From Siphonodentalium dalli (Eukaryota; Mollusca; Scaphopoda; Gadilida; Siphonodentaliidae), in contig CP136063.1 of assembly GCA_032622095.1 (NCBI GenBank), forward strand, positions 28,150,987-28,214,986: a stretch of 64,000 nucleotides of DNA, read 5' to 3'. The first letter of the stretch is position 1, and every line of letters starts with the position of its first letter. Both the position numbers and the translations under genes were made by a program. Below are positions 1 through 64,000 of the stretch, one piece after another. The notes below the pieces were generated by a model. It saw only the letters and a program-made list of their open reading frames with translations, had not been told where the DNA came from and did no database searches.

Positions 1-715
1 CGAATCAGGGTTGCATGAAAGGTACAGGGGCACTAAAATTGATGCACAATTTTGTTGGCTCCAATTTCCACCAAATTGATACACGTTCTTATCCATGATA
101 CGAGGAATCTAATCGTGATTTAAAGACGCCATTGTGGTGCTGTTTGCGTGAGAGATGGAGAGGGGAGGGATTGACACCAAATTTGATAAAAAAAATTGTT
201 TAGTCGCCGATTATCACCAAACTTATAAACAATCATATCCATGATATCAGGAGTGTAATCGTGTGGTTTAAGGATGTCACAAGTGGGGCCATTCGAGTCA
301 GTGGTGTATAGAGATGAGAGGGACATAACAAAATATATCTATATGGTTAGTGCCGATTTCCACCAGATTGATACATATTCTACTCTGTGATACGAGGAAT
401 CTTGTCGTGTGGTTTAGATACACCAAATTGGTGCCCTATGGGTGAGAGATATGTGGACCTTAAATTTAATACGAATTTGTATACTCGCCAATTTTCACCA
501 ATTTCATATCTATGCATCTCTAATCTCTAATGAGTCTTAGTGTGTGCAGCTTGAGTCCGAAATAGGGACGGGAGGGTCACCAAAACTGATACAAACTATC
601 TTGTAATAGACCAAATTCCACCAAATTCATACACGTTTTTCTCTAATGATATACCATGAATTAGATCACATTTGGTGTCGTTTGTGTCACGGATGGCGAG
701 CAGATATGCACTATC
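1..715. repeat. Degenerate tandem array A, ~150-base units
   Basis: About four or five diverged units follow each other. Each has a block close to accaaattgatacacgttc, then a block close to ggaatctaatcgtgtggttt, then gggtgagagatgg. The same family returns at about 1,690-2,480. The short reading frames here shift between units and look like repeat shadows, not genes. Confidence 0.7.
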
Positions 716-1186
716 ATTGATAAGATTGCTATTTGCTAATTTAGTCTGTTCCATTCAATACAGTTTCCACAAAAAGGTACAACTTGTCAAGAGATATGGA
801 AGGCCTGTTCAAAAATAGTGGTCACAGTGTGCAGTCAAATATAGTTTCTTCTGATATACAAGAAAATGCAGTTAGTAGCACAAGACTTTTCAGGATCATA
901 CCAATACTGACACCTGACAAGGGCTTTATAACAGACTCATCGACCGACATAAACAACTCAAAATCTCGCTCTGTGCCTGGCACATGTAGCTGATATATTT
1001 GCGCAGCAACATTTCGTTTAAACTAAGAATATTTAGCTAATATATAGCATCATGAACAGAGGAGCACCTGGAAATTTCTTTGAAACATCTGTATCTTCAT
1101 GGAGATATGATAGCCAGGTGTCCTCGAGATATTAGTCCAACACACTAGATTGATTGATACATCTCAATATGTAAAACCCAATTATC
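716..1186. other. Spacer, nothing recognised
   Basis: There is an open frame of 69 codons at 784-993 on the plus strand, but it shows no domain, no splice context and no homology that I recognise. I see no other feature. Confidence 0.4.
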
Positions 1187-1350
1187 ATCTTTTTTCGAAC
1201 TAATGTGTTTATGATGTTCATGTATCATATTATAACGTCTAATGTATACGCAGTTGTAAATAAATAAATACTTCATTATTGGTGGAACGGATTAATTGCG
1301 ATAAACAGAATGACAATTGATAAGGTGAGCCACTACTTATATTCCATGAC
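1187..1350 (+). repeat. Direct repeat, copy 1 (mate at 2,483-2,650)
   Basis: The block running from cgaactaatgtgt to ggtgagccactacttatatt occurs here and again 1.3 kb downstream in the same orientation with scattered differences. Both copies end at the same ttccatgac. Confidence 0.75.
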
Positions 1351-1459
1351 TGTAATAATCATGTTTTGTGATGCTATTTGAATATACAATTTATGAGAAA
1401 ACATATAACACTTTAAGCAAGAGCATTCTCTATTCCCAACAAATATCCACAGCATACAT

Positions 1460-1525
1460 TAACCTGGGCAACGCCGGGTAACCCTACTAGTATATATATA
1501 TTTATATATATATATATATATATAG

Positions 1526-1561
<36 letters not shown>

Positions 1562-1640
1562 CTATATATATATATATATATATATTTGAGAATGTCTGTC
1601 TGTCTGCCTGTCTGCCTGTGTTCTATAAATGATGATACCA
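1460..1640 (-). repeat. Minus-strand 'head/tail' repeat junction with (TA)n microsatellite
   Basis: Read on the minus strand, a tail (CA/GACA-rich, then 'attctcaaatatata') runs into a long TA microsatellite and then into a head, ctagtagggttacccggcgt, that can form a small hairpin. The same junction structure recurs on the plus strand near 8,405, 9,165, 23,545, 28,401, 30,087 and 48,112. The TA tract has internal tatagctata interruptions. Confidence 0.6.
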
Positions 1641-1689
1641 AAGGCATCTCTAGGGGTAACTTTTACGATAAACATAATGGTGGGGGTTA

Positions 1690-2482
1690 GAATTTTTTAA
1701 AGAGACGCTGTTGTTGTCATGGGCAGGAAATATGGAGGGGCAGATTTTTTGTCGCCGATTACCACGAAACTTACATATAATCATCCCCATAATATGAAGA
1801 ATCTAATGGTGAGGTTTAAATATGTCAAAAGTGTCGTTGTTCGAGTCAGGGATGCATGGAAGGGGGGGCACCAAAATTGATATACTAATTTTAGCGCCGA
1901 TTTCCACCAAATTGATATACATGTATAGTCTTCTTCGTGATATCTAGTTGTGCGATTTGAAGAGCACAACTTAGTGTCGTTTGGATAAGAGATTGGGGTG
2001 GGCACTAAATTTGAGAAGAATGGTCGTAGTTTGCCACCACACTTATACAAAATCATTCCCATAGTATGAGGAATCTAATGGTGTGGCTTAAAAAAATTTC
2101 AATAGTTGCCTCATTTGCCAGGATGCACTGAAAGATAGAGGGGCACCAACATTGATACACAATATTTTCAGCGCCAATTTCTACCAAATTGATACACGTT
2201 CTTAACCATGATATGAGAAATCTAATCGTGTGATTTAAAGACATTATATTTGTGCTGTTTGGGTGAGAGATGGTGGGGAGGGGTAGGAACCAAATTTTAT
2301 AACAATTAGTTAGACGCCGATCAGCACCAAACTTATAAATAATCATCTCCATAATATCCGGAATGTAATTTTGCAGTTTAAGAATGTCACAAGTTGGTCA
2401 TTCGACTCAGCTGTGTCTAGAGGTGAGAGGGACACACGCAAATGGTGTGCATATTTTTTTTCAAAAGTAGCCTCCCTCGTCG
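1690..2482. repeat. Degenerate tandem array B, same family as 1-715
   Basis: Five or so ~150-base units carry the same accaaattgatacac, ggaatctaatcgtgtgg and gagagatggggtggg blocks as array A. The frames here are not conserved between units. Confidence 0.7.
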
Positions 2483-2650
2483 TCTTTTATTTTTGCGAAC
2501 TAATGTGTCTATGATGTTCATGTATCATACTATAAGGTCTCAAGTATACATGGTTGTAACTAAATAAATACTTCAATAGTTGTTAACGGATTAATCGAGA
2601 TAAACAGATTTACAATCGAAAAGGTGAGCCACTACTTATATTCCATGACT
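2483..2650 (+). repeat. Direct repeat, copy 2 (mate at 1,187-1,350)
   Basis: This is the second copy of the 165-base block described at 1,187-1,350. It abuts the GGTTA-rich repeat into which the next transposon is inserted. Confidence 0.75.
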
Positions 2651-2654
2651 TCTT

Positions 2655-2744
2655 AAAGTTATAGATATAGTTAGAATTATGGTGGTTATGGTATGGCTAG
2701 AACAAGGTTATGCTTATAGAAAACATTTAGCCGTGGGACATGTA
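2655..2744 (+). repeat. Left half of a GGTTA-rich repeat split by a transposon
   Basis: This segment (atagttagaattatggtggt to gacatgta) is the left half of a repeat whose right half lies at 7,254-7,400. The undivided copy at 57,835-58,032 runs straight through the junction and contains TA at the insertion point. Confidence 0.75.
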
Positions 2745-5700
2745 GTCCAGGCACATTAGGTTTCACTAGTGCAATAAATCCGGGAAAGCTGAATTTTTCA
2801 GAGATTAATAAGAACATGTTTATGAACAACTTGGAAAAAGTCCCCTAGAATCCGAGTTGAGCTTTTTGTGATATCATGAGTTTTCGTAATAGTATAAATT
2901 CTGACGAAATTCCATTAGACCATATGCGAATGCAGTCATATGTAGGCTAATTTATGGACTCAATGTTCACACATCCGTCCATCATGGAGAAGGTGTCGAT
3001 AGATATGCGTAATTGATGCTAGAGCTTACTAACAGTCGATATTCCATAATTGTGATGACATTTATTGGCGAAAAGAGCATATAAATCGCATGGTGATTCA
3101 AAATTGTCTTAACAAAAGAGGGCGAGTAAAGATATTCAGACGACAATGAGCTAAAATATGAACCATTATACTAGAACAGTGGTTAGTTCAGAACAGGAAA
3201 GTGATGAGATATATCGAACCATCACCATCCTTAAGATTTTATGGCCGGAAACATAACACTACCCCCTAAAACGTACGCCACGGCTTTGAGTGTCTGAAAG
3301 GCAAAAGTACCACATAATAGTCCTGGCGTTTGAGGTAACAATTGTGAAAATGGTGATAACACTATGAAACTTGGTACATAGGTTCCTTATACACTATTAA
3401 TCATTTTCAGATGTGTAGACATCGCGGCAGATCCTTCCTTGGCAACGGTTGCTAGGCAACTATCCCACATCGAAAAAATACAAATATGACTGATATTATG
3501 GCAGTTTTAACAATCTAACCTACGTCATGCAGCATTTTTATGGTGAAAATAATATTAGCTGTTGTTCGAGTGGATCTGGCTGGAAAATTACCATAGTTCT
3601 TACTTACAGGGGTGATAACGGTTGCTAGGGACATACCCGAAATCGAAAAATGCCGAGCTGACTGATATTATGGTAGTTTTGACAAACTAATATAACATAC
3701 GTCATTATCATTTTATTGTGAAACAATTGTAATAGTTATTGTTAGTGTGGGTTCGACTATTAAAATGACTACATATTTCGATAACGGTTGCTAGGGACAT
3801 ACCATACATCGAAAAATGCACACATGACTGATATTATGGTAGTTTTAACAAACTAAACTACTTGATGTAACATTTTTATATTGAAAACAATTATTATAAT
3901 GTGAACATGGCTGTAAAGTTGCCGCATTCGTTACCTAACAGGGGTGTAATGGTTGCTATGGGCATACCCACCTTTGAAAACATACCATATGTATGAGTTT
4001 CTGGTAATTTAACTGATATAACTTTTTCATAATATGGTATGAGTTTCGGGAAAGTTGCATGATATTATTGTTTCATAATATGCCATATTATGCTTATATT
4101 GACAATAATGCATAACTAAAGGTTGTTGTGTTGTCTACTGATGCATTCTCGAGTGATTCTCGTGTGGCAAATTCGTATTGAGGCTTCATTGTTGCTAGGT
4201 AACCACCTACCATTGACAAATCTTCTTTAAACTGACAGACTTTTCAGTTAATTTTATCAGAATCACATACCTGTGTGGAGTCTATTAATGTTTCTTCCAT
4301 CAATCGATTGTTGGAATACATTTTAATGAGACATGTAAAGTAAAAATATTGACCCACATTTATGTCGATACCTCATTTATGTCGATACCCCCCATGGAAT
4401 CGGACATTCGCACTACATTTGACAATGGCATCCATGCAGAACACTCTATCACGGTGTGGTAGCATCCGCATACCAGTTGTTGTACGGTATGAACTAACTG
4501 TGTGTCATTCCTATCCATGCCATAACTACATATATGTCAATACATGGTCATAAGTCATTTGCAAGTCCATAGGAGCTCGTACATGAGCGTGGCCTATATA
4601 TTTCAGACTGAGATACCATGAACTATCCTTTGGAATCGGTGACCAATACCCATTTACATGGGCAGCCAGGGGCCCATTACCAACCCATAGTTACTAAGGA
4701 ACAGCATCAAATGACTTGTCTTAACTACTGTGTCCATGTCACATAAAGGGGCCTGGACCGATGATATACTATTTAGGATTGGTTCTATTAATTTGCCGAA
4801 TAGACCTGGGTACATGGCATGCGTTCATAACTATAGACACCTGTGTATTTGCACTACATGTTGTGTTCATATGGGTCCATGGCGTATGCGTGGCTGTGGT
4901 TATAACCTAGATAGTCATGTAACATGTACATTCATGGGATGGGTTCATGTCTTGCATATAAATGTCTGGTAATAAGGTCATAACTAAATCAGCCTGGATA
5001 CATGGGCTGTCCATAGTGGCCCGTCTCAAGTTCCTACCTATATGAGCCTGGGTCCACAGCAAAGCTATGGTGGTGCACACGGCCAATCGATAGGGACATC
5101 CATCATATAGGGCGTTGGTCGAATGGCTGAAAACGGACATACGTATTTGGTATTCATGTATAGACTGGATCCATGCACATGCATTTTGGTCCATGACTTA
5201 CCCGTAGGCATGGGGTCCATGTGTCTCCAAAATATGTGGATCAGTCCATTGCCTACCAGCATATATGTGAATCTATGGAATGATTAATAACGCCGGTGCC
5301 GTAGATTTATATCATTATAGTCACATGTGTATTAGCACCATTTAAACTTGCCTGGGGCTTTGGTGTAGATATATCACGTATAAGGGGTGGGTCCATATCC
5401 TACATATAGACAGACACCTGCTTATGCCTGCGTACAATGCAATATGGCATACATATATCGGCCTTGGTCCATGGTCTACACGTATGAGTATGTATCCATG
5501 GCCAACCTACAGTGCCATGTGTGTATGGGCTATTTATAAGGACCCATACCCTTAACTTTTGTATATGTGGCATCGGTCCAATGTCTATATATACGTTGGT
5601 CTGTCACAAAACTGTCTCATATGTTCATACCATATATAGGGTCCTGAATCCATGGTGCACTAATGTATTGTGCATCGGACTTGGTCTATGGTATCTTAGT

Positions 5701-7253
5701 ACATGGTCCATCTGTGGGCACTTGGGTATTTGCACCACGTAACGGTGTCATGGTCATGGTCATAGATACCATACGTGTATGCTTATATGAAGCGGTCTGG
5801 TTTATGGACTATACATATCCATAGTCTATATGAATGGACATGGGTCCGGTGACTATATATGTGGCTGGGTTCCTAACCTAACTATTGTAGGCTAGGCCCA
5901 TGGCTAACATATTGGTGGCTGACCCTAGCGATGTTCATATATAGTAGAGTGGGTCCGTGACTTACATTATAAAACTAGCTGTGTGGGTCTATGGCTTATA
6001 TATATAACTATTATGGCCGTGCCTCATATTAAATATAAGCAACAACTTTTCAACTCTCACTTTGAATTCCCGATATCTAAACTGATGGAGCATAACGGAT
6101 AATTGTACCCATATTCTGGTTAGGCTCACGCTAACAACATTTATAATTGTTTTCGCCATAAAAACGTTAATACTACCATAATATCAGTCATATGCGCATT
6201 TTTGTATCTCTGGTGTGACCCTGGCAACAGTTACCACTCATATAAGTAAGAATTATATGGTATTTTTTTCAGCCAGCTCAACACTAACAACAACTATTCT
6301 AATTGTTTTCAACATAAAAGTGCTATTAGGTGTAGTTTAGTTTGTTAAAGCTACCATAATATCAGTCATATGTGCATTTTTAGATTGTGTGTGTCCATAG
6401 CAACCGTCACCCCTTGTAAGTGAGAAATATGGTAATTTGTCAGTCAGGTCAAAACGGACAACACTTATTTTCACCATAAACATGCTACAAGACGTAGTTT
6501 GGTTTGTTAGAACACATATAATATCAGTCATATGCATTAAACCGATGCCGGGTAGTTGCATAGCAACCGTTTCTAAGAAGAGCCTGTCGCAAATGTCGCC
6601 ACATGTGAAAATGAGCAGTAGCGTATAAGGAACATATGTGCCAAGTTTCATGCTTTTATCGCCCTTTTCACAGTAGGTGTGTTTTCTACAACAAGCACTT
6701 GGACTAGCGGAAGAGCAAAATGTTACGAGAACCAGTTTAGGGGGTAGGGTTATGTTTTTACAAGTATTGACCACTTATCATAGGTATAGTTGCTAAACCC
6801 GCATATTATATTGCAGGAGTGATGTCTGTGCAGTTTTTAAAACAAATTGCTTGCAACTACGTAATGAATAGCCCGATAAATTTGACATCGAATAGGACAG
6901 TTTGTCTGAAAAAATCGTCATTTTTTGGGGTCATTATGTTATTTTATATCCATATCTGCGAAATTCATTAAAATCCCCCGTTGAATTTCTATCTCTGGTT
7001 CGAGAATTGTGTGTTGAACAATATTGAGTACATTTTGTATATTGTTATATAATCCCATTATTCCTATGATTGTGAAAAATATAAAAAGTTTTTTTTTTAT
7101 GGAAAAAATCGGTTAAATCCGAAAGCTCAACACCGATTTTAGGGGACTTTTCGTGACGCATCCGCGATGGTATGGCCTAAATAATATATAAAAAATCAGC
7201 TTTCCCGGATTTATTTCCTTACTTTTCCCCTTTCACTCCTAATGTGCCTGGAC
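2745..7253. mobile_element. 4.5-kb fold-back transposon, TA target duplication, no transposase
   Basis: The ends are gtccaggcacattagg at 2,745-2,760 and its exact reverse complement at 7,238-7,253, with TA on each side (2,743-2,744 and 7,254-7,255). Inverted similarity continues inwards for about 1.2-1.5 kb: for example aataaatccgggaaagctga near 2,773 matches the complement near 7,197-7,212, and the aaaagtcccctaraatc block and the gaaacttggyacata block are found inverted on both sides. The arms hold repeated aacggttgctagggacatac units. A 145-codon frame at 6,337-6,774 (minus) lies in these repeats and does not look like a gene. TA targets are usual for the Tc1/mariner superfamily, but no transposase is present, so the superfamily is uncertain. 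Confidence 0.8.
4340..6040. repeat. Central CCATGG/CATATA degenerate minisatellite of the fold-back element
   Basis: The core between the inverted arms is made of very degenerate short units containing gtccatgg, tgggtccat and cctatatatg. Open frames here are on both strands, overlap and share no conserved residues. I see no gene. Confidence 0.6.
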
Positions 7254-7400
7254 TAATGGTACGGGTTGCCGATAGGTATGGTTATGGTTAAGGTTTGGGT
7301 TACGGGAAAGGTAATGATTGAAAACGAGTTTGGATTGGAATATATATATTAATTATATGGAAGTATCAAACTTAAAATTTGGAAGTTTAAAATTTCTAGT
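7254..7400 (+). repeat. Right half of the split GGTTA-rich repeat
   Basis: This continues the repeat begun at 2,655-2,744: tatggttatggttaaggttt and ttatatggaagt are also found in order in the intact copy at 57,835-58,032. Part of it (gtttggattggaatat) occurs once more at about 7,790-7,812. Confidence 0.75.
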
Positions 7401-7812
7401 TTATTATGCTTCTTCTTAATATATTTTATAACCCTTATATCTCAGAAAGTTTAAAAGATAAAGAATTAAAATTTGTTAGGTATATGCACATTGCCAAGCT
7501 ACATGGAATCGAAGCATTTAGGTTTATGTCCTAACTTGCTTAGCAGAGTTATTCCCCTTACAATTTTTGTTGTTGAAAAAGTTTGTACCAGATCTTCTTT
7601 TATACGAAGCCAAACAGCTGAATTCGGTTTACATAACCGTGTTAACTAACGAAAGGGCACGAACCCGGAAAGGGGTGCAAAATTTGTCACCGATTCCAAC
7701 CATTTTTACTGTCATGTATCTATACGACGTACTGATGCTACTCCTGCAAGAAGTTTGTAAATGATTGGTAAGGTAATGATTGATAAGGGGTTTGGATTGG
7801 AATATGTATGTT
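7401..7812. other. Spacer between repeats, nothing recognised
   Basis: AT-rich sequence. A 65-codon frame at 7,567-7,764 shows no domain. The last ~45 bases repeat the ggtaatgattg / gtttggattggaatat segment of the preceding repeat. Confidence 0.4.
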
Positions 7813-9164
7813 AACTAGCTGGTGGACCCGACTTCGTCCGGGCTGTTTTGCCTCCGCTGTTTTCGGCCTCGAATTGATCATTTTGAAGGTCAAGGTCAGG
7901 TCGGTGTCACGATTTGATGCGTCCAAAATACTCCTCGGACAAAAGTACCCGACAGAAGTACCCGCTTTTACCCGATTTGACATTGAATTGACCATTTTGA
8001 AGGTCAAGGTCAGGTTTGGATCACGATTTGACCCGTCCAAAACATTCCTCAGATAAAAGTAAACCTAGGTATAAAATTTCGTCAAAATTCGCGATTTGAC
8101 CTTGAATTGACAATTTTGAAGGTCAAGTTCAGGTCCGGGTAACGATTTGACCCGTCCAAAAGACTCCCCGTCTAAAACTTCCTCTAGGTGTCAAATTTCA
8201 TCGAAATCCGTCCCGTTTTACCCAATTTGACCTTGAATTGACCTTTTTGAAGGTCAAGGTCCGGTGGGGGTCACAATTTGACCCGTCCAAAACACTCCGC
8301 GGACAAAATTACCCCTAGTTATGAAATTTCGTCAAAATCCGTTTTCCCGGTCATAGCTAACACGCACACACACAGACACACAGAAGTCACAAAATATATA
8401 GTAGACTAGCTGGTGGACCCGACTTCGTCCGGGCTGTTTCCCCTTTTCGGCGAATTGCGCGATTTGACCTTGAATAGTCCATTTTGAAGGTCAAGGTCAG
8501 ATGGAGGTCACGATATGACCCGTCCAAAACACTCCCCAGACAAAAGTACCCGACAAAAGTGCCCGTCGAAATCCGTCTGATTTTACCCGATTGGATTTTG
8601 AATTGACCATTTTGAAGGTCAAGGTCACTTCGGGGTCACGATTTGAGCCATCCAAAACACTCCGTGGACAAAAGTAACCTTAGGTATCAAATTTCGTCGA
8701 AATCCCGTCAAAATTCGCGATTTGGCATTGAATTGACCATTTTGAATGTCAATGTCTGGTCGGGGTAACGATTTGACCCTTCCAAAAGACTCCCCGGACA
8801 AAAGTACCTCTAGTTACCAAACTTCGTCGAAATCCGTCCAGTTTTACCCGATTTGAAATTGACTTGACCTTTTTGAATATCAATGTCAGGTCGGGGTAAC
8901 GATTTGACCAATCCAAAAGACTCCCCGGACAAAAGTACCTCTGGTTACCAAATTTCGTCGAAATCCGTCCAGTTTTACCCAATTTGACCTTGATTTGACC
9001 TTTTTGAAGGTCAAGGTCAGGTCGGGATCACGATTTTACCCGTACAAAACCATCCCTGAAAAAAGTACCCCTAGGTATCGAATTTCGTCAAAATCCGTCA
9101 GGCAGTTTTCCCGGCCACAGCTAACACACACACACACAGACAGAAGTCCCAAAATATATAGTAG
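7813..9164 (+). repeat. Two composite repeats: hairpin head, ~128-base monomers, CA-rich tail
   Basis: Copy 1 starts at actagctggtggacccgact (7,813) and copy 2 at the same sequence (8,405). Each head can fold (cccgac-ttc-gtccggg) and is followed by four or five ~115-130-base monomers of the type ttttgaaggtcaaggtcagg, cacgatttgacccgtccaaa, actccccggacaaaagtacc, aaatttcgtcgaaatccg. Each copy ends in a tail with acacacacagacagaagtc and aaaatatatagtag that runs directly into the next head. The head-monomer-tail plan resembles 5'-truncated or non-autonomous retroposons, but I cannot name the family. Confidence 0.65.
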
Positions 9165-10285
9165 ACTAGCTGGGTACCTGTCCTGACGGTGAGAGTCGTT
9201 GTGTTGTTTTGTTTTTACACCAACACCCCAAAAATGGTGGAAATTGGCCCAGCGGATACCGAGATACAGGTTCAAGGTCATTTGGAAGGTCAGGGTCACG
9301 CGCACGGGCAATCGGGTGTGACGAAATTGCTCAGCGCCTCAAACTACCCGTTTCCACCAAATTCGGTGAAAATCGGCTCAGCGGATTCCGAGATATGAGT
9401 CACTCAAGGTCACTCGAAGGTCAAGGTCACGGCGCACGGGCAAACGAATAGGTCCGTGTTACTCCTCGGTCAACCTACACCAACACCCCAAAAATGGTGG
9501 AAATCGGCCCAGCGGATACCGAGATACGTGTTCAAGGTCATTTGAAATGTCATGTTGAAAATGTTTGGCTACCCGAACTCTAACTACCTACGAAAGTTTA
9601 TCCCGATCGTCCCATCGGATTCCGAGATGCAGAGTCAAGGTCATTTGAAGGTCAAGGTCACGCCGCACGGGCATCCGGGTGGGATGAAATTTATTGGCAT
9701 CCCCATCTACACCAACACCCCAAAAATGGTGGAAATCGGCCCAGCGGATACCGAGATACGTGTTCAAGGTCATTTGAAAGGTCAATGTCATGTTGAAAAT
9801 GTTTGGCTACCCGAACTCTACCTACCTACGAAAGTTTATCCCGATCGTCCCATCGGATTCCGAGATGCAGAGTCAAGGTCATTTGAAGGTCAAGGTCACG
9901 CCGCACGGGCATCCGGGTGGGGTGAAATTTATTGGCACCCCCATCTACACCAACACCCGAACATGGTGGAAATCGGCCCCGCAGATACCAAGATACGGGT
10001 TCGAGGTCATTTGAAAGACCAAGGTCACGCAGTAAGGGCATCTGGGTGTGACGAAATTGGTCGTCGCCTCAACTTCCCCCACATACCAAATTTGGTCGAA
10101 ATCGGCCCATAAGGAGCCGAGATAGAGGTTGAAGGTCACCCGTTTGAAGGTCAAGGTCACGCTGCATGGACAAATGGATAGGCCTATGTTGGTCCTCGTG
10201 TGATACTACGTAGCCTTACCAAGTTTCGTCGAAATTGGTTGAGCCATTTTCGAGTCCATCGCGGCCACACAGACACACACACACA
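9165..10285 (+). repeat. Second composite repeat rich in TCAAGGTCA
   Basis: A degraded head (actagctgggtacctgtcct) is followed by a ~120/240-base unit present about four times, with ccaacaccccaaaaatggtg, gaaatcggcccagcggatac and cattcgaaggtcaaggtcac type blocks, often two TCAAGGTCA motifs about 8 bases apart. It ends with ttgagccattttcgagtcca and a CACACAGACA tail. The Polinton is inserted inside this tail. The 186-codon frame at 9,552-10,112 is a repeat artefact. Confidence 0.65.
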
Positions 10286-10291
10286 GACACA
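10286..10291. other. 6-bp target-site duplication of the Polinton (GACACA; mate GACCCA at 23,509-23,514)
   Basis: The six bases before the left AGT terminus are GACACA and the six after the right ACT terminus are GACCCA, one mismatch. Six bases is the known duplication length for Polinton/Maverick integrases. The target is the CA-rich tail of a dispersed repeat, so a chance match is somewhat more likely than in unique sequence. Confidence 0.7.
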
Positions 10292-10855
10292 AGTAGTATA
10301 CGGGAGGGTCACAGTGATATATAGTTCATTGAGATTGTGGAGGAGGAAAATAAAATCGATATTGTTTTAATCCGTATTTATAATTAAATAAGTAGTTATA
10401 TAGATACGTAGATATATAGATACGTAGATATGTAGATATCGGGTATAGCTTACGCAATTACCTATAATAATATGGGAAGTCTACCTTCGACTAGTCCACT
10501 AATTTTATTGATCCCCCACTTTTCGAATGAACTGATCTAAACTCCAATTATTGATTCCTCGGCTGTGTGTGCTTTAGTATTAAGCCATTGATGGTGGTGT
10601 TAATGAGATCAACGATGCTTTTACCTTTCAATCAATCTAATTATTCCGAAAAAAATTGTTAGCTGCTTTAAAGCAAATTATATGTACTTGAGTCGGGTGG
10701 GTTTTAACACTTTCGCTGTTGAGATTTCGTTTGCAATAGAATCAGTAAATTAACCACTTACCTTTGATATAACGCATACTCCTATTTTTTCGGAATTTCG
10801 ATACAACTGATGATTAAATGTTCCCCTCAATATTCTAGGTGTCCACACACAAAAT

Positions 10856-11272
10856 TTAAATAAAACATGTGAGAACCTGGAATATCAAGGGGGGCCATGA
10901 GGCCCAAACAATATTACTCCGCCACTTGTTTAGTCCAAGCTGTAGCTTAGCTTCTCTTCTGGGATGTGGTTCGTATCCTCTGAACACCCCCGAACCTCTC
11001 CACTCGTGAATGCACCCATCGTCGCAAACTTCCGGTAGGTGGTGTTTCCACAATGGCGCTGTATCTTCCAAGTTCTCCAGCAAGGCCATTCTAGCTTTTT
11101 GTAGAACAACCAATTGACTCCTAAGTTTTAGGATGATATCGACGCGACGAAGTTCCTCTTATATTCAAACGCTGCCGTGCATTTAGCGCCATTCTGCTGG
11201 CTACACGCATAAATCCGTTGTCCTGCACTATCGTTTGAAGTATCTCCTCCAACAAGGCCCTCTGAAGAGCGT
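10856..11272 (-). pseudogene. Outward-facing frame at the Polinton end, unrecognised
   Basis: Two minus-strand frames join across a frameshift near 11,110. The upstream part (about 11,113-11,272) reads with coding-like character, including PEYYALQRALLEEILQ and QDNGFMRVASRMALNAR; the downstream part (10,856-11,113) includes RMALLENLEDTAPLWKHHLP. The frame faces the terminus, opposite to the ATPase and capsid genes. Only the last ~110 bases survive in the other arm (about 22,795-22,905) because of a deletion. I do not recognise the family. Polintons often carry small unassigned genes, so an element-encoded protein is likely, but the function is unknown. Confidence 0.45.
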
Positions 11273-11384
11273 AATACTCTGGGGTCGCTGGATTTCAGTT
11301 AATGAGCCGGGCTTTATGCACCCCTTCACTGCTATGGCTTCAGATCGGAAGGCTTACTTCGTATCCAGTTTTAATTCACAACGC

Positions 11385-11652
11385 GACTCTTATGATTAAC
11401 CCACCGCCGTCTGCTATGTATTGGTGTTTTAGTGTATGGCAACCTGGGTATGAAACATTGAAGAAAGTAGTCCGATTCCACGAGGGAATGCCTGGCATAA
11501 GTGCGTTTGATGCTAGCACTCCGTCCCTGGTTACACTGTTTGATTTTATGTTAGAATGTGATAAGAACAGTGTAACCAATCTTTTCACAAAATACACGAA
11601 TACATCACAGAAATATGAGTGTTATACTTATTCTTCAGAATATCTTCGATAA
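11385..11652 (+). pseudogene. Polinton packaging ATPase (FtsK/HerA type), first fragment
   Basis: The frame has the run INPPPSAMYWCFSVWQ followed by FHEGMPGISAFD, then a degraded Walker B-like segment and LFTKYTNTSQK. In Polinton and adenovirus-like packaging ATPases this order (PPP...WCY.EWQ, FHEGLP, hydrophobic DD, LFTKGSHHRN) is characteristic; the enzyme pumps DNA into the capsid. The mirrored copy at 22,523-22,790 retains better residues in the last part (LVDLMLECDNSV, KYSHQRNMSVILILQNIF). The Walker A loop expected just upstream is not intact. The fragment ends at a stop before an inserted copy of the element's subterminal sequence, and the rest of the ATPase resumes at 12,010. Confidence 0.75.
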
Positions 11653-11659
11653 TGTTAAA

Positions 11660-11985
11660 TCAGTATATATATATATATATTAAAACACTAGTTAAATAAG
11701 TATTTATAGATATATATAGATACGTAGATATATAAATACCGGAATAGGTGATGCGATTACTTATAATTACCTTCGACGGGTCCACTAATTTTAGTGACCT
11801 ACGACATCTGAAAATGAACCGATCTAAAGCGATAATAATGAAGTATTGATTTTTCCCTCGGTTTATTGTAATTGGCATTAGCGAATCGATTGGTGTCTGT
11901 GTGTTAGCGAAATGATTCATGCATAAGTCAATGCTTCTATCACGCTCATTGATATATTATGGTGACAGTTGACCGTGGAATCAGT
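11660..11985 (+). repeat. Internal duplicate of the Polinton subterminal region
   Basis: taagtatttatagatatata, tagatacgtagatatataaa, then cttcgacgggtccactaatt and gaaccgatctaaa resemble the terminal segment at about 10,370-10,620 in the same order and orientation, at moderate divergence. The following gagccgggctttaaacaccc also matches the sequence before the first ATPase fragment (11,302-11,325). An internal tandem duplication has therefore placed a second end-like segment inside the gene region. The other arm has the same arrangement at about 22,185-22,510. Confidence 0.65.
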
Positions 11986-12009
11986 TAATGAGCCGGGCTT
12001 TAAACACCC

Positions 12010-12250
12010 CTTTACTGCTGTAAATGGTGTGACTAATCTTTTCATAAAATACAGTCATACTAGAAACATAAATATTATACTTATTCTTCTGAATATCTTC
12101 GCACGCGATATCAATCCTTTTTAAGAATTCCAACTGCAATTTCGGGTCTCGCCAGACAAATGTTCAATACCGAATCTAAACACCTAGATGCTGTATCTCC
12201 ACCGTTCGTATACTAGCTCGTTGATTTTAAACGGGAAACAACGGAAAATG
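12010..12250 (+). pseudogene. Polinton packaging ATPase, C-terminal fragment
   Basis: The plus strand encodes the KYSHTRNINIILILQNIF segment and then, after frameshifts, GLARQMFNTESKHLDAV. The mirrored copy at 21,872-22,147 (minus) keeps a single frame with RTISLKLSYLILFKNPRV, GLARQMF and YSLVDFK, which is the usual C-terminal third of Polinton ATPases. The first ~15 codons repeat what the first fragment already contains, so this is a partly overlapping duplicate and not simply the other half of a split gene. Confidence 0.75.
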
Positions 12251-12267
12251 TGCGCCTGTGTTTGTGC

Positions 12268-12471
12268 TTAAATAGCTATTTGTGAGTGACGAAATTTCAA
12301 CCATGTCAAAACTTCTGAAGAGGAACATGGGTATTTAACTTGGTTAGTGCATCTCCCACCTCTTAAAGCTGTATAAACTAGCTTTGCACAACGCCGACAA
12401 TGATTTAATAAATTTTGTATCGCTGACTGATGCTCATATATACTAGATGGAACGTACCGATCTCGACCGGA
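12268..12471 (-). CDS. Small conserved frame between ATPase and integrase, unrecognised
   Basis: From a methionine at 12,471 the minus strand reads MSGRDRYVPSSIYEHQ and CRRCAKLVYTALRGGR, ending at 12,268. A longer frame extends upstream to 12,642 without the same coding look. The mirrored copy near 21,680-21,860 keeps the first ~30 codons but has a one-base loss inside the CRRC segment. The frame points away from the centre, opposite to the flanking genes. I cannot assign it; it might be a small Polinton regulatory or virion protein, or chance. Confidence 0.35.
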   Translation of the reverse strand, partial: SGRDRYVPSSIYEHQSAIQNLLNHCRRCAKLVYTALRGGRCTNQVKYPCSSSEVLTWLKFRHSQIAI

Positions 12472-12913
12472 CATAAGAATAAACTTGTTAAATATAAGAA
12501 TCAAATCTGTAAATCTGGAATCTGTAAAGCAAGGTCTTGTATAGTCTAAAGAAGAGAAAACGCCTGTTGCGATCAGATGGATTTCTTGTAACTTTATTGA
12601 AAAGTATAGTCCCAATTTTGAGCAGTCTTCTGGTGGTCTCATTCAATAAATAGAACACACACGAAAATTATTTTAATTGACCCTAAGTTCTGGAAGAACG
12701 GATTTAATATTGGAGGAAACTATCGTTATTCGTCCACGGCATCAGTTTCAGATTGACTTGTTTGATGTTAAGTCGCCGGAAGAGGAGAACGATAATTTTA
12801 AATATATATATATAAATATTCATCTGTATCGATGCGTTCACAAAAATAGTTTGGGCTGTCCCGATGTTAACCAAATTCGGTTCAGACTAAATTAAGGCTT
12901 TCCATATACTTAA

Positions 12914-13445
12914 ATATACGGGCGGCGTCGGAGGTGGATATGCTGTTGAAATATTCACCTCCACCAAAAACCGCCATAAACAGGAGGAATAGTAGGATAT
13001 AGACAGACTTTGTTCTTATGCTAATCAGAAATATTGCATAAACAGTATGCTGTTACCAATTTGATCCCTTTGTTATGTAAACAAAAGCAAAAATAAAAAG
13101 AAAACTTTACGTTCCATGGTTTTTGTTTAGCTCCGGATATGGTAAACATAAACAGCGTTATTTGTTACTGTCTTCTTTATATGGAAAAAATAGAGAGCGT
13201 TTATATAATTTGTGTGTGATTCACCAATAGAATTGCGCTGTGTTATGTAAACAGAAGCACAACTTCTGTAACACAAGCAGTCTCTTCTTTATTTACACCA
13301 TCGCACGTTTTGGCGACAATATACTATTTACGAGCTGATTATGTTTGGCGTATGAGCGGAACTGTATATATATATTTTGATGTTCCTTCTGTTGATGACG
13401 ATTTGAACAAATATTAATATTTCTGCAACGAACGCCCCCGTGCCT
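12914..13445 (+). mobile_element. TTAA-flanked MITE, copy 1 inside the integrase
   Basis: The 532-base insert lies between TTAA at 12,910-12,913 and TTAA at 13,446-13,449. Its ends are imperfect inverted repeats around ACGGGCGGC...GCCCCCGT. Removing it rejoins the integrase reading (KAFHIL to the next core segment). It shares most of its length with the insert at 14,070-14,598, including ccgccataaacag, cagaagcacaac and ctatttacgagctgattatg. TTAA targets are typical of piggyBac and Kolobok-type elements; no transposase is encoded. Confidence 0.75.
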
Positions 13446-14069
13446 TTAATAGAAATATGATATTCCGTGATCTGTTCTTGTAGACTGAGGGGATCGAAAA
13501 ATAAGAATATTCAGTTCTTTACTTCCCAAAATGATTATGTCAAATTTGTGATCATTGAACGATCATCGGACTCTAATGAGTCGTATGTGGAGATATTTTA
13601 CAAAGAATAACACTTTTCGTCATATCGAGATGCCTCAATGTCTACTCGACAGTTACAGTTCTTCTTATTATAGAAGTATCGGTATGACCCCAAGAAATGT
13701 CACACATGATAAAGTCGGGGATGTGTGGTGGAATCTATATGGTAAACACACGACTCCACGATCGCTCGTGGCTGAAAGAAAACTACCCTTTTCTGTCGGT
13801 GATTTAGTGAGAATCTCACACATGAAAAGAGTATTTAAAAAACAGAAAGGATACGAAGCTAACTGGTTCTCGCGAATTGTTCAGAACTACTGAGGTTCTG
13901 AGGACCACACCAACGACTTTCTGCTTGGGTGACTATTTGGGCCAAGATCTAGATGGTACTTTCTACCTGGAAGATATTCAGAAAGTTAGTGAACCAAAGG
14001 TTTCAAGATTGAACATTTTTTAAAGAGAAAATATAAATTCTTTGTTAAATTTCTTGGATATCCATTTAA

Positions 14070-14598
14070 AGATACGGGCGACCTTGGTGGTGGGTATGCT
14101 GTTAAAATATGCACTTCCGTCACAAACCGCCATAAACAGAAAGAATAGTAAAATATAGAAAAACTTTTTGTTCTGTATCCCAATCAGAAATATGGCGTAA
14201 CGGTATGTTATTGTCAGTTTTGTTTGCTATGTTATGTAAACAAAAGCAAAAAAGTTACGTTTCCTGGCTTTTGTTTAGATCCGGATAGGGTAAACATAAA
14301 GAGCGTTATGTGTTATTGTTTTCCTGATATGGAAATAATAAAGAGCGTTTATATCATTTGTGTGTGATTAACCAATATAATTGCGCTGTGTTATGTAAAC
14401 AGAAGAACAACCTCTGTAACACGAGCAGGCTCTAGCCTACGTACACCATCGTACGTCTTGACGACAATATACTATTTACACGCTGATTATGTTTGGCATA
14501 TGAACAAAACTTTATATATATATATATTTTATTATTCCTTCTGTTGATGGTGATTTGAACAAACATGAATATTTATGCAACGAACACCGCCCGTGCCT
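14070..14598 (+). mobile_element. TTAA-type MITE, copy 2 inside the integrase chromodomain
   Basis: The 529-base insert begins after TTAA at 14,066-14,069; the right side reads TTTATG, so the duplication has a change. It interrupts the chromodomain between GYP and FNA. It carries two ataaagagcg motifs (near 14,297 and 14,338), a tatatata run near its right end, and inverted ends around ACGGGCG. It is about 80-85% like copy 1 by eye. Confidence 0.72.
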
Positions 14599-14603
14599 TT
14601 ATG

Positions 14604-14783
14604 TTCAACGCCTGACTTCATACAAGGGAGTTAATTGATGGAACAGAATAGTGACAATGCGAGTCGTAGTTCGTGGTGTTGGATCGACTTCAGTAAGGAG
14701 CAAGTTACTTACATTATTGTTTTCTACTTTATAACAGCGGCTGCTGTGTTAATTACATCACTCAACAACGGAGATGAGCAACT
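14604..14783 (+). other. Segment between integrase and penton remnants
   Basis: A frame opening at 14,635-14,638 reads MEQNSDNASRSSWCWIDF and continues over the start of the penton gene in another phase. It has hydrophobic residues (YIIVFYFITAAAVLI) but is not preserved in the mirrored arm. I treat it as probably not a gene. Confidence 0.3.
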
Positions 14784-15600
14784 GTGGACAGCCCGTCAGT
14801 TGAATCATCCAGCAAGAAATTTTTGTTTTGGATGTACATTACTCTCCAGAGCAATTCTTCTAGGGTGTATTATCTGAACAATACGATAGCCAAATTCACG
14901 ACTAAACTGCCCACTTCGACCAACCTAGAAGGAAAATGGGAGGTATGGCTCGCTGAGATGCAATTTCCATATTCGTGGTTTAACATTTCTGGTGATGAAA
15001 TTTTGGTTCAAGATAATCAAAATGCTACGTGAGCTGGAATTACCACGTGACTGGCGGACAAACACTAATGTCGCATTCACCTACAACGAAGCTACACAAC
15101 TTTTAGATATGTCTGTCAGGGAAAGAACGATGGTTAAAGTCAGTTAATTGTTCGCGCATACCACGGACCTAGACGACCGCGGAATGAAGACAAGATATCA
15201 CGAATCTGGACGACCCGTCAATATCACTAGGAATAAATTATGTTCTGTGTAATTGTATTCAGACGTGGTGATATAACAAATCATCGGAGACACATACGTT
15301 CCGCTGCTTCAAATGCATGGTCGGGTTCACCAAAAACTACGGGGAGCAATGCAGTCGAATTTTCAACCGAATTTATTACCTACATATCAATAAGAAGTTC
15401 ATATATTCCAATGGGATCATTAAAATCACCTCAACGTGTCGTAAATCCCATTCTTAGCCGGTATATCAGTGGTGCCGTTAAATTTTCGCTCACTGTTGTG
15501 ACGGTAGACTGTGTGATGTTTACTATAGGAAACATGTTGTCAGGTTTTCTTTTTTCAGAGGAGCTAGAACTCAGAGGGGATACGGTAGTATTTTCGTAGT
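14784..15600 (+). pseudogene. Polinton minor capsid (penton-like) protein
   Basis: The N-terminal part reads MYITLQSNSSRVYYLNNT, FTTKLPTSTNLEGKWEVWLA and EMQFPYSWFNI, the pattern of Polinton penton/minor capsid proteins (Y.TL.SNSS..YYP.NT...F...L...I.L.G.WEV.L.E..YP). This single-jelly-roll protein would sit at capsid vertices. After a stop at 15,030 the reading continues in other frames: ELPRDWRTNTYVAFTYNE around 15,035-15,090 (cleaner in the mirrored copy), and GDITNHRRHIRSAAS around 15,262. It lies between integrase and PX, a common Polinton order, and is broken by at least two frame changes. Confidence 0.75.
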
Positions 15601-15840
15601 ATTCAAAAGGCTTTAATACCATTGATGAAAACAGCTGGCAAACATCTGCTTTCTAATGGGATAGGCTTGGCCAGTGATTTGATTGAAGGCAGCAACTTCA
15701 AGGATTCGTTAGAAAAAAGATGGGAACAAGCCAGCAGGAGAGTATTGAATGATCACACTGGGGTCAACCCTACACGACGCAAGAAGATCAGAATGAAAGT
15801 TGTTTCCTATAATATTAAGGACATATTTTGGTTGACATAA
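15590..15840 (+). pseudogene. Polinton PX-type small virion protein
   Basis: The frame reads YFRSIQKALIPLMKTAGKHL, then LSNGIGLASDLIEGSNFKDS and a basic end, NPTRRKKIRMKV, stopping at 15,840. A glycine-containing hydrophobic segment (G..L...G...ASD...G.NF) followed by a basic tail is the usual look of Polinton PX proteins, which resemble adenovirus core/pX-type small proteins. The upstream portion has an in-frame stop near 15,598, so a start at the internal methionine (about 15,625) is possible. The copy in the other arm (18,308-18,560) is nearly identical and is open through the same stretch. Confidence 0.65.
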
Positions 15841-15885
15841 TGTCTCTCATAAAAACCAAAGACGACAGAGAGCGTTAGCTGTGAA

Positions 15886-16850
15886 ATGAATCTCTTTACC
15901 CTACCGCCGAACCAGACCTTGGTTCTTGAATCATCTTGGATAGAATGCAGACCTGTAACTCACAGTAGTCCTATAGAATCGAAGCTGACTTCTTTGATCT
16001 ATACAATTATCATATTCATGTTCAGTTTAATATAGTGAGAAATGACGGGGAAGATCTTGCGATTTGGACTAATGTCACCCCTGTTAACAATTTTCTCAAT
16101 AGTATGTTTTCGCAAGTAGACATATCAATAAAAGATCAATTGAGGCCCAATCCACGAACACTTACCCGTCTAGCACCTCTCTACAGTCCTTATTCAGTTT
16201 CGCAGCTGAGTAACATTTGTTGGATCAAGGACACTACCACTGAAATTGAGACTACTAGGAAATCAAAATGCCGGGTACAAGCTCAGGAAAGAAATGTCGG
16301 CGAACAGTAAGTACTTGGACATGATTGGAAAATTAAACCTCAGCGTTTTTAATCAAAACTAATATTTGACAAATGGTGTAAATCTTCTTTTCGAAATTAA
16401 TTCGATCTAAAGATTCGTTCTGTTTGTTGTCATCAGAGGCCGACGGTACCTACAAGGTGAACGTTAAAGAAGTTACTTTATTTGTCCATTCAACCACTGT
16501 CAATTTAACTATACTAAATACTATGAAAAGCGGAAATCTCATGTATCCTATACAGCGAGTGGTTTACAATACTTTATCGGTTCCTGACGACACTTATTTC
16601 AAGGTCGAGTCCCGCGTCATGTAGTCGTCTGATGCGTGGACAACGAATCATGCAAAGGAGCAGTTGACAAAACCTTTTCAATCTGAAGAATTATAACATT
16701 CGTTCCCTAACTCGATCCCTGGATGGAATTTATATACACAGCAAGCACATAAAGCCTGATTTTTTAAATGAAGCTATGGCTACATTGCCTAATAGATTTT
16801 GTTATTTTGAGAAACAAAAACAAACAAACAAACTGAAAGCAAGAAAATAA
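15886..16850 (+). pseudogene. Polinton major capsid protein (double jelly roll), C-terminally truncated
   Basis: The start at 15,886 gives MNLFTLPPNQTLVLESSWIE, the usual N-terminus of invertebrate Polinton capsid proteins (often annotated F54H12.2-like). A frameshift follows, then FNIVRNDGEDLAIW and VTPVNNFLNSMFSQVDISI at 16,025-16,130, RPNPRTLTRLAPLYSPYS (a degraded stretch), GKLNLSVFNQ near 16,325, SSEADGTYKVNVKEVTLFV at about 16,430-16,490, YPIQRV, and in yet another frame FNLKNYNIRSLTRSLDG near 16,675-16,725. The sequence leaves the family near ALPNRF-type residues at about 16,800; the last ~100-130 residues of the normal protein are absent and replaced by the AT-rich centre of the palindrome. 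The gene order PX then capsid protein is typical. Confidence 0.85.
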
Positions 16851-16939
16851 TATCTTGGGAGTATACCTAGATAATTTTCTTACATCACGTTTTTCTGATA
16901 TTTGAAAAATTTATTTTTTATATAAATATAAATTCTTAA

Positions 16940-17235
16940 TATGAGAATATTTTTCCTAATGTTTTCTAAGAACTATTTAAATATTGGTTCTTAGATTTGC
17001 TAACAGTAAGATTTCTTAAATCCTAGAAAAATACATTCTATACATATGAGAATATTTTTCCTAATGTTTTCTAAGAACTATTTAAATATTGGTTCTTAGA
17101 TTTGCTAACAGTAAGATTTCTTAAATCCTAGAAATATACATTCTAGGATTTAAGAAATCTTACTGTTAGCAAATATAAGAACCAATATTTAAATAGTTCT
17201 TAGAAAACATTAGGAAAAATATTCTCATCTTAAGA
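16940..17235. repeat. Centre of the Polinton palindrome: ~90-bp stem with ~9-base loop
   Basis: gatttcttaaatcctaga ending at about 17,132 and its complement tctaggatttaagaaatc beginning at about 17,142 are separated by aatatacat. Complementarity continues outwards almost without mismatch (one cluster at ttagatttg versus atatttg). The left side carries the stem sequence twice in tandem. Such a stem would extrude as a cruciform in DNA or fold back in single strands. Confidence 0.9.
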
Positions 17236-17434
17236 ATTTATATTTATATAAAAAAAAAAAATTCAAATATCAGAAAAACGTGATGTAAGAAAATTATCCA
17301 GGTATACTCCCAAGATAATATTTTCTTGCTTTAAGTTTGTTTGTTTGTTTGTTTTTGTTTCTCAAAATAACAAAATATTTTTGGCAATGTAGCCATAGCT
17401 TCATTTTTAAAATCAGACTTTATGTGCTTGCTGG

Positions 17435-18263
17435 GTATATAAACTCCAAACAGAGATCGAGTTAGGGAACGAATGTTATAATTCTTCAGATTGAAAAGGT
17501 CTTGTCAACTGCTCCTTTGCATGATTCGTTGGTTAGCGACAAACTGCCGTCAGGAACTGATAAGTATTGTAAACCACTCGCTGTATAGGATACATGAGAT
17601 TTCCGCTTTTCATAGTATTTAGTATCGTTAAATTGACAGTGGTCGAATGGACAAATAGAGTAAATTCTTTAACGTTCACCTTGTAGGTACCGTCGGCCTC
17701 TGATGACAACAAACAGAACGAATCTTTAGATCGAATTAATTTCAAAAGAAGATTTACACCATTTGTCAAATATCAGTTTTGATTAAAAAGCTGAGGTTTA
17801 ATTTTCCAATCATGTCCAAGTCCTTACTGTTCGCCGACATGTCTTTCCTGAGCTTGTATCCGGCATTTTGATATCCTAGTAGTCTCAATTTCAGTGGTAG
17901 TGTCCTTGATCCAACAAATGTTACCCAGCTGCGAATCTTTTACCGGTTGGGCGAAACTGATTAAGGTCTGTAGAGAGGTGCTACACGGGTAAGTGTTCGT
18001 GGATTGGGCCTCAATTTTATTGATACGTCTACTTGAGAAAACATACTATTGAGAAAATTGTTAACAGGGGTGACATTAGTCCAAATCGCAAGATCTTCCC
18101 CGTCATTTCTCACTATATTAAACTGAACATGAATATGATAATTGTATAGATCAAAGAAGTCAGCTTCGATTCTATAGGACTACTGTGAGTTACAGGTCTG
18201 CATTCTATCCAAGATGATTCAAGAACCAAGGTCTGGTTCGGCGGTAGGGTAAAGAGATTCATT
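17435..18263 (-). pseudogene. Mirror copy of the truncated major capsid protein
   Basis: The minus-strand start at 18,263 corresponds to 15,886 in the other arm. This copy keeps a cleaner middle: TNGVNLLLKLIRSKDSFCLL followed by SSEADGTYKVNVKEFTLFV (17,533-17,769), the signature of Polinton double-jelly-roll capsid proteins. A change near 17,545-17,560 replaces the LSVPDDTYFKV-type segment seen in the left arm. Like its twin it lacks the C-terminus. The residues around VTPVNN lie near 18,060-18,090 and are degraded by small indels. Confidence 0.82.
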
Positions 18264-18307
18264 TCACAGCTAACGCTCTCTGTCGTCTTTGGTTTTTATG
18301 AGAGACA

Positions 18308-18560
18308 TTATGTCAACCAAAATATGTCCTTAATATTATAGGAAACAACTTTCATTCTGATCTTCTTGCGTCGTGTAGGGTTGATCCCAGTGTGATCATT
18401 CAATACTCTCCTGCTGGCTTGTTCCCATCTTTTCTCTAACGAATCCTTGAAGTTGCTGCCTTCAATCAAATCACTGGCCAAGCCTATCCCATTAGAAAGC
18501 AGATGTTTGCCAGCTGTTTTCATCAATGGTATTAAAGCCTTTTGAATACTACGAAAATAC
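18308..18560 (-). pseudogene. Mirror copy of PX
   Basis: The frame is the same as at 15,590-15,840, with one visible residue change near the basic tail (GINPTRR instead of GVNPTRR). It is followed by the capsid gene in the same direction. Confidence 0.62.
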
Positions 18561-18564
18561 TACC

Positions 18565-19345
18565 GTATCCCCTCTGAGTTCTAGCTTCTCTGAAAAAAGA
18601 AAATGGAAAACCTGCCAACTTGTTTCCTATAGTAAACATCACACAGTCTACCGTCACAACAGTGAGCGAAAATGTAACGGCACCACTGATTTACCGGCTA
18701 AGAATGGGATTTACGACACGTTGATGTCATTTTAATGATCCCAATGGAATATATGAACTTCTTATTGATATGTAGGTAATAAATTCGGTTGAAAATTCGA
18801 CTGCATTGCTCCCCCGTAGTTTTTGGTGAACGCGACCATACGTTTGAAGCAGCGGAACGTATGTGTCTCCGATGATTTGTTATATCACCACGTCTGAATA
18901 CAATTACACAGAAAATAATTTATTCCTAGTGATATTGACGTGTCGACCAGATTCGTGATATCTTGTCTTCATTCCGCGGTCGTCTAGGCCCGTGGTATGC
19001 GCGAACAATTCACTGACTTTAACCATCGTTCTTTCCCTGACAGACATATCTAAAAGTTGTGTAGCTTCGTTGTAGGTGAATGCGACATAAGTATTTGTCC
19101 GCCAGTCACGTGGTAATTCCAGCTCACGTAGCATTTTGATTATCTTGAACCAAAAGTTCATCACCAGAAATGTTAAACCACGAATATGGAAATTGCATCT
19201 CAGCGAGCCATACCTCCAATTTTCCTTCTAGGTTGGTCGAAGTGGGCAGTTTAGTCGTGAATTTGGCTATTGTATTGTTCAGATAATACACCCTAGAAGA
19301 ATTGCTCTGGCGAGTAATATACATCCAAAACAAAAAATTCTTGCT
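18565..19345 (-). pseudogene. Mirror copy of the penton-like minor capsid protein
   Basis: 19,124-19,333 reads MFWMYITRQSNSSRVYYLNN, FTTKLP and EMQFPYSWFNISGDE. 18,904-19,164 then reads ELPRDWRTNTYVAFTYNEAT, LLDMSVRERTMVKVSELF and HTTGLDDRGMKTRYHESG in one frame, which in the left arm is interrupted. The remainder is frameshifted. The comparison shows that the two arms decayed independently after they formed. Confidence 0.72.
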
Positions 19346-19572
19346 GGATGATTCGTGATCAATATACCGACTGACGGGCTGTCCACAGTTGCTGATCTCC
19401 GTTGTTACGTGATATAATTAACACAGCAGCCCTTGTTATAAAGTAGAAAACAATAATTTAAGTAACTTGCTCCTTACTGAAGTCGATCCAACACCACGAA
19501 CTACGACTCGCATTGTCACTATTCTGTTCCATCAATTAACTCGCTTGTATGTAGTCAGGCGTTGAACCTAAA

Positions 19573-20103
19573 GGCACGGGCGGTGTTCGTTGCAGAAATA
19601 TTCATGTTTGTTCAAATCACTATCAACAGAAGGAATAATAAAATATATATATATATATATAAAGTTTTATTCATATGCCAAACATAGTCAGCATGTAAAT
19701 AGTATATTGTCGTCAAGACGTACGATGATGTACGTAGGCTAGAGCCTGCTCGTGTTACAGAGGTTGTGCTTCTGTTTACATAACACAGCGCAATTATATT
19801 GGTTAATCACACACAAATGATATAAACGCTCTTTATTATTTCCATATCAGGAAAACAATAACACATAAGGCTCTTTATGTTTACACTATCCGGATCTAAA
19901 CAAAGGCCAGGAAACGTAACTTTTTTGCTTTTGTTTACATAACAAAGCAAACAAAACTGACAATAACATACTGTTTATACCATATTTCTGATTGGTATAA
20001 AGAACAAAGTTTTTCTATATTTGACTATTCTTTCTGTTTATGGCGGTTTTTGACGAAAGTGAATATTTTAACAGCATACCCACCACCAAGGCCGCCCGTA
20101 TCT
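19573..20103 (-). mobile_element. Mirror copy of MITE 2 in the integrase
   Basis: It begins next to TTAA at 20,104-20,107 and ends at about 19,573, beside CTAAAG. It sits at the same integrase codon position as the left-arm copy at 14,070-14,598. Confidence 0.72.
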
Positions 20104-20719
20104 TTAAATGGATATCCAAGAAATTTAACAAAGAATTTATATTTTCTCTTTAAAAAATGTTCAATCTTGAAACCTTTGGTTCACTAACATTCTGAATATC
20201 TTCCAGGTAAAAAGTACCATCTAGATCTTGGCCCAAATAGTCACCCAAGCGGAAGGTCGTTGGTGCAGTCCTCAGAACCTCTGTAATTCTGAACAATTCA
20301 CGAGAACCAGTATCCTTTCTGTTTTTTAAATACTCTTTTCATGTGTGAGATTCTCACTAAATCACCGACAGAAAAGGGTAGTTTTCTTTCAGCCGCGAGC
20401 GATCGTGGAGTCGTGTGTTTACCATATAGATTCCACCACACATCCCCGACTTTATCATGTGTGACATTTCTTGGGGTCATACCGATACTTCTATAATAAG
20501 AAGAACTGTAACTGTCGAGTAGACATTGAGGCATCTCGATATGACGAAAAGTGTTATTCTTTGTAAAATATCTCCACATACGACTCATTAGAGTCCGATG
20601 ATCGTTCAATGATCACAAATTTGACATAATCATTTTGGGAAGTAAAGAACTGAATATTCTTATTTTTTAGATCCCCTCGGTCTACAAGAACAGATCCCGG
20701 AATATCATATTTCTATTAA

Positions 20720-21238
20720 AGGCATGGGGGCGTTCGTTGCAGAAATATTAAACAAAAATTAAATCGTCATCAACAGAAGGAACATCAAAATATATATATA
20801 CAGTTTCGCTCATACGCCAAACATAATCAGCGCGTAAATAGTATATTGTCGCCCAGACGTACCATGGTGTACTTAAAGAAGAGATTGCTCGTGTTACAGA
20901 AGTTGGGCTTCTGTTTACATAACACCTCAATTATATTGGTGAATCACACACAAATGATATAAACGCTCTTTATTATTTCCATATAAAGAAGACAGTAACA
21001 AATAACGCTCTTTATGTTTACCATATCCAGAGCTAAACAAAAGCCGTGGAACGTAAAATTTTATTTTTATTTTTGCTTTTGTTTACACAACAAAGGGATC
21101 AAATTGACAACATCATACTGTTTATGCAATATTTCTGATTAGCATAAGAACAAATCTGTCTATATCCTACTATTCCTTCTGTTTTTGGTGGAGGTGAATA
21201 TTTCAACAGCATATCCACCTCCGACGCCGCCTGTATAT
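20720..21238 (-). mobile_element. Mirror copy of MITE 1 in the integrase
   Basis: It lies between TTAA at 20,716-20,719 and TTAA at 21,239-21,242. The position in the integrase is identical to that of the left-arm copy at 12,914-13,445. Confidence 0.75.
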
Positions 21239-21871
21239 TTAAGTATATGGAAAGCCTTGATCTAGTCTGAACCATATTTGGTTAACATCGGGACAGCCCA
21301 AACTATTTTTGTGAACGCATCGATACCAATGAATATATATATATATATATATTTAAAATTATCATTCTCCTCTTCCGGCGACTTAACATCAAACAAGTCG
21401 ATCTGAAACTGATGCCATGGACGAATAACGATAGTTTCCTCCAATATTAAATCCGTTCTTCCAGAACTTAGGGTCAATTAAAATCATTTTCGTGTGTGTT
21501 CTATTTATTGATTGAGACCACCAGAAGACTGCTCAAAATTGGGACTATACTTTTCAATAGAGTTCCTAGAAATCCATCTGATCGCAACAGGCGTTTTCTC
21601 TTCTTTAGACTATACGAGACCTCGCTTTGCGTAAATTACAGATTTGATTCTTATATTTAACAAGTTTATTCTTATGTGCGGTCGAGATCGGTACGTTCCA
21701 TCTAGTATATATGAGCAGCAGTCGGCGATACAAAATCTATTAAATCATTGTCGGCGTGTGCAAAGCTAGTTTATACAGTTTTACGAGGTGGGAGACGCCC
21801 TAACCAAGTTAAATTCCCATGTTCCTCTTCAGAAGTTTTGACATGGTTGAAATTTCATCGCTCACAAATGG

Positions 21872-22165
21872 CTATTTAAGCACATTATCCGTTGTTTCCC
21901 GTTTAAAATCAACGAGCGAGTATCCGAACAGTGGAGATACAGCATCTAGGTGTTTAGATTCGGTATTGAACATTTGTCTGGCGAGACCCGAAATTGAAGT
22001 TTGAACTCTAGGATTCTTAAAAAGGATAAGATATGATAATTTCAAACTTATAGTTCTCTGATTGTTATCGCGTGCGAAGATATTCTGAAGAATAAGTATA
22101 ATATTTATGTTTCTAGTATGACTGTATTTTATGAAAAGATTAGTCACACCATTTACAGCAGTAAA
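21872..22165 (-). pseudogene. Mirror copy of the ATPase C-terminal fragment
   Basis: One open frame reads MTNLFIKYSHTRNINIILIL, then NNQRTISLKLSYLILFKNPR, GLARQMFNTESKHLDAVSPL and FGYSLVDFKRETTDNV. This is the best-preserved piece of the packaging ATPase in the window. The conserved R.ISLN.HYLVLFKNPRD and ARQM patterns of the family are clearly present. Confidence 0.8.
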
Positions 22166-22184
22166 GGGGTGTTTAAACCCGGCT

Positions 22185-22510
22185 CATTAACTGATTCCAC
22201 GGTCAACTGTCACCATAATATATCAATGAGCGCGATAGAAGCATTGACTTATGCATGAATCATTTCGCTAACACACAGACACCAATCGATTCGCTAATGC
22301 CTATTACAATAAACCGAGGGAAAAATAAATACTTCGTTATTATCGCTTTAGATCGGTTCATTTTCAGATGTCGTAGGTCACTAAAATTAGTGGACCCATC
22401 GAAGGTAATTATAAGTAATCGCATCACATATTCCGGTATTTATATATCTACGTATCTATATATATATCTATAAATACTTATTTAACTAATATTTTAATAT
22501 ATATATATAT
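22185..22510 (-). repeat. Mirror copy of the internal subterminal duplicate
   Basis: This is the complement of 11,660-11,985, again separating the two ATPase fragments. A 72-codon frame at 22,255-22,473 is incidental. Confidence 0.6.
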
Positions 22511-22522
22511 ACAAATTAAACA

Positions 22523-22790
22523 TTATCGACTTTTCTCGAAGATATTCTGAAGAATAAGTATAACACTCATATTTCTTTGATGACTGTATTTTGTGAAAAG
22601 ATTGTTCACACTGTTATCACATTCTAACATCAAATCAACCAGTATAACCAGGGACGGGGTGCTCGCATCAAACGCACTTATGCCAGGCATTCCCTTGTGG
22701 AATCGGACTACTTTCTTCAATGTTTCATGCCCAGGTTGTCATGCACTAAAACACTAATACATAGCAGACGGCGGTGGGTTAATCATAAGA
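22523..22790 (-). pseudogene. Mirror copy of the first ATPase fragment
   Basis: The minus strand reads VVRFHKGMPGISAFDASTPS, then LVILVDLMLECDNSVNNLFT and KYSHQRNMSVILILQNIF. The Walker B-like aspartate is present in LVDLM, and the QNIF sensor region is better than in the left arm. The PPP..MYWCF part further upstream (about 22,745-22,785) is frameshifted. Confidence 0.75.
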
Positions 22791-22794
22791 GTCG

Positions 22795-22905
22795 CTTCGA
22801 GAGGTTCGGGGGTGTTTAGAGGATACGAACCACATCCCAGAAGAGAAGCTAAGCTACAGCTTGGACTAAACAAGTGGCAGAGTAATATTGTTTGGGCCTC
22901 AGGCC
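22795..22905 (+). pseudogene. Deleted remnant of the outward frame
   Basis: gaggttcgggggtgtttaga to the polyA-poor end matches the 3' part of the frame at 10,856-11,272. The upstream ~390 bases are missing here, with the break at cctctc/gaagcgactc. Confidence 0.5.
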
Positions 22906-23544
22906 CCCCTTGATATTCCAGGTTCTCACATGTTTTATTTTAATTTTGTGTGTGGACACCTAGAATATTGAGGGGGACATTTATTCGTCAATTGTATCGA
23001 AATTCCGAAAAAATAGGAGTATGCGTTATATCGAAGGTAAGTGGTTAATTTACTGATTCTATTGCAAACGAAATCTCAACAGCGAAAGTGTTAAAACCCA
23101 CCCGACTCAAGTACATATAATTTGCTTTAAAACAGCTAACAAATTTTTCGGAATAATTAGATTGATTGAAAGCTAAAAGCCTCGTTGATCTCATTAACAC
23201 CACCATCAATGGCTTAATACTAAAGCACACACAGCCGAGGAATCAATAATTGGAGTTTGGTTCAGTTCATTCGAAAAGTGGGGGATCAATAAAATTAGTG
23301 GACTAGTCGAAGGTAAACTACCCATATTATTATAGGTAATTGCGTAAGCTATATCCGATATCTACATATCTACGTATCTATATATCTACGGATCTATATA
23401 ACTACTTAATTAATTATATAAACGGATTAAAACAATATCGATTTTATTTTCCTCCTCATCCACAATCTCAATCACATATACATCCCTGTGACCCTCCCGT
23501 ATACTACTGACCCACACACACAAACTGTCCTCAAATATATATTA

Positions 23545-24477
23545 GACTAGCAGGTTAGCCCGCCACTCGCGTGGTTCGTCTCATTGCTTTGTTCGAAAAA
23601 GCAATTGCAACAGCTTCCGAGACACGTATGCTGCAACTAGGTCTAAAATTTCGTCGAAATCCGCCAGTTTTACTCGATTTGACCTTGAATTGATCAGTAG
23701 GCTTCAATATTTGACACGGCAATTGACTGCCGTGGGCCACGGCTGCCGTAACAGTTGATAACATGTTCACATTCGGCGGATCGGGCACTGCGGTCAGTCA
23801 AAAAACATAACACACACGCTATAACTCCGGTATCACTAACGTACGCGGCATTGGAAGGGTCAGGTTAACTTCCGCCTGGACCCACGTGGCGTGACGTAAT
23901 TCACAACCACGTGTATTTATCTCGAAAGTCTTAAAACTGCGCGACACACACAATGACCCGATAATGGGCATGCATTCCCTAGAATTTCCCAGAAGATATT
24001 CACAGGGAGGTCAAGTGACCAATTTTGAAATTTGCTGGTCGCATTCGTCTGTAGGTCTGAGGAATTATCGGCTAGATATTGTTACCAACATGACATATTT
24101 TAATTAATCCCGCCGTGCACCCCAACACCAACGCAGCGTAATTGTGGTCGAGATGACGAAATATGAGTGCGACAGAGAATATTGTTTGATCGAAAGTATT
24201 TGAATGAATTCGTCACAAGACTCGCCTTGATGCTGGCTAATATATATTTGTCCCTGCTAGGTGTTGAGAATGTGAATTAAAATTGCCATGGGAATGCCGT
24301 GGGGGTCTAATCCGATGAAAATGTCCCCGTTCCTAGGAAGCGAGTTCCAGATAACGTAAACAAACGCTGTATGCAAAAGCCGAAGGGAATGAAGAGCGTT
24401 AACTGGTTAACGAACCCAAATATGGAAGATCTTTATCAACGACACTGCGGATACGAACGCTCTTTAACTATCAACGC
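23545..24477 (+). repeat. Dispersed repeat R1, copy 1 (mate at 48,112-49,078)
   Basis: It begins actagcaggttagcccgcca, again a head able to fold (gcccgccactcgcgtgg). Long blocks such as gaaaaagcaattgcaacagc, cagttgataacatgttcaca and tgtttgatcgaaagtatttg are shared in order and orientation with 48,112-49,078 at roughly 90% identity. It follows directly on the right flank of the Polinton. Frames here are not shared between copies and I regard it as non-coding. Confidence 0.8.
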
Positions 24478-24563
24478 TAATATGATCGTACGTGACACGT
24501 AACGGAGCAACCACCAAGTTGATCATTAAGTTCAATATTAGAATAATTATCGGATGTTCCGTA

Positions 24564-25094
24564 CACAGTACTACATGTGCTACACCACTCGCAGAAATGT
24601 TTGTGTCATCACACTAAAATACCATGTTAGAACTTGGATTGATATATTCGTAATGGTATATAGTCACCAATAGCCGGGTTACTATCGTAGTACCTGACAT
24701 TTCCCATCTAGTGAACTATTCAACCCAGCATTAAAATCATGGTTATGATCAGTCCAAACATATGACTAAAGTTCGAACATAAGATAATAATAGTTGAGAA
24801 CCTGGTGTGAAATCAACTGTGGTGGGGTCTCAAGTAAATCTACCCCTGCACGTCAGAACAAAATTATGTAATAAGTAGCTTGAGGATGGAAGTGAACCAT
24901 CATCCCACAGCGAAATCAACCAGGCCTGCTGGGTTTGAATAGTTCACTTGATGGGCTATGTCAGGTACTACGTTATTAACGCGGCTATTGGTGACTATAT
25001 ACGATTACAAATATATCAATCCAAGTTCTAACATGGTATTTTAGTGTGATGACACAGACATTTCTCCGAGTGGTGTAGCACATGTAGTACCCTG
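24564..25094. mobile_element. 531-bp MITE with ~170-bp inverted ends, TA flanks
   Basis: The left end, cacagtactacatgtgctac, and the right end, gtagcacatgtagtaccctg, are inverted repeats that continue for about 170 bases (caccactcgcagaaatg, aataccatgttagaacttgg, gtcaccaatagccg). TA stands on each side (24,562-24,563 and 25,095-25,096). The ~190-base middle has no gene. The TA target suggests mobilisation by a Tc1/mariner-type transposase. A long TA microsatellite follows the right end. Confidence 0.8.
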
Positions 25095-25129
25095 TATATA
25101 TATATATATATATATATATCACAGCAGAT

Positions 25130-25775
25130 GTTTTCTTAGAATTAATGAATGGAAATGGAATGCATTTTAATATTTGAGTAGGACATGGATTACCTTAGCT
25201 GAAGGCAATCAATGCAATACATGTAAGCTATGTAGAAACAGAAATTATTGAATGGAGTGTAGCGAATAGGATGCGTCACTTTAATATTTGAGTCGGACAT
25301 AGATTACCTTAGCTGAAGGCAATCAATGCAATACATGTAAGCTATGTAGATACAGAAATTATTGAATGAAGTGTAATGAATATGAAGCGCCATTTTAATG
25401 AAATATCGATTGGGTAGAAGAGAAATGTCACTTTAATAGTTAACGATGATATACTTGTAGAATTATAGATTATCCCCATTTGAGACGATCAATGCAATGA
25501 GCAGTGTAGAAATGGAAAAATGTTGCCAGAATGAATTGATGTGTGTAAACATAAAGTCTCACTTTAATGAAATGTTGAGATGATGGAATCAACGATGAAT
25601 TTGCAATTTCCGTTAATGAAGAAACCAATGATGACATTGGTTTACATGTATATACAGCTGAAAATGTGAATTGACTGAAATGTAATTATGAAAGTGTCAA
25701 TGACACTGTAGCTCAACATGGAAAGGGAATAATTTCATGTGTTACAGTCAATGGAGTGATTAGGAATGTGGAAAG
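25130..25775 (+). repeat. Tandem ~125-base units leading into the YY1-like array
   Basis: taccttagctgaaggcaatc and aatacatgtaagctatgtag occur twice about 125 bases apart; a third, more degraded unit lies near 25,440-25,530. From about 25,717 (ttcatgtgttacagtcaatg, gagtgattaggaatg) the sequence matches the arm of the second giant palindrome at about 46,400-46,460. Confidence 0.65.
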
Positions 25776-25779
25776 TTGA

Positions 25780-27410
25780 AAGGCCTAGTTATGCAAAGAT
25801 TAAAATCCAAGATGGCCACGACCCAAAAAAGACTCCTTCCTATTTACATGTCATTGTTAACATCCTTCGCAAAATTTCATGATGTTCCGACAAAAGATAC
25901 GAGCTGTAGCCTGTGTCAAAGGATTTAGTCGTGTAAAGAGTAAAATACAAGATGGCTGCTGGTGGCCAGGTTTTTTGGTTGAATGACCTCAAAATGAATC
26001 GTTTCCCATCTACATGTCATTGTTAGCATCCATGACAAATCTCATGATGCTCGGAGCCAAGATACGACTTGTAGCCCTTGCCAAAGGATTTAGTCATGCA
26101 AAGAGTAAAATCCAAGATGGCTGCTGGCGGTCATGTTTTTTCGCCAAACGACACCAAAATTACTCGTTTCCCATCTACATGTCAATTTTAACATCCATGA
26201 CAAATTTAATAATGATCCGACAAAAAATACGAGCTGTAGCCCGTGCTAATGGATTGAATTTTGAAATCCAAGATGACCACTGACGGCCATGTTTTTTGGT
26301 CACACAACCCCAAAATGACTCGTTCCCATCTACATTGTACATGTCAATGTCAATAGCCATGATAAATATCATAATTATTTGACCAAAGGTACGACCTAGA
26401 GCCTGTGCCGAAGGATTTAGTCAAGCAAAGAGTAAAATCCAAGATGGCTGCTGGCAGCCATGTATTTTGGCCGAATGACCACAAAAGGGCTCGTTCCCAT
26501 CTACACGTCATTTTTAACATCAATGAAAAATTTCACGAAGATCCGACCAAAGCCACGACCAGTAGCCCGCGCCTGGATTTAGTCATGCAAAGAGTAAAAA
26601 CCAAGATGGCTGCTGGCGGCCATGTTTTTTGCCGAACGACCCCAATATTACTCATTCCCATCTGCCTGTCATTATTAACATCCATGACAAATTTCATGAT
26701 AATCAGACGAACAGTACGACATGTAGACCACGCCAATCGATTTAATTTTTAAATCCAAGATGGCTGCCAGTGACCATGTTTTTTGGCCGAATGACACCAA
26801 AATGACTCGTTCCCATCTACATGTCAATGTCAACATTCCTGACAAATTTCATAATGGTCTGACCAAAGGTAGGACCTGTAGCCCGTGCCAAAGGATTTAG
26901 TCATGCAAAGAGTAAAATCCAAGATGGCTGCTGGCGGCCATGTTTTTTGGCCGAATGACCCCAAAAGGACTCGTTCCCATCTACATGTCATTGTTAACAT
27001 CCATGACAATTTCATGAAGATCCGACCAAAGCTACGACCTGTAGCCCGCGCCAAAGGATTTAGTCAAGCAAAAAGTAAAATCAAAGATGGTTCCTGGCGG
27101 CCATTTTTTGGCAGAACGATCCCAAAATGACTCGTGCCCATCTACATGTCATTATTGACATCCATGACAAATTTCTTGATGGTCAGACAAACAGTACCAC
27201 CTGTAGACACAGCGCCAATTGATTTAATTTTGAAATCCAAGATTGCCGGCACCGGCAATGCTTTTTGACCAATGACCCCAAAATGACTCATTCCCATATA
27301 CATGTTAATGTCAACATTCATGATAAATTTCATAAAGATCAGACCAAAGGTACGACCTGTAGCCCGTGCCAATTGTTGACATACACACACGCGGACGACA
27401 GACGTCAACC
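25780..27410 (+). repeat. Ten-unit ~160-base tandem array with AAGATGGC/GCCAT cores
   Basis: Unit starts recur at about 25,809, 25,950, 26,116, 26,270, 26,442, 26,605, 26,757, 26,927, 27,088 and 27,240. A typical unit has gcaaagagtaaaatccaaga, tggctgctggcggccatgtt, ttttggccgaatgacc, tcgttcccatctacatgtca and gacctgtagcccgtgccaaa. Frames of 60-115 codons on both strands follow from the repeat and shift between units. The array ends in acatacacacacgcggacga. A single unit also occurs in both arms of the second palindrome (about 34,030-34,075 and 46,495-46,545). Confidence 0.85.
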
Positions 27411-27599
27411 CATGGCAATAGCTCTAACTTACAAAGTAAGTTGAGCTGATAATGAATATGTGATGTGTCGCTTTTAATGAATTGGCAATGACATGATGAC
27501 AGCGGTATGGAAACGGTCACTGCGGTGGAGTTACGATACATGCCGTTCGGTTATGATACCACGGTCTACAGGTTGAAGAAAATTATGATATATGTTCAT
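27411..27599. other. Spacer, nothing recognised
   Basis: The first part continues the CA-rich tail of the array. I see no gene or repeat that I can name. Confidence 0.4.
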
Positions 27600-27990
27600 G
27601 GGGATCTTTCTATAGATCGGATAAGTGTTGGCGCTGGGTATTGCTGTTAAAATAGTCACATCCATTAAAACCGCCATAAACAGCATTAATATTATAAACA
27701 AACCTTGTTATACCAATCATAAATACATGCATAATGTAAAAACACCGAGTAGACCCCCACTGCATGTACACGTATATGGACTTTTGTTAGAAATGCCACC
27801 GTTATTTACAACATACCGCATTACCAGTATAGCCAATAAGCTAAATCTTAGATTTTGTTGTTGAATGCCTGAATGGGTCATCATGAATCACTCTCGACCT
27901 AATCAATTGCCACGGTGTATGAAAGTGTTTTGCTTATCGCTCACTATTTACTTCCTGTATATATACAAACGCTCTGCTTACACATCTGGA
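27600..27990 (+). mobile_element. Diverged solo relative of the Polinton-associated MITE
   Basis: gctgttaaaatagtcacatc, aaaaccgccataaacag and ataccaatcataaatac correspond in order to the start of the MITE at 14,070-14,215 (gctgttaaaatatgcac, aaccgccataaacag, atcccaatcagaaat). cactatttacttcctgtata and aaacgctctgc match its later part. The ends are not clear. The MITE family therefore also exists outside the Polinton. Confidence 0.55.
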
Positions 27991-28129
27991 GTGTTTTGTG
28001 GAAAATATCGCATTCATAATAGTATCATTATTCTATACTATTAGTATATCCTTGAGGAAATTGTCACAATTTGGTAACTGCTATTTCTAAATTATTACTT
28101 ATCACATGTAATAGTACATATTTACATGT

Positions 28130-28835
28130 ACATTTACAGTAGCTGATATGCCTGACTTCATCCAGGCTATTTAGGGAACAATGTTGCCAATCGGTATACA
28201 TGTACAATGTATGATTATATATCGAGGTCGCAGTCAAGGACACAGTCGCCCATGAAATTGGACCCACCCATATAGTTACCGGGATCAAAGTACATGAACC
28301 GTAGGCCTTTGGTACATTATCAAATTTGAGTTGGATCAGTCGTGCAGTTTTCGACTCTATAACACACAGAGACAGAAGTTCCAAAATATAATATAATAGA
28401 CCAAGTGATGTACCTGACTTCTTCCGCACTATTTAGGGATTTCTCTATGAACGCCTCAGTTTGACAAAATACCGGTATACAGCATCTGGACAAACGATCA
28501 GTCAAGGTCCAGAAACATATGAGCGTATGTGTGCTACCAGTAAGTCAATGTCAAGGACAGTCGCATCATGTGAAATTACACCTGCCCATATTGTTTCCAG
28601 TATGAAAGAAACCTACACACATGTACCAATCGATTGGTTGAGGTCCAGACACATACCTACATGCATATGAGCAAGGTCATGGTCAAGGACATGGTCACTC
28701 ATGAACTTGGACCCGCCCATTTCCGGGATCAAAGTAGGCATACGATACATGTACATACCAAATTTGAGTGGGATCAGTTAAGCAGTTTTCGATTCTATAA
28801 GACCCACACACAGACAGAAGTTCCGAAAAACAACC
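28130..28835 (+). repeat. Two adjacent copies of a head/tail retroposon-like repeat
   Basis: Heads at about 28,140 (gcctgacttcatccaggcta) and 28,411 (acctgacttcttccgcacta) are each followed by tatttaggga. Each copy ends with caaatttgagttggatcagt, cagttttcgactctataa, a short acacacagacagaagttcc tail and aaaatataatat. The tail of copy 1 runs straight into the head of copy 2. Confidence 0.65.
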
Positions 28836-29130
28836 AACGACAAATCAACAAATGACCGACAATAAAAAACTACTAACGAAAAAACACACCGACTGACGAA
28901 TGGTCGCACATGACCGATAAATGACGAGGATGATGATGACAAATGAAAACAGACAACAACGAAGAAAAATACCGACCGACGACGAAAAATTGACTGACGA
29001 CGAAAAACAAACGGCCAACGACTAACACGATGTCGAACGATCGATGACGAAGAATTACTGATGGCGAAAAAACAAACGGCCAACGACAAACACGACGTCG
29101 AACAATCGACGACGAAAAATGTTTTGACGA
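28836..29130. repeat. GACGAAAAA low-complexity tract
   Basis: Imperfect repetitions of cgacgacgaaaaa / acaaacggccaacgac. The same type of tract resumes at 29,385-29,580. Frames across it on the minus strand (phenylalanine- and arginine-rich) are low-complexity artefacts. Confidence 0.75.
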
Positions 29131-29384
29131 CAAACACATCGACCCAGGCCTGCAGGTTTCAAAATTATGTGTAACCTACGGTACATGTATTTTTCGTTCA
29201 CCTGGTTTGTGCTCAGGCAATCCTAGTCGAAAATCTACGGGATATAATGTAACCTGCTGAACACAACTAGTTTCCACTTAACCACAGTGCAGTTAGCATT
29301 TCCACCGCGGCCGAAATGCAACTACATTGTATAGGCTACCGCGGCTCCACTGGCTAACTACAGTTGGGCCGCGGTGTACTTGCC
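29131..29384. other. ~250-base segment inside the GACGAAAAA tract
   Basis: This non-repetitive block (cctgcaggtttcaaaattat to gccgcggtgtacttgcc) separates two similar low-complexity tracts and may be an insertion. It has internal ccgcgg sites and no frame of note. Confidence 0.35.
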
Positions 29385-29580
29385 ACGAAAAACACGACAA
29401 ATGAACAAACAATAAAAACAAACGACCAACAATAAAAACGACGACAAACTACCAAGGACGAAAAACGACAGACGACAGCCAAACACGAATGACGACAAAC
29501 ACACTGACTGTGAAACTGATGACTAACGAATGACGACGACAAATTGTCAAATGATGAAAAACGATTAAATGAAATAATAA
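29385..29580. repeat. GACGAAAAA low-complexity tract, second part
   Basis: This is the same composition and motifs as 28,836-29,130. Confidence 0.7.
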
Positions 29581-29613
29581 TCAAAATTTAATTTTTAAAG
29601 CAAACAGACCTAC

Positions 29614-29710
29614 CTTTAAAAAACTTGGATTTGGAGAACAATGGCTCCAGAACCATGAATGTGTTCACAACAGCACCAGCAAAATCTTCATCGTACATGT
29701 ATATCACTTC
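29614..29710 (-). CDS. Possible coding exon of an unknown gene
   Basis: The minus strand reads EVIYMYDEDFAGAVVNTF then MVLEPLFSKSKFFK, and at 29,614/29,613 meets a good splice donor, AAAG|GTAGGT. A possible acceptor (ccaattcaag) sits before the first residue at 29,711, though its pyrimidine tract is weak. An open frame continues upstream to 29,842. The amino-acid composition looks like a real protein, unlike the surrounding repeats, but I cannot name a family. It could be a stray exon of a host gene or a gene fragment carried by a repeat. Confidence 0.3.
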
Positions 29711-29939
29711 CTTGAATTGGAATGGACTGATTGAATCACACATGATAAGACGGTAACTATGAATTAGGAAACATACTACAATTGCAGTATACCTTGCACG
29801 CAACACAGAATTCTTTCTTTGATTTAAAAAAAAAATTTCCATTATGACGAACTTGAACTGTTGAAAGTTGAACGTTTTGGTTGATTGAATGATTCTTGAA
29901 TCTTGATCATTGTTTTCTCTAACAGTTTACAGATTGGGT

Positions 29940-30585
29940 GCTATGAGCTTCTCCAAAACGCCGCGACGACCATTCCGGTGGGTTTTTACCCTTAGATGGG
30001 AAGTTTGAGCACAATCGGTGCAGCCGTTTTAGAGTTTATAGAGGACAAATATATATATATATATACGGAAGTAGACTACGGAGTAGACTAGCAGGTTAGC
30101 CCGCCACTAGCGTGGTTGGTCAGACACATGACATTTGTTTTATTTTATTTTTTTTATTCTGCCTTTTTTAATTTTATTTTTTCAATGAGTTAATTCTGCC
30201 TTTTTAATCAAGAGAAATGATGGTACCCGTCCCTAAAAGAGGTATGATTTACGGTATATCTGACGAAAAAACTGACCCGATGAAAATCTCCCCCTTCCTA
30301 GGAACGACAGACATAAGAATCACACAACACACATTTTTTGTTTTAATTCTGCCTTTTTAATCAAGAGTAATGATGGTACCCGTCCCTAGGGCGGAAAAAC
30401 TGACCCGATGAAATTCTCCCCAGTGCCCCCATATGAACGACATACATCAGAATCGCGCGACACGCATTTGTTGTTTTCCAATGAGTTAATTCTGCCTTTT
30501 TAATGAAGATAAATGCATTCCGGTTCCGGTGCGTTTTGTGATTCGATGAAAATCTCCCCCGTTCCTAGGAACGACAGACATAAGA
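29940..30585 (+). repeat. Tail/head junction and ~150-base tandem units flanking palindrome 2
   Basis: A tail (gagcttctccaaaacgccgc, gaccattccggtgggttttt, ggtgcagccgttttagagtt, then TA-rich) leads into a head, actagcaggttagcccgcca, at 30,087. Then about three units follow with gttaattctgcctttttaat, gatggtacccgtccctaa, aactgacccgatgaaaatct and ggaacgacagacataagaat. The giant palindrome is inserted in the third unit, and the rest of that unit is on its far side at 47,684-47,770. Confidence 0.7.
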
Positions 30586-30591
30586 ATCACA
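30586..30591. other. 6-bp target-site duplication ATCACA of palindrome 2 (mate 47,684-47,689)
   Basis: ATCACA stands immediately outside both inverted ends. Sister units of the flanking repeat (about 30,317 and 30,448) read gaatcacacaacacac and gaatcgcgcgacacgc, so a single ATCACA-like site followed by cgacacgc is the expected uninterrupted form. This makes the duplication convincing. Confidence 0.85.
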
Positions 30592-30610
30592 TGATGATAC
30601 CCCCCCCTGT

Positions 30611-30705
30611 TTGGTGCCATCCTAGACAGTTTGACCTATATTCTCTGCAGTACCCCAGTTGGTACCAGTCTAGACAGTTTTACCTATATTCTCTGCAGTC
30701 CGCCC
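30611..30705 (+). repeat. Tandem pair of ~47-base terminal units
   Basis: ttggtgccatcctagacagt and ttggtaccagtctagacagt each start a ~47-base unit that ends in acctatattctctgcagt. The inverted mates are at about 47,573-47,668. Repeated blocks at the ends of an element can be binding sites for its replication or integration proteins (inference). Confidence 0.75.
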
Positions 30706-30831
30706 ATGCATTGCATCATGGTCTATTTGTGGTTTAGGTTATGATCCCCTTGTAATCTGATTATTATTTCGATAGAGCGTATGTCTGAGTGTATTTTCTC
30801 CCACCCCTACACACTTTAGCACAGGCAGCCC

Positions 30832-30883
30832 GTGTGAGATAGCTGGGTGAGATTTCCCTGTCTCACATAACACGTGACCTGCT
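30832..30883. repeat. Left hairpin of the Crypton
   Basis: gtgtgagatagc at 30,832-30,843 is the exact complement of gctatctcacac at 30,872-30,883. Inside there is a further gtgagatttccctgtctcac inverted pair. The structure lies ~90 bases before the predicted start of transcription. Confidence 0.8.
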
Positions 30884-30910
30884 ATCTCACACTACCCACG
30901 TGACTACTTC

Positions 30911-30922
30911 ACCTATATAATT
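30911..30922 (+). promoter_or_regulatory. TATA box candidate of the Crypton recombinase
   Basis: cctatataatta lies about 55 bases upstream of the ATG at 30,973, which leaves room for a short leader. The ATG context is aacaATGg, favourable for initiation. It is a motif match only. Confidence 0.45.
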
Positions 30923-30972
30923 AATAGCCGGAACTATTTTTATGTGAGCCGTCTGCATTTGTCAACAAAACA

Positions 30973-32081
30973 ATGGCGACAAACCAAAACAAATCTCGTT
31001 TCGAATCAATAAACACAGAAGAATTCGTAGAAGCGAATGAAAATAAAAACACGCTGAGGAAGACATCTTCTCATCTGAAATTATTGTATCAGTTTTTGAT
31101 TGAAAGACACGATGAACATCGCAAAATTCAGGATATTCCCCAGGTAGAATTGAACAAATATCTCGCAGAGTTCGTAATAAATGTCCGGAAAGCTGACGGC
31201 ACGGAATATGAACCAAGCTACTTGCGTGGAATGATCGGAAGCTTCAATCGTCAATTGAAACGCCACAGGCATGGTTCACAGATTATGTCATAGGAAAGTT
31301 ATGCCTTTTTCGATACCAGAGAAGCCCTCCGTATGAAGCAGAGAGATCTGAGATCGCAAGGAAAGGGGTCAAAACCAAAAAAAGCAGATCCGCTTACAGA
31401 TGATGATATAGACATGTTGTATTCAAGTGGGCAGCTGGGAAAATCTTCTCCAACCTCTATTCTGAATATGATGTGGTTTCAGAACACATTGCATTTTGGT
31501 ATCCGATGGGGCTCCGAACAACACCGGCGAATATGTTGGTTGACATTTCCCTTAAAATGGATACTGAGGCAAATTTACGATATCTGGAATATCGAGAAAG
31601 AACAACAAAAACCAGGACGGGTGACGACATAAATTATACCCGGATTTGTCCTCCTAGGATGTATGAAACACCAGCAAACAAGGATCGGTGCCCCATAGAA
31701 ATGTATCTTTTCTTTGAATCAATGAGACCAACAAACTACAGTCAAAATGATGACCCGTTCTACGTGGCAGTGGTCACAAATAATCAATTCCCCGCTGAAT
31801 AGGATAGATGGTTGTTGAAAGGTCCAGTAGGAAAAAACAAAATCGAGGGAATAATGAACAAGATGGCAATAAAAGCTGACTTACCTGGTGCGAAAACGGA
31901 TGAACGAAATATCAGTAATTCCAGTGTCAGAAAAACACTCGTCCAGAAAATGTCCGACAACAATGTCCCTGATTCTCTGCAAGTCTACGTGACAGGGCAT
32001 AAAAGCACAGATTCCCTGAATAACTACAGGCAACTTAACACAACACAGAAAAGAGCGATATCTGGTATATTATCCAGCAAT
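30973..32081 (+). pseudogene. Crypton tyrosine recombinase (KIAA1958/DUF3504-like), disrupted
   Basis: The protein would cut and rejoin DNA through a tyrosine to move the element. From the ATG at 30,973 it reads RKTSSHLKLLYQFLIERH, DIPQVELNKYLAEFVINVRK and EYEPSYLRGMIGSFNRQLKR, the usual N-terminal (SAM-like, core-binding) domain of the family. A TAG at 31,291 interrupts it; the same frame continues to the box I arginine in TLHFGIRWGSEQHRRI. A frameshift near 31,530 then gives LEYRERTTKTRTGD, PRMYETPANKDRCPIEMYLF, a second stop near 31,800, then NSSVRKTLVQKM (box II arginine; the usual histidine is replaced), GHKSTDSLNNY (histidine and nucleophilic tyrosine). The total, about 370 residues, is normal for the family. 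Two stops and one frameshift mean this copy is dead. Confidence 0.88.
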
Positions 32082-32099
32082 TAGAATCAAAGCAACAGT

Positions 32100-32320
32100 T
32101 TGGTGCCAACATTACCTCTTTCTGCTCCTTCGAACATTTATCCAGTTCCACAGATCATTGGAAACACACATTCAACTATTTGCACACAAGAAACCTCCAA
32201 CAAAAGTTTATTCGCTGGCGCGGAGTTGAACAAATGCACAATAAACATATATACGTGTGACCATGCTCAACCGAAGAGAAGGCGAATTCTTCAAATTGAA
32301 TCAGACAGTTAATGAACTTT
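32100..32320 (+). other. 3' part of the Crypton after the recombinase
   Basis: An open frame (32,100-32,312) continues with HAQPKRRRILQIESDS at its end, a basic stretch that could be the true C-terminal tail of the recombinase in another frame. No polyadenylation context was assigned. Confidence 0.3.
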
Positions 32321-32821
32321 TCAAGTGTAAAATCAAAACAAAGATGACGCTTCACGCCGCAACATGCGAAAGAAATAGTTCCAATTTAGAAAACATATTA
32401 TTGTTCCTATAAATCTGTTTAATTATTAAAATAATACTTCTTCAATCATGAAAACAGAAATATTTCCCTTATCCCCTATGGTGGGATTTATTCCCATAGC
32501 AAAACACGTTTGACCTATAGTGGCAAATATTTCATATCAATGAGCCTTTATCGAAATTCTACAGGTGCAACATTTCGTTTTCGTGACGTATTATGTTGAT
32601 TTCAGGATGTCGATTTCATGACTGACAGACTCAAACTCGTTAACCCTGCTCGCCTGGGTGAAACGCTTTGTTTATTCAGTATATACCTTTGGTATATACC
32701 GATGTCATACCCGATGATCACGAGTATCGCATTAGATTTTATCCCAGATGTACGGTTTAACTTGTGTTGAACGGCTCTAAAACGAAAACATCACAATGAG
32801 GCTCCTGGTGTGGGAGAAAAA

Positions 32822-32970
32822 TGATCCATCATGACCCAGGGTTTGGGAATGGAAAAATCTCACCCTCGGGGCCAGATATTTGGGCCGGACACTCGGCAAG
32901 CCTCGTGTCCGGCCCAAATATCTGGCCCCTCGGTGAGTTTTCCATCCCACACCCCGGGTCATGATGGATA
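32822..32970. repeat. Right-end hairpin of the Crypton (~66-base arms)
   Basis: ggggccagatatttgggccg and gacac (left) pair with gtgtc and cggcccaaatatctggcccc (right) around a ~14-base loop; the pairing extends outwards through ccatcatgaccc / gggtcatgatgg. The right arm ends exactly at the element boundary. A frame at 32,777-32,962 on the minus strand is a by-product. Confidence 0.88.
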
Positions 32971-32975
32971 ATATT

Positions 32976-35900
32976 AATCTTCATGTATATTACGTGAGGA
33001 CCTCGGTGGGGATAGCTTCAGTCTTGAATGTTGAAGGGACACTCGGTAATCATAACGTGAATTTAAAGGGACACTAGGCTCTCACTGGGGGTGATTATTA
33101 AAGTGACACAAGGTATTCACTATGGATGAATGTTAAAGTGACACATGGCACTCACTGTGGATGAATGTTAAAGTGACACTCGCATTGAAACTTCAAAAAT
33201 CTAAAAAATCTAAAAACTTCAAAAACTTCAAAAATCTCAAAAATTTCAAAAAAGTTTAAAAACTTAAAAAATCTAAAAAAATTCAAAAAACTTAAAAAAC
33301 TTAAAATTTTCTAAAAATAAAACAAAAATGAAAAACTTTAAAAAAAATTCCTAAATTAACAAAAAAATAAAAACTTAAAAAACTTTAACTTTTTCTAAAA
33401 TTGAAAAATAATTTAAAATTAAATTAAAATTAACTGTCTTTTAATATATCTAACCCATTGCCACTTCTAAGGGTTCCACACTACATCTGAGGGGATATTG
33501 AGTGGTCTACCCACGACTCCTAAACCCAAGAATAAGATCTAGCCCATCAGAAACTCCGCCTCCTGCAATGCCTGTCATTCGAATCTGACGCAATCCCTAC
33601 TTCTGGCGCAATGCATGAGTCATTCGAATATGGCGCAATCCCTACTTCCGGCGCAACGCCTGGGTCATTGGAATCTGACGCAATCCCTCGTGCAACCTAC
33701 CGATTGACTCCCCGCCCATTGGCTAAGCGTTGTATCACATGCTTATTATTTCATCATATCATGGAAATTCAATGTTTTGTCATCACTCTTGAGATATAAC
33801 CCATATCCACTGAAAAAGGGTGGATATCTATATATTCATAATTTTTCTTTGTTATCTTTTTTTTATCCCTCTTTTTTATCTACCACCTCATTTTTTCTTT
33901 CTTTTTATTCTCTCTTCTTTTTCTAACAGCTTCTACTCCCTCATAATCTTCGAATATCCACTTTAATCTCCAAGTTTTTGAAAAAATCCATGTTTAGTAG
34001 CACTTCCAGATTGGCTCTATAGAATTTGAAGGAGGCATCCATCTTGGATATTACTCTTTCTATGACTAAATCCGTTAGCACGTTCTACAGATGTCATATA
34101 GGCCTCTTCACATCTTGTTTTCCATAATTTATTCATTCCTAATCGCTCCATTGACTGTAACACATTAAATTACCACCTCCCCCTGTATTGGGAGTACATC
34201 CTTGATTATTAATATTTCCTCCTTCCATGGTGTGCATGTTCCTTGCTAATGTGAAGCCACACCTATTATATATATATACGACTTTAAAAGCCCGTGAAAA
34301 TATTACTCATATTATATACTTCCCTTTGAAGACCTTTGTGTGCGACAATGATCCGTAAGATTGTTTCTAAGTGACACTGGCCAGTGCAACTGATACGACG
34401 GGTATGAACTAGCCCACTTCACATCGTAACAATAATAAAAGGGACACTTCATCTATATCAGCCTCAAAACGCGTTGGTACACATCGGTGTGGAAACTAAA
34501 CCCATCACTCTTCGTCCGTCATCAGTACATAATTGTAATATAATTTTCTCAGAAACCACAGGATCCCTTTGGCTGAAATTTGGTCTCAACGTGGGATCAG
34601 AAATTATCCATGGAAGACAACAGTGTCCGTGTGGGGAGAAGCTTCGTAGTGTTTCGCTGTCGCCATGGTGTTTGTTTGGGTATAGGCATGGGTGGTGAGT
34701 GTGGTTCTCATAATGGTTCCCATGGTTCTCACATATGGGTCTAGTGTGTTTGATGGTTCTCATATGTGGCTCTCATGTGGTCTGAACTAGCCTTTACTGA
34801 CTGAGGTCCTTTAGAGCACATGTCATCACTTCACTGATAACCATTATATGGTCAAATCCATACACTATCAAACGCAATGTTTCAATAATGGGTTTTCTTA
34901 CAATTTTGACTAAATATTGGTTATATTATACGCATCAGCGATCCTTCTTAATAACGCTCTGTATATTTTCAAATGCATCGTACTAAATGGGTTTGGAATA
35001 GCCATACATGAAAGGAGGAACTGAGGTCCTGGGTATGTCGACTGCATATAGCAGTATATATGGGGTACAAACATGGACAGCAATGGGTTCCTCGTGGCTT
35101 CTGGCCTACACATGACATATTAAAGTTATCCACACCCATCGGCGCGCCTTTAATAGGCTATGAAGCTCCATACGGGGTCGAATCCTGGCATTCTCCATGT
35201 GTTTCTATTTGAACCCACATTAATAACTAATTAAAATCTTTCTCTCCGGGTTGTTTCACGCCATAACCTTGATTTGGACAGCTTGAAGGGCTAATTAAGC
35301 TTCAATTTAAATCCCAACATTTTCTTATTTGAAGAACGTATCTGGTTGAACATGTCCACCATAGTAAGCACATTTAATTCAAAGAGCTTCACACATAGTC
35401 ATACTAGTAATGATGTGTCGTTATTTACTGCAGAAATGGTCATATAGAATACAATACAACACATTTTGGTCACATACCTTAAAGGTGCAAGATATCGAAC
35501 TGACCACGTATAGAGTGGAATGACATGTCGGGGATCAAATTTTAATCAGTTACAGTATTTCGTCCATAAGGCAGTTTTGGGTGTAACATCATTGTGTATG
35601 ACGGTTCATTCATATGATACCTTAGCGATTGCACACGATACTGTCTGTTGTATTTTATATATCATATCATGTATATTAATTGCTCCATTGATGGTAGGAG
35701 TATGGCATTGGTGTCTGGTTCTTCGATGTATTCTAGTCATAGTTCATTCATATTATTACTCTAAAATCTCCATTAAATGGAGAAAATAAAGAGCCCATCT
35801 TATGTAGACTAGTGTATAAATACTGACTTCATGCATTCTTTTCATCAATTATATGTATTATAACTCCCACCAAGATAGTCTGTTATACAGAGGAAACAAA

Positions 35901-37354
35901 GCATGTACCAAGTGACAGCCTCATGTCGCGAAAGGCCTACTATGTGGACACATTTTCTTATCAAAACGCTCTATTATGTAGGCGGTTATCAACCATTGGT
36001 CTGGAAAAGGCCTACGAGCGGAACGCGTGTATACACATTTATTCGATGTACTCTTTACTCGTCGATTTCTCTTTATTGTCGTTAATTTATAGCATTATTG
36101 GTAGGAATCTAAACGCGCCGTTATATTGAGAAAATAATGCGTCAATACCAGTCAATACTGCTTTATTGGCGGTAAATGAAATTATTGCATCATGTACCGC
36201 AGCTAAACAAGCGAGACAACTGATCACAACACAAAAATTAGTAATATTTCTGAAGCTTTGAGTTGTTTGTAATACACAGTGTAAATTTTCATTATTGCTA
36301 CCATTTAAGAAAACATGCCCCCCGATAGGGCTACTATGCGAACACATGTCTATATTAACTTCACACATTCTTTATCGTTCATTCAATTATACCCCAAGCT
36401 CTCTGTTAATACAGAGGCATCAAAACATTGGTCTGGAAAAGACCTACTATGTGGATGCGTGTATACATATTTACTTGATGTATTCTTTAATCGTTCATTT
36501 CTCTTTATTGTCGTTCATTTATAGCATTATTAGAAGAAATTTAGTCTAAAATCTCCATTACATGGAGACAATAAAGAGCCCATCTGGTGTAGACTAATGC
36601 ATACATACTTACGTCATGTATTCTTTTCACCAATTATATGTATTGTACATCCTATAAATTTAGTCTGTTATACAGAGGAAACAAAGCATGTACTACGTGG
36701 CAGTTTCATGTTACGAAAAGGCCTACTATGTGAACACATGTGCATATTAATTTCACATATTCATCTCAAAACGCTCTATTATATACGGGGGTATCAAACA
36801 TTGGTCTGGAAATGGCCTGCTATGTGGACGCGTGTATACATATTTAATTCATATATGCATTCATATATCATTTCTCTTAATTGTCGTTCGTTTAATAGCA
36901 TTATTAGTATAAATATAGTCTAAAACCGTTGGTATATGGAGAAAATATAGCGTCAATACTGTTTTATTGTTGGTAACTCAAATTATTGCATCATGTATCG
37001 CAACTAAATAAGCGAAACAACTCATAAATTCTTAATAGTTCTGATGTCTATGGCAGTTTATATATATAGTATATTTTCATTGTTGTTACCATTTTAATGC
37101 CTACTTATTTCTGTGTAAGAACGCTGGTCTCCATTGTTGTTATGATTGTGCCTATAACTGTCCATATTCTTAAAGCAAGTACGGTACCTCTATGTGATAT
37201 GATGTATAAAAATTGCCATTTTCACAGGTAAATCACTTATAAACGCTCTTTAATGTATAGTTAAACTGAGTTTTCACACGCAGGTCTATGTCTTTGTGGA
37301 CTATATACGTGGTATACTTCAGTATATACACGAATTGAATGTATTCTAAGTATG
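32976..37354 (+). repeat. Left arm of palindrome 2 (inner part)
   Basis: It pairs with 43,564-47,470 and 39,541-39,918. In order it holds: ~38-base units with aaagtgacac (33,026-33,190), an A-rich tract with cttcaaaaatct (33,190-33,430), three ~47-base units with cgcaatccctacttc (33,560-33,685), pyrimidine-rich sequence (33,840-33,960), one YY1-like array unit (about 34,030-34,075), GGTTCTCATA repeats (34,680-34,780), and ~390/778-base direct repeats (35,770-36,920). Frames of 60-108 codons recur in the mirror arm only because the DNA is duplicated; none shows a domain. Confidence 0.85.
35770..36920 (+). repeat. Direct repeats within the palindrome 2 arm
   Basis: ataaagagcccatctkrtgt recurs with a ~778-base step (35,788 and 36,567), and the half-unit ggaaargscctacta..cgtgtataca, ttctctttattgtcgttcat recurs near 36,005, 36,437 and 36,808. 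The mirror set is at 43,640-44,780. Confidence 0.75.
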
Positions 37355-37959
37355 CGTATCTGATTTATGTATACGTCCGTGTTTCTTAAAGCAAATCCAA
37401 TACATATAAGTGCGTTATGACGTACATTAAGTGCCCTTTTCACTATTAAATAAAGTAAAAAAGCCCTCTACTGTAGTTAACTATTCAGTTCCACATACGC
37501 TATAAGCTCTATGGTGGTCCGATGTGTCTTATCAATATGCCATTATATGCACGAAGGTAATGTGTTCAAATATGTGGGTTGTGATGTATAATGTTAAAGT
37601 ATATAAGCACTCTTTAAGATATGCATATAAAATGTTTCATATTAGGACCATAACGAACCAATGCAAAAGATAGGGGGACATATTTTGCGCATAAAAATAC
37701 AATATTTTGTTTTTCATTCTCGATCAAAATAATGAAGGGTTGTCAATTATCAACAAAAAACAATACTTTGAAACAAAAACGATGACATAAGAACGAATAT
37801 CCAAGAGGTAGTGTGAAAATAACCCTCACATTTATAAAAAAAAAATTAAAAAAAATTCAGTTTTCGAGTAAGTCCTTCAAAATCATTGAATGTTTTCGTC
37901 TATGTTGGATCAAATTTGACACAAAAATCAATTAGCTCACTAACAGTTCGCGCAATATC

Positions 37960-39120
37960 TCATGTTTTGAGAAAACGTTTTCACAAAATATTGCTAGTGA
38001 AGGTGGCTATTTCATCCTGGAACTCATGAAATATGATAAAAAATAGATGTAAAGACACTTCATGAGCCCTCATATCTTTGAGTTATGAACATAAAGTCAT
38101 CTCATAGTGCCATTGTACCCCATAATTTGGTCAGGAGAAATATGTATTTCATATTTGACCCTTCATCTGTGGTAAAAAATGAATTAAGGGACATGGGAGT
38201 GGTGTCCCTTGACATTAACCTAGAGCATAAATTGACTCAATTTTGCAATTTTAGGCAACATTCTTGCCAGGGAAAGTGTATATTTCATGTTGGAACTCAT
38301 CAAATGTGATACACATGCATCAAAAGACACTTACTGAGCTCTGATGACTATGAGTTATGACAACAAAGGCATCACATACTAGATTGTAAGCCAGAATTTG
38401 GTCAGGAAAAGTGTAAATTTCATATTTTATCTTACATGTGTTTTAAAAATCAATGTAATTACACCCCATCGGTCGCCTAGACACAGCGTAAATGTTCTCA
38501 AATTTTCAATTGTAGGCCACAATGTCGGCAGTGAAGGTAAACATTTCATGTTGGAACCCATGAAATGTGATAAAATGGATAAAAAGACACTTCCTGAGTC
38601 CTCATGACTGAGTTATGAACATAAAGGGACCTCATAGTGTGTTGTAGGTCATAATTTGGTCAGGAAAAATGTAAATTTCATGTTTAAAGCTTCATGTGTT
38701 TTAAAAATATATGTAATTACAGCCATTGGGTCCATAGAGATCAATCCACAATCCATATGTAGTCCATATGCAATTTTAGGGAACAGTATTGCTAGTGAAG
38801 GTGAACATTTCATGCTGGAACTCATGAAATATGATAAAAATAGATGAAAAGACACATCCTGAGGCCTCAATTGTATGCCATAATGTGGTCAGGAGAATTG
38901 TGTATTGTATTTTGACCCTTGATGCGTGGTAGCAATCAATGAAATTACACCCCATGGTATCCTCAGATATGAAGTAACATCATAAATGCACTCAGTTTTG
39001 GCAATTTAGACAACATTGTTGATAGGGAAGTTGTACATTTCATGTTGGAACTGGTGAAATGTGATAATAATTTATCAAAAGACACTCGATGAGCCCTGAT
39101 GGGTTTCAATTATGGTCATA
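37960..39120 (+). repeat. Satellite of ~265-base units in the palindrome centre
   Basis: ttggaactcatgaaatgtga-type sequence recurs near 38,020, 38,293, 38,554, 38,817 and 39,047, spaced 230-273 bases. Each unit also has cataatttggtcaggaaaaa and gtgaaggtgaacatttcatg. About four and a half diverged units are present. Frames here are repeat shadows. Confidence 0.8.
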
Positions 39121-39149
39121 AAGGCATCTGATAGTGTCATTATACAACG

Positions 39150-39385
39150 GGGAAATTTGTGAAGCGCTAACAAAGCGTATCTGCACGGTGTTATGCGATC
39201 CAAAATGATCCTGATATAAGAAATGCAATCTAGATCATACCCAGTATCTTCGTATCGACTGAATATATCGTTATTCGACGGTGTTCCTGACATACCTCCG
39301 TCTTTACTTTTCTTATGCATTTGTAGATTGTAGTTCGTTGATAATATCTTTCCACACAAATGGCACCCGTGTATTGTCTCGAATC
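39150..39385 (-). pseudogene. Zinc-finger-like coding relic, unrecognised
   Basis: The minus strand reads HGCHLCGKILSTNYNLQMHK and then SRYEDTGYDLDCISYIRI and ALLALHKFPRC before running into satellite sequence. CxxCGK...L..H resembles the first part of a C2H2 finger; the second histidine position is lysine or serine. The open frame runs 39,075-39,385. It is outside both palindrome arms, so it is single-copy here. It may be a fragment of a gene once carried by the element. Confidence 0.4.
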
Positions 39386-39540
39386 ATGGGAAGAACTATC
39401 GTCCTTATACCAGCGAAAAGATGAGCGAATATGGTGTGGTATTATAAACTCGACGCGTTCGTACCTCTATTTTTCGTTTAGAGTTATTGTTCTTATGTAA
39501 AAAATTGGCGCGGCGGCAGTGGGGGTGAGGGGCCGCATAA

Positions 39541-39918
39541 TTAGAACACATTCACTTCGTGTATATACTGAAGTATACCACCTATATAGTCCACAAAGAC
39601 ATAGACCTGCGTGTGAAAACTCAGTTTAACTATACATTAAAGAGCGCTTATACGTGATTTACCTGTGAAAATCGCAATTTTTATACATCATATCACACAG
39701 AGGTACCGTACTTGCTTTAAGAATATGGACAGTTATAGGCACAATCATAACAACAATGGAGACCAGCGTTCTTACACAGAAATCAGTAATGTAGGCACTA
39801 AAATGGTAACAACAATGAAAATATACACTGTGTGAACTGCCATAGACATCAGAACTATTAAGAATTTATGAGTTGTCTCGCTTGTTTAGTTGCGATACAT
39901 GATGCAACAATTGAGTTA
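39541..39918 (-). repeat. Right arm of palindrome 2, innermost part
   Basis: ataaagagcgcttatacgtg, gtaccgtacttgctttaaga and caatggagaccagcgttctt are the complement of 37,355-36,990. The arm is cut here by the retrotransposon and continues at 43,564. Confidence 0.85.
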
Positions 39919-42880
39919 GAATACTTAGAAATTGAGAATGATTTTGATCTTGACCTCATGGACATTGATTTGGACGTCGTCGATGGATCAGTTATTCTCG
40001 AAGAAGCTAGTTTCCCCAAAAAACGATACAGTGTGGATAAAATGAAAAATAACTTTGGTCGTCAGCTTTATCTTTATGTCAAGGTAGCGATCTTTTTTTT
40101 CTAAACGGGAGAGCATGCGATGACCGAGAAATCGGTGCGCTAACTTGTCGCGACACTTCAGTTGTCGACTATGCGATCTGCTCTAAAGATGTTCTCAAAC
40201 TGGTGACCAATTTTATGCTTGGCGAATTTGATAGTGCCATTCGTATATTAAAACCAGCATAACCATGTCAGGTACTGAAACAATATCAAACCCCTTAGAA
40301 AAACCTCAGACTTCAATAAAGACGTGGGACCCTAACAAAACTTCAGAATTTACTTGGAACCTAACTATTGATAAACTAGCCGATATTAGACGCAATTTAA
40401 ACCCCGTGACAGTTGGTAACATTGACTCTACGATAATAAATGACTTGGCTAATATGATAACGTATATACTTTGTACCTCTGCCGAACAGACCCTTGGTAC
40501 AGTATCTTATTGTGTGACTAAAAAGTGTACAGACAAAAATAAGAGTAAACCCTGGTTCACTCGGTCATGCCGATCGGCACGGAAAAGCTATCGAAAAGCT
40601 GTGAGAGACTTTAGGCGTTTCTCGAACAAAGATGCGAGATATGTATTAAGAGAGAAGTCACGAGAGTACAAACTGAAGTTAGATTTTGCCATATCAAAGC
40701 ATAGAGATCACATATCTCGCGAAATGACAAACACGAAAGTAAATAACCCTAGAAAATTTTGGAAAAAACTTGGCGGAAATGGAAAAAGGGCCGTTCCGCA
40801 AATAAGCATAGATACTCTTGAGGAATACTTTAAAGAGCTCAACTCTGTATCACATTCTCAAGATATCGACATCGAACACAATTGTAATTCTTTGGATCAT
40901 GATAGCGTATTAAACAGGCCAATATATGTTGAAGAAATAAAGTCAGCCTTGAAAAGTTTGAACAATAATAAGTCGCCTGGGGAAGATATGGTTCTCAATG
41001 AATACCTAAAAGCAACAGCGGAAAACATGGTAGATATTTATTGTAAACTGTTCAATCTTATATTAGACTCAGTATGTATACCAGAAGCGTGTGGAATAGG
41101 AACAATAGTACCATTATACAAAAATAAGGGCGACATGAAGGACCCAAACAATTCTAGACCCATAACGTTATTGAGCTGCTTTGGAAAATTATTCACGAAA
41201 ATTCTTACAAATAGAATGTATACTTATGTTGCGGAAAATGCAACACTTCTCGAAGACCAATCAGATTTTCGAAAAAATCAGGTTTTCGAAAAGGTTATTC
41301 TACAACTGACAACATATTTCTATTACACATTCTAAGTGAGTTGACAAGGGAGATAAATACAAAACTTTATTGCGCATTTGTAGACTTTGAAAAAGCATTT
41401 GACAAAGTTTGGAGAATAGGTCTATGGCAAAAACTCATGGCAAAACAGCATTACTGGAAACAATTTCAAGGTCATACGCAACATGTATTCCAATATAAAG
41501 TCGTCTGTGAAATTGGGTAACGATAAGTCTGGTTATTTTCCCTGTCTGTCTGGAGTCAGACAAGGCGAACTTATCGCCCCTATTGTTCTGTATCTACTTA
41601 AATGACCTTCACGACTAACGAAGGCGTTGTTGGGCTCAAAAAGATTTCTTTCGAATTGGAAAATAAAATCAATGTTTTTTTGAAACTGTTTGTAATCCTT
41701 TATGCAGACGACACTGTCTTAATGGCAGAAACTCCTAAGGAACTTCAAAATGAGCTAGATATATTCCATAAATACTGCCAAAAATGGAAACTTACTGTAA
41801 ATGTGGAGAAACCCAAAATTCTTCTAATATCAAAAAGAAGTAAGCCAACAAACGCCAAATTTATGTACGATGGAAAGGAACTAGAAATAGTTAAAAAATT
41901 CAATTATCTTGGCATAGTTCTTACTAAATCCGGTTCATTCTCTGAAGCAAAAAAATTACTTGCAATCTAAGCCACAAAATCAATGTTTTCTGTAATCTCT
42001 AAGTCAAGAACACACTGTTTATCAGTCAAAACCCAGTTTTAGTTATTTGATTTACAAGTATCACCGATTCTCATATACGGATGTGAAATTTGGGGCTTCG
42101 GTAATAACGATATACTTGAAAATATTCATAGGAAATTCATTAAACATATTCTGAAACTTAAACCATCAACACCAAACTTCATGATTTATGGCGAAAGCGG
42201 AAGATCACCGATTGACGTAACAATCCATTTCAGAATGGTGAAGTATTGGGCTAAAATAATGAACATGAATGGAAGCAGATACTGTAAAAACCTATACAAC
42301 TTAGCTAGAACATTTCATAAAAATACTCTGCCTAGCTTTTGTGGATAAGAAAGATCCGACTTATTCTGATAAATTGTGGTCAGGGGCACCTCCTACAAAC
42401 TGATCACCTGTCGTTTCCAGAAACAATCTTAAGAGTATGTGAAATGTAGTCTGATTAGCAAATACAGAGATAGTTGGCAACACGAATTAGACCTATCAAG
42501 TAGAGGTAAAATATATCGCATATTCAAGCATGACATTAACTTTGAAGAATATTTGAATACATTGGACGACAGAAATAGAACCACATTGTGTAAATTTCGC
42601 ACAAGCAATCATAGATTACCAATTGAAACCAGCCGGTGGTCATGCCACATTGGATGCGACGACAATATGTACCATTTGCGATGATGGGAGGGTCGGTGAC
42701 GAATTTCATTATTTGTTTGAATGCAAGAAATTTACTGAACAACGTACACGGTATTTGCCAAGAGAATGTCTGGGCCGACCAAATACAATAATCATGAATG
42801 ATATTCTGAACATGACGGATGTAGCTTCCTTGCGAAGGTTGTGGGCTTTTATCCGTATTATTAACCAGGGGTTTTCTTAA
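39919..42880 (+). pseudogene. Endonuclease-reverse transcriptase of the retrotransposon, frameshifted
   Basis: The enzyme nicks target DNA and copies its RNA into it. The endonuclease end reads LNGRACDDREIGALTCRDTS then VVDYAICS (40,102-40,200), after a frame change in a T-run at 40,090. A long frame (40,265-41,335) carries KPWFTRSCRSARKSYRKA, EIKSALKSLNNNKSPGEDM, GTIVPLYKNKGDMKD and SRPITLLSCFGKLFTKIL. A ~16-base duplication at about 41,265-41,300 shifts the frame to CAFVDFEKAFDKVWR (motif A) and SGVRQGE (motif B). 41,602-41,970 has LYADDTVLMAET (YADD catalytic box) and FNYLGIVLTKSGSF. The C-terminus (42,439-42,880) has RTTLCKFRTSNHRLPIET and TICDDGRVGDEFHYLFEC, a CCHC-like end. At least five frame changes show it is dead. 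The clade is probably CR1/Jockey-like, by motif only. Confidence 0.88.
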
Positions 42881-42914
42881 CGTGACATTGTTGTTATTGC
42901 TTTATTGTTTGCTG

Positions 42915-43345
42915 TCGTTGATGATGACTAGGATGATTATGATGTATACTATACGACTACGGTGATGGCGATGCCGGTGACGATGGATCTCACGACGATG
43001 AAAACGGAGATGGAGATGACGATAATGATGATGAAAAATGGTGATGATGATCACGATGATGATGTAAATATGGTCACTGACGATGCTGAGAGTGATCATC
43101 ACGATGATGATGATGATGCTGATGAGGATAATGATGATGATGATGGTGGTGTGATGGTGATGTCGAGTATATGTGATGATGATGATGTTGATGATGATGG
43201 TGATGATGATGTTCATGATAATGATGATGATGGTGGTGTGAAGTACATATGATGGTGGCAACGATGATGATGATTATGGTGACTATGTTGATGACGGTGG
43301 TGATTGAGAAAATGAGAGTGGTAGTAGTGGTTGTGGTAGAAAATG
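42915..43345 (+). repeat. GAT-rich microsatellite in the retrotransposon 3' region
   Basis: Imperfect gatgatgatga runs over 400 bases lie after the reverse transcriptase stop. Frames here (aspartate-rich on plus, histidine- and isoleucine-rich on minus) are artefacts of the triplet repeat. Confidence 0.9.
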
Positions 43346-43563
43346 AAAATGCTGCTGATATGAGCACGGATTTGCTCTACAAAAGTCACTAAGTATTTAT
43401 ACCCAGTCATACTGACCAGGCTGCATGTCAACCGGAGAGTCTATGTATATTATGTACATACATGCATATTCCATGTTTCACCCTATTTATCTTTTGTATA
43501 CTATCTCCATTTATATTTCTCAATATCCATTTATGTATTCTGGATCAGAGAATAAAGCATATA

Positions 43564-46500
43564 CAACAATTTGAGTTACCAACAGTAAAACAGTATTGAC
43601 ACTATATTTTCTCCATATACCGACGGTTTTAGACTATATTTATACTAATAATGCTATTAAACGAACGACAATTAAGAGAAATGAACTATGAATGCATATA
43701 TGAAGTAAATATGTATACACGCGTCCACATAGCAGGCCTTTTCCAGACCAATGTTTGATACCCCCGTATATAATAGAGCGTTTTGAGAAGAATATGTGAA
43801 ATTAATATGCACATGTGTTCACATAGTAGGCCTTTTCGTAACATGAAACTGCCACGTAGTACATGCTTTGTTTCCTCTGTATAACAGACTAAATTTATAG
43901 GATGTACAATACATATAATTGGTGAAAAGAATACATGACGTAAGTATGTATGCATTAGTCTACACCAGATGGCCTCTTTATTGTCTCCATGTAATGGAGA
44001 TTTTAGACTAAATTTCTTCTAATAATGCTATAAATGAACGACAATAAAGAGAAATGAACGACTAAAGAATACATCAAGTAAATATGTATACACGCATCCA
44101 CATAGTAGGTCTTTTCCAGACCAATGTTTTGATGCCTCTGTATTAACAGAGAGCTTGGGGTATAATTGAATGAACGATAAAGAATGTGTGAAATTAATAT
44201 AGACATGTGTTCGCATAGTAGCCCTATCGAGGGGCATGTTTTCTTAAATGGTAGCAATAATGAAAATTTACACTGTGTATTACAAACAACTCAAAGCTTC
44301 AGAAATATTACTAATTTTTGTGTTGTGATCAGTTATATCGCTTGTTTAGCTGCGGTACATGATGCAATAATTTCATTTACCGCCAATAAAGCAGTATTGA
44401 CTGGTATTGACGCATTATTTTCTCAATATAACGGCGAGTTTAGATTCCTACTAATAATGCTATAAATTAACGACAATAAAGAGAAATCGACGAGTAAAGA
44501 GTACATCGAATAAATGTGTATACACGCGTTCCGCTCGTAGGCCTTTACCAGACCAATGGTTGATAACCGCCTACATAATAGAGCGTTTTGATAAGAAAAT
44601 GTGTCCACATAGTAGGCCTTTCGCGACATGAGGCTGTCACTTGGTACATGCTTTGTTTCCTCTGTATAACAGACTATCTTGATGGGAGTTATAATACATA
44701 TAATTGATGAAAAGAATGCACGAAGTTAGTATTTATACACTAGTCTACATAAGATGGGCTCTTTATTTTCTCCATTTAATGGAGATTTTAGAGTAATAAT
44801 ATGAATGAACTATGACAAGAATACATCGAAGAACCAGACACCAATGCCATACTCCTACCATCAATGGAGCAATTCATATACATGATATGAGACATAAAAT
44901 ACAACAGACAGTATCGTGTGCAATCGCTAAGGTATCATATGAATGAACCGTCATACACAATAATGTTACATCCAAAACTGCCTTATGGACGAAATACTGT
45001 AACTGATTAAACATTTGATCCCCGACATGTCATTCCACTCTATACATTGTCAGTTCGATATCTTGCGAAAGTGACGTGCACCTTTAAGGTATGTGACCAA
45101 AATATGTTGTATTGTATTCTATATGACCATTTCTGCAGTAAATAACGACACATCATTACTAGTGGGACTATGTGTGAAGCTCTTTGAATTAAATTAGCTT
45201 ACTATGGTGGACATGTTCAACCAGATACGTTCTTCAAATAAGAAAATGTTGGGATTTAAATTGAAGCTTAATTAGCCCTTCAAGCTTTCCAAATCAAGGT
45301 TATGGCGTGAAACAACCTGGAGAGAAAGATTTTAATTAGTTATTAATGTGGGTTCAAATAGAAACACATGGAGAAGGCCATGATTCGACCCCGTATGACG
45401 TTTCATAGCCCATTAAAGTCGCGCCGATGGGTGTGGATAACTTTAATATGTCATGTGTAGGCCAGAAGCCACGAGGAACCCATTGCTGTCCATGTTTGTA
45501 CCCCATATATACTGCTATATGCAGTCGACCTACCCAGGACCTCAGTTCCTCCTTTCCTGTGTGGCTATTCCAAACCCATTTAGTGCGATGCATTTGAAAA
45601 TATACAGAGCGTTATTAAGAAGGATCGCTGATGCGTATAATATAACCAATATTTAGTCAAAATTGTAAGAAAACCCATTATTGAAACATTGCGTTTGATA
45701 GTGTAGGGATTTGACCATATAATGGTTATCAGTGAAGTGATGACATGTGCACTAAAGGACCTCAGTCAGTAAAGGCTAGTTCAGACCACATGGGAGCCAC
45801 ATATGAGAACCATCAAACACACTAGACCCATATGTGAGAACCATGGGAACCATAATGAGAACCACACTCACCACCCATGCCTATACCCAAACAAACACCA
45901 TGGCGACAGCGAAACACTACAAAGCTTTTCCCCACACGGACACTGTTGTCTTCCATGGATAATGTCTGATCCCACGTTGATACCAATTTTAGCCAAAGGG
46001 ATCCTGTTGTTTCTGAGAAAATTATATTACAATTATGTACGGGAGACGGACGAAGAGTGATGGGTTTGGTTTCCACACAGATGAGTACCAACACGTTTTG
46101 AGGCTGATATAGATGAAGTGTCCCTTTTATTATTGTTATGATGTGAAGTGGGCTAGTTCATACCCGTCGTATCAGTTACACTGGCCAGTGTCACTTAGAA
46201 ACAATCTTACGGATCATTGTCACATACAAAGGTCTTCAAAGGGAAGTCTATAATATGAGTAATATTTTCGCGGGCTCTTAAAGTCGTATATATATAATAG
46301 GTGTGGCTTCACATTAGCAAAGATGTCACAAGGAACATGCACACCATGGAAGGAGGAAATATTAATAATCAAGGATGTACTCCCAATACAGGGGAGGGGG
46401 AAATTTAATGTGTTACATTCAATGGAGTGATAAGGAATGAATAAATTATGGAAAACAAGATGTGAAGAGGCCTATATGACATATGTAGAGCGTACTAACG

Positions 46501-47683
46501 GATTTAGTCATAGAAAGAGTAATATCCAAGATGGATGCCTCGTTCAAATTATATAGAGCCCATCTGGAGGTGCTAATAAACAGGGAATTTTTCAAAAACT
46601 TGGAGATGAAAGTGGATATTCGAAGATTATGAGGGAGTAGAAGCTGTAAGAAAAAGAAGAGAGAATAAAAAGAAAGGAAAAATGTGGTGGTAGATAAAAA
46701 AGAGGGATACAAAAAAGATAGCAAAGAAAAATTATGAATATATAGAGGATATCCACCCTTTTTCAGTGGATATGGGTTATATCTCATGAGTGATGACAAA
46801 ACATTGAATTTCCATTGACCCAGGCGTTGCGCCAGAAGTAGGGATTGCGCCATATTCGAATGACTCAGGCATTGCGCCAGAAGTAGGAATTGCGTCAGAT
46901 TCGAATTACAGGCATTGCAGGAGGCGGAGTTTCTGATGGGCTATATCTTATTCTAGGGTTCAGGAGACGTGGGTAGACCACTCAATATCCCCTCAGATGT
47001 AGTGTGGAGCCCTTAGAAGTGGCAATGGGTTAGATATATTAAAAGACAGTTAATTTTAAGTTTTTTAAGTTTTTCATTTTTTGTTAATTTAGGATTTTTT
47101 TTTTAAGTTTTTCCTTTTTTTTTTTTTTTGAAAAAATTCAAGTTTTTTAAGTTTATTGAACTTTTTGAAGTTTTAAATTTTTTTTGTAATTTTTTGAAAT
47201 TTTTGAGATTTTTGAATTTTTTGAGATTTTTGAAGTTTTCAAAATTTTTGAAGTTTTCAATGCGAGTGTCACTTTAACATTCATCCACAGTGAGTGCCAC
47301 GTGTCACTTTAACATTCATCCATTGTGAGTGCCTTGTGTCAATTTAATAATCACCCCGCCCCCCCCCCCCCAGTGAGAGCCTAGTGTCCCTTTAAATTCA
47401 CTTTATGAGTACCGAGTGTCCCTTCAACATTCAAGACTGAAGCTATCCCCACCGAGGTCCTCGCGTAATATACATGTAGATAATACACTCATGCATATGC
47501 TCTATCGAAATAATAATCAGATTACAAGGGGATCATAACCTAAACCACAAATAGACCATGATGCAATGCGTGGGCGGACTGTAGAGAATATAGGTCAAAC
47601 TGTCTAGACTTGTACAAACTGGAGTACTGCAGAGAATATAGGTCAAACTGTCTAGGATGGCACCAAACAGGGGGGTATCATCA
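43564..47683 (-). repeat. Right arm of palindrome 2 (main part)
   Basis: This mirrors 30,592-30,795 plus 32,972-36,985. The order is reversed: ~390-base repeats (43,640-44,780), GGTTCTCATA repeats (45,780-45,870), one YY1-like unit (46,495-46,545), purine-rich sequence (46,650-46,740), ~47-base units (46,826-46,915), a T-rich tract (47,040-47,262), ~38-base units (47,265-47,430), and the terminal 47-base pair. By eye it differs from the left arm at several percent of positions. Confidence 0.87.
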
Positions 47684-47689
47684 ATCACA

Positions 47690-48111
47690 CGACACGCATT
47701 TGTTGTTTTACAATGAGTTAATTCTGCCTTTTTAATCAAGATAAATGCATTCCGGTTCCGGTGCGTTTTGCATCCGTAGTTTCGTACACATTCGTACGCA
47801 TAGGTGACCGTTTAGCAACGCCGATGGCAATAAAGAGCGTTACTCGGTTAATAACGCCAAATTTGGTAAACATAAAGAGCGTGACTGCCTTAACCCTCGC
47901 AGTGCCGAGGGCGGTGATTTTGATGATTTGGAGTGGAGAATGAGTGCTCAGAGCTTCTCCAAAACGCCGCGACGACGATTCCCGTGGGACTTTACCATTA
48001 GATGGGAAGTTTGAGCTCAATCGAGCCAGCCGTTTTCGATTTTATAGAGGACAAATATAAACACACACACACATATATATATATATACGTAGTTCTCAAA
48101 ATATTTAGTAG
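47690..48111 (+). repeat. Right flank of palindrome 2: interrupted unit, then tail module
   Basis: cgacacgcatttgttgtttt and attctgcctttttaatcaag complete the unit interrupted at 30,585. gcaataaagagcgttactcg (47,827) and ggtaaacataaagagcgtga (47,865) carry a motif also found in the MITEs. Then gcttctccaaaacgccgcga and cagccgttttcgattttata form the tail module seen at 29,950, ending in CA/TA repeats. Confidence 0.7.
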
Positions 48112-49078
48112 ACTATCAGGTTAGCCCGCCACTGGCGTGGTTCGTCTCATGGCTTTGTTCGAAAAAGCAATTGCAACAGCTTCCGAGACACGTACGCTGC
48201 ACCTTGGTCCGCCAGTTTTACTCGATTTGACCTTGAATTGATCAGTAGGCTTCAATATTCGACACGACAATTGACTGCCGCGGGCCACGGACTGCCGTAT
48301 CAGTTGATAACATGTTCACATTCGGCGGATCGGGCACTGCGGTCAGTCGAAAAACATAACGCACACGCTATAACACCGGTATCACTAACGTACGCGGCAT
48401 CGGATGGGTCAGGTTATCTTCCGTCTGGACCCACGTGGCGTGACGTAATTCACAACCACGTGTATTTACCTCTAAAGTGTTAAAATTGCGCGACCGCGAC
48501 ACATACAATGGCCCGATAATGGGCACGACGCATTCCCTGGAATTTCCCAGAAGATATTCATGGGGAGGTCAAGTGACCCATTTTGAAATTTGCTGGTCGC
48601 ATTCTTCTGTAGGTCTGAGGAATTGTCGGCTAGATATTGTTACCAACATGACATATTTAAATTAATCCCACCGTGCACCCCCATCACCAACGCGACGTAA
48701 TTTTGTCACCATGTGTTGCGTTCTAAAAATAGGTTGATTGCAGTGGATTCGTAGAGATGATGAAATATGAGTGCGACAGAGAATATTGTTTGATCGAAAG
48801 CATTTGAATTAATACGTCACAAGACTCGCCTCGATGCTGGCTAATATATATTTGTCCCTGCTAGGTGTTGGGAATAAAAACTGACCCGATGAAAATGTCC
48901 CCCGTTCCTAGAAAGCACTAAGTACGTAAGAATCACACAGACGCGAGTTCAAGATAATGTAAACAAAACCGTATGCGAAAGCCGAAGGGAATAAAGAGCG
49001 TTAACTGTTTAACGAACCCAAATATGGAAGATCTTTATGAACGACACTGCGGATACGAACGCTCTTTAACTATCAACG
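48112..49078 (+). repeat. Dispersed repeat R1, copy 2 (mate at 23,545-24,477)
   Basis: It begins actatcaggttagcccgcca and is collinear with copy 1, ending at actatcaacgc in both. This copy has a ~45-base insertion near 48,710-48,755 and another near 48,885-48,945 relative to copy 1. Confidence 0.8.
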
Positions 49079-49084
49079 CGATTA

Positions 49085-49235
49085 ACCCCGACGCGGAGAA
49101 CGGGTGCTCTGAACTCAAAAACGCTGCGACGACCATTCCCGTGCGTTTTTACCCTTTTATAGGAAGTTTGAGCCCAATCGGTGCAGTCGTTTTCGAGTCT
49201 ATAAAGGACAAACACATATACGGAAGTCTCAGATT
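49085..49235 (+). repeat. Tail module, third copy
   Basis: gggtgctctgaactcaaaaa, gcgacgaccattcccgtgcg and atcggtgcagtcgttttcga match the tails at 29,950-30,040 and 47,941-48,060. It ends in acaaacacatatacggaagt. A 115-codon frame at 48,973-49,320 runs through it and is not conserved in the other copies. Confidence 0.7.
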
Positions 49236-50289
49236 TGGTCTATGTGATCGTCTTAAACATAGACAGAAGACGAAATCAGGAACTGCCAATGTCAAAAATT
49301 ACACCAATGACCACTGGTGATATATTTCAACATCCATTCTTTTTGGTGCACTGCGGATTTATCACGATGCGGCTTAAAAATGACATATTTTGAGTCCAAA
49401 AACGGTCACAATTCATTAGATTTAAAATAGTAGTTCGTTTTGTTTTCACTTTATTTAAAACGCCCATTTCTTACAGAAAACAATTCTCGACTTTGATATT
49501 AGAAAATTAACGAAACTGTGGTGTCAGCCGTATAATGTTATAACACTTCTCCGCATGGACCACGTTTTCATAAAGACAATCCGTCTTATGCGAGGTCTTT
49601 CGTTTGCAGTTCACAATTGAACTGAAACTATTGTATATCGGTTCACGTGCCCCCGTAAACCACTTTAATATATATATTTTAAATTGAATGAATGGGTGTC
49701 AGCGCGTCCCGTCCCGTACCCCAACATTCTGCCCCTAAGTCGCTCATTTGGGTGTCATAATTTCGGAACGTAACTATCAAAGGTTTGGTATTAGTTTCCC
49801 ATCTTGTATATAGCAACGTTTGTTGCATTCAGATCTGACCATTTAAAAACTGTGTCTTTATCATCTGTATGTGTCACGAGTGAAAATATATGACTTTAAT
49901 GTCCGATTGTTAAGATCGCCGATTGCATATTTCGCATTAATTGGACGAAACGTACTGTAAAGTGTTATAACTTAGGAAGAGTCCGACAGCGTCGTCGTAC
50001 GTTCGTCCGCTAATCGGAAAATATACACAAATATGTCTTAAAGCGCCGACTAATTCACCACCTGCGTGTATTCAAGAATATGAATCACACCAAATTTAAG
50101 CGAATTGTATACGGAATGTGTAGGTATAAGCTGTCATGCATATATCTATTACTTATTATGAAACACCTCAAAGCTTACCGTACGTCGCGATATACGCCAG
50201 GGCGCCAACATGCTTTATTATTATCATATGATATTTCGCTTTTGTGAAATTGACCGATCGTTCAATGGCACGAGCATGTTTGTCGTGAA
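49236..50289. other. Unique-looking intergenic sequence
   Basis: I see no repeat structure, no long frame and no RNA gene here. It precedes the only likely host gene and could contain its distal promoter. Confidence 0.4.
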
Positions 50290-50425
50290 TTAATGTACAC
50301 TCAGAAAAATCAGAGGCCGTATAGGTATTCTGGAGTGCCTACGGCGGTCTTTGGTAGTCCAGAGCACCAAACTGACGCTGCGCTGGTATCCCAGGATCCC
50401 ACAGAGGTCTGTAATACCAACAGAG
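50290..50425. repeat. GGTATTCTGGAGTGCC-type palindromic repeat, isolated copy
   Basis: ggtattctggagtgcc, ggtagtccagagcacc and ggtatcccaggatccc follow one another, resembling the array at 52,905-53,105. It begins tacactcagaaaaatc, similar to the complement of the end of that array at 54,424-54,437 (tacactctaaaaactcc), so both may be members of one miniature-element family. Confidence 0.5.
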
Positions 50426-50578
50426 CTATGCAGTTAGCATAATACGACTCGCAATCGTATCGATTACAGGTTGGAAGTTTCAAAGCGCTGTTATCTAGAG
50501 TTACGGTTCCTGTGATCGCAGCGCCATTCGCACTTCTTTCTTTGTTTTCAAATCATCCGGACGAAAATAATACCATCA

Positions 50579-50669
50579 ATGGCGGTCCTTGTGGACAAAT
50601 TGAATTTGGCGGATGTGTGTAATTGGCTCACTGACTGCGGTTTGGAGGAATTAGTTGATTCATTTAAAG
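50579..50669 (+). CDS. First exon of a probable host gene; start of a SAM-like domain
   Basis: The exon begins at an ATG (context atcaATGg) and reads MAVLVDKLNLADVCNWLT then DCGLEELVDSFK, ending at a donor AAAG|GTTTGT. The pattern W..., then CGL.ELV..F, is the first half of a SAM (sterile alpha motif) domain, which mediates protein oligomerisation. Reading on through the donor, or splicing to a possible exon at 50,745, gives only a short tail ending at 50,812 (GSATRGVCSTLRQYV...), which does not continue the domain. The second half of a SAM-like domain appears at 51,896. The exon between the two (about 20 residues, length 3n+2) was not found, so the model is incomplete. Confidence 0.5.
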
Positions 50670-51895
50670 GTTTGTCTTATATCATTATTTCTTTTCGCCA
50701 ATTTCGGGCAGTTTTTAATTTTACTATGATTTCACTGTTTTCAGGCTCGGCGACCAGAGGAGTGTGTTCGACACTCAGACAATATGTCTTGGAGATCCAC
50801 AAACCGATGTAAATTAGATCGTTCGAGTTAAAATAGATAAATCGGTCTATTTCCTAGTCTGGGCAAGTTTATAGAAGGACTATTTTACAAGTACGGTATC
50901 AAGCAATAAAAGAGTGAGATTATCAAAAAAGATCACTAATTATGATTCGTACAAAATAATTCGGTTTCAAAATATATACATGTAATTATTCTATTGATAA
51001 ATTAAGTTCAATCTTTTATTAACCCTTATCAGTAGAGTGACTTTTGGTATTTTGATATTTTCCTAAATATACACCCGATAGTGATGGTAGGGTATACGAG
51101 TATGAGTACGTCCGACACTGACCATTGAAGGCACCCACAAACATTATAGAAATACAGTATTATACACAAAAACTGAATATTATTATTTCTAAAAGATTGA
51201 GCATAATTCAACATTTTAGAATAAAATACTAGTAGGTACAGATATTCGCCCCAGCGTAAAAGATTCAGCCAAATATGTTGTCCGAAGAGTACATCCGAAA
51301 CCGTGGAATTGCCCACCTGTGGTCAGGTCACTACTCCCAATACGGTCTCAGTTAATGAGCAATTCGCACATGCGCGGCATGATGTCGTCTGAAGCTTTGA
51401 TTTTGCGAGATTTGATACTCCTGCTTCTGTCAGAGCCGATAATTAATCATGTATTCGCTATTTGCTTCAATGGTGCGATCTCATTATGATATAACTGTTG
51501 TGTCAGTATAAATCGGCGCGTTTGTTTTAATTCAGCGCTCATCAATGTTACGATTCTGGAATTTCAAATTCCTGCACCAGTAAAAGGGAATCTTTTTCCT
51601 TCGGGTACCACTCAGTTACATAACGTAATCTGTTTATGGCTCCTCTCCTTTGTGAGGGACGTGTGGCATTTATATGGCTGAATAGAATTAACCATATGGT
51701 TCTGAACCGGGTACTGGCTTATTGCTAGTGTCCGAGTTCAAACAATTATTTTGTTTGTATGTCAAGCGTTTTTTGACAAAATTTCACCCATTTGCATTCT
51801 TAGTCAATAGTCAGACAGTGCTTCGTTACCAGATATTGTCAGAACAGAGGTAATTTAAACTAATTTTATTAACTCATATTCAATCTCATTCACAG
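50670..51895. other. Putative intron of the SAM-like gene
   Basis: AT-rich, with polypyrimidine tracts and an alternative acceptor at 50,744 (ctgttttcag). A 95-codon frame on the minus strand (51,029-51,316) has no domain. No clear internal exon was recognised. Confidence 0.4.
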
Positions 51896-52174
51896 GTTCC
51901 ACTTGGACCAACACCGGCACTGGTGCTAAAAGGGTGTGTTTGTGGGCACCTCTTCTCATGTGACAAGATAGCCATTGTGATGGACGAAATGGAGATTTGT
52001 GACATGACGCTGGCAATATCTCTACTGATGTCGACCTACTTCGTGTTTTGGATACAATATGCACGGAAGGTCAAGAATACAATGATATTTCTGGAAAAGC
52101 ATGTCATGAAACTAGATGGCGTTAGTGCACTAACCAACGGAGTCATTAGATTTCACAACATGATAATGAAATAG
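51896..52174 (+). CDS. Last exon of the probable SAM-domain gene, with a membrane-spanning segment
   Basis: After an acceptor (ctcattcacag) the frame reads VPLGPTPALVLKGCVCGHLF; LGVPLGP..AL is how the last helix of many invertebrate SAM domains begins. It continues MDEMEICDMTLAIS and a hydrophobic stretch, LLMSTYFVFWIQYA (a probable membrane helix), followed by basic RKVKN and a C-terminus HNMIMK, with the stop at 52,172-52,174. The frame has no internal methionine until residue ~25, in keeping with a terminal exon, not an independent gene. Function is unknown; oligomerisation at a membrane is a guess from the two segments. Confidence 0.5.
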   Translation, partial: VPLGPTPALVLKGCVCGHLFSCDKIAIVMDEMEICDMTLAISLLMSTYFVFWIQYARKVKNTMIFLEKHVMKLDGVSALTNGVIRFHNMIMK

Positions 52175-52205
52175 GGTTATCATTTAATAGGATATACTGT
52201 TGATA

Positions 52206-52410
52206 CATGGATTCGTAAAGACAGAATCGACCATTTTAAGGTCAAAGGTGCCGTTAATTTCGAGGGCTGTAGTGGAAATCTTATGGATAGATAGATATAT
52301 ATTAGTTTGCAGAAAAAAAATATTATTTCATTGCATAATAACGATTTAAATTTTGTTTACAAAATTACATTTGACCTTAAAATTGACGATTCTGACTTTA
52401 CGAATCCGTG
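52206..52410. mobile_element. 205-bp MITE with TA flanks, next to the gene's stop codon
   Basis: catggattcgtaaagacaga and its complement tctgactttacgaatccgtg form ~42-base inverted ends (continuing to tttaaggtcaaa), with TA at 52,204-52,205 and 52,411-52,412. It would lie in the 3' untranslated region, 30 bases after the stop. Confidence 0.78.
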
Positions 52411-52520
52411 TAATGATTTACATGTGTAAATCCATGTAGTGACTCCGTTGGTACATGTACATTTCTTTGATCAGTGTGTATATATATACATTCCATGTTA
52501 TCGCATTAACTGTTGAATTT

Positions 52521-52653
52521 AATAAATGATTTAACTAGTTTCTTCTTTTTCTCATATGATAGCAATATGGGTATGAATTGTCCAGATCTAAAAACATGTA
52601 TAATGCAGAGCTGATATTTATCTGCCTTGAGTGGAATGTTGTACATGAATAAA
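52521..52653 (+). terminator. Candidate polyadenylation signals of the SAM-like gene
   Basis: AATAAA occurs at 52,521-52,526 and 52,648-52,653, followed by GT- and T-rich sequence. Either would end a transcript containing the MITE in its 3' untranslated region. Confidence 0.4.
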
Positions 52654-52904
52654 ATTTTGAGTATTTTGAGTGCATAGCTCTATTAGATCACCTTCTGTGT
52701 GGTACACTTCTGTTTTCCTAGCCACTATCCGAGGAAATAGCCCAGGGATTATTTGGCACCAGCCCTTCTAATAACTCTCTATATCTACTCTCTAGTCACG
52801 TTACGTATTCATGTTCGTGATCCCACCGATGGCAACAGTCACACTCTGGTGAATCTTGTCGTCAGTAGAATATCAAGCTGGATTATTGGATGCGACTCGT
52901 GTAG

Positions 52905-53109
52905 TACCAACATTAGGTTGGTAGTCTGGAGTACCAAATATATTTTGGTATTCTGGAGTGCCAAAAACAGGTTGACAGTCTGGAGTACCAAATATATTTT
53001 GGTACTCTGGAGTACCAAAATTTGGGTACTCCATGAGGGTCTATGGAGTCCCTAATTTGCACTCCAGAGTACCAAATACGAAGTACCAAAAGTGTTGTGG
53101 TACTCCGGA
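52905..53109. repeat. GGTACTC/GAGTACC palindromic array, left part
   Basis: Five or more variants of tttggtactctggagtacca follow each other. The 22-base consensus is itself a near-perfect palindrome. The array is cut at 53,109 by a hAT-type element and resumes at 54,290. Confidence 0.8.
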
Positions 53110-54289
53110 CAGTGTTCGCGCTGTCGGTAGCCAAATTAGCCAATGGCTAATCTTTTTCGTATTTGGCTAATAAAAATTTCATTTGGCTAAACTTTTGGCT
53201 AAAACTTTTTTTTAACCCAAATGGAGACTGATAGCATGGAGCCAGAAAGCTAATTAATAAAAGCGCTCAATAGATCGACATTCAAAACGAAGTTAGGTGA
53301 CGAAAGCATTTCATTATTGTCGTACTTATGAAATATCGTACAACGGGAAACCCGATCGACAACTCTATCAACCAAGCGATCATAAAGTGATATGCAATCA
53401 TCTTTAGTTTTCACAAGACGGACAAACAAAGACGCATGGACATTAAACCGACCGTGGTTGAATTATGACAATGTGAAGAAAGCAATGTTTTGTAAAGTGC
53501 ATTGACGCCGGTATACAAGCAATTTGTTCGTAACATGTGCAGGCTGTTTTAATCTGGAGAAAGATTACGTCACTCTGCACGAAGCAGCAAAAGGTCATTA
53601 TTAATTTTTACATTTAATCCCCTAATCCCCCAGTCAGCCCATTGTCTGTCTGGTCACTCACGGCGCGCCTGCACAATGCATGTTTATGATGACATTGTAT
53701 TTATGACGGTCGATGTTTATGAGCACCAAGTGTAAGACAATAGCTTAATCAGCCAAATGTGAATCACGCCAGATATTTTGTGGCTATTTGTCGTCAATAC
53801 CGATACAGTCAAAATAATATGCATGCTTTTATGACAGATTGTAATTTGATAATGGCGTAACAATATTAAGTTATTAGTTTCCAGATGTCACTTAGATATT
53901 TTCGCAAGGATAACAATTTAATGATTTAAAAATAGATATTGATATAAAACAAAAAAATAATGACATTAAGAAGGACAATACCGGATTACCCCCCCCCCCC
54001 AAATCACTCTTTCACATAAAGATTAATAAATTTTTAATAAATGATATTTATAAAAATACTTGTAGTTCATCAAAATTATTTAAACTATTGTGTATTTTAC
54101 CTTTGTCTGTTAGATTTTACGTTTTAGTCATTAATTGTGAACCGACCAGAAAATGAAGATTTAATTTGGCCAAAGTTGTTTTTAATTTGGCCAAAAAACA
54201 TTTGGCTAAAGTTTTTTTCATTTGGCTAATAAAATTTTCATTTGGCTAAACTTTTGGCTAAAGTTTTTTTCGGTCCAGCGCGAACACTG
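53110..54289. mobile_element. 1.18-kb non-autonomous hAT-type element, 8-bp target duplication
   Basis: CAGTGTTCGCGCTG at 53,110-53,123 is exactly inverted at 54,276-54,289. ACTCCGGA stands on both sides (53,102-53,109 and 54,290-54,297), an 8-bp duplication as made by hAT transposases, and the CAGTG start also fits. Subterminal regions hold many atttggctaa motifs in the same direction at both ends, as expected for transposase-binding sites. The middle has no transposase frame. Confidence 0.9.
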
Positions 54290-54437
54290 ACTCCGGAGTA
54301 CCATTCAGGTTTGGTACTCTGGAGTACCAAAACCTCATTTGGTACTCTGGAGTACCACAATTTTGGTACTCCGTGTGGGACAGCCGGAGTACCAAATTTG
54401 GTACTCCAGAGTACCTGGAGTTTTTAGAGTGTATACA
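54290..54437. repeat. GGTACTC/GAGTACC palindromic array, right part
   Basis: actccggagtacc, tttggtactctggagtacca (twice) and ttggtactccagagtacc continue the array split by the hAT element. It ends in gagtttttagagtgta. Confidence 0.8.
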
Positions 54438-54719
54438 TGTGACCTTATCCATGCATGTCCTGTGAAAACTTATAATAGCATATTGAATGTTAAAATACGC
54501 GCATATTAAACACAAGATTATCCGTGTATTGTCGAAGATCGACTTGATATATCTGTTCATAGCTTTATTACCGTTTCAACACATCGGATATCTTTATCCT
54601 CTTTCTAGTGAGAAGACCACGAAGGCCTATATTCGCTTTGGGGCAATTTATGTGCACAGGAAAGGCACCAGCACTCGGGAAGCAACAAACTGAGCTGCAT
54701 ATATAGATGTACGCGAATC
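54438..54719. other. Unrecognised sequence
   Basis: A 68-codon frame (54,487-54,693) has a hydrophobic stretch but no domain that I know. Confidence 0.35.
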
Positions 54720-54841
54720 ATGTTACATTCTCAAACCATGTAGTTATCCCAATCCGCGCTCTTTTAAATAGATTGGATGCGCCATGGCTGGCCTACTTCT
54801 GATGGTACAGTGTGCTACGCACCTGTCCGACTAAGTCACTT
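54720..54841 (+). repeat. Dispersed repeat R2, copy 1 (mate 55,469-55,592)
   Basis: atgttacattctcaa, atccgcgctctttt, catggctggcctac and gcacctgtccgactaagtca recur in order 750 bases downstream. The intervening sequence shows no gene. Confidence 0.7.
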
Positions 54842-55468
54842 TGAACCCAAAATTTATACAATAGCATACGAGCTGTGAAAAGGTTAGCGATCTTGGATCT
54901 TGGTATAAACGTTTGTATCGACATATCATGCATTCACAGCATTAATTGTTTATCCTCAATGAATCTGTTTCTGAATTATATTTAATGCTTAATGCCTGAT
55001 ACACATGTATAGCGACATTTCTGTGATCTTTCTAGAACGTTCGCGAGCATGATAGAACTCCAAATAAAATATATTGGCCTATGTCCAATTTTTGTGATCA
55101 AAATATTCGTACAAATATAAATTAAGATTGTACAGCCGTTGCTCACCAGTCACAATGGACAGACTACCTCAAGTGTAAAAACTTTATACAGCTTCAGCTT
55201 CAGAAATGGAGAGTCATATTTGCATTCCATATACTTATACCCTCCCGATATATGTAATTTCTGTACATTTGTGACACTTTTCAATGCATATTCCGTCTAA
55301 ATACGTGTATATTATGTCTGTTTGCATTTTTGCGCTCGCTTTGGTCATCCTTACAGCAGAAGAGTAAGACGTCAGCAAGACAGGTGTTATCAGTGTGAGT
55401 GATTGCCAGTCGTGCATAATTAGTTCCAATATAAATATATCCACTGCACGTAGAAATAACCGTCACTG
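54842..55468. other. Sequence between the two R2 copies
   Basis: AT-rich; no gene, RNA or repeat recognised. Minus-strand frames of 60-70 codons overlap one another in different phases. Confidence 0.35.
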
Positions 55469-55592
55469 ATATTACATTCTCAATCCGTGCTTCTATAGCA
55501 AATCCGCGCTCTTTGAAATTGGTACCGCAGCCTCATGGCCGAACGGCCTCCCATTGCATATGATGCCACGCATCTGTCCGACTAAGTCACTT
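55469..55592 (+). repeat. Dispersed repeat R2, copy 2
   Basis: This is the mate of 54,720-54,841, with aaatccgcgctctttgaaat and cgcatctgtccgactaagtc. The two copies differ at perhaps a fifth of positions. Confidence 0.7.
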
Positions 55593-57834
55593 CTATCTTC
55601 ATGGTACAGATTCGTACAACTTGTGTTTAGTTTACGGATCTTGGACAGTCAGTACAATTGGTAAGTGTTTGACTCAACCGACCGTGAATACACTTTGTTT
55701 AAAACAAAACATGAATAGGTTATCATCCAATACTATCCATGACTGTTGATAACCCAAAAAGGATCCGCATAATTACGGAGTGCTGCCTGATGTCAAATCA
55801 TGGTTTATAGTTGTAGTATAATTATTTTCTGGATGACCACTTTTCTGCCAGTGTTCATCGACCAACAAAATAGCACAGTGATATGGGATGCCACTGAAAT
55901 TATGATAAACTCCAGGATCCCAACTAAATTACTTTATTGAAGTTCAACGAAGAATTATATGGAGAGCAGGGTGTTAATGTAAAATATTAGATCGACGGGG
56001 GTTAAATCGATGGGGCATATCTGGGTGATTGGCGATATTTGGGTGATTGCTGATAGTAGCTCTCGCGTGATAAGCATTGATTGATAATTGACTCGATTCA
56101 GCACGAGTTTCTCGAATGTTCTATAGTGTGCTTGAATGTAAACAAGATTTTAGGGGCCATTCTACGTTTAGCTTCTTATGTGCACGGTTGGCACACCATC
56201 CCACCCACATGTAGTAACGTAGATCATTCAATTATATTTTGGCTTTTGGAAAAGTTGGTCATCAATACATACGAGAAGATAGGCTACAAAATTTCGTTTC
56301 ATTGCCTGATACATGTTTATAGTATGTCATAATAGTATAAGTCTTTTATGATTATTTAATGATAACACTATATTCTATATTTGATGTGAACAGTTCATGT
56401 GAAGCCAACGTTATCCTGAATTTCTAGATTAAATATTCGTTATATAATTCGTGGTTGTTATTCTATAAATCATTTATGTTTGTTCGAGTCAAACGAGTTA
56501 AAAGTTAAAACATAATGTAGATTTCCTCAAATTCTCAGCTTTAATGCATTGTACGTTTGAAAGAATTTAAATACAAATCAATCCATGCTGTTCGCGACAG
56601 GTCTATCCCCGGGGAAAGAGCGACATGTATTTACTTGATTCTTCAATTCGGGTCAATATATTAGGTCCCATGCCATGCAGTGCCAGAATTCAGATTAGAA
56701 CGACTGCTCATTTCCAAAATATCATGATGCTCAACGGTTTATCGCCATGTAACTCACTTAGCTTTAAATAATCGTTGTCACCAGCAGGCGTGTTTCCAAT
56801 TGCCGTTAAAATCACTGATCCGACAAATTGATAAACCGACATTGGCAAATTACATATCGGCATTGATTTAAAACTTCGCACTTCAGTGTTGGTCAGACTA
56901 TAACTTTCTGTATCTTTCACGAGAATATACCATCCAATTGCAGATGTAATTTTTAACATCTCAAGTCTTTTATTTGAGATATAGGTACAAGACAGAGACA
57001 CAAATGTGTATAAGGAACCCGCACGCGTTGTTTATTCCCGTTGCCAATTAAATATATATATTGTACACATGTATGTATGTATACTAATAACACTCAATAA
57101 TGTGTGTTCGTGTGTTTGTCTGTCTGTCGGTTTTTGGTGACCAACCAGTTGGATCATGGCAAAATAAAATTGGTATGTATGGTAGATTGTCACGTTGAGT
57201 GTCATCGGATAGGTACAGATGACGTCAGATGATTTAAATTAGCATTCATGAATACCGTAATAACATAATTAATTACATACCTAAAATGATTGGACCACCG
57301 GAGCTGAAAATTATAATACATGCTTAAATTGACCAGGGAAATGCTATCCGTTAGGTGCCTCTGCTATCAAATTACTTAAAGTGCAACAAACAAATATATA
57401 AGATAAGCATTAACTACCGTTTATTATCAGCTTAGAAGATATGTGGGGGGAGATTGCTACACATGGATAGCTTTACCATGATATTGCCATGTGGCAGGTG
57501 CCGCAGACTCAGATGACCCAATCATTCGCAATACAGATTGTTATACCCAGCTTAGAATATATGGATGGAGAAAATGTCAGCTTCCCGAGGTGTCCCATGG
57601 AATATGTGTGATTTGTCTCTGTTAGTACAAATGGACACATGGGTAACTTGACCCAGGTAGCCGTTAGGGAAAGATTTAGGGTTTGAGTTTGGGTTAGTTT
57701 TATGGTTAGTGTTATTATTGTGTCAGGTTTGTCAATAGACGTAACGTTATGACTAGTCTTATTGGTTGGATCGTGATTAGGGTTATAACCACGACTAAGG
57801 TTATTGGTATAAGTAAGGGTTGGTTATGGTTATA
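55593..57834. other. Unrecognised sequence with weak frames
   Basis: Frames at 56,081-56,332 (plus, 83 codons) and 56,708-57,001 (minus, 97 codons, reading MSLSCTYISNKRLEMLK near its start) have mixed composition, but I cannot tie them to a family or to splice signals. A short (atgt)n microsatellite lies at about 57,060-57,085. From 57,660 GGTTAG/GGTTAT-rich sequence begins. Confidence 0.35.
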
Positions 57835-58032
57835 TATATAGTTAGAATTATAGTTACGGTTACGGCTAGGGCACGATTATGCTTATGGAAAACGTTTGGC
57901 CTTCGGATATAATATGGGTTGCAGATAGGTGTGGTTATGGTTAAGGTTTGGGTTATGGGAAAGATAATGATTGAGGAGGGGTGTGGGTTGTAATATATAT
58001 GTCAATTATATGGAAGTGTAAAATTTCTAGTT
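57835..58032 (+). repeat. Intact GGTTA-rich repeat (empty site of the fold-back element)
   Basis: It runs from tatatagttagaattatagt through ggaaaacgtttggcc, gggttgcagataggtgtggt and gggaaagataatgattgagg to ttatatggaagtgtaaaatt without interruption. The two halves at 2,655-2,744 and 7,254-7,400 align to it in order. Confidence 0.75.
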
Positions 58033-58035
58033 TAT

Positions 58036-58738
58036 GATTCATATCACATCCACTCTTGTGAGACATTATTATTTATGATTTATATGACATCTTCTCATGT
58101 GAGGCATCATTAGTTATGATTCATATCACCTCCTCTCGTGTGAGACATCATTAGTTATGATTCATATCACGTCCTCTCATGTTAGACGTCATTAGTTATG
58201 ATTCATATCACGTCCTCGCATGTGAGGCATCATTAGTTATGATTCATATCACGTCCTCTCGTGTGAGGCATAATTAGTTATGATTCATATCACATCCTCT
58301 CATGTGAGACATCTTTAGTTATGATTCATATCACGTCCTCTCGTGTGAGACGTCTTTAGTTATGATTCATATCACGTCCTCTCATGTTAGACGTCATTAG
58401 TTATGATTCAATTCACGTCCTCGCATGTGAGGCATCATTAGTTATGATTCATATCACGTCCTCTCGTGTGAGGCATAATTAGTTATGATTCATATCACGT
58501 CCTCTCATGTGAGACATCTTTAGTTATGATTCATATCACGTCCTCTCGTGTGAGACGTCATTAGTTATGATTCATATTACGTCATATCATGTGAAACAGC
58601 ATTAGTTATGATTTATATCACATCCACTCATGTTAGTCATCATGTGGTATGATTCATACTGTCACGTCCTCTCATGTGAGACATCATTAGTAATGGTTCC
58701 TATAGTCACATCCTACCATGTGAGACATCACTAGTTAT
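58036..58738 (+). repeat. 41-base minisatellite, 17 units, with a 205-base higher-order period
   Basis: The unit is gattcatatcac, gtcctctcatgtgagacatc, attagttat. Units 4-8 (58,159-58,363) and 9-13 (58,364-58,568) repeat the same series of five variants (ATGTTAGACGTC, GCATGTGAGGCATC, CGTGTGAGGCATAA, ATGTGAGACATCTT, CGTGTGAGACGTC), a recent five-unit duplication. Confidence 0.93.
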
Positions 58739-58764
58739 GATGCTTACAAATTTATCACTACCGC

Positions 58765-59112
58765 ACTGTATGAATTCATTAGTATACACTCTATTTATTA
58801 CTACCTCACTGTATGCTTTCCTTAGTATTACAAATTTATCACTACTTCACTGTATGCATTCATTAGTATACACTTTAATTATTACTACCTCACTGTATGC
58901 ATTCATTAGTTTACACGCTATTTAGTACTACCGCACTGTATGCATTAATTAGTATACACTCTATTTATTACCACATCACTGTATGCATTCATAAGTCTGC
59001 ACTCTATTTATTACCACATCACTGTGTGCATTCATTAGTATACACTCTATTAATTACCACCTCACTGTATGCATTCATTAGTATACACTCTATTTATTAC
59101 CACATCACTGTG
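58765..59112 (+). repeat. ~43-base minisatellite
   Basis: About eight units of tgtatgcattcattagtata, cactctatttattacca, catcac follow the previous array. The reading frames with HSLVYTL repeats are artefacts of it. Confidence 0.9.
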
Positions 59113-59389
59113 TCTCTGATAAACTAATGTTCGTTGAGTCATTGAGTTTGGCATTTGAAACATTATTGGACACAAATAATGTATAACAAAAGCGATAATC
59201 TTCATCTCTTATATATGATAACGCAGTGGACAAACAATGGAAAAGTGCAGAAATATTTCATGTATACACACCCGTACTAGCAATGTCATTTAATTTTATA
59301 TACCGGAAGTAAGTAAGTTACATTATCTAAGTTTCTTCTGCAACATTATGCCATTCTCATTTGTTTTTATTTCAGTATGAGACTGTTGA
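59113..59389. other. Spacer, nothing recognised
   Basis: AT-rich sequence between minisatellites, with no frame of note. Confidence 0.35.
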
Positions 59390-59635
59390 GAATTATAAAG
59401 CTAATGAGGCCACTGAGGCTGTTGAGGGTGTTGAGACTGATTATGATGGGGCTGATGAGGCTGTTGGTGGTGCTGAGCTTGATGATGCTGGTGACTGTTG
59501 AGGCTGTTGAGGGTGTTGATGCGGTTGAGAGGGTGTTGAGGCTGATTATGCTGTTGAGGTTGATGGGGCTGATGAGGCTGTTGATGGTGTTGAGGCTAAT
59601 GCGGCTGATGTGGCTGATGTGGCTGTTAAGAACCT
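59390..59635 (+). repeat. TTGAGGCTG/CTGATGAGG minisatellite
   Basis: Degenerate 9-12-base units ctgttgagg, ctgatgagg, gtgttgagg over ~240 bases. Frames of 105-110 codons on both strands (leucine/arginine-rich, serine/isoleucine-rich) are artefacts. Confidence 0.85.
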
Positions 59636-60959
59636 TTAGAATAATCAATTTGTCAAGTCCCTGTTTCATGATTGGGTTCGTTTTGATACTTTGAACCATT
59701 GGTATATGCTGTACATGTTTATGTTTCTATGTTATTCATTTACACCCGAGATAAGCTTATTTTTAGTGTTTCTGGTATCTCAAGAGATGAATGGATCAAC
59801 ATACAACTTGGCGTGTAAATGTTTTGTGTTAGCAGGATTCATATATGAAAATTGGGATTATACTTCACTTGATCAATGTAATTGTATTTTACAATCAACA
59901 AAATATTCAAATATATGTGTACAAATGTCAAATGTCATTAACATACTATGTAATCGCACAGTCCAGTCCTAATATGACATTGTTGATCCTGTTGAATTAA
60001 TTGTGGAGTCTTAGTATACTCACATATGCTATATGTTATTTAAGCGAACTTCGAATTAAAAACTAAATGTATTCGAACTAACTATTTATATGTACATGTT
60101 TGAATATCGTGAGTTGATAATAAACGTATTCATAAACAATTATAAAGGACTACACTTTGTGAAATTGGGACTATATTGGGCGATTTTGCATTATGAAAAT
60201 TATGTTAATTGTGTACATGGCAAGTCAAGTTAGCACTAAGAGGTGTAACCTGTTCTCATTGGAATCAATGTGGGATTAAACGAGGCATTGTGCACGTGTT
60301 ATTCTACACCCGTTGACGTACGGACAATCAACGAAATTTAAAATACCAATTACAGCTTAACCGGTCTCGGACTACAACTTGTGTGTCCCAAAATTTGGGC
60401 CGGAATATTCGGACATGTGTTTGGCTGAACTTTCGTCAATTTGGCACACGGTTCTGAATTGTTTGTTTTTATGAGGCAAATCAAACCTGCTGTCGTCGGG
60501 TTATAAAGAGAAAATAGGGTGAAATATCCAATGCTAAGTAAACAACAGTCTGACAGATTGATATATAAAAGTCACAACCGCAATATATCTGGAGACAACT
60601 GAAATCCATAATGTGTTTATCATTTCGGATTTTCGTTTAAAAAAAATATGACGTCAAATCGCTAATCCTCTAGTTACAATCCAATATCTTATATTACACA
60701 CACATATATATATATATATTATCTATATCACATGTCTATTATTCTTTACTATCATCTTGTTAAACTCCTGTGGTATATATGTATAACAAATTCAATTGTC
60801 TTAATACATTATAATCGTACAAAAGTTAGTACTTGAAATAAATCTGTAACAATTCAGTAAATTCAATTTATGGATTTTCTGGGATATATAAAAACAAATA
60901 TTAAGTGTTTTGCAATTTGAATGTTCGATATACGCTCATTCATTCTCCTAACATGTATA
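59636..60959. other. Unrecognised AT-rich sequence
   Basis: A 93-codon frame at 59,691-59,972 shows cysteines but no known domain or splice pattern. A (TA)n tract is at about 60,703-60,720. I see nothing else. Confidence 0.35.
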
Positions 60960-61725
60960 TCAATCCAATTCAATTCTTTATTCTCATCACCTTATAAATA
61001 AATGATTGGAGTAAGCAATTTACAATATGCACAATAGCAGATGTGTATACATAATTCAATTATTTATATATCTTATTGTATACTGTCATGTGGCTATATG
61101 TATACCAGCACAATATTAATTTTATTTCATATACGAATAAGTCCAAACTACATTGTGAGTTCAGTGTATACCTTATGCTTGGGATCTTAATCAGTGATTT
61201 GATTAGCAGAAACAATAGTATCACCAGCAACCCTAATAAAATAGTAATAATAACAACAATACTGAAATAAATCTGAAGTTAACATAAGTACATTGTCACT
61301 GACTGTCAGAAATTTTGCGGTCTACTAACTTGATGAAATTGCATAATTTGCGGAGACACTTTGGTGTTTGTTCATTCATGAGTTCTCTCATCACCATTGT
61401 ATTTGTTGGACTTCCCATGAGTTTGGATAACAAGCTATTCTGAGGAATTATTAGCTCTGTGCAGGTAAGAAGGCAGTGGAATTCGTCTCCGTCTTGCACA
61501 GAGTCGCATAATGGTCAAATCCGGTCACGGCGATCAGAGCAATTCTACCGCCCTGTCTCGATTGGTAATTTATGGCTACTCCTACGGAATTTACACAATA
61601 AATTCCTACTGTTGTGATCCAGGGTGTCGATATAAGTTTCAAATGATATGCTGTGTTTAAATATACGGTAAATTCTACAACGACTGCTAAGTATCTCTGA
61701 ATTTTGATATTTCAAACACAATTTC
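60960..61725 (-). pseudogene. 3' end of a second non-LTR retrotransposon
   Basis: The minus strand reads SEILSSRCRIYRIFKHSISF, TLDHNSRNLLCKFRRSSHKL and PIETGR (61,570-61,720), and after a frame change QDGDEFHCLLTCTELI and SLRK-like LRKLCNFIKLVDRKI, with the stop at 61,296. The same order is found at the C-terminus of the element at 39,919-43,563 (LSSRGKIYRIFKHDINF, TTLCKFRTSNHRLPIET, DEFHYLFEC). A 3' region follows and ends near 60,970 in gagaataaagaattgaattg, again an AATAAAG end without poly(A). It is heavily 5'-truncated, and the CCHC cysteines before QDGDEF are damaged. Confidence 0.8.
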
Positions 61726-63426
61726 CAGGGGCTAATTGGTCAGTTGGCCAACTTTAGCTGTTGACAAAGCACAGGATACCACGCAGCTCTACGCATGTGT
61801 ACAATATATGGGCCCGATCACTGTCACAAAAATCTTAAATGTTCCATGGTTCTCCCAAACCAAATATTATATAACTTAATTATAGTCATCACAAACTTGT
61901 ATGAGGGACACATATGGTATCGATTACATCTTGCAATGCAGCGTTCACATAGCGACCAATACAATATTAGGTTCGCCTCATGTGATTTGCTTGACCAATG
62001 AAAACAGAACAGTGCACCAGAGACACTGATTGCTATGTTAATCGTATCCCGGGTGGGTGATCCATGTTTACTTTGATTAGTGGTCATCGGTATCCGTTAA
62101 GTAAGTGAGTTCGCCGTAACCATGCATGCGCTCGGGTTATGTTCCATCAATGTTATCGTCTGCTCAGCAATGTTCGGACACTATATTTCTATGTCTAGTT
62201 GGGTTATCATAATCGATGGATTATTCAATGGATAATTCACTTCTTTGCACTGCTTGAATAGAGGGGTGTCCACCCCTCCTCTTTAGCCAACATTGGCAAA
62301 TATCCTGGTTTGATGTTCATATTCCGTGAATTTATGTTATAAATATGAGTTTTAAATATTTCTAACTGTGAATTCTGAATTTCAACAGCTCGTGGCTCGT
62401 GTATTGTCAGTCAGACAAACGTTTATATGTGTTTTAAACATATTTCAAATCGATTAGATATTTGATTTGTGACGTGCTTACCTGGACCTGGTTATGCAAA
62501 GGCTACTCTTAATGATTTATAAATAGACATCGCTGATCGTTGAAATATGTAGTTAAAATCTGTTTTTCAGAATAGTTTTCAATGCTTTGACGTTCTCCGA
62601 TGATCCTCTTATTTTGATTGGACTTTGATGTATTGTTAGACTAACTGCATGTTGATATATATGTAGCTCTAGACTTGTGGTACTGTTCACACTAAATGAA
62701 CTTTGAACACATAGTAATGTAGTTGTAACATATATGTTCAATTAACTATGGTTTTGATATGCATATATGAAATATCGTCGTAGGTGAATATGAGAACAAA
62801 GTTTGTCTGTTTCAAATATACTTGTTGATGATGGTTGGTTTGTGACTTTTCACAGGTACCAACTGTGAAGATTTTGAGTATTTTTTAATTGTTTCGTGTT
62901 TGACGAACCTGGTTGTTGCTTGTGGGCTATAGTCATCTTTAATAATTTAATTCGCAAACACATATATGAATGGCATGGAACATTTGTCAAAACCGTTTCT
63001 AAGAACTGAACATTTTACCAAATAACGGAGTTGGGACGTGGCTATAAACGATTAATGGTTGGCGGAAATATGTACGTTTTATATCTCGCTACTGCACAAA
63101 ATATATTGTATTAAATTTATTGGAATGTGAGTTATTTATGGATGTAAAAAATGAAATTTACAACCAAAATATATTTACTCCGCAGTTCTTTCATTAGTAT
63201 CACCGCGAATTTTTCGAAGTTCCCAATTAATGCATAGAAGTTTCTCGTCGTGAATCTGTCTATTTTTGACTTGATGTGTGTGGATGCCATCATACGACAC
63301 GGAGAGAAACGCCGCATGGAATCCCATTCAATCTCTCAGTTATGGGGATGGTCAGATGCAGCTGGGCTTTTGTGCTGCATTTAGCTAGCTGAGCATCCAC
63401 ATGGATGAGGCCAAACAAATAATACA
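61726..63426. other. Unrecognised sequence
   Basis: No gene or repeat recognised. There is a small hairpin at about 62,262-62,281 (gaggggtgtccacccctc). Frames of 60-87 codons overlap on both strands without domain features. Confidence 0.35.
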
Positions 63427-63763
63427 TGTGTTTAGGGTTACATTGTCCAAAATAATTAGGGTAGGTAGGTATTTGTTTCTTCAAATTCGTTTATTCTGCA
63501 TTCCATTTGGTCATTGACAATTCAAACTAGAAAGCTTCATAATTCAGATAAATTGAAAGGTTCAATACTAAATTGTGTTGATGTTGAATTAGTCAGAGCA
63601 CTAGACTATTAAAACGTCTAAACGTTTTTGTTGGAGAAGTTTGAAAATGGGTAAGATACCTTTCGATGCCCTTCCCGTTGAGCAAAAAAACAAACAAATT
63701 ATCTGTGTAAAATGTTTTGGGTAGGTAACATTTTCTAGGGTAGGTAGGGAAACCCTAAACACA
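63427..63763. mobile_element. Candidate 337-bp MITE with TGTGTTTAGGGTT ends
   Basis: tgtgtttagggtt at 63,427-63,439 is exactly inverted at 63,751-63,763 (aaccctaaacaca). Just inside, agggtaggtaggt is also near both ends but in direct orientation. No clear target duplication is seen, so the class is uncertain. Confidence 0.55.
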
Positions 63764-64000
63764 GGTTTTGTTTTTGTGTGAATGGACGGATGTGAACCGA
63801 GTATTAAAGATCGATTATCTCCTCATATAACAAATTTGAAATAGTTGCGGGATATAAAAATATAACTCTGAATTGATGACCCCTGTCCGGAAACGCTTCT
63901 ATCAATTAATATTGATTTTATTTCGAAAATGTTATTATAAAATGAAATGATTAGATGGGACACTTAGATTAGATTGTTTCTACGTTTAGAACAGACAATT
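63764..64000. other. Window end, nothing recognised
   Basis: AT-rich sequence with no frame, repeat or RNA that I can support. Confidence 0.35.

What the first reader, a model, noticed from the sequence alone, without database searches (positions are those of the whole stretch)
10292..23508. A Polinton that is one giant palindrome, probably mobilised as a snap-back genome
Seen: AGT/ACT ends, 6-bp flanking repeats (GACACA/GACCCA), two arms of ~6.4-6.8 kb complementary from end to end, a 9-base loop, and the same half gene set (ATPase, integrase, penton, PX, capsid) in both arms with no polymerase or protease. Known: Polintons replicate with a protein-primed polymerase from their terminal repeats, like adenoviruses, and defective linear viruses form snap-back palindromes by strand switching. 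Inference: this is a defective-interfering-like Polinton genome that kept ends and integration competence in trans. If palindromic Polintons recur, they would be a new non-autonomous class.
Basis: partly seen in the sequence, partly recalled or inferred. Interest (0 to 1): 0.92.

Follow-up and report, generated by a model that had tools for sequence, protein, structure and literature searches.

The report
Palindromic Polinton family, mobile as foldbacks
This is a virus-like jumping element whose whole 13-kb body is one mirror-image repeat; the same genome holds several other insertions of the same design with a shared centre, so this looks like a lineage that moves in folded form and has re-matched its two halves at least once, rather than a one-off accident.

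Summary
Window 10292-23508 is a Polinton-derived element of two inverted arms, 95.9% identical over 6263 aligned bases, with (AGT)2//(ACT)2 ends and a GACACA/GACCCA flank. It is not a lone accident: counting this one, eight loci in the same 2.2-Gb genome show the inverted-arm design, from an estimated six insertions. In 3 of 3 palindromes whose two ends I could read, a 6-bp repeat flanks the whole palindrome (5/6, 5/6, 6/6 alike). The centre is shared: an interspersed repeat at the truncated capsid gene, whose loop carries CTCAGT/ACTGAG at its base in two copies. One-orientation Polintons form a separate group. Arms evolved in concert between two lineages: two insertions fill both arms here and are empty in both arms of the C1 copies, and 102 of 105 informative sites join the arms of one copy. 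Inside the window's own group this is not resolved. Best reading: a non-autonomous foldback Polinton lineage, born by a snap-back event and moved in trans. Snap-back and hairpin steps are inferred; interference is untested.

The parts
10286..10291 (.). left flanking 6-bp repeat GACACA
10292..17133 (+). left arm of the palindrome (about 6.8 kb)
10292..10594 (+). segment matching the terminal inverted repeat of full-length copies (89.5-93.5% at the capsid-side ends of a, c, e, f)
10292..11285 (+). terminal segment 92-94% like the polymerase-side end of copies a-f (g 91%, from position 40)
11000..11378 (+). 379 bp present in the left arm only
11280..12258 (+). packaging-ATPase-like pieces (match to P0005), left arm
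   Evidence: Walker-type motif of P0005 read by eye; weak Adeno_IVa2 match E 0.0037, below cut-off
12780..12911 (+). integrase core piece, left arm, interrupted by insert 1
12910..13449 (+). insert 1: interspersed repeat with TTAA on both sides, inside integrase
13497..13866 (+). integrase C-terminal pieces, left arm
14066..14601 (+). insert 2: second member of the same repeat family (82% to insert 1); TTAA on its left, TTTAT on its right
15868..16763 (+). major-capsid-like pieces, left arm, ending at residue 333 of 434 of P0008
16781..17029 (+). partial copy of interspersed repeat R, left arm
16924..17145 (.). about 105-bp duplication at the centre, left side
17134..17140 (.). 7-nt loop at the centre; perfect 34-bp stems 17100-17133 and 17141-17174
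17141..23508 (-). right arm of the palindrome (about 6.4 kb), mirror image of the left arm
17391..18280 (-). major-capsid-like pieces, right arm
19573..20103 (-). insert 2, right arm
20310..20712 (-). integrase pieces, right arm
20720..21238 (-). insert 1, right arm
21241..21309 (-). integrase core piece, right arm
21881..22795 (-). ATPase-like pieces, right arm
23509..23514 (.). right flanking 6-bp repeat GACCCA

Best explanation
The element is one copy of a non-autonomous, palindromic (foldback) Polinton lineage. INFERRED origin: in an ancestral Polinton carrying an interspersed repeat R in or beside its capsid gene, a DNA strand copied past R folded back on a 6-nt complementarity (CTCAGT/ACTGAG), primed on itself and copied the integrase/capsid half a second time. 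Polymerase and the end of the capsid gene were lost, but an end able to replicate and integrate was kept on both sides. SHOWN: palindromes of this design sit at several places, three of them bounded by 6-bp repeats that differ from place to place; it follows that the palindrome itself was inserted. SHOWN: integrase is interrupted in both arms and no polymerase piece matches, while many relatives of a polymerase-like piece lie elsewhere in the genome; so (INFERRED) full-length relatives supplied the proteins. SHOWN: between the C1 (k) lineage and the window's lineage, insertions, a deletion and most informative bases are shared by the two arms of a copy. INFERRED: arms are re-matched through a folded or half-length replication intermediate in which one arm is template or repair partner of the other.
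For: Seven loci carry an inner arm segment in both orientations, all 32 of 32 candidates scored: window, k, l, C1:248.5 Mb, q, p, h (h's second piece is only 69 bp); an eighth, n, has both outer arms. 6-bp flanking repeats: window GACACA/GACCCA, h TGCGTG/TGCATG, n CTCATG/CTCATG. R-derived loop shared by k, l, n, p, q and C1:248.5 Mb. Inserts 1 and 2 are empty in both arms of k and l, filled in both arms of the window; insert 1 filled in both arms of h. Quartet sites, window against k, five segments (2059 columns): 102 group arms by copy, 2 and 1 otherwise. Arm divergence of the window (4.1%) is like that of the 300-bp terminal repeats of four full-length copies (3.3-5.7%). Of 139 matches to polymerase-like piece P0003 (135 of 1040 candidates scored) none lies in a palindrome.
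Against: No replication intermediate was seen, only sequence. The left edge of the loop is lost in n and q and shortened in p, so the exact junction is read only in k and l (duplicates of one insertion) and nearly so in p. The window's tight centre may be a plain deletion of the loop. Terminal flanking repeats were not read for p, q and C1:248.5 Mb; in k and l no end was found, and both right arms stop at arm position 2134. Inside the window's group the arms of one copy are not closer to each other than to arms of other copies (S1: window left-right 5.2%, window-right to n-left 3.1%; S3: window left-right 3.6%, window-left to j 2.6%), window arms are unresolved in the S2 tree, n arms pair with support 0.30, and k arms do not group in S5; window against h rests on 3 sites. 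So re-matching at every move is not shown. A 348-bp run of perfect arm identity (0 of 2000 shuffles) hints at arm-to-arm conversion after insertion.
Confidence: 0.72

Rival explanations
1. Palindromes were made several times independently, each time by fold-back at the same interspersed repeat R in non-palindromic members of this lineage; the likeness of the two arms of a copy then reflects recent origin.
For: Window arms group together against k arms and the reverse (102 of 105 sites). The window centre has its own tight 7-nt loop, unlike the R-derived loop of the others.
Against: Orientation, position and loop sequence of the centre are shared by copies with and without the two inserts (k, l against n). 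No polymerase-bearing, one-orientation member of this lineage was found: all 12 such loci at 70-79% belong to the other group, and the single-orientation members of the window's group are n (both outer arms present), i/j (one truncated insertion, duplicated) and two fragments.
Confidence: 0.18
2. Single palindromic origin, but the arms were kept alike by ordinary gene conversion between the arms while integrated in a chromosome, not during replication of the element.
For: Long chromosomal palindromes are known to convert (recalled). The 348-bp identical run is too long for even mutation. The loop is inverted in l relative to k, a sign of recombination between arms.
Against: After the duplication that made k and l, left arms group with left arms and right with right (supports 0.87/0.65 in S2, 0.18/0.96 in S3, 0.995/0.99 in S4), so conversion has not reset them there. 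Arms have drifted apart in the window (4.1%), in h (pieces 86-97% alike) and in n (95.4 and 97.3%).
Confidence: 0.17
3. A full-length Polinton at this site was turned into a palindrome in place by break repair or inverted duplication of the chromosome.
For: Possible in principle for one copy, since both flanks would be kept (reasoning only).
Against: The same inverted design at several loci, three with different 6-bp flanking repeats; the flanks of window, h and n that were compared (2 kb for the window, about 300-390 bp for h and n) share only short repeats.
Confidence: 0.04
4. Assembly artefact (inverted duplication of reads).
For: Palindromes are a known assembly problem (recalled); no reads were available.
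Against: 259 mismatches and 35 indels between the arms, arm-specific sequence, and further loci of the same design.
Confidence: 0.01

Closest known systems
Polinton/Maverick (vertebrate Mavericks, PMC8097293: passages, and section 7)
   Same: (AGT)2//(ACT)2 ends, 6-bp target duplications, integrase-, packaging-ATPase- and capsid-like pieces; full-length copies in the same genome with about 300-bp terminal repeats and polymerase-like pieces
   Different: One half of the gene set is present twice in mirror image and the other half is missing; the inverted repeat is 6.4-6.8 kb and fills the element, against 46-1,447 bp reported for intact vertebrate Mavericks
Snapback defective genomes of adeno-associated virus (PMC8235507, abstract read)
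   Same: Subgenomic folded-back DNA holding one half of the genome
   Different: A parvovirus whose snapback genomes are found in virus stocks; here dispersed integrated copies of a putatively protein-primed element
Palindromic derivatives of protein-primed linear plasmids and viruses (recalled; searches listed no such report by title or abstract opening)
   Same: Mirror-image dimers of one end are expected products of strand switching
   Different: Those are extrachromosomal; here integrated, dispersed and decayed
Foldback-like DNA transposons such as Galileo (PMC3573991, passages)
   Same: Very long inverted repeats; copies made up only of them
   Different: P-superfamily transposase and internally repetitive arms, no viral gene module

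Membership tests
Polinton/Maverick | 6-bp target-site duplication | tested here: met
   GACACA/GACCCA (5/6) here; h 5/6, n 6/6; full-length a 5/6, c, e, f 6/6
Polinton/Maverick | (AGT)2//(ACT)2 or related end motif with terminal inverted repeats | tested here: met
   AGTAGT...ACTACT; motif from PMC8097293 section 7
[quoted passage not shown]
   Three polymerase-like pieces of full-length copy c have no tblastn match (E <= 1e-3) in the element. That they are polymerase is read by eye from recalled motifs; Pfam gave no polymerase match and the Pfam family search of the genome did not complete
Polinton/Maverick | retrovirus-like integrase | tested here: inconclusive
   Integrase-like pieces in both arms but interrupted by insert 1 and frame breaks; only weak rve (0.052) and IS481 (5.1e-6) family matches for copy c
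Polinton/Maverick | major capsid protein (double jelly roll) | tested here: inconclusive
   Capsid-like pieces in both arms, C-terminal part missing; 95 relatives of copy c's piece, several F54H12.2-like; 1 of 5 scanned has the DJR-like Pfam domain
Polinton/Maverick | packaging ATPase | tested here: inconclusive
   ATPase-like pieces in both arms, broken; family match of copy c below cut-off
Polinton/Maverick | adenovirus-like protease | not tested
   no protease reference was identified
Snap-back / defective-interfering genome | palindrome retaining replication end(s), made by strand switching | tested here: inconclusive
   Palindrome with ends: met. Strand-switch signature CTCAGT/ACTGAG read in k and l only
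Snap-back / defective-interfering genome | interferes with the helper | not testable with these tools
   needs a living system
Foldback-like transposon (Galileo type) | long internally repetitive inverted repeats with a P-superfamily transposase | not tested
   no transposase of that family was sought; the genes found are Polinton-like

The most novel reading that the evidence does not exclude
Palindromic Polintons are a self-perpetuating satellite lineage of a virus-like element: a half-genome is inherited in folded form, and mobilisation re-matches the second arm to the first, so new insertions, deletions and even new ends acquired from helper elements spread to both arms and are passed on.
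Probability: 0.4. Interest if true: 0.88.

Novelty: new variant of a known kind. Interest (0 to 1): 0.8.

Why it matters
Polinton replication by protein priming is inferred by analogy with adenoviruses. A natural lineage of palindromes with a shared centre, flanking duplications and arms that changed together gives a sequence record of how such genomes may copy, switch strands and repair, and would be the first helper-dependent Polintons of this shape known to me. It also warns annotators: a Polinton with two integrase modules in mirror image and no polymerase need not be two nested insertions or an assembly fault.

Tried and rejected
Pfam and PHROGs scans of stop-free pieces of the element gave no significant match; PDB sequence searches gave none either, the best integrase chains for copy c's piece being at E 0.18 or worse; Rfam gave none. 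IMG/VR scans with one capsid and one integrase piece found no relative. A degenerate capsid-motif pattern hit two viral contigs; L001 reads like a phage, and tblastn of 153 window pieces against the fetched viral file found nothing. Protein search with window capsid pieces: none; with window integrase pieces: one protein, P0001; with an open capsid piece of copy c: 95 proteins. NCBIfam on 7 proteins: weak IS481/IS3 matches for the integrase piece and a chance-like match for P0001.

I first took loci i and j (C6) for half elements or parents; they are 96-98% alike over kilobases beyond the element and end near arm position 4690, so one truncated insertion, duplicated. I first counted k and l as two insertions; trees make them duplicates of one. 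Locus m (C9:108.78 Mb) has arm pieces in mixed order and no self-inverted arms, and was not counted. Loci b, d and g show the polymerase-side end without a recognisable other half in 20 kb and were not counted as full-length; f has both ends but no capsid/integrase match.

Paper searches for palindromic, foldback or non-autonomous Polintons (titles and abstract openings seen, at most 20 rows each) listed no report of palindromic Polintons; 'palindrom' is absent from PMC8097293. Most subscription papers are not in that library.
Full report
What is there. Window 10292-23508 folds on itself. Repeat search and self-BLAST give inverted arms over nearly the whole interval. A global alignment has 6263 aligned positions, 259 mismatches (95.9% identity) and 35 indel blocks, among them a 379-bp piece only in the left arm and about 102 bp duplicated beside the centre. 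The ends are AGTAGT...ACTACT with GACACA and GACCCA outside; the centre is a 7-nt loop between perfect 34-bp stems. The inverted repeat far exceeds that of intact vertebrate Mavericks, whose terminal repeats span 46-1,447 bp (PMC8097293 section 7).

Is it a Polinton? Pfam, PHROGs and PDB said nothing about the broken pieces. The first 1001 bp found 68 matches in the same 2.2-Gb genome (40 of 103 candidates scored). Of ten loci of 17-20 kb taken, four (a, c, e, f) are bounded on both sides by the same about 300-bp terminal repeat, are 15.3-18.4 kb long and carry 6-bp flanking repeats (5/6, 6/6, 6/6, 6/6). Three of these (a, c, e) carry the capsid/integrase side found in the window, and all four carry polymerase-like pieces. 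In copy c I read, from recalled motifs, polymerase, ATPase and integrase; family scans of these gave only weak or no matches. Its open capsid piece has 95 relatives at E <= 0.001, several named F54H12.2-like; one of five scanned relatives carries Pfam's double-jelly-roll domain. tblastn places ATPase-, integrase- and capsid-like pieces in both arms of the window element; the capsid match ends at residue 333 of the 434-residue relative P0008, and none of the polymerase-like pieces matches. So the arms are the integrase/capsid half of a Polinton. The outer 994 bp resemble the polymerase-side end of copies a-f (92-94%), while the rest resembles the capsid-side half of a, c and e at 65-83%.

It recurs. 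A segment inside the arm (window 14640-15640) was searched with 32 of 32 candidates scored. Twelve loci match at 70-79%, each in one orientation; these include a, c and e. Twelve loci belong to the window's own group: seven carry the segment in both orientations (window, k, l, C1:248.5 Mb, q, p and h, h with a 69-bp second piece), three in one orientation (n, i, j) and two are small fragments. Direct reading confirms inverted arms in h, k and l, n (outer arms 95.4% alike; a large insert in the right arm is flanked by 98.7% direct repeats), and p and q (2.2 kb each read). C1:248.5 Mb was seen only in match tables. k and l are duplicates of one insertion: in segments S2-S4 left arms pair with left and right with right (supports 0.87/0.65, 0.18/0.96, 0.995/0.99), and their likeness runs on past the arms. 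i and j are one truncated insertion, duplicated. I therefore estimate six palindromic insertions: window, h, n, p, q and the k group, taking C1:248.5 Mb as part of the k group (not tested). Where both ends were read (window, h, n) each palindrome has its own 6-bp flanking repeat, 5/6, 5/6 and 6/6 alike; the compared flanks share only short repeats. In k and l no end was found, and both right arms stop at arm position 2134. A 2.6-kb miniature, o, with similar ends and CATATA on both sides, also exists.

The centre. A query across the window's centre matched 104 places (40 of 241 candidates scored). One-orientation copies match it only up to about window 16782. From there inward the palindromes carry an interspersed repeat, R. 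A query from locus q's centre matched 47 places (40 of 250 scored): six loci at 90% or more (q itself, n, p, l, C1:248.5 Mb, k), the window at 93-96% without the loop part, and 33 other loci at about 73-80%, many with loop and arm part contiguous and no second inverted half listed; so the loop is part of R. Aligned centres show the R-derived loop in k, l, n and p and, shortened, in q; the left arm's R edge survives in k, l and p. In k and l the loop's base reads CTCAGT...ACTGAG, which is what a strand folding back on six bases and priming on itself would leave. The window copy lacks the loop; that could be a second fold-back or a simple deletion. In l the loop is inverted relative to k.

Arms in concert, and its limits. 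Two members of a repeat family sit in the arms (inserts 1 and 2). Insert 1 splits integrase and has TTAA on both sides; insert 2 has TTAA on its left and TTTAT on its right. Both are present in both arms of the window; insert 1 is in both arms of h, whose right arm is deleted at the place of insert 2; n's right arm has both; both arms of k and both arms of l have empty sites. About 740-830 bp at arm position 2425, present in c and in both arms of k, are absent from both arms of the window. In five segments (2059 columns) 102 sites join window-left with window-right against k-left with k-right; 2 and 1 sites support the other pairings. In segment S4 arms differ by 2.4% within the window copy and 7.0% within k, by 9.4-10.3% between the two, and by about 20-22% from a, c and e. 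So, if the palindrome arose once, arms have been re-matched since the two lineages split; otherwise palindromes arose more than once at the same repeat. The shared loop and centre favour the first. Within the window's own group (window, h, n, i/j) arms of one copy are not closer to each other than to arms of other copies (for example S1: window left-right 5.2%, window-right to n-left 3.1%), the window arms are unresolved in the S2 tree, and the h test has 3 sites. That fits a burst from nearly identical arms but does not show re-matching at each move.

How it most likely works. Shown: no polymerase match, interrupted integrase, Polinton-type ends, insertion at several sites. Genome-wide, the polymerase-like piece P0003 has 139 matches (135 of 1040 candidates scored), many in long open frames, none inside a palindrome, so possible helpers exist. 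Inferred: the displaced strand of a palindrome folds into a hairpin with a double-stranded end; replication or mismatch repair from that form makes one arm follow the other, and the integrase of a helper inserts the product. In support, the arms of the window copy (4.1% apart) have diverged about as much as the 300-bp terminal repeats of full-length copies (3.3-5.7%). Against a purely chromosomal cause: k and l arms were not reset after their duplication. For some chromosomal conversion: a 348-bp run without a mismatch (0 of 2000 shuffles).

What is and is not new. The parts are known; a palindromic, dispersed lineage is not reported in the papers I could search (listings only). It works like a snapback satellite genome. 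Strictly it is not an autonomous Polinton, because no polymerase was found in it; I file it as a non-autonomous derivative. Interference with helpers was not testable. Only this genome was searched for palindromes, several genome searches did not complete, and the host's name was not determined.

Noticed in passing
window 32972-47485: A second long inverted structure: 32972-36991 pairs with 43561-47485 at 91.8%, and 36974-37356 with 39534-39918 at 93%, with a reverse-transcriptase-like reading stretch (about 40235-42700, by eye) inside the right arm. It looks like another very-long-TIR or foldback element.
   Followed up: partly
window 15764-16111 and 13515-13714: Patches of perfect arm identity (one run of 348 bases) against a 4.1% mean; conversion, selection or both.
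   Followed up: partly
C9:32270.2-32272.8 kb (L039): A 2.6-kb miniature with Polinton-like ends, inverted and directly repeated end segments and a CATATA flanking repeat on both sides.
   Followed up: partly
C4:137.82 Mb and C4:138.68 Mb: Inverted pairs of end segments about 5.5 kb apart, seen only in the match table.
   Followed up: no
L031/L032 and L033/L034: The loop at the palindrome centre is inverted between the duplicated loci k and l, a sign of recombination between the arms.
   Followed up: partly
window 30928-32084: A stretch reading, by eye, like a tyrosine-recombinase (Crypton-type) protein; a Pfam scan of its first piece gave only sub-threshold matches.
   Followed up: no
h, i, n ends (L025, L027, L037, L038): These copies carry a different outermost sequence and an extra end segment outside the part shared with the window, in both arms of h and n alike, so the lineage has changed its ends at least once.
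   Followed up: partly
G000 genome-wide: Many distant relatives (about 30-39% identity) of polymerase-like piece P0003 in long open frames, suggesting further Polinton-like families in this genome; their identity was not tested.
   Followed up: no
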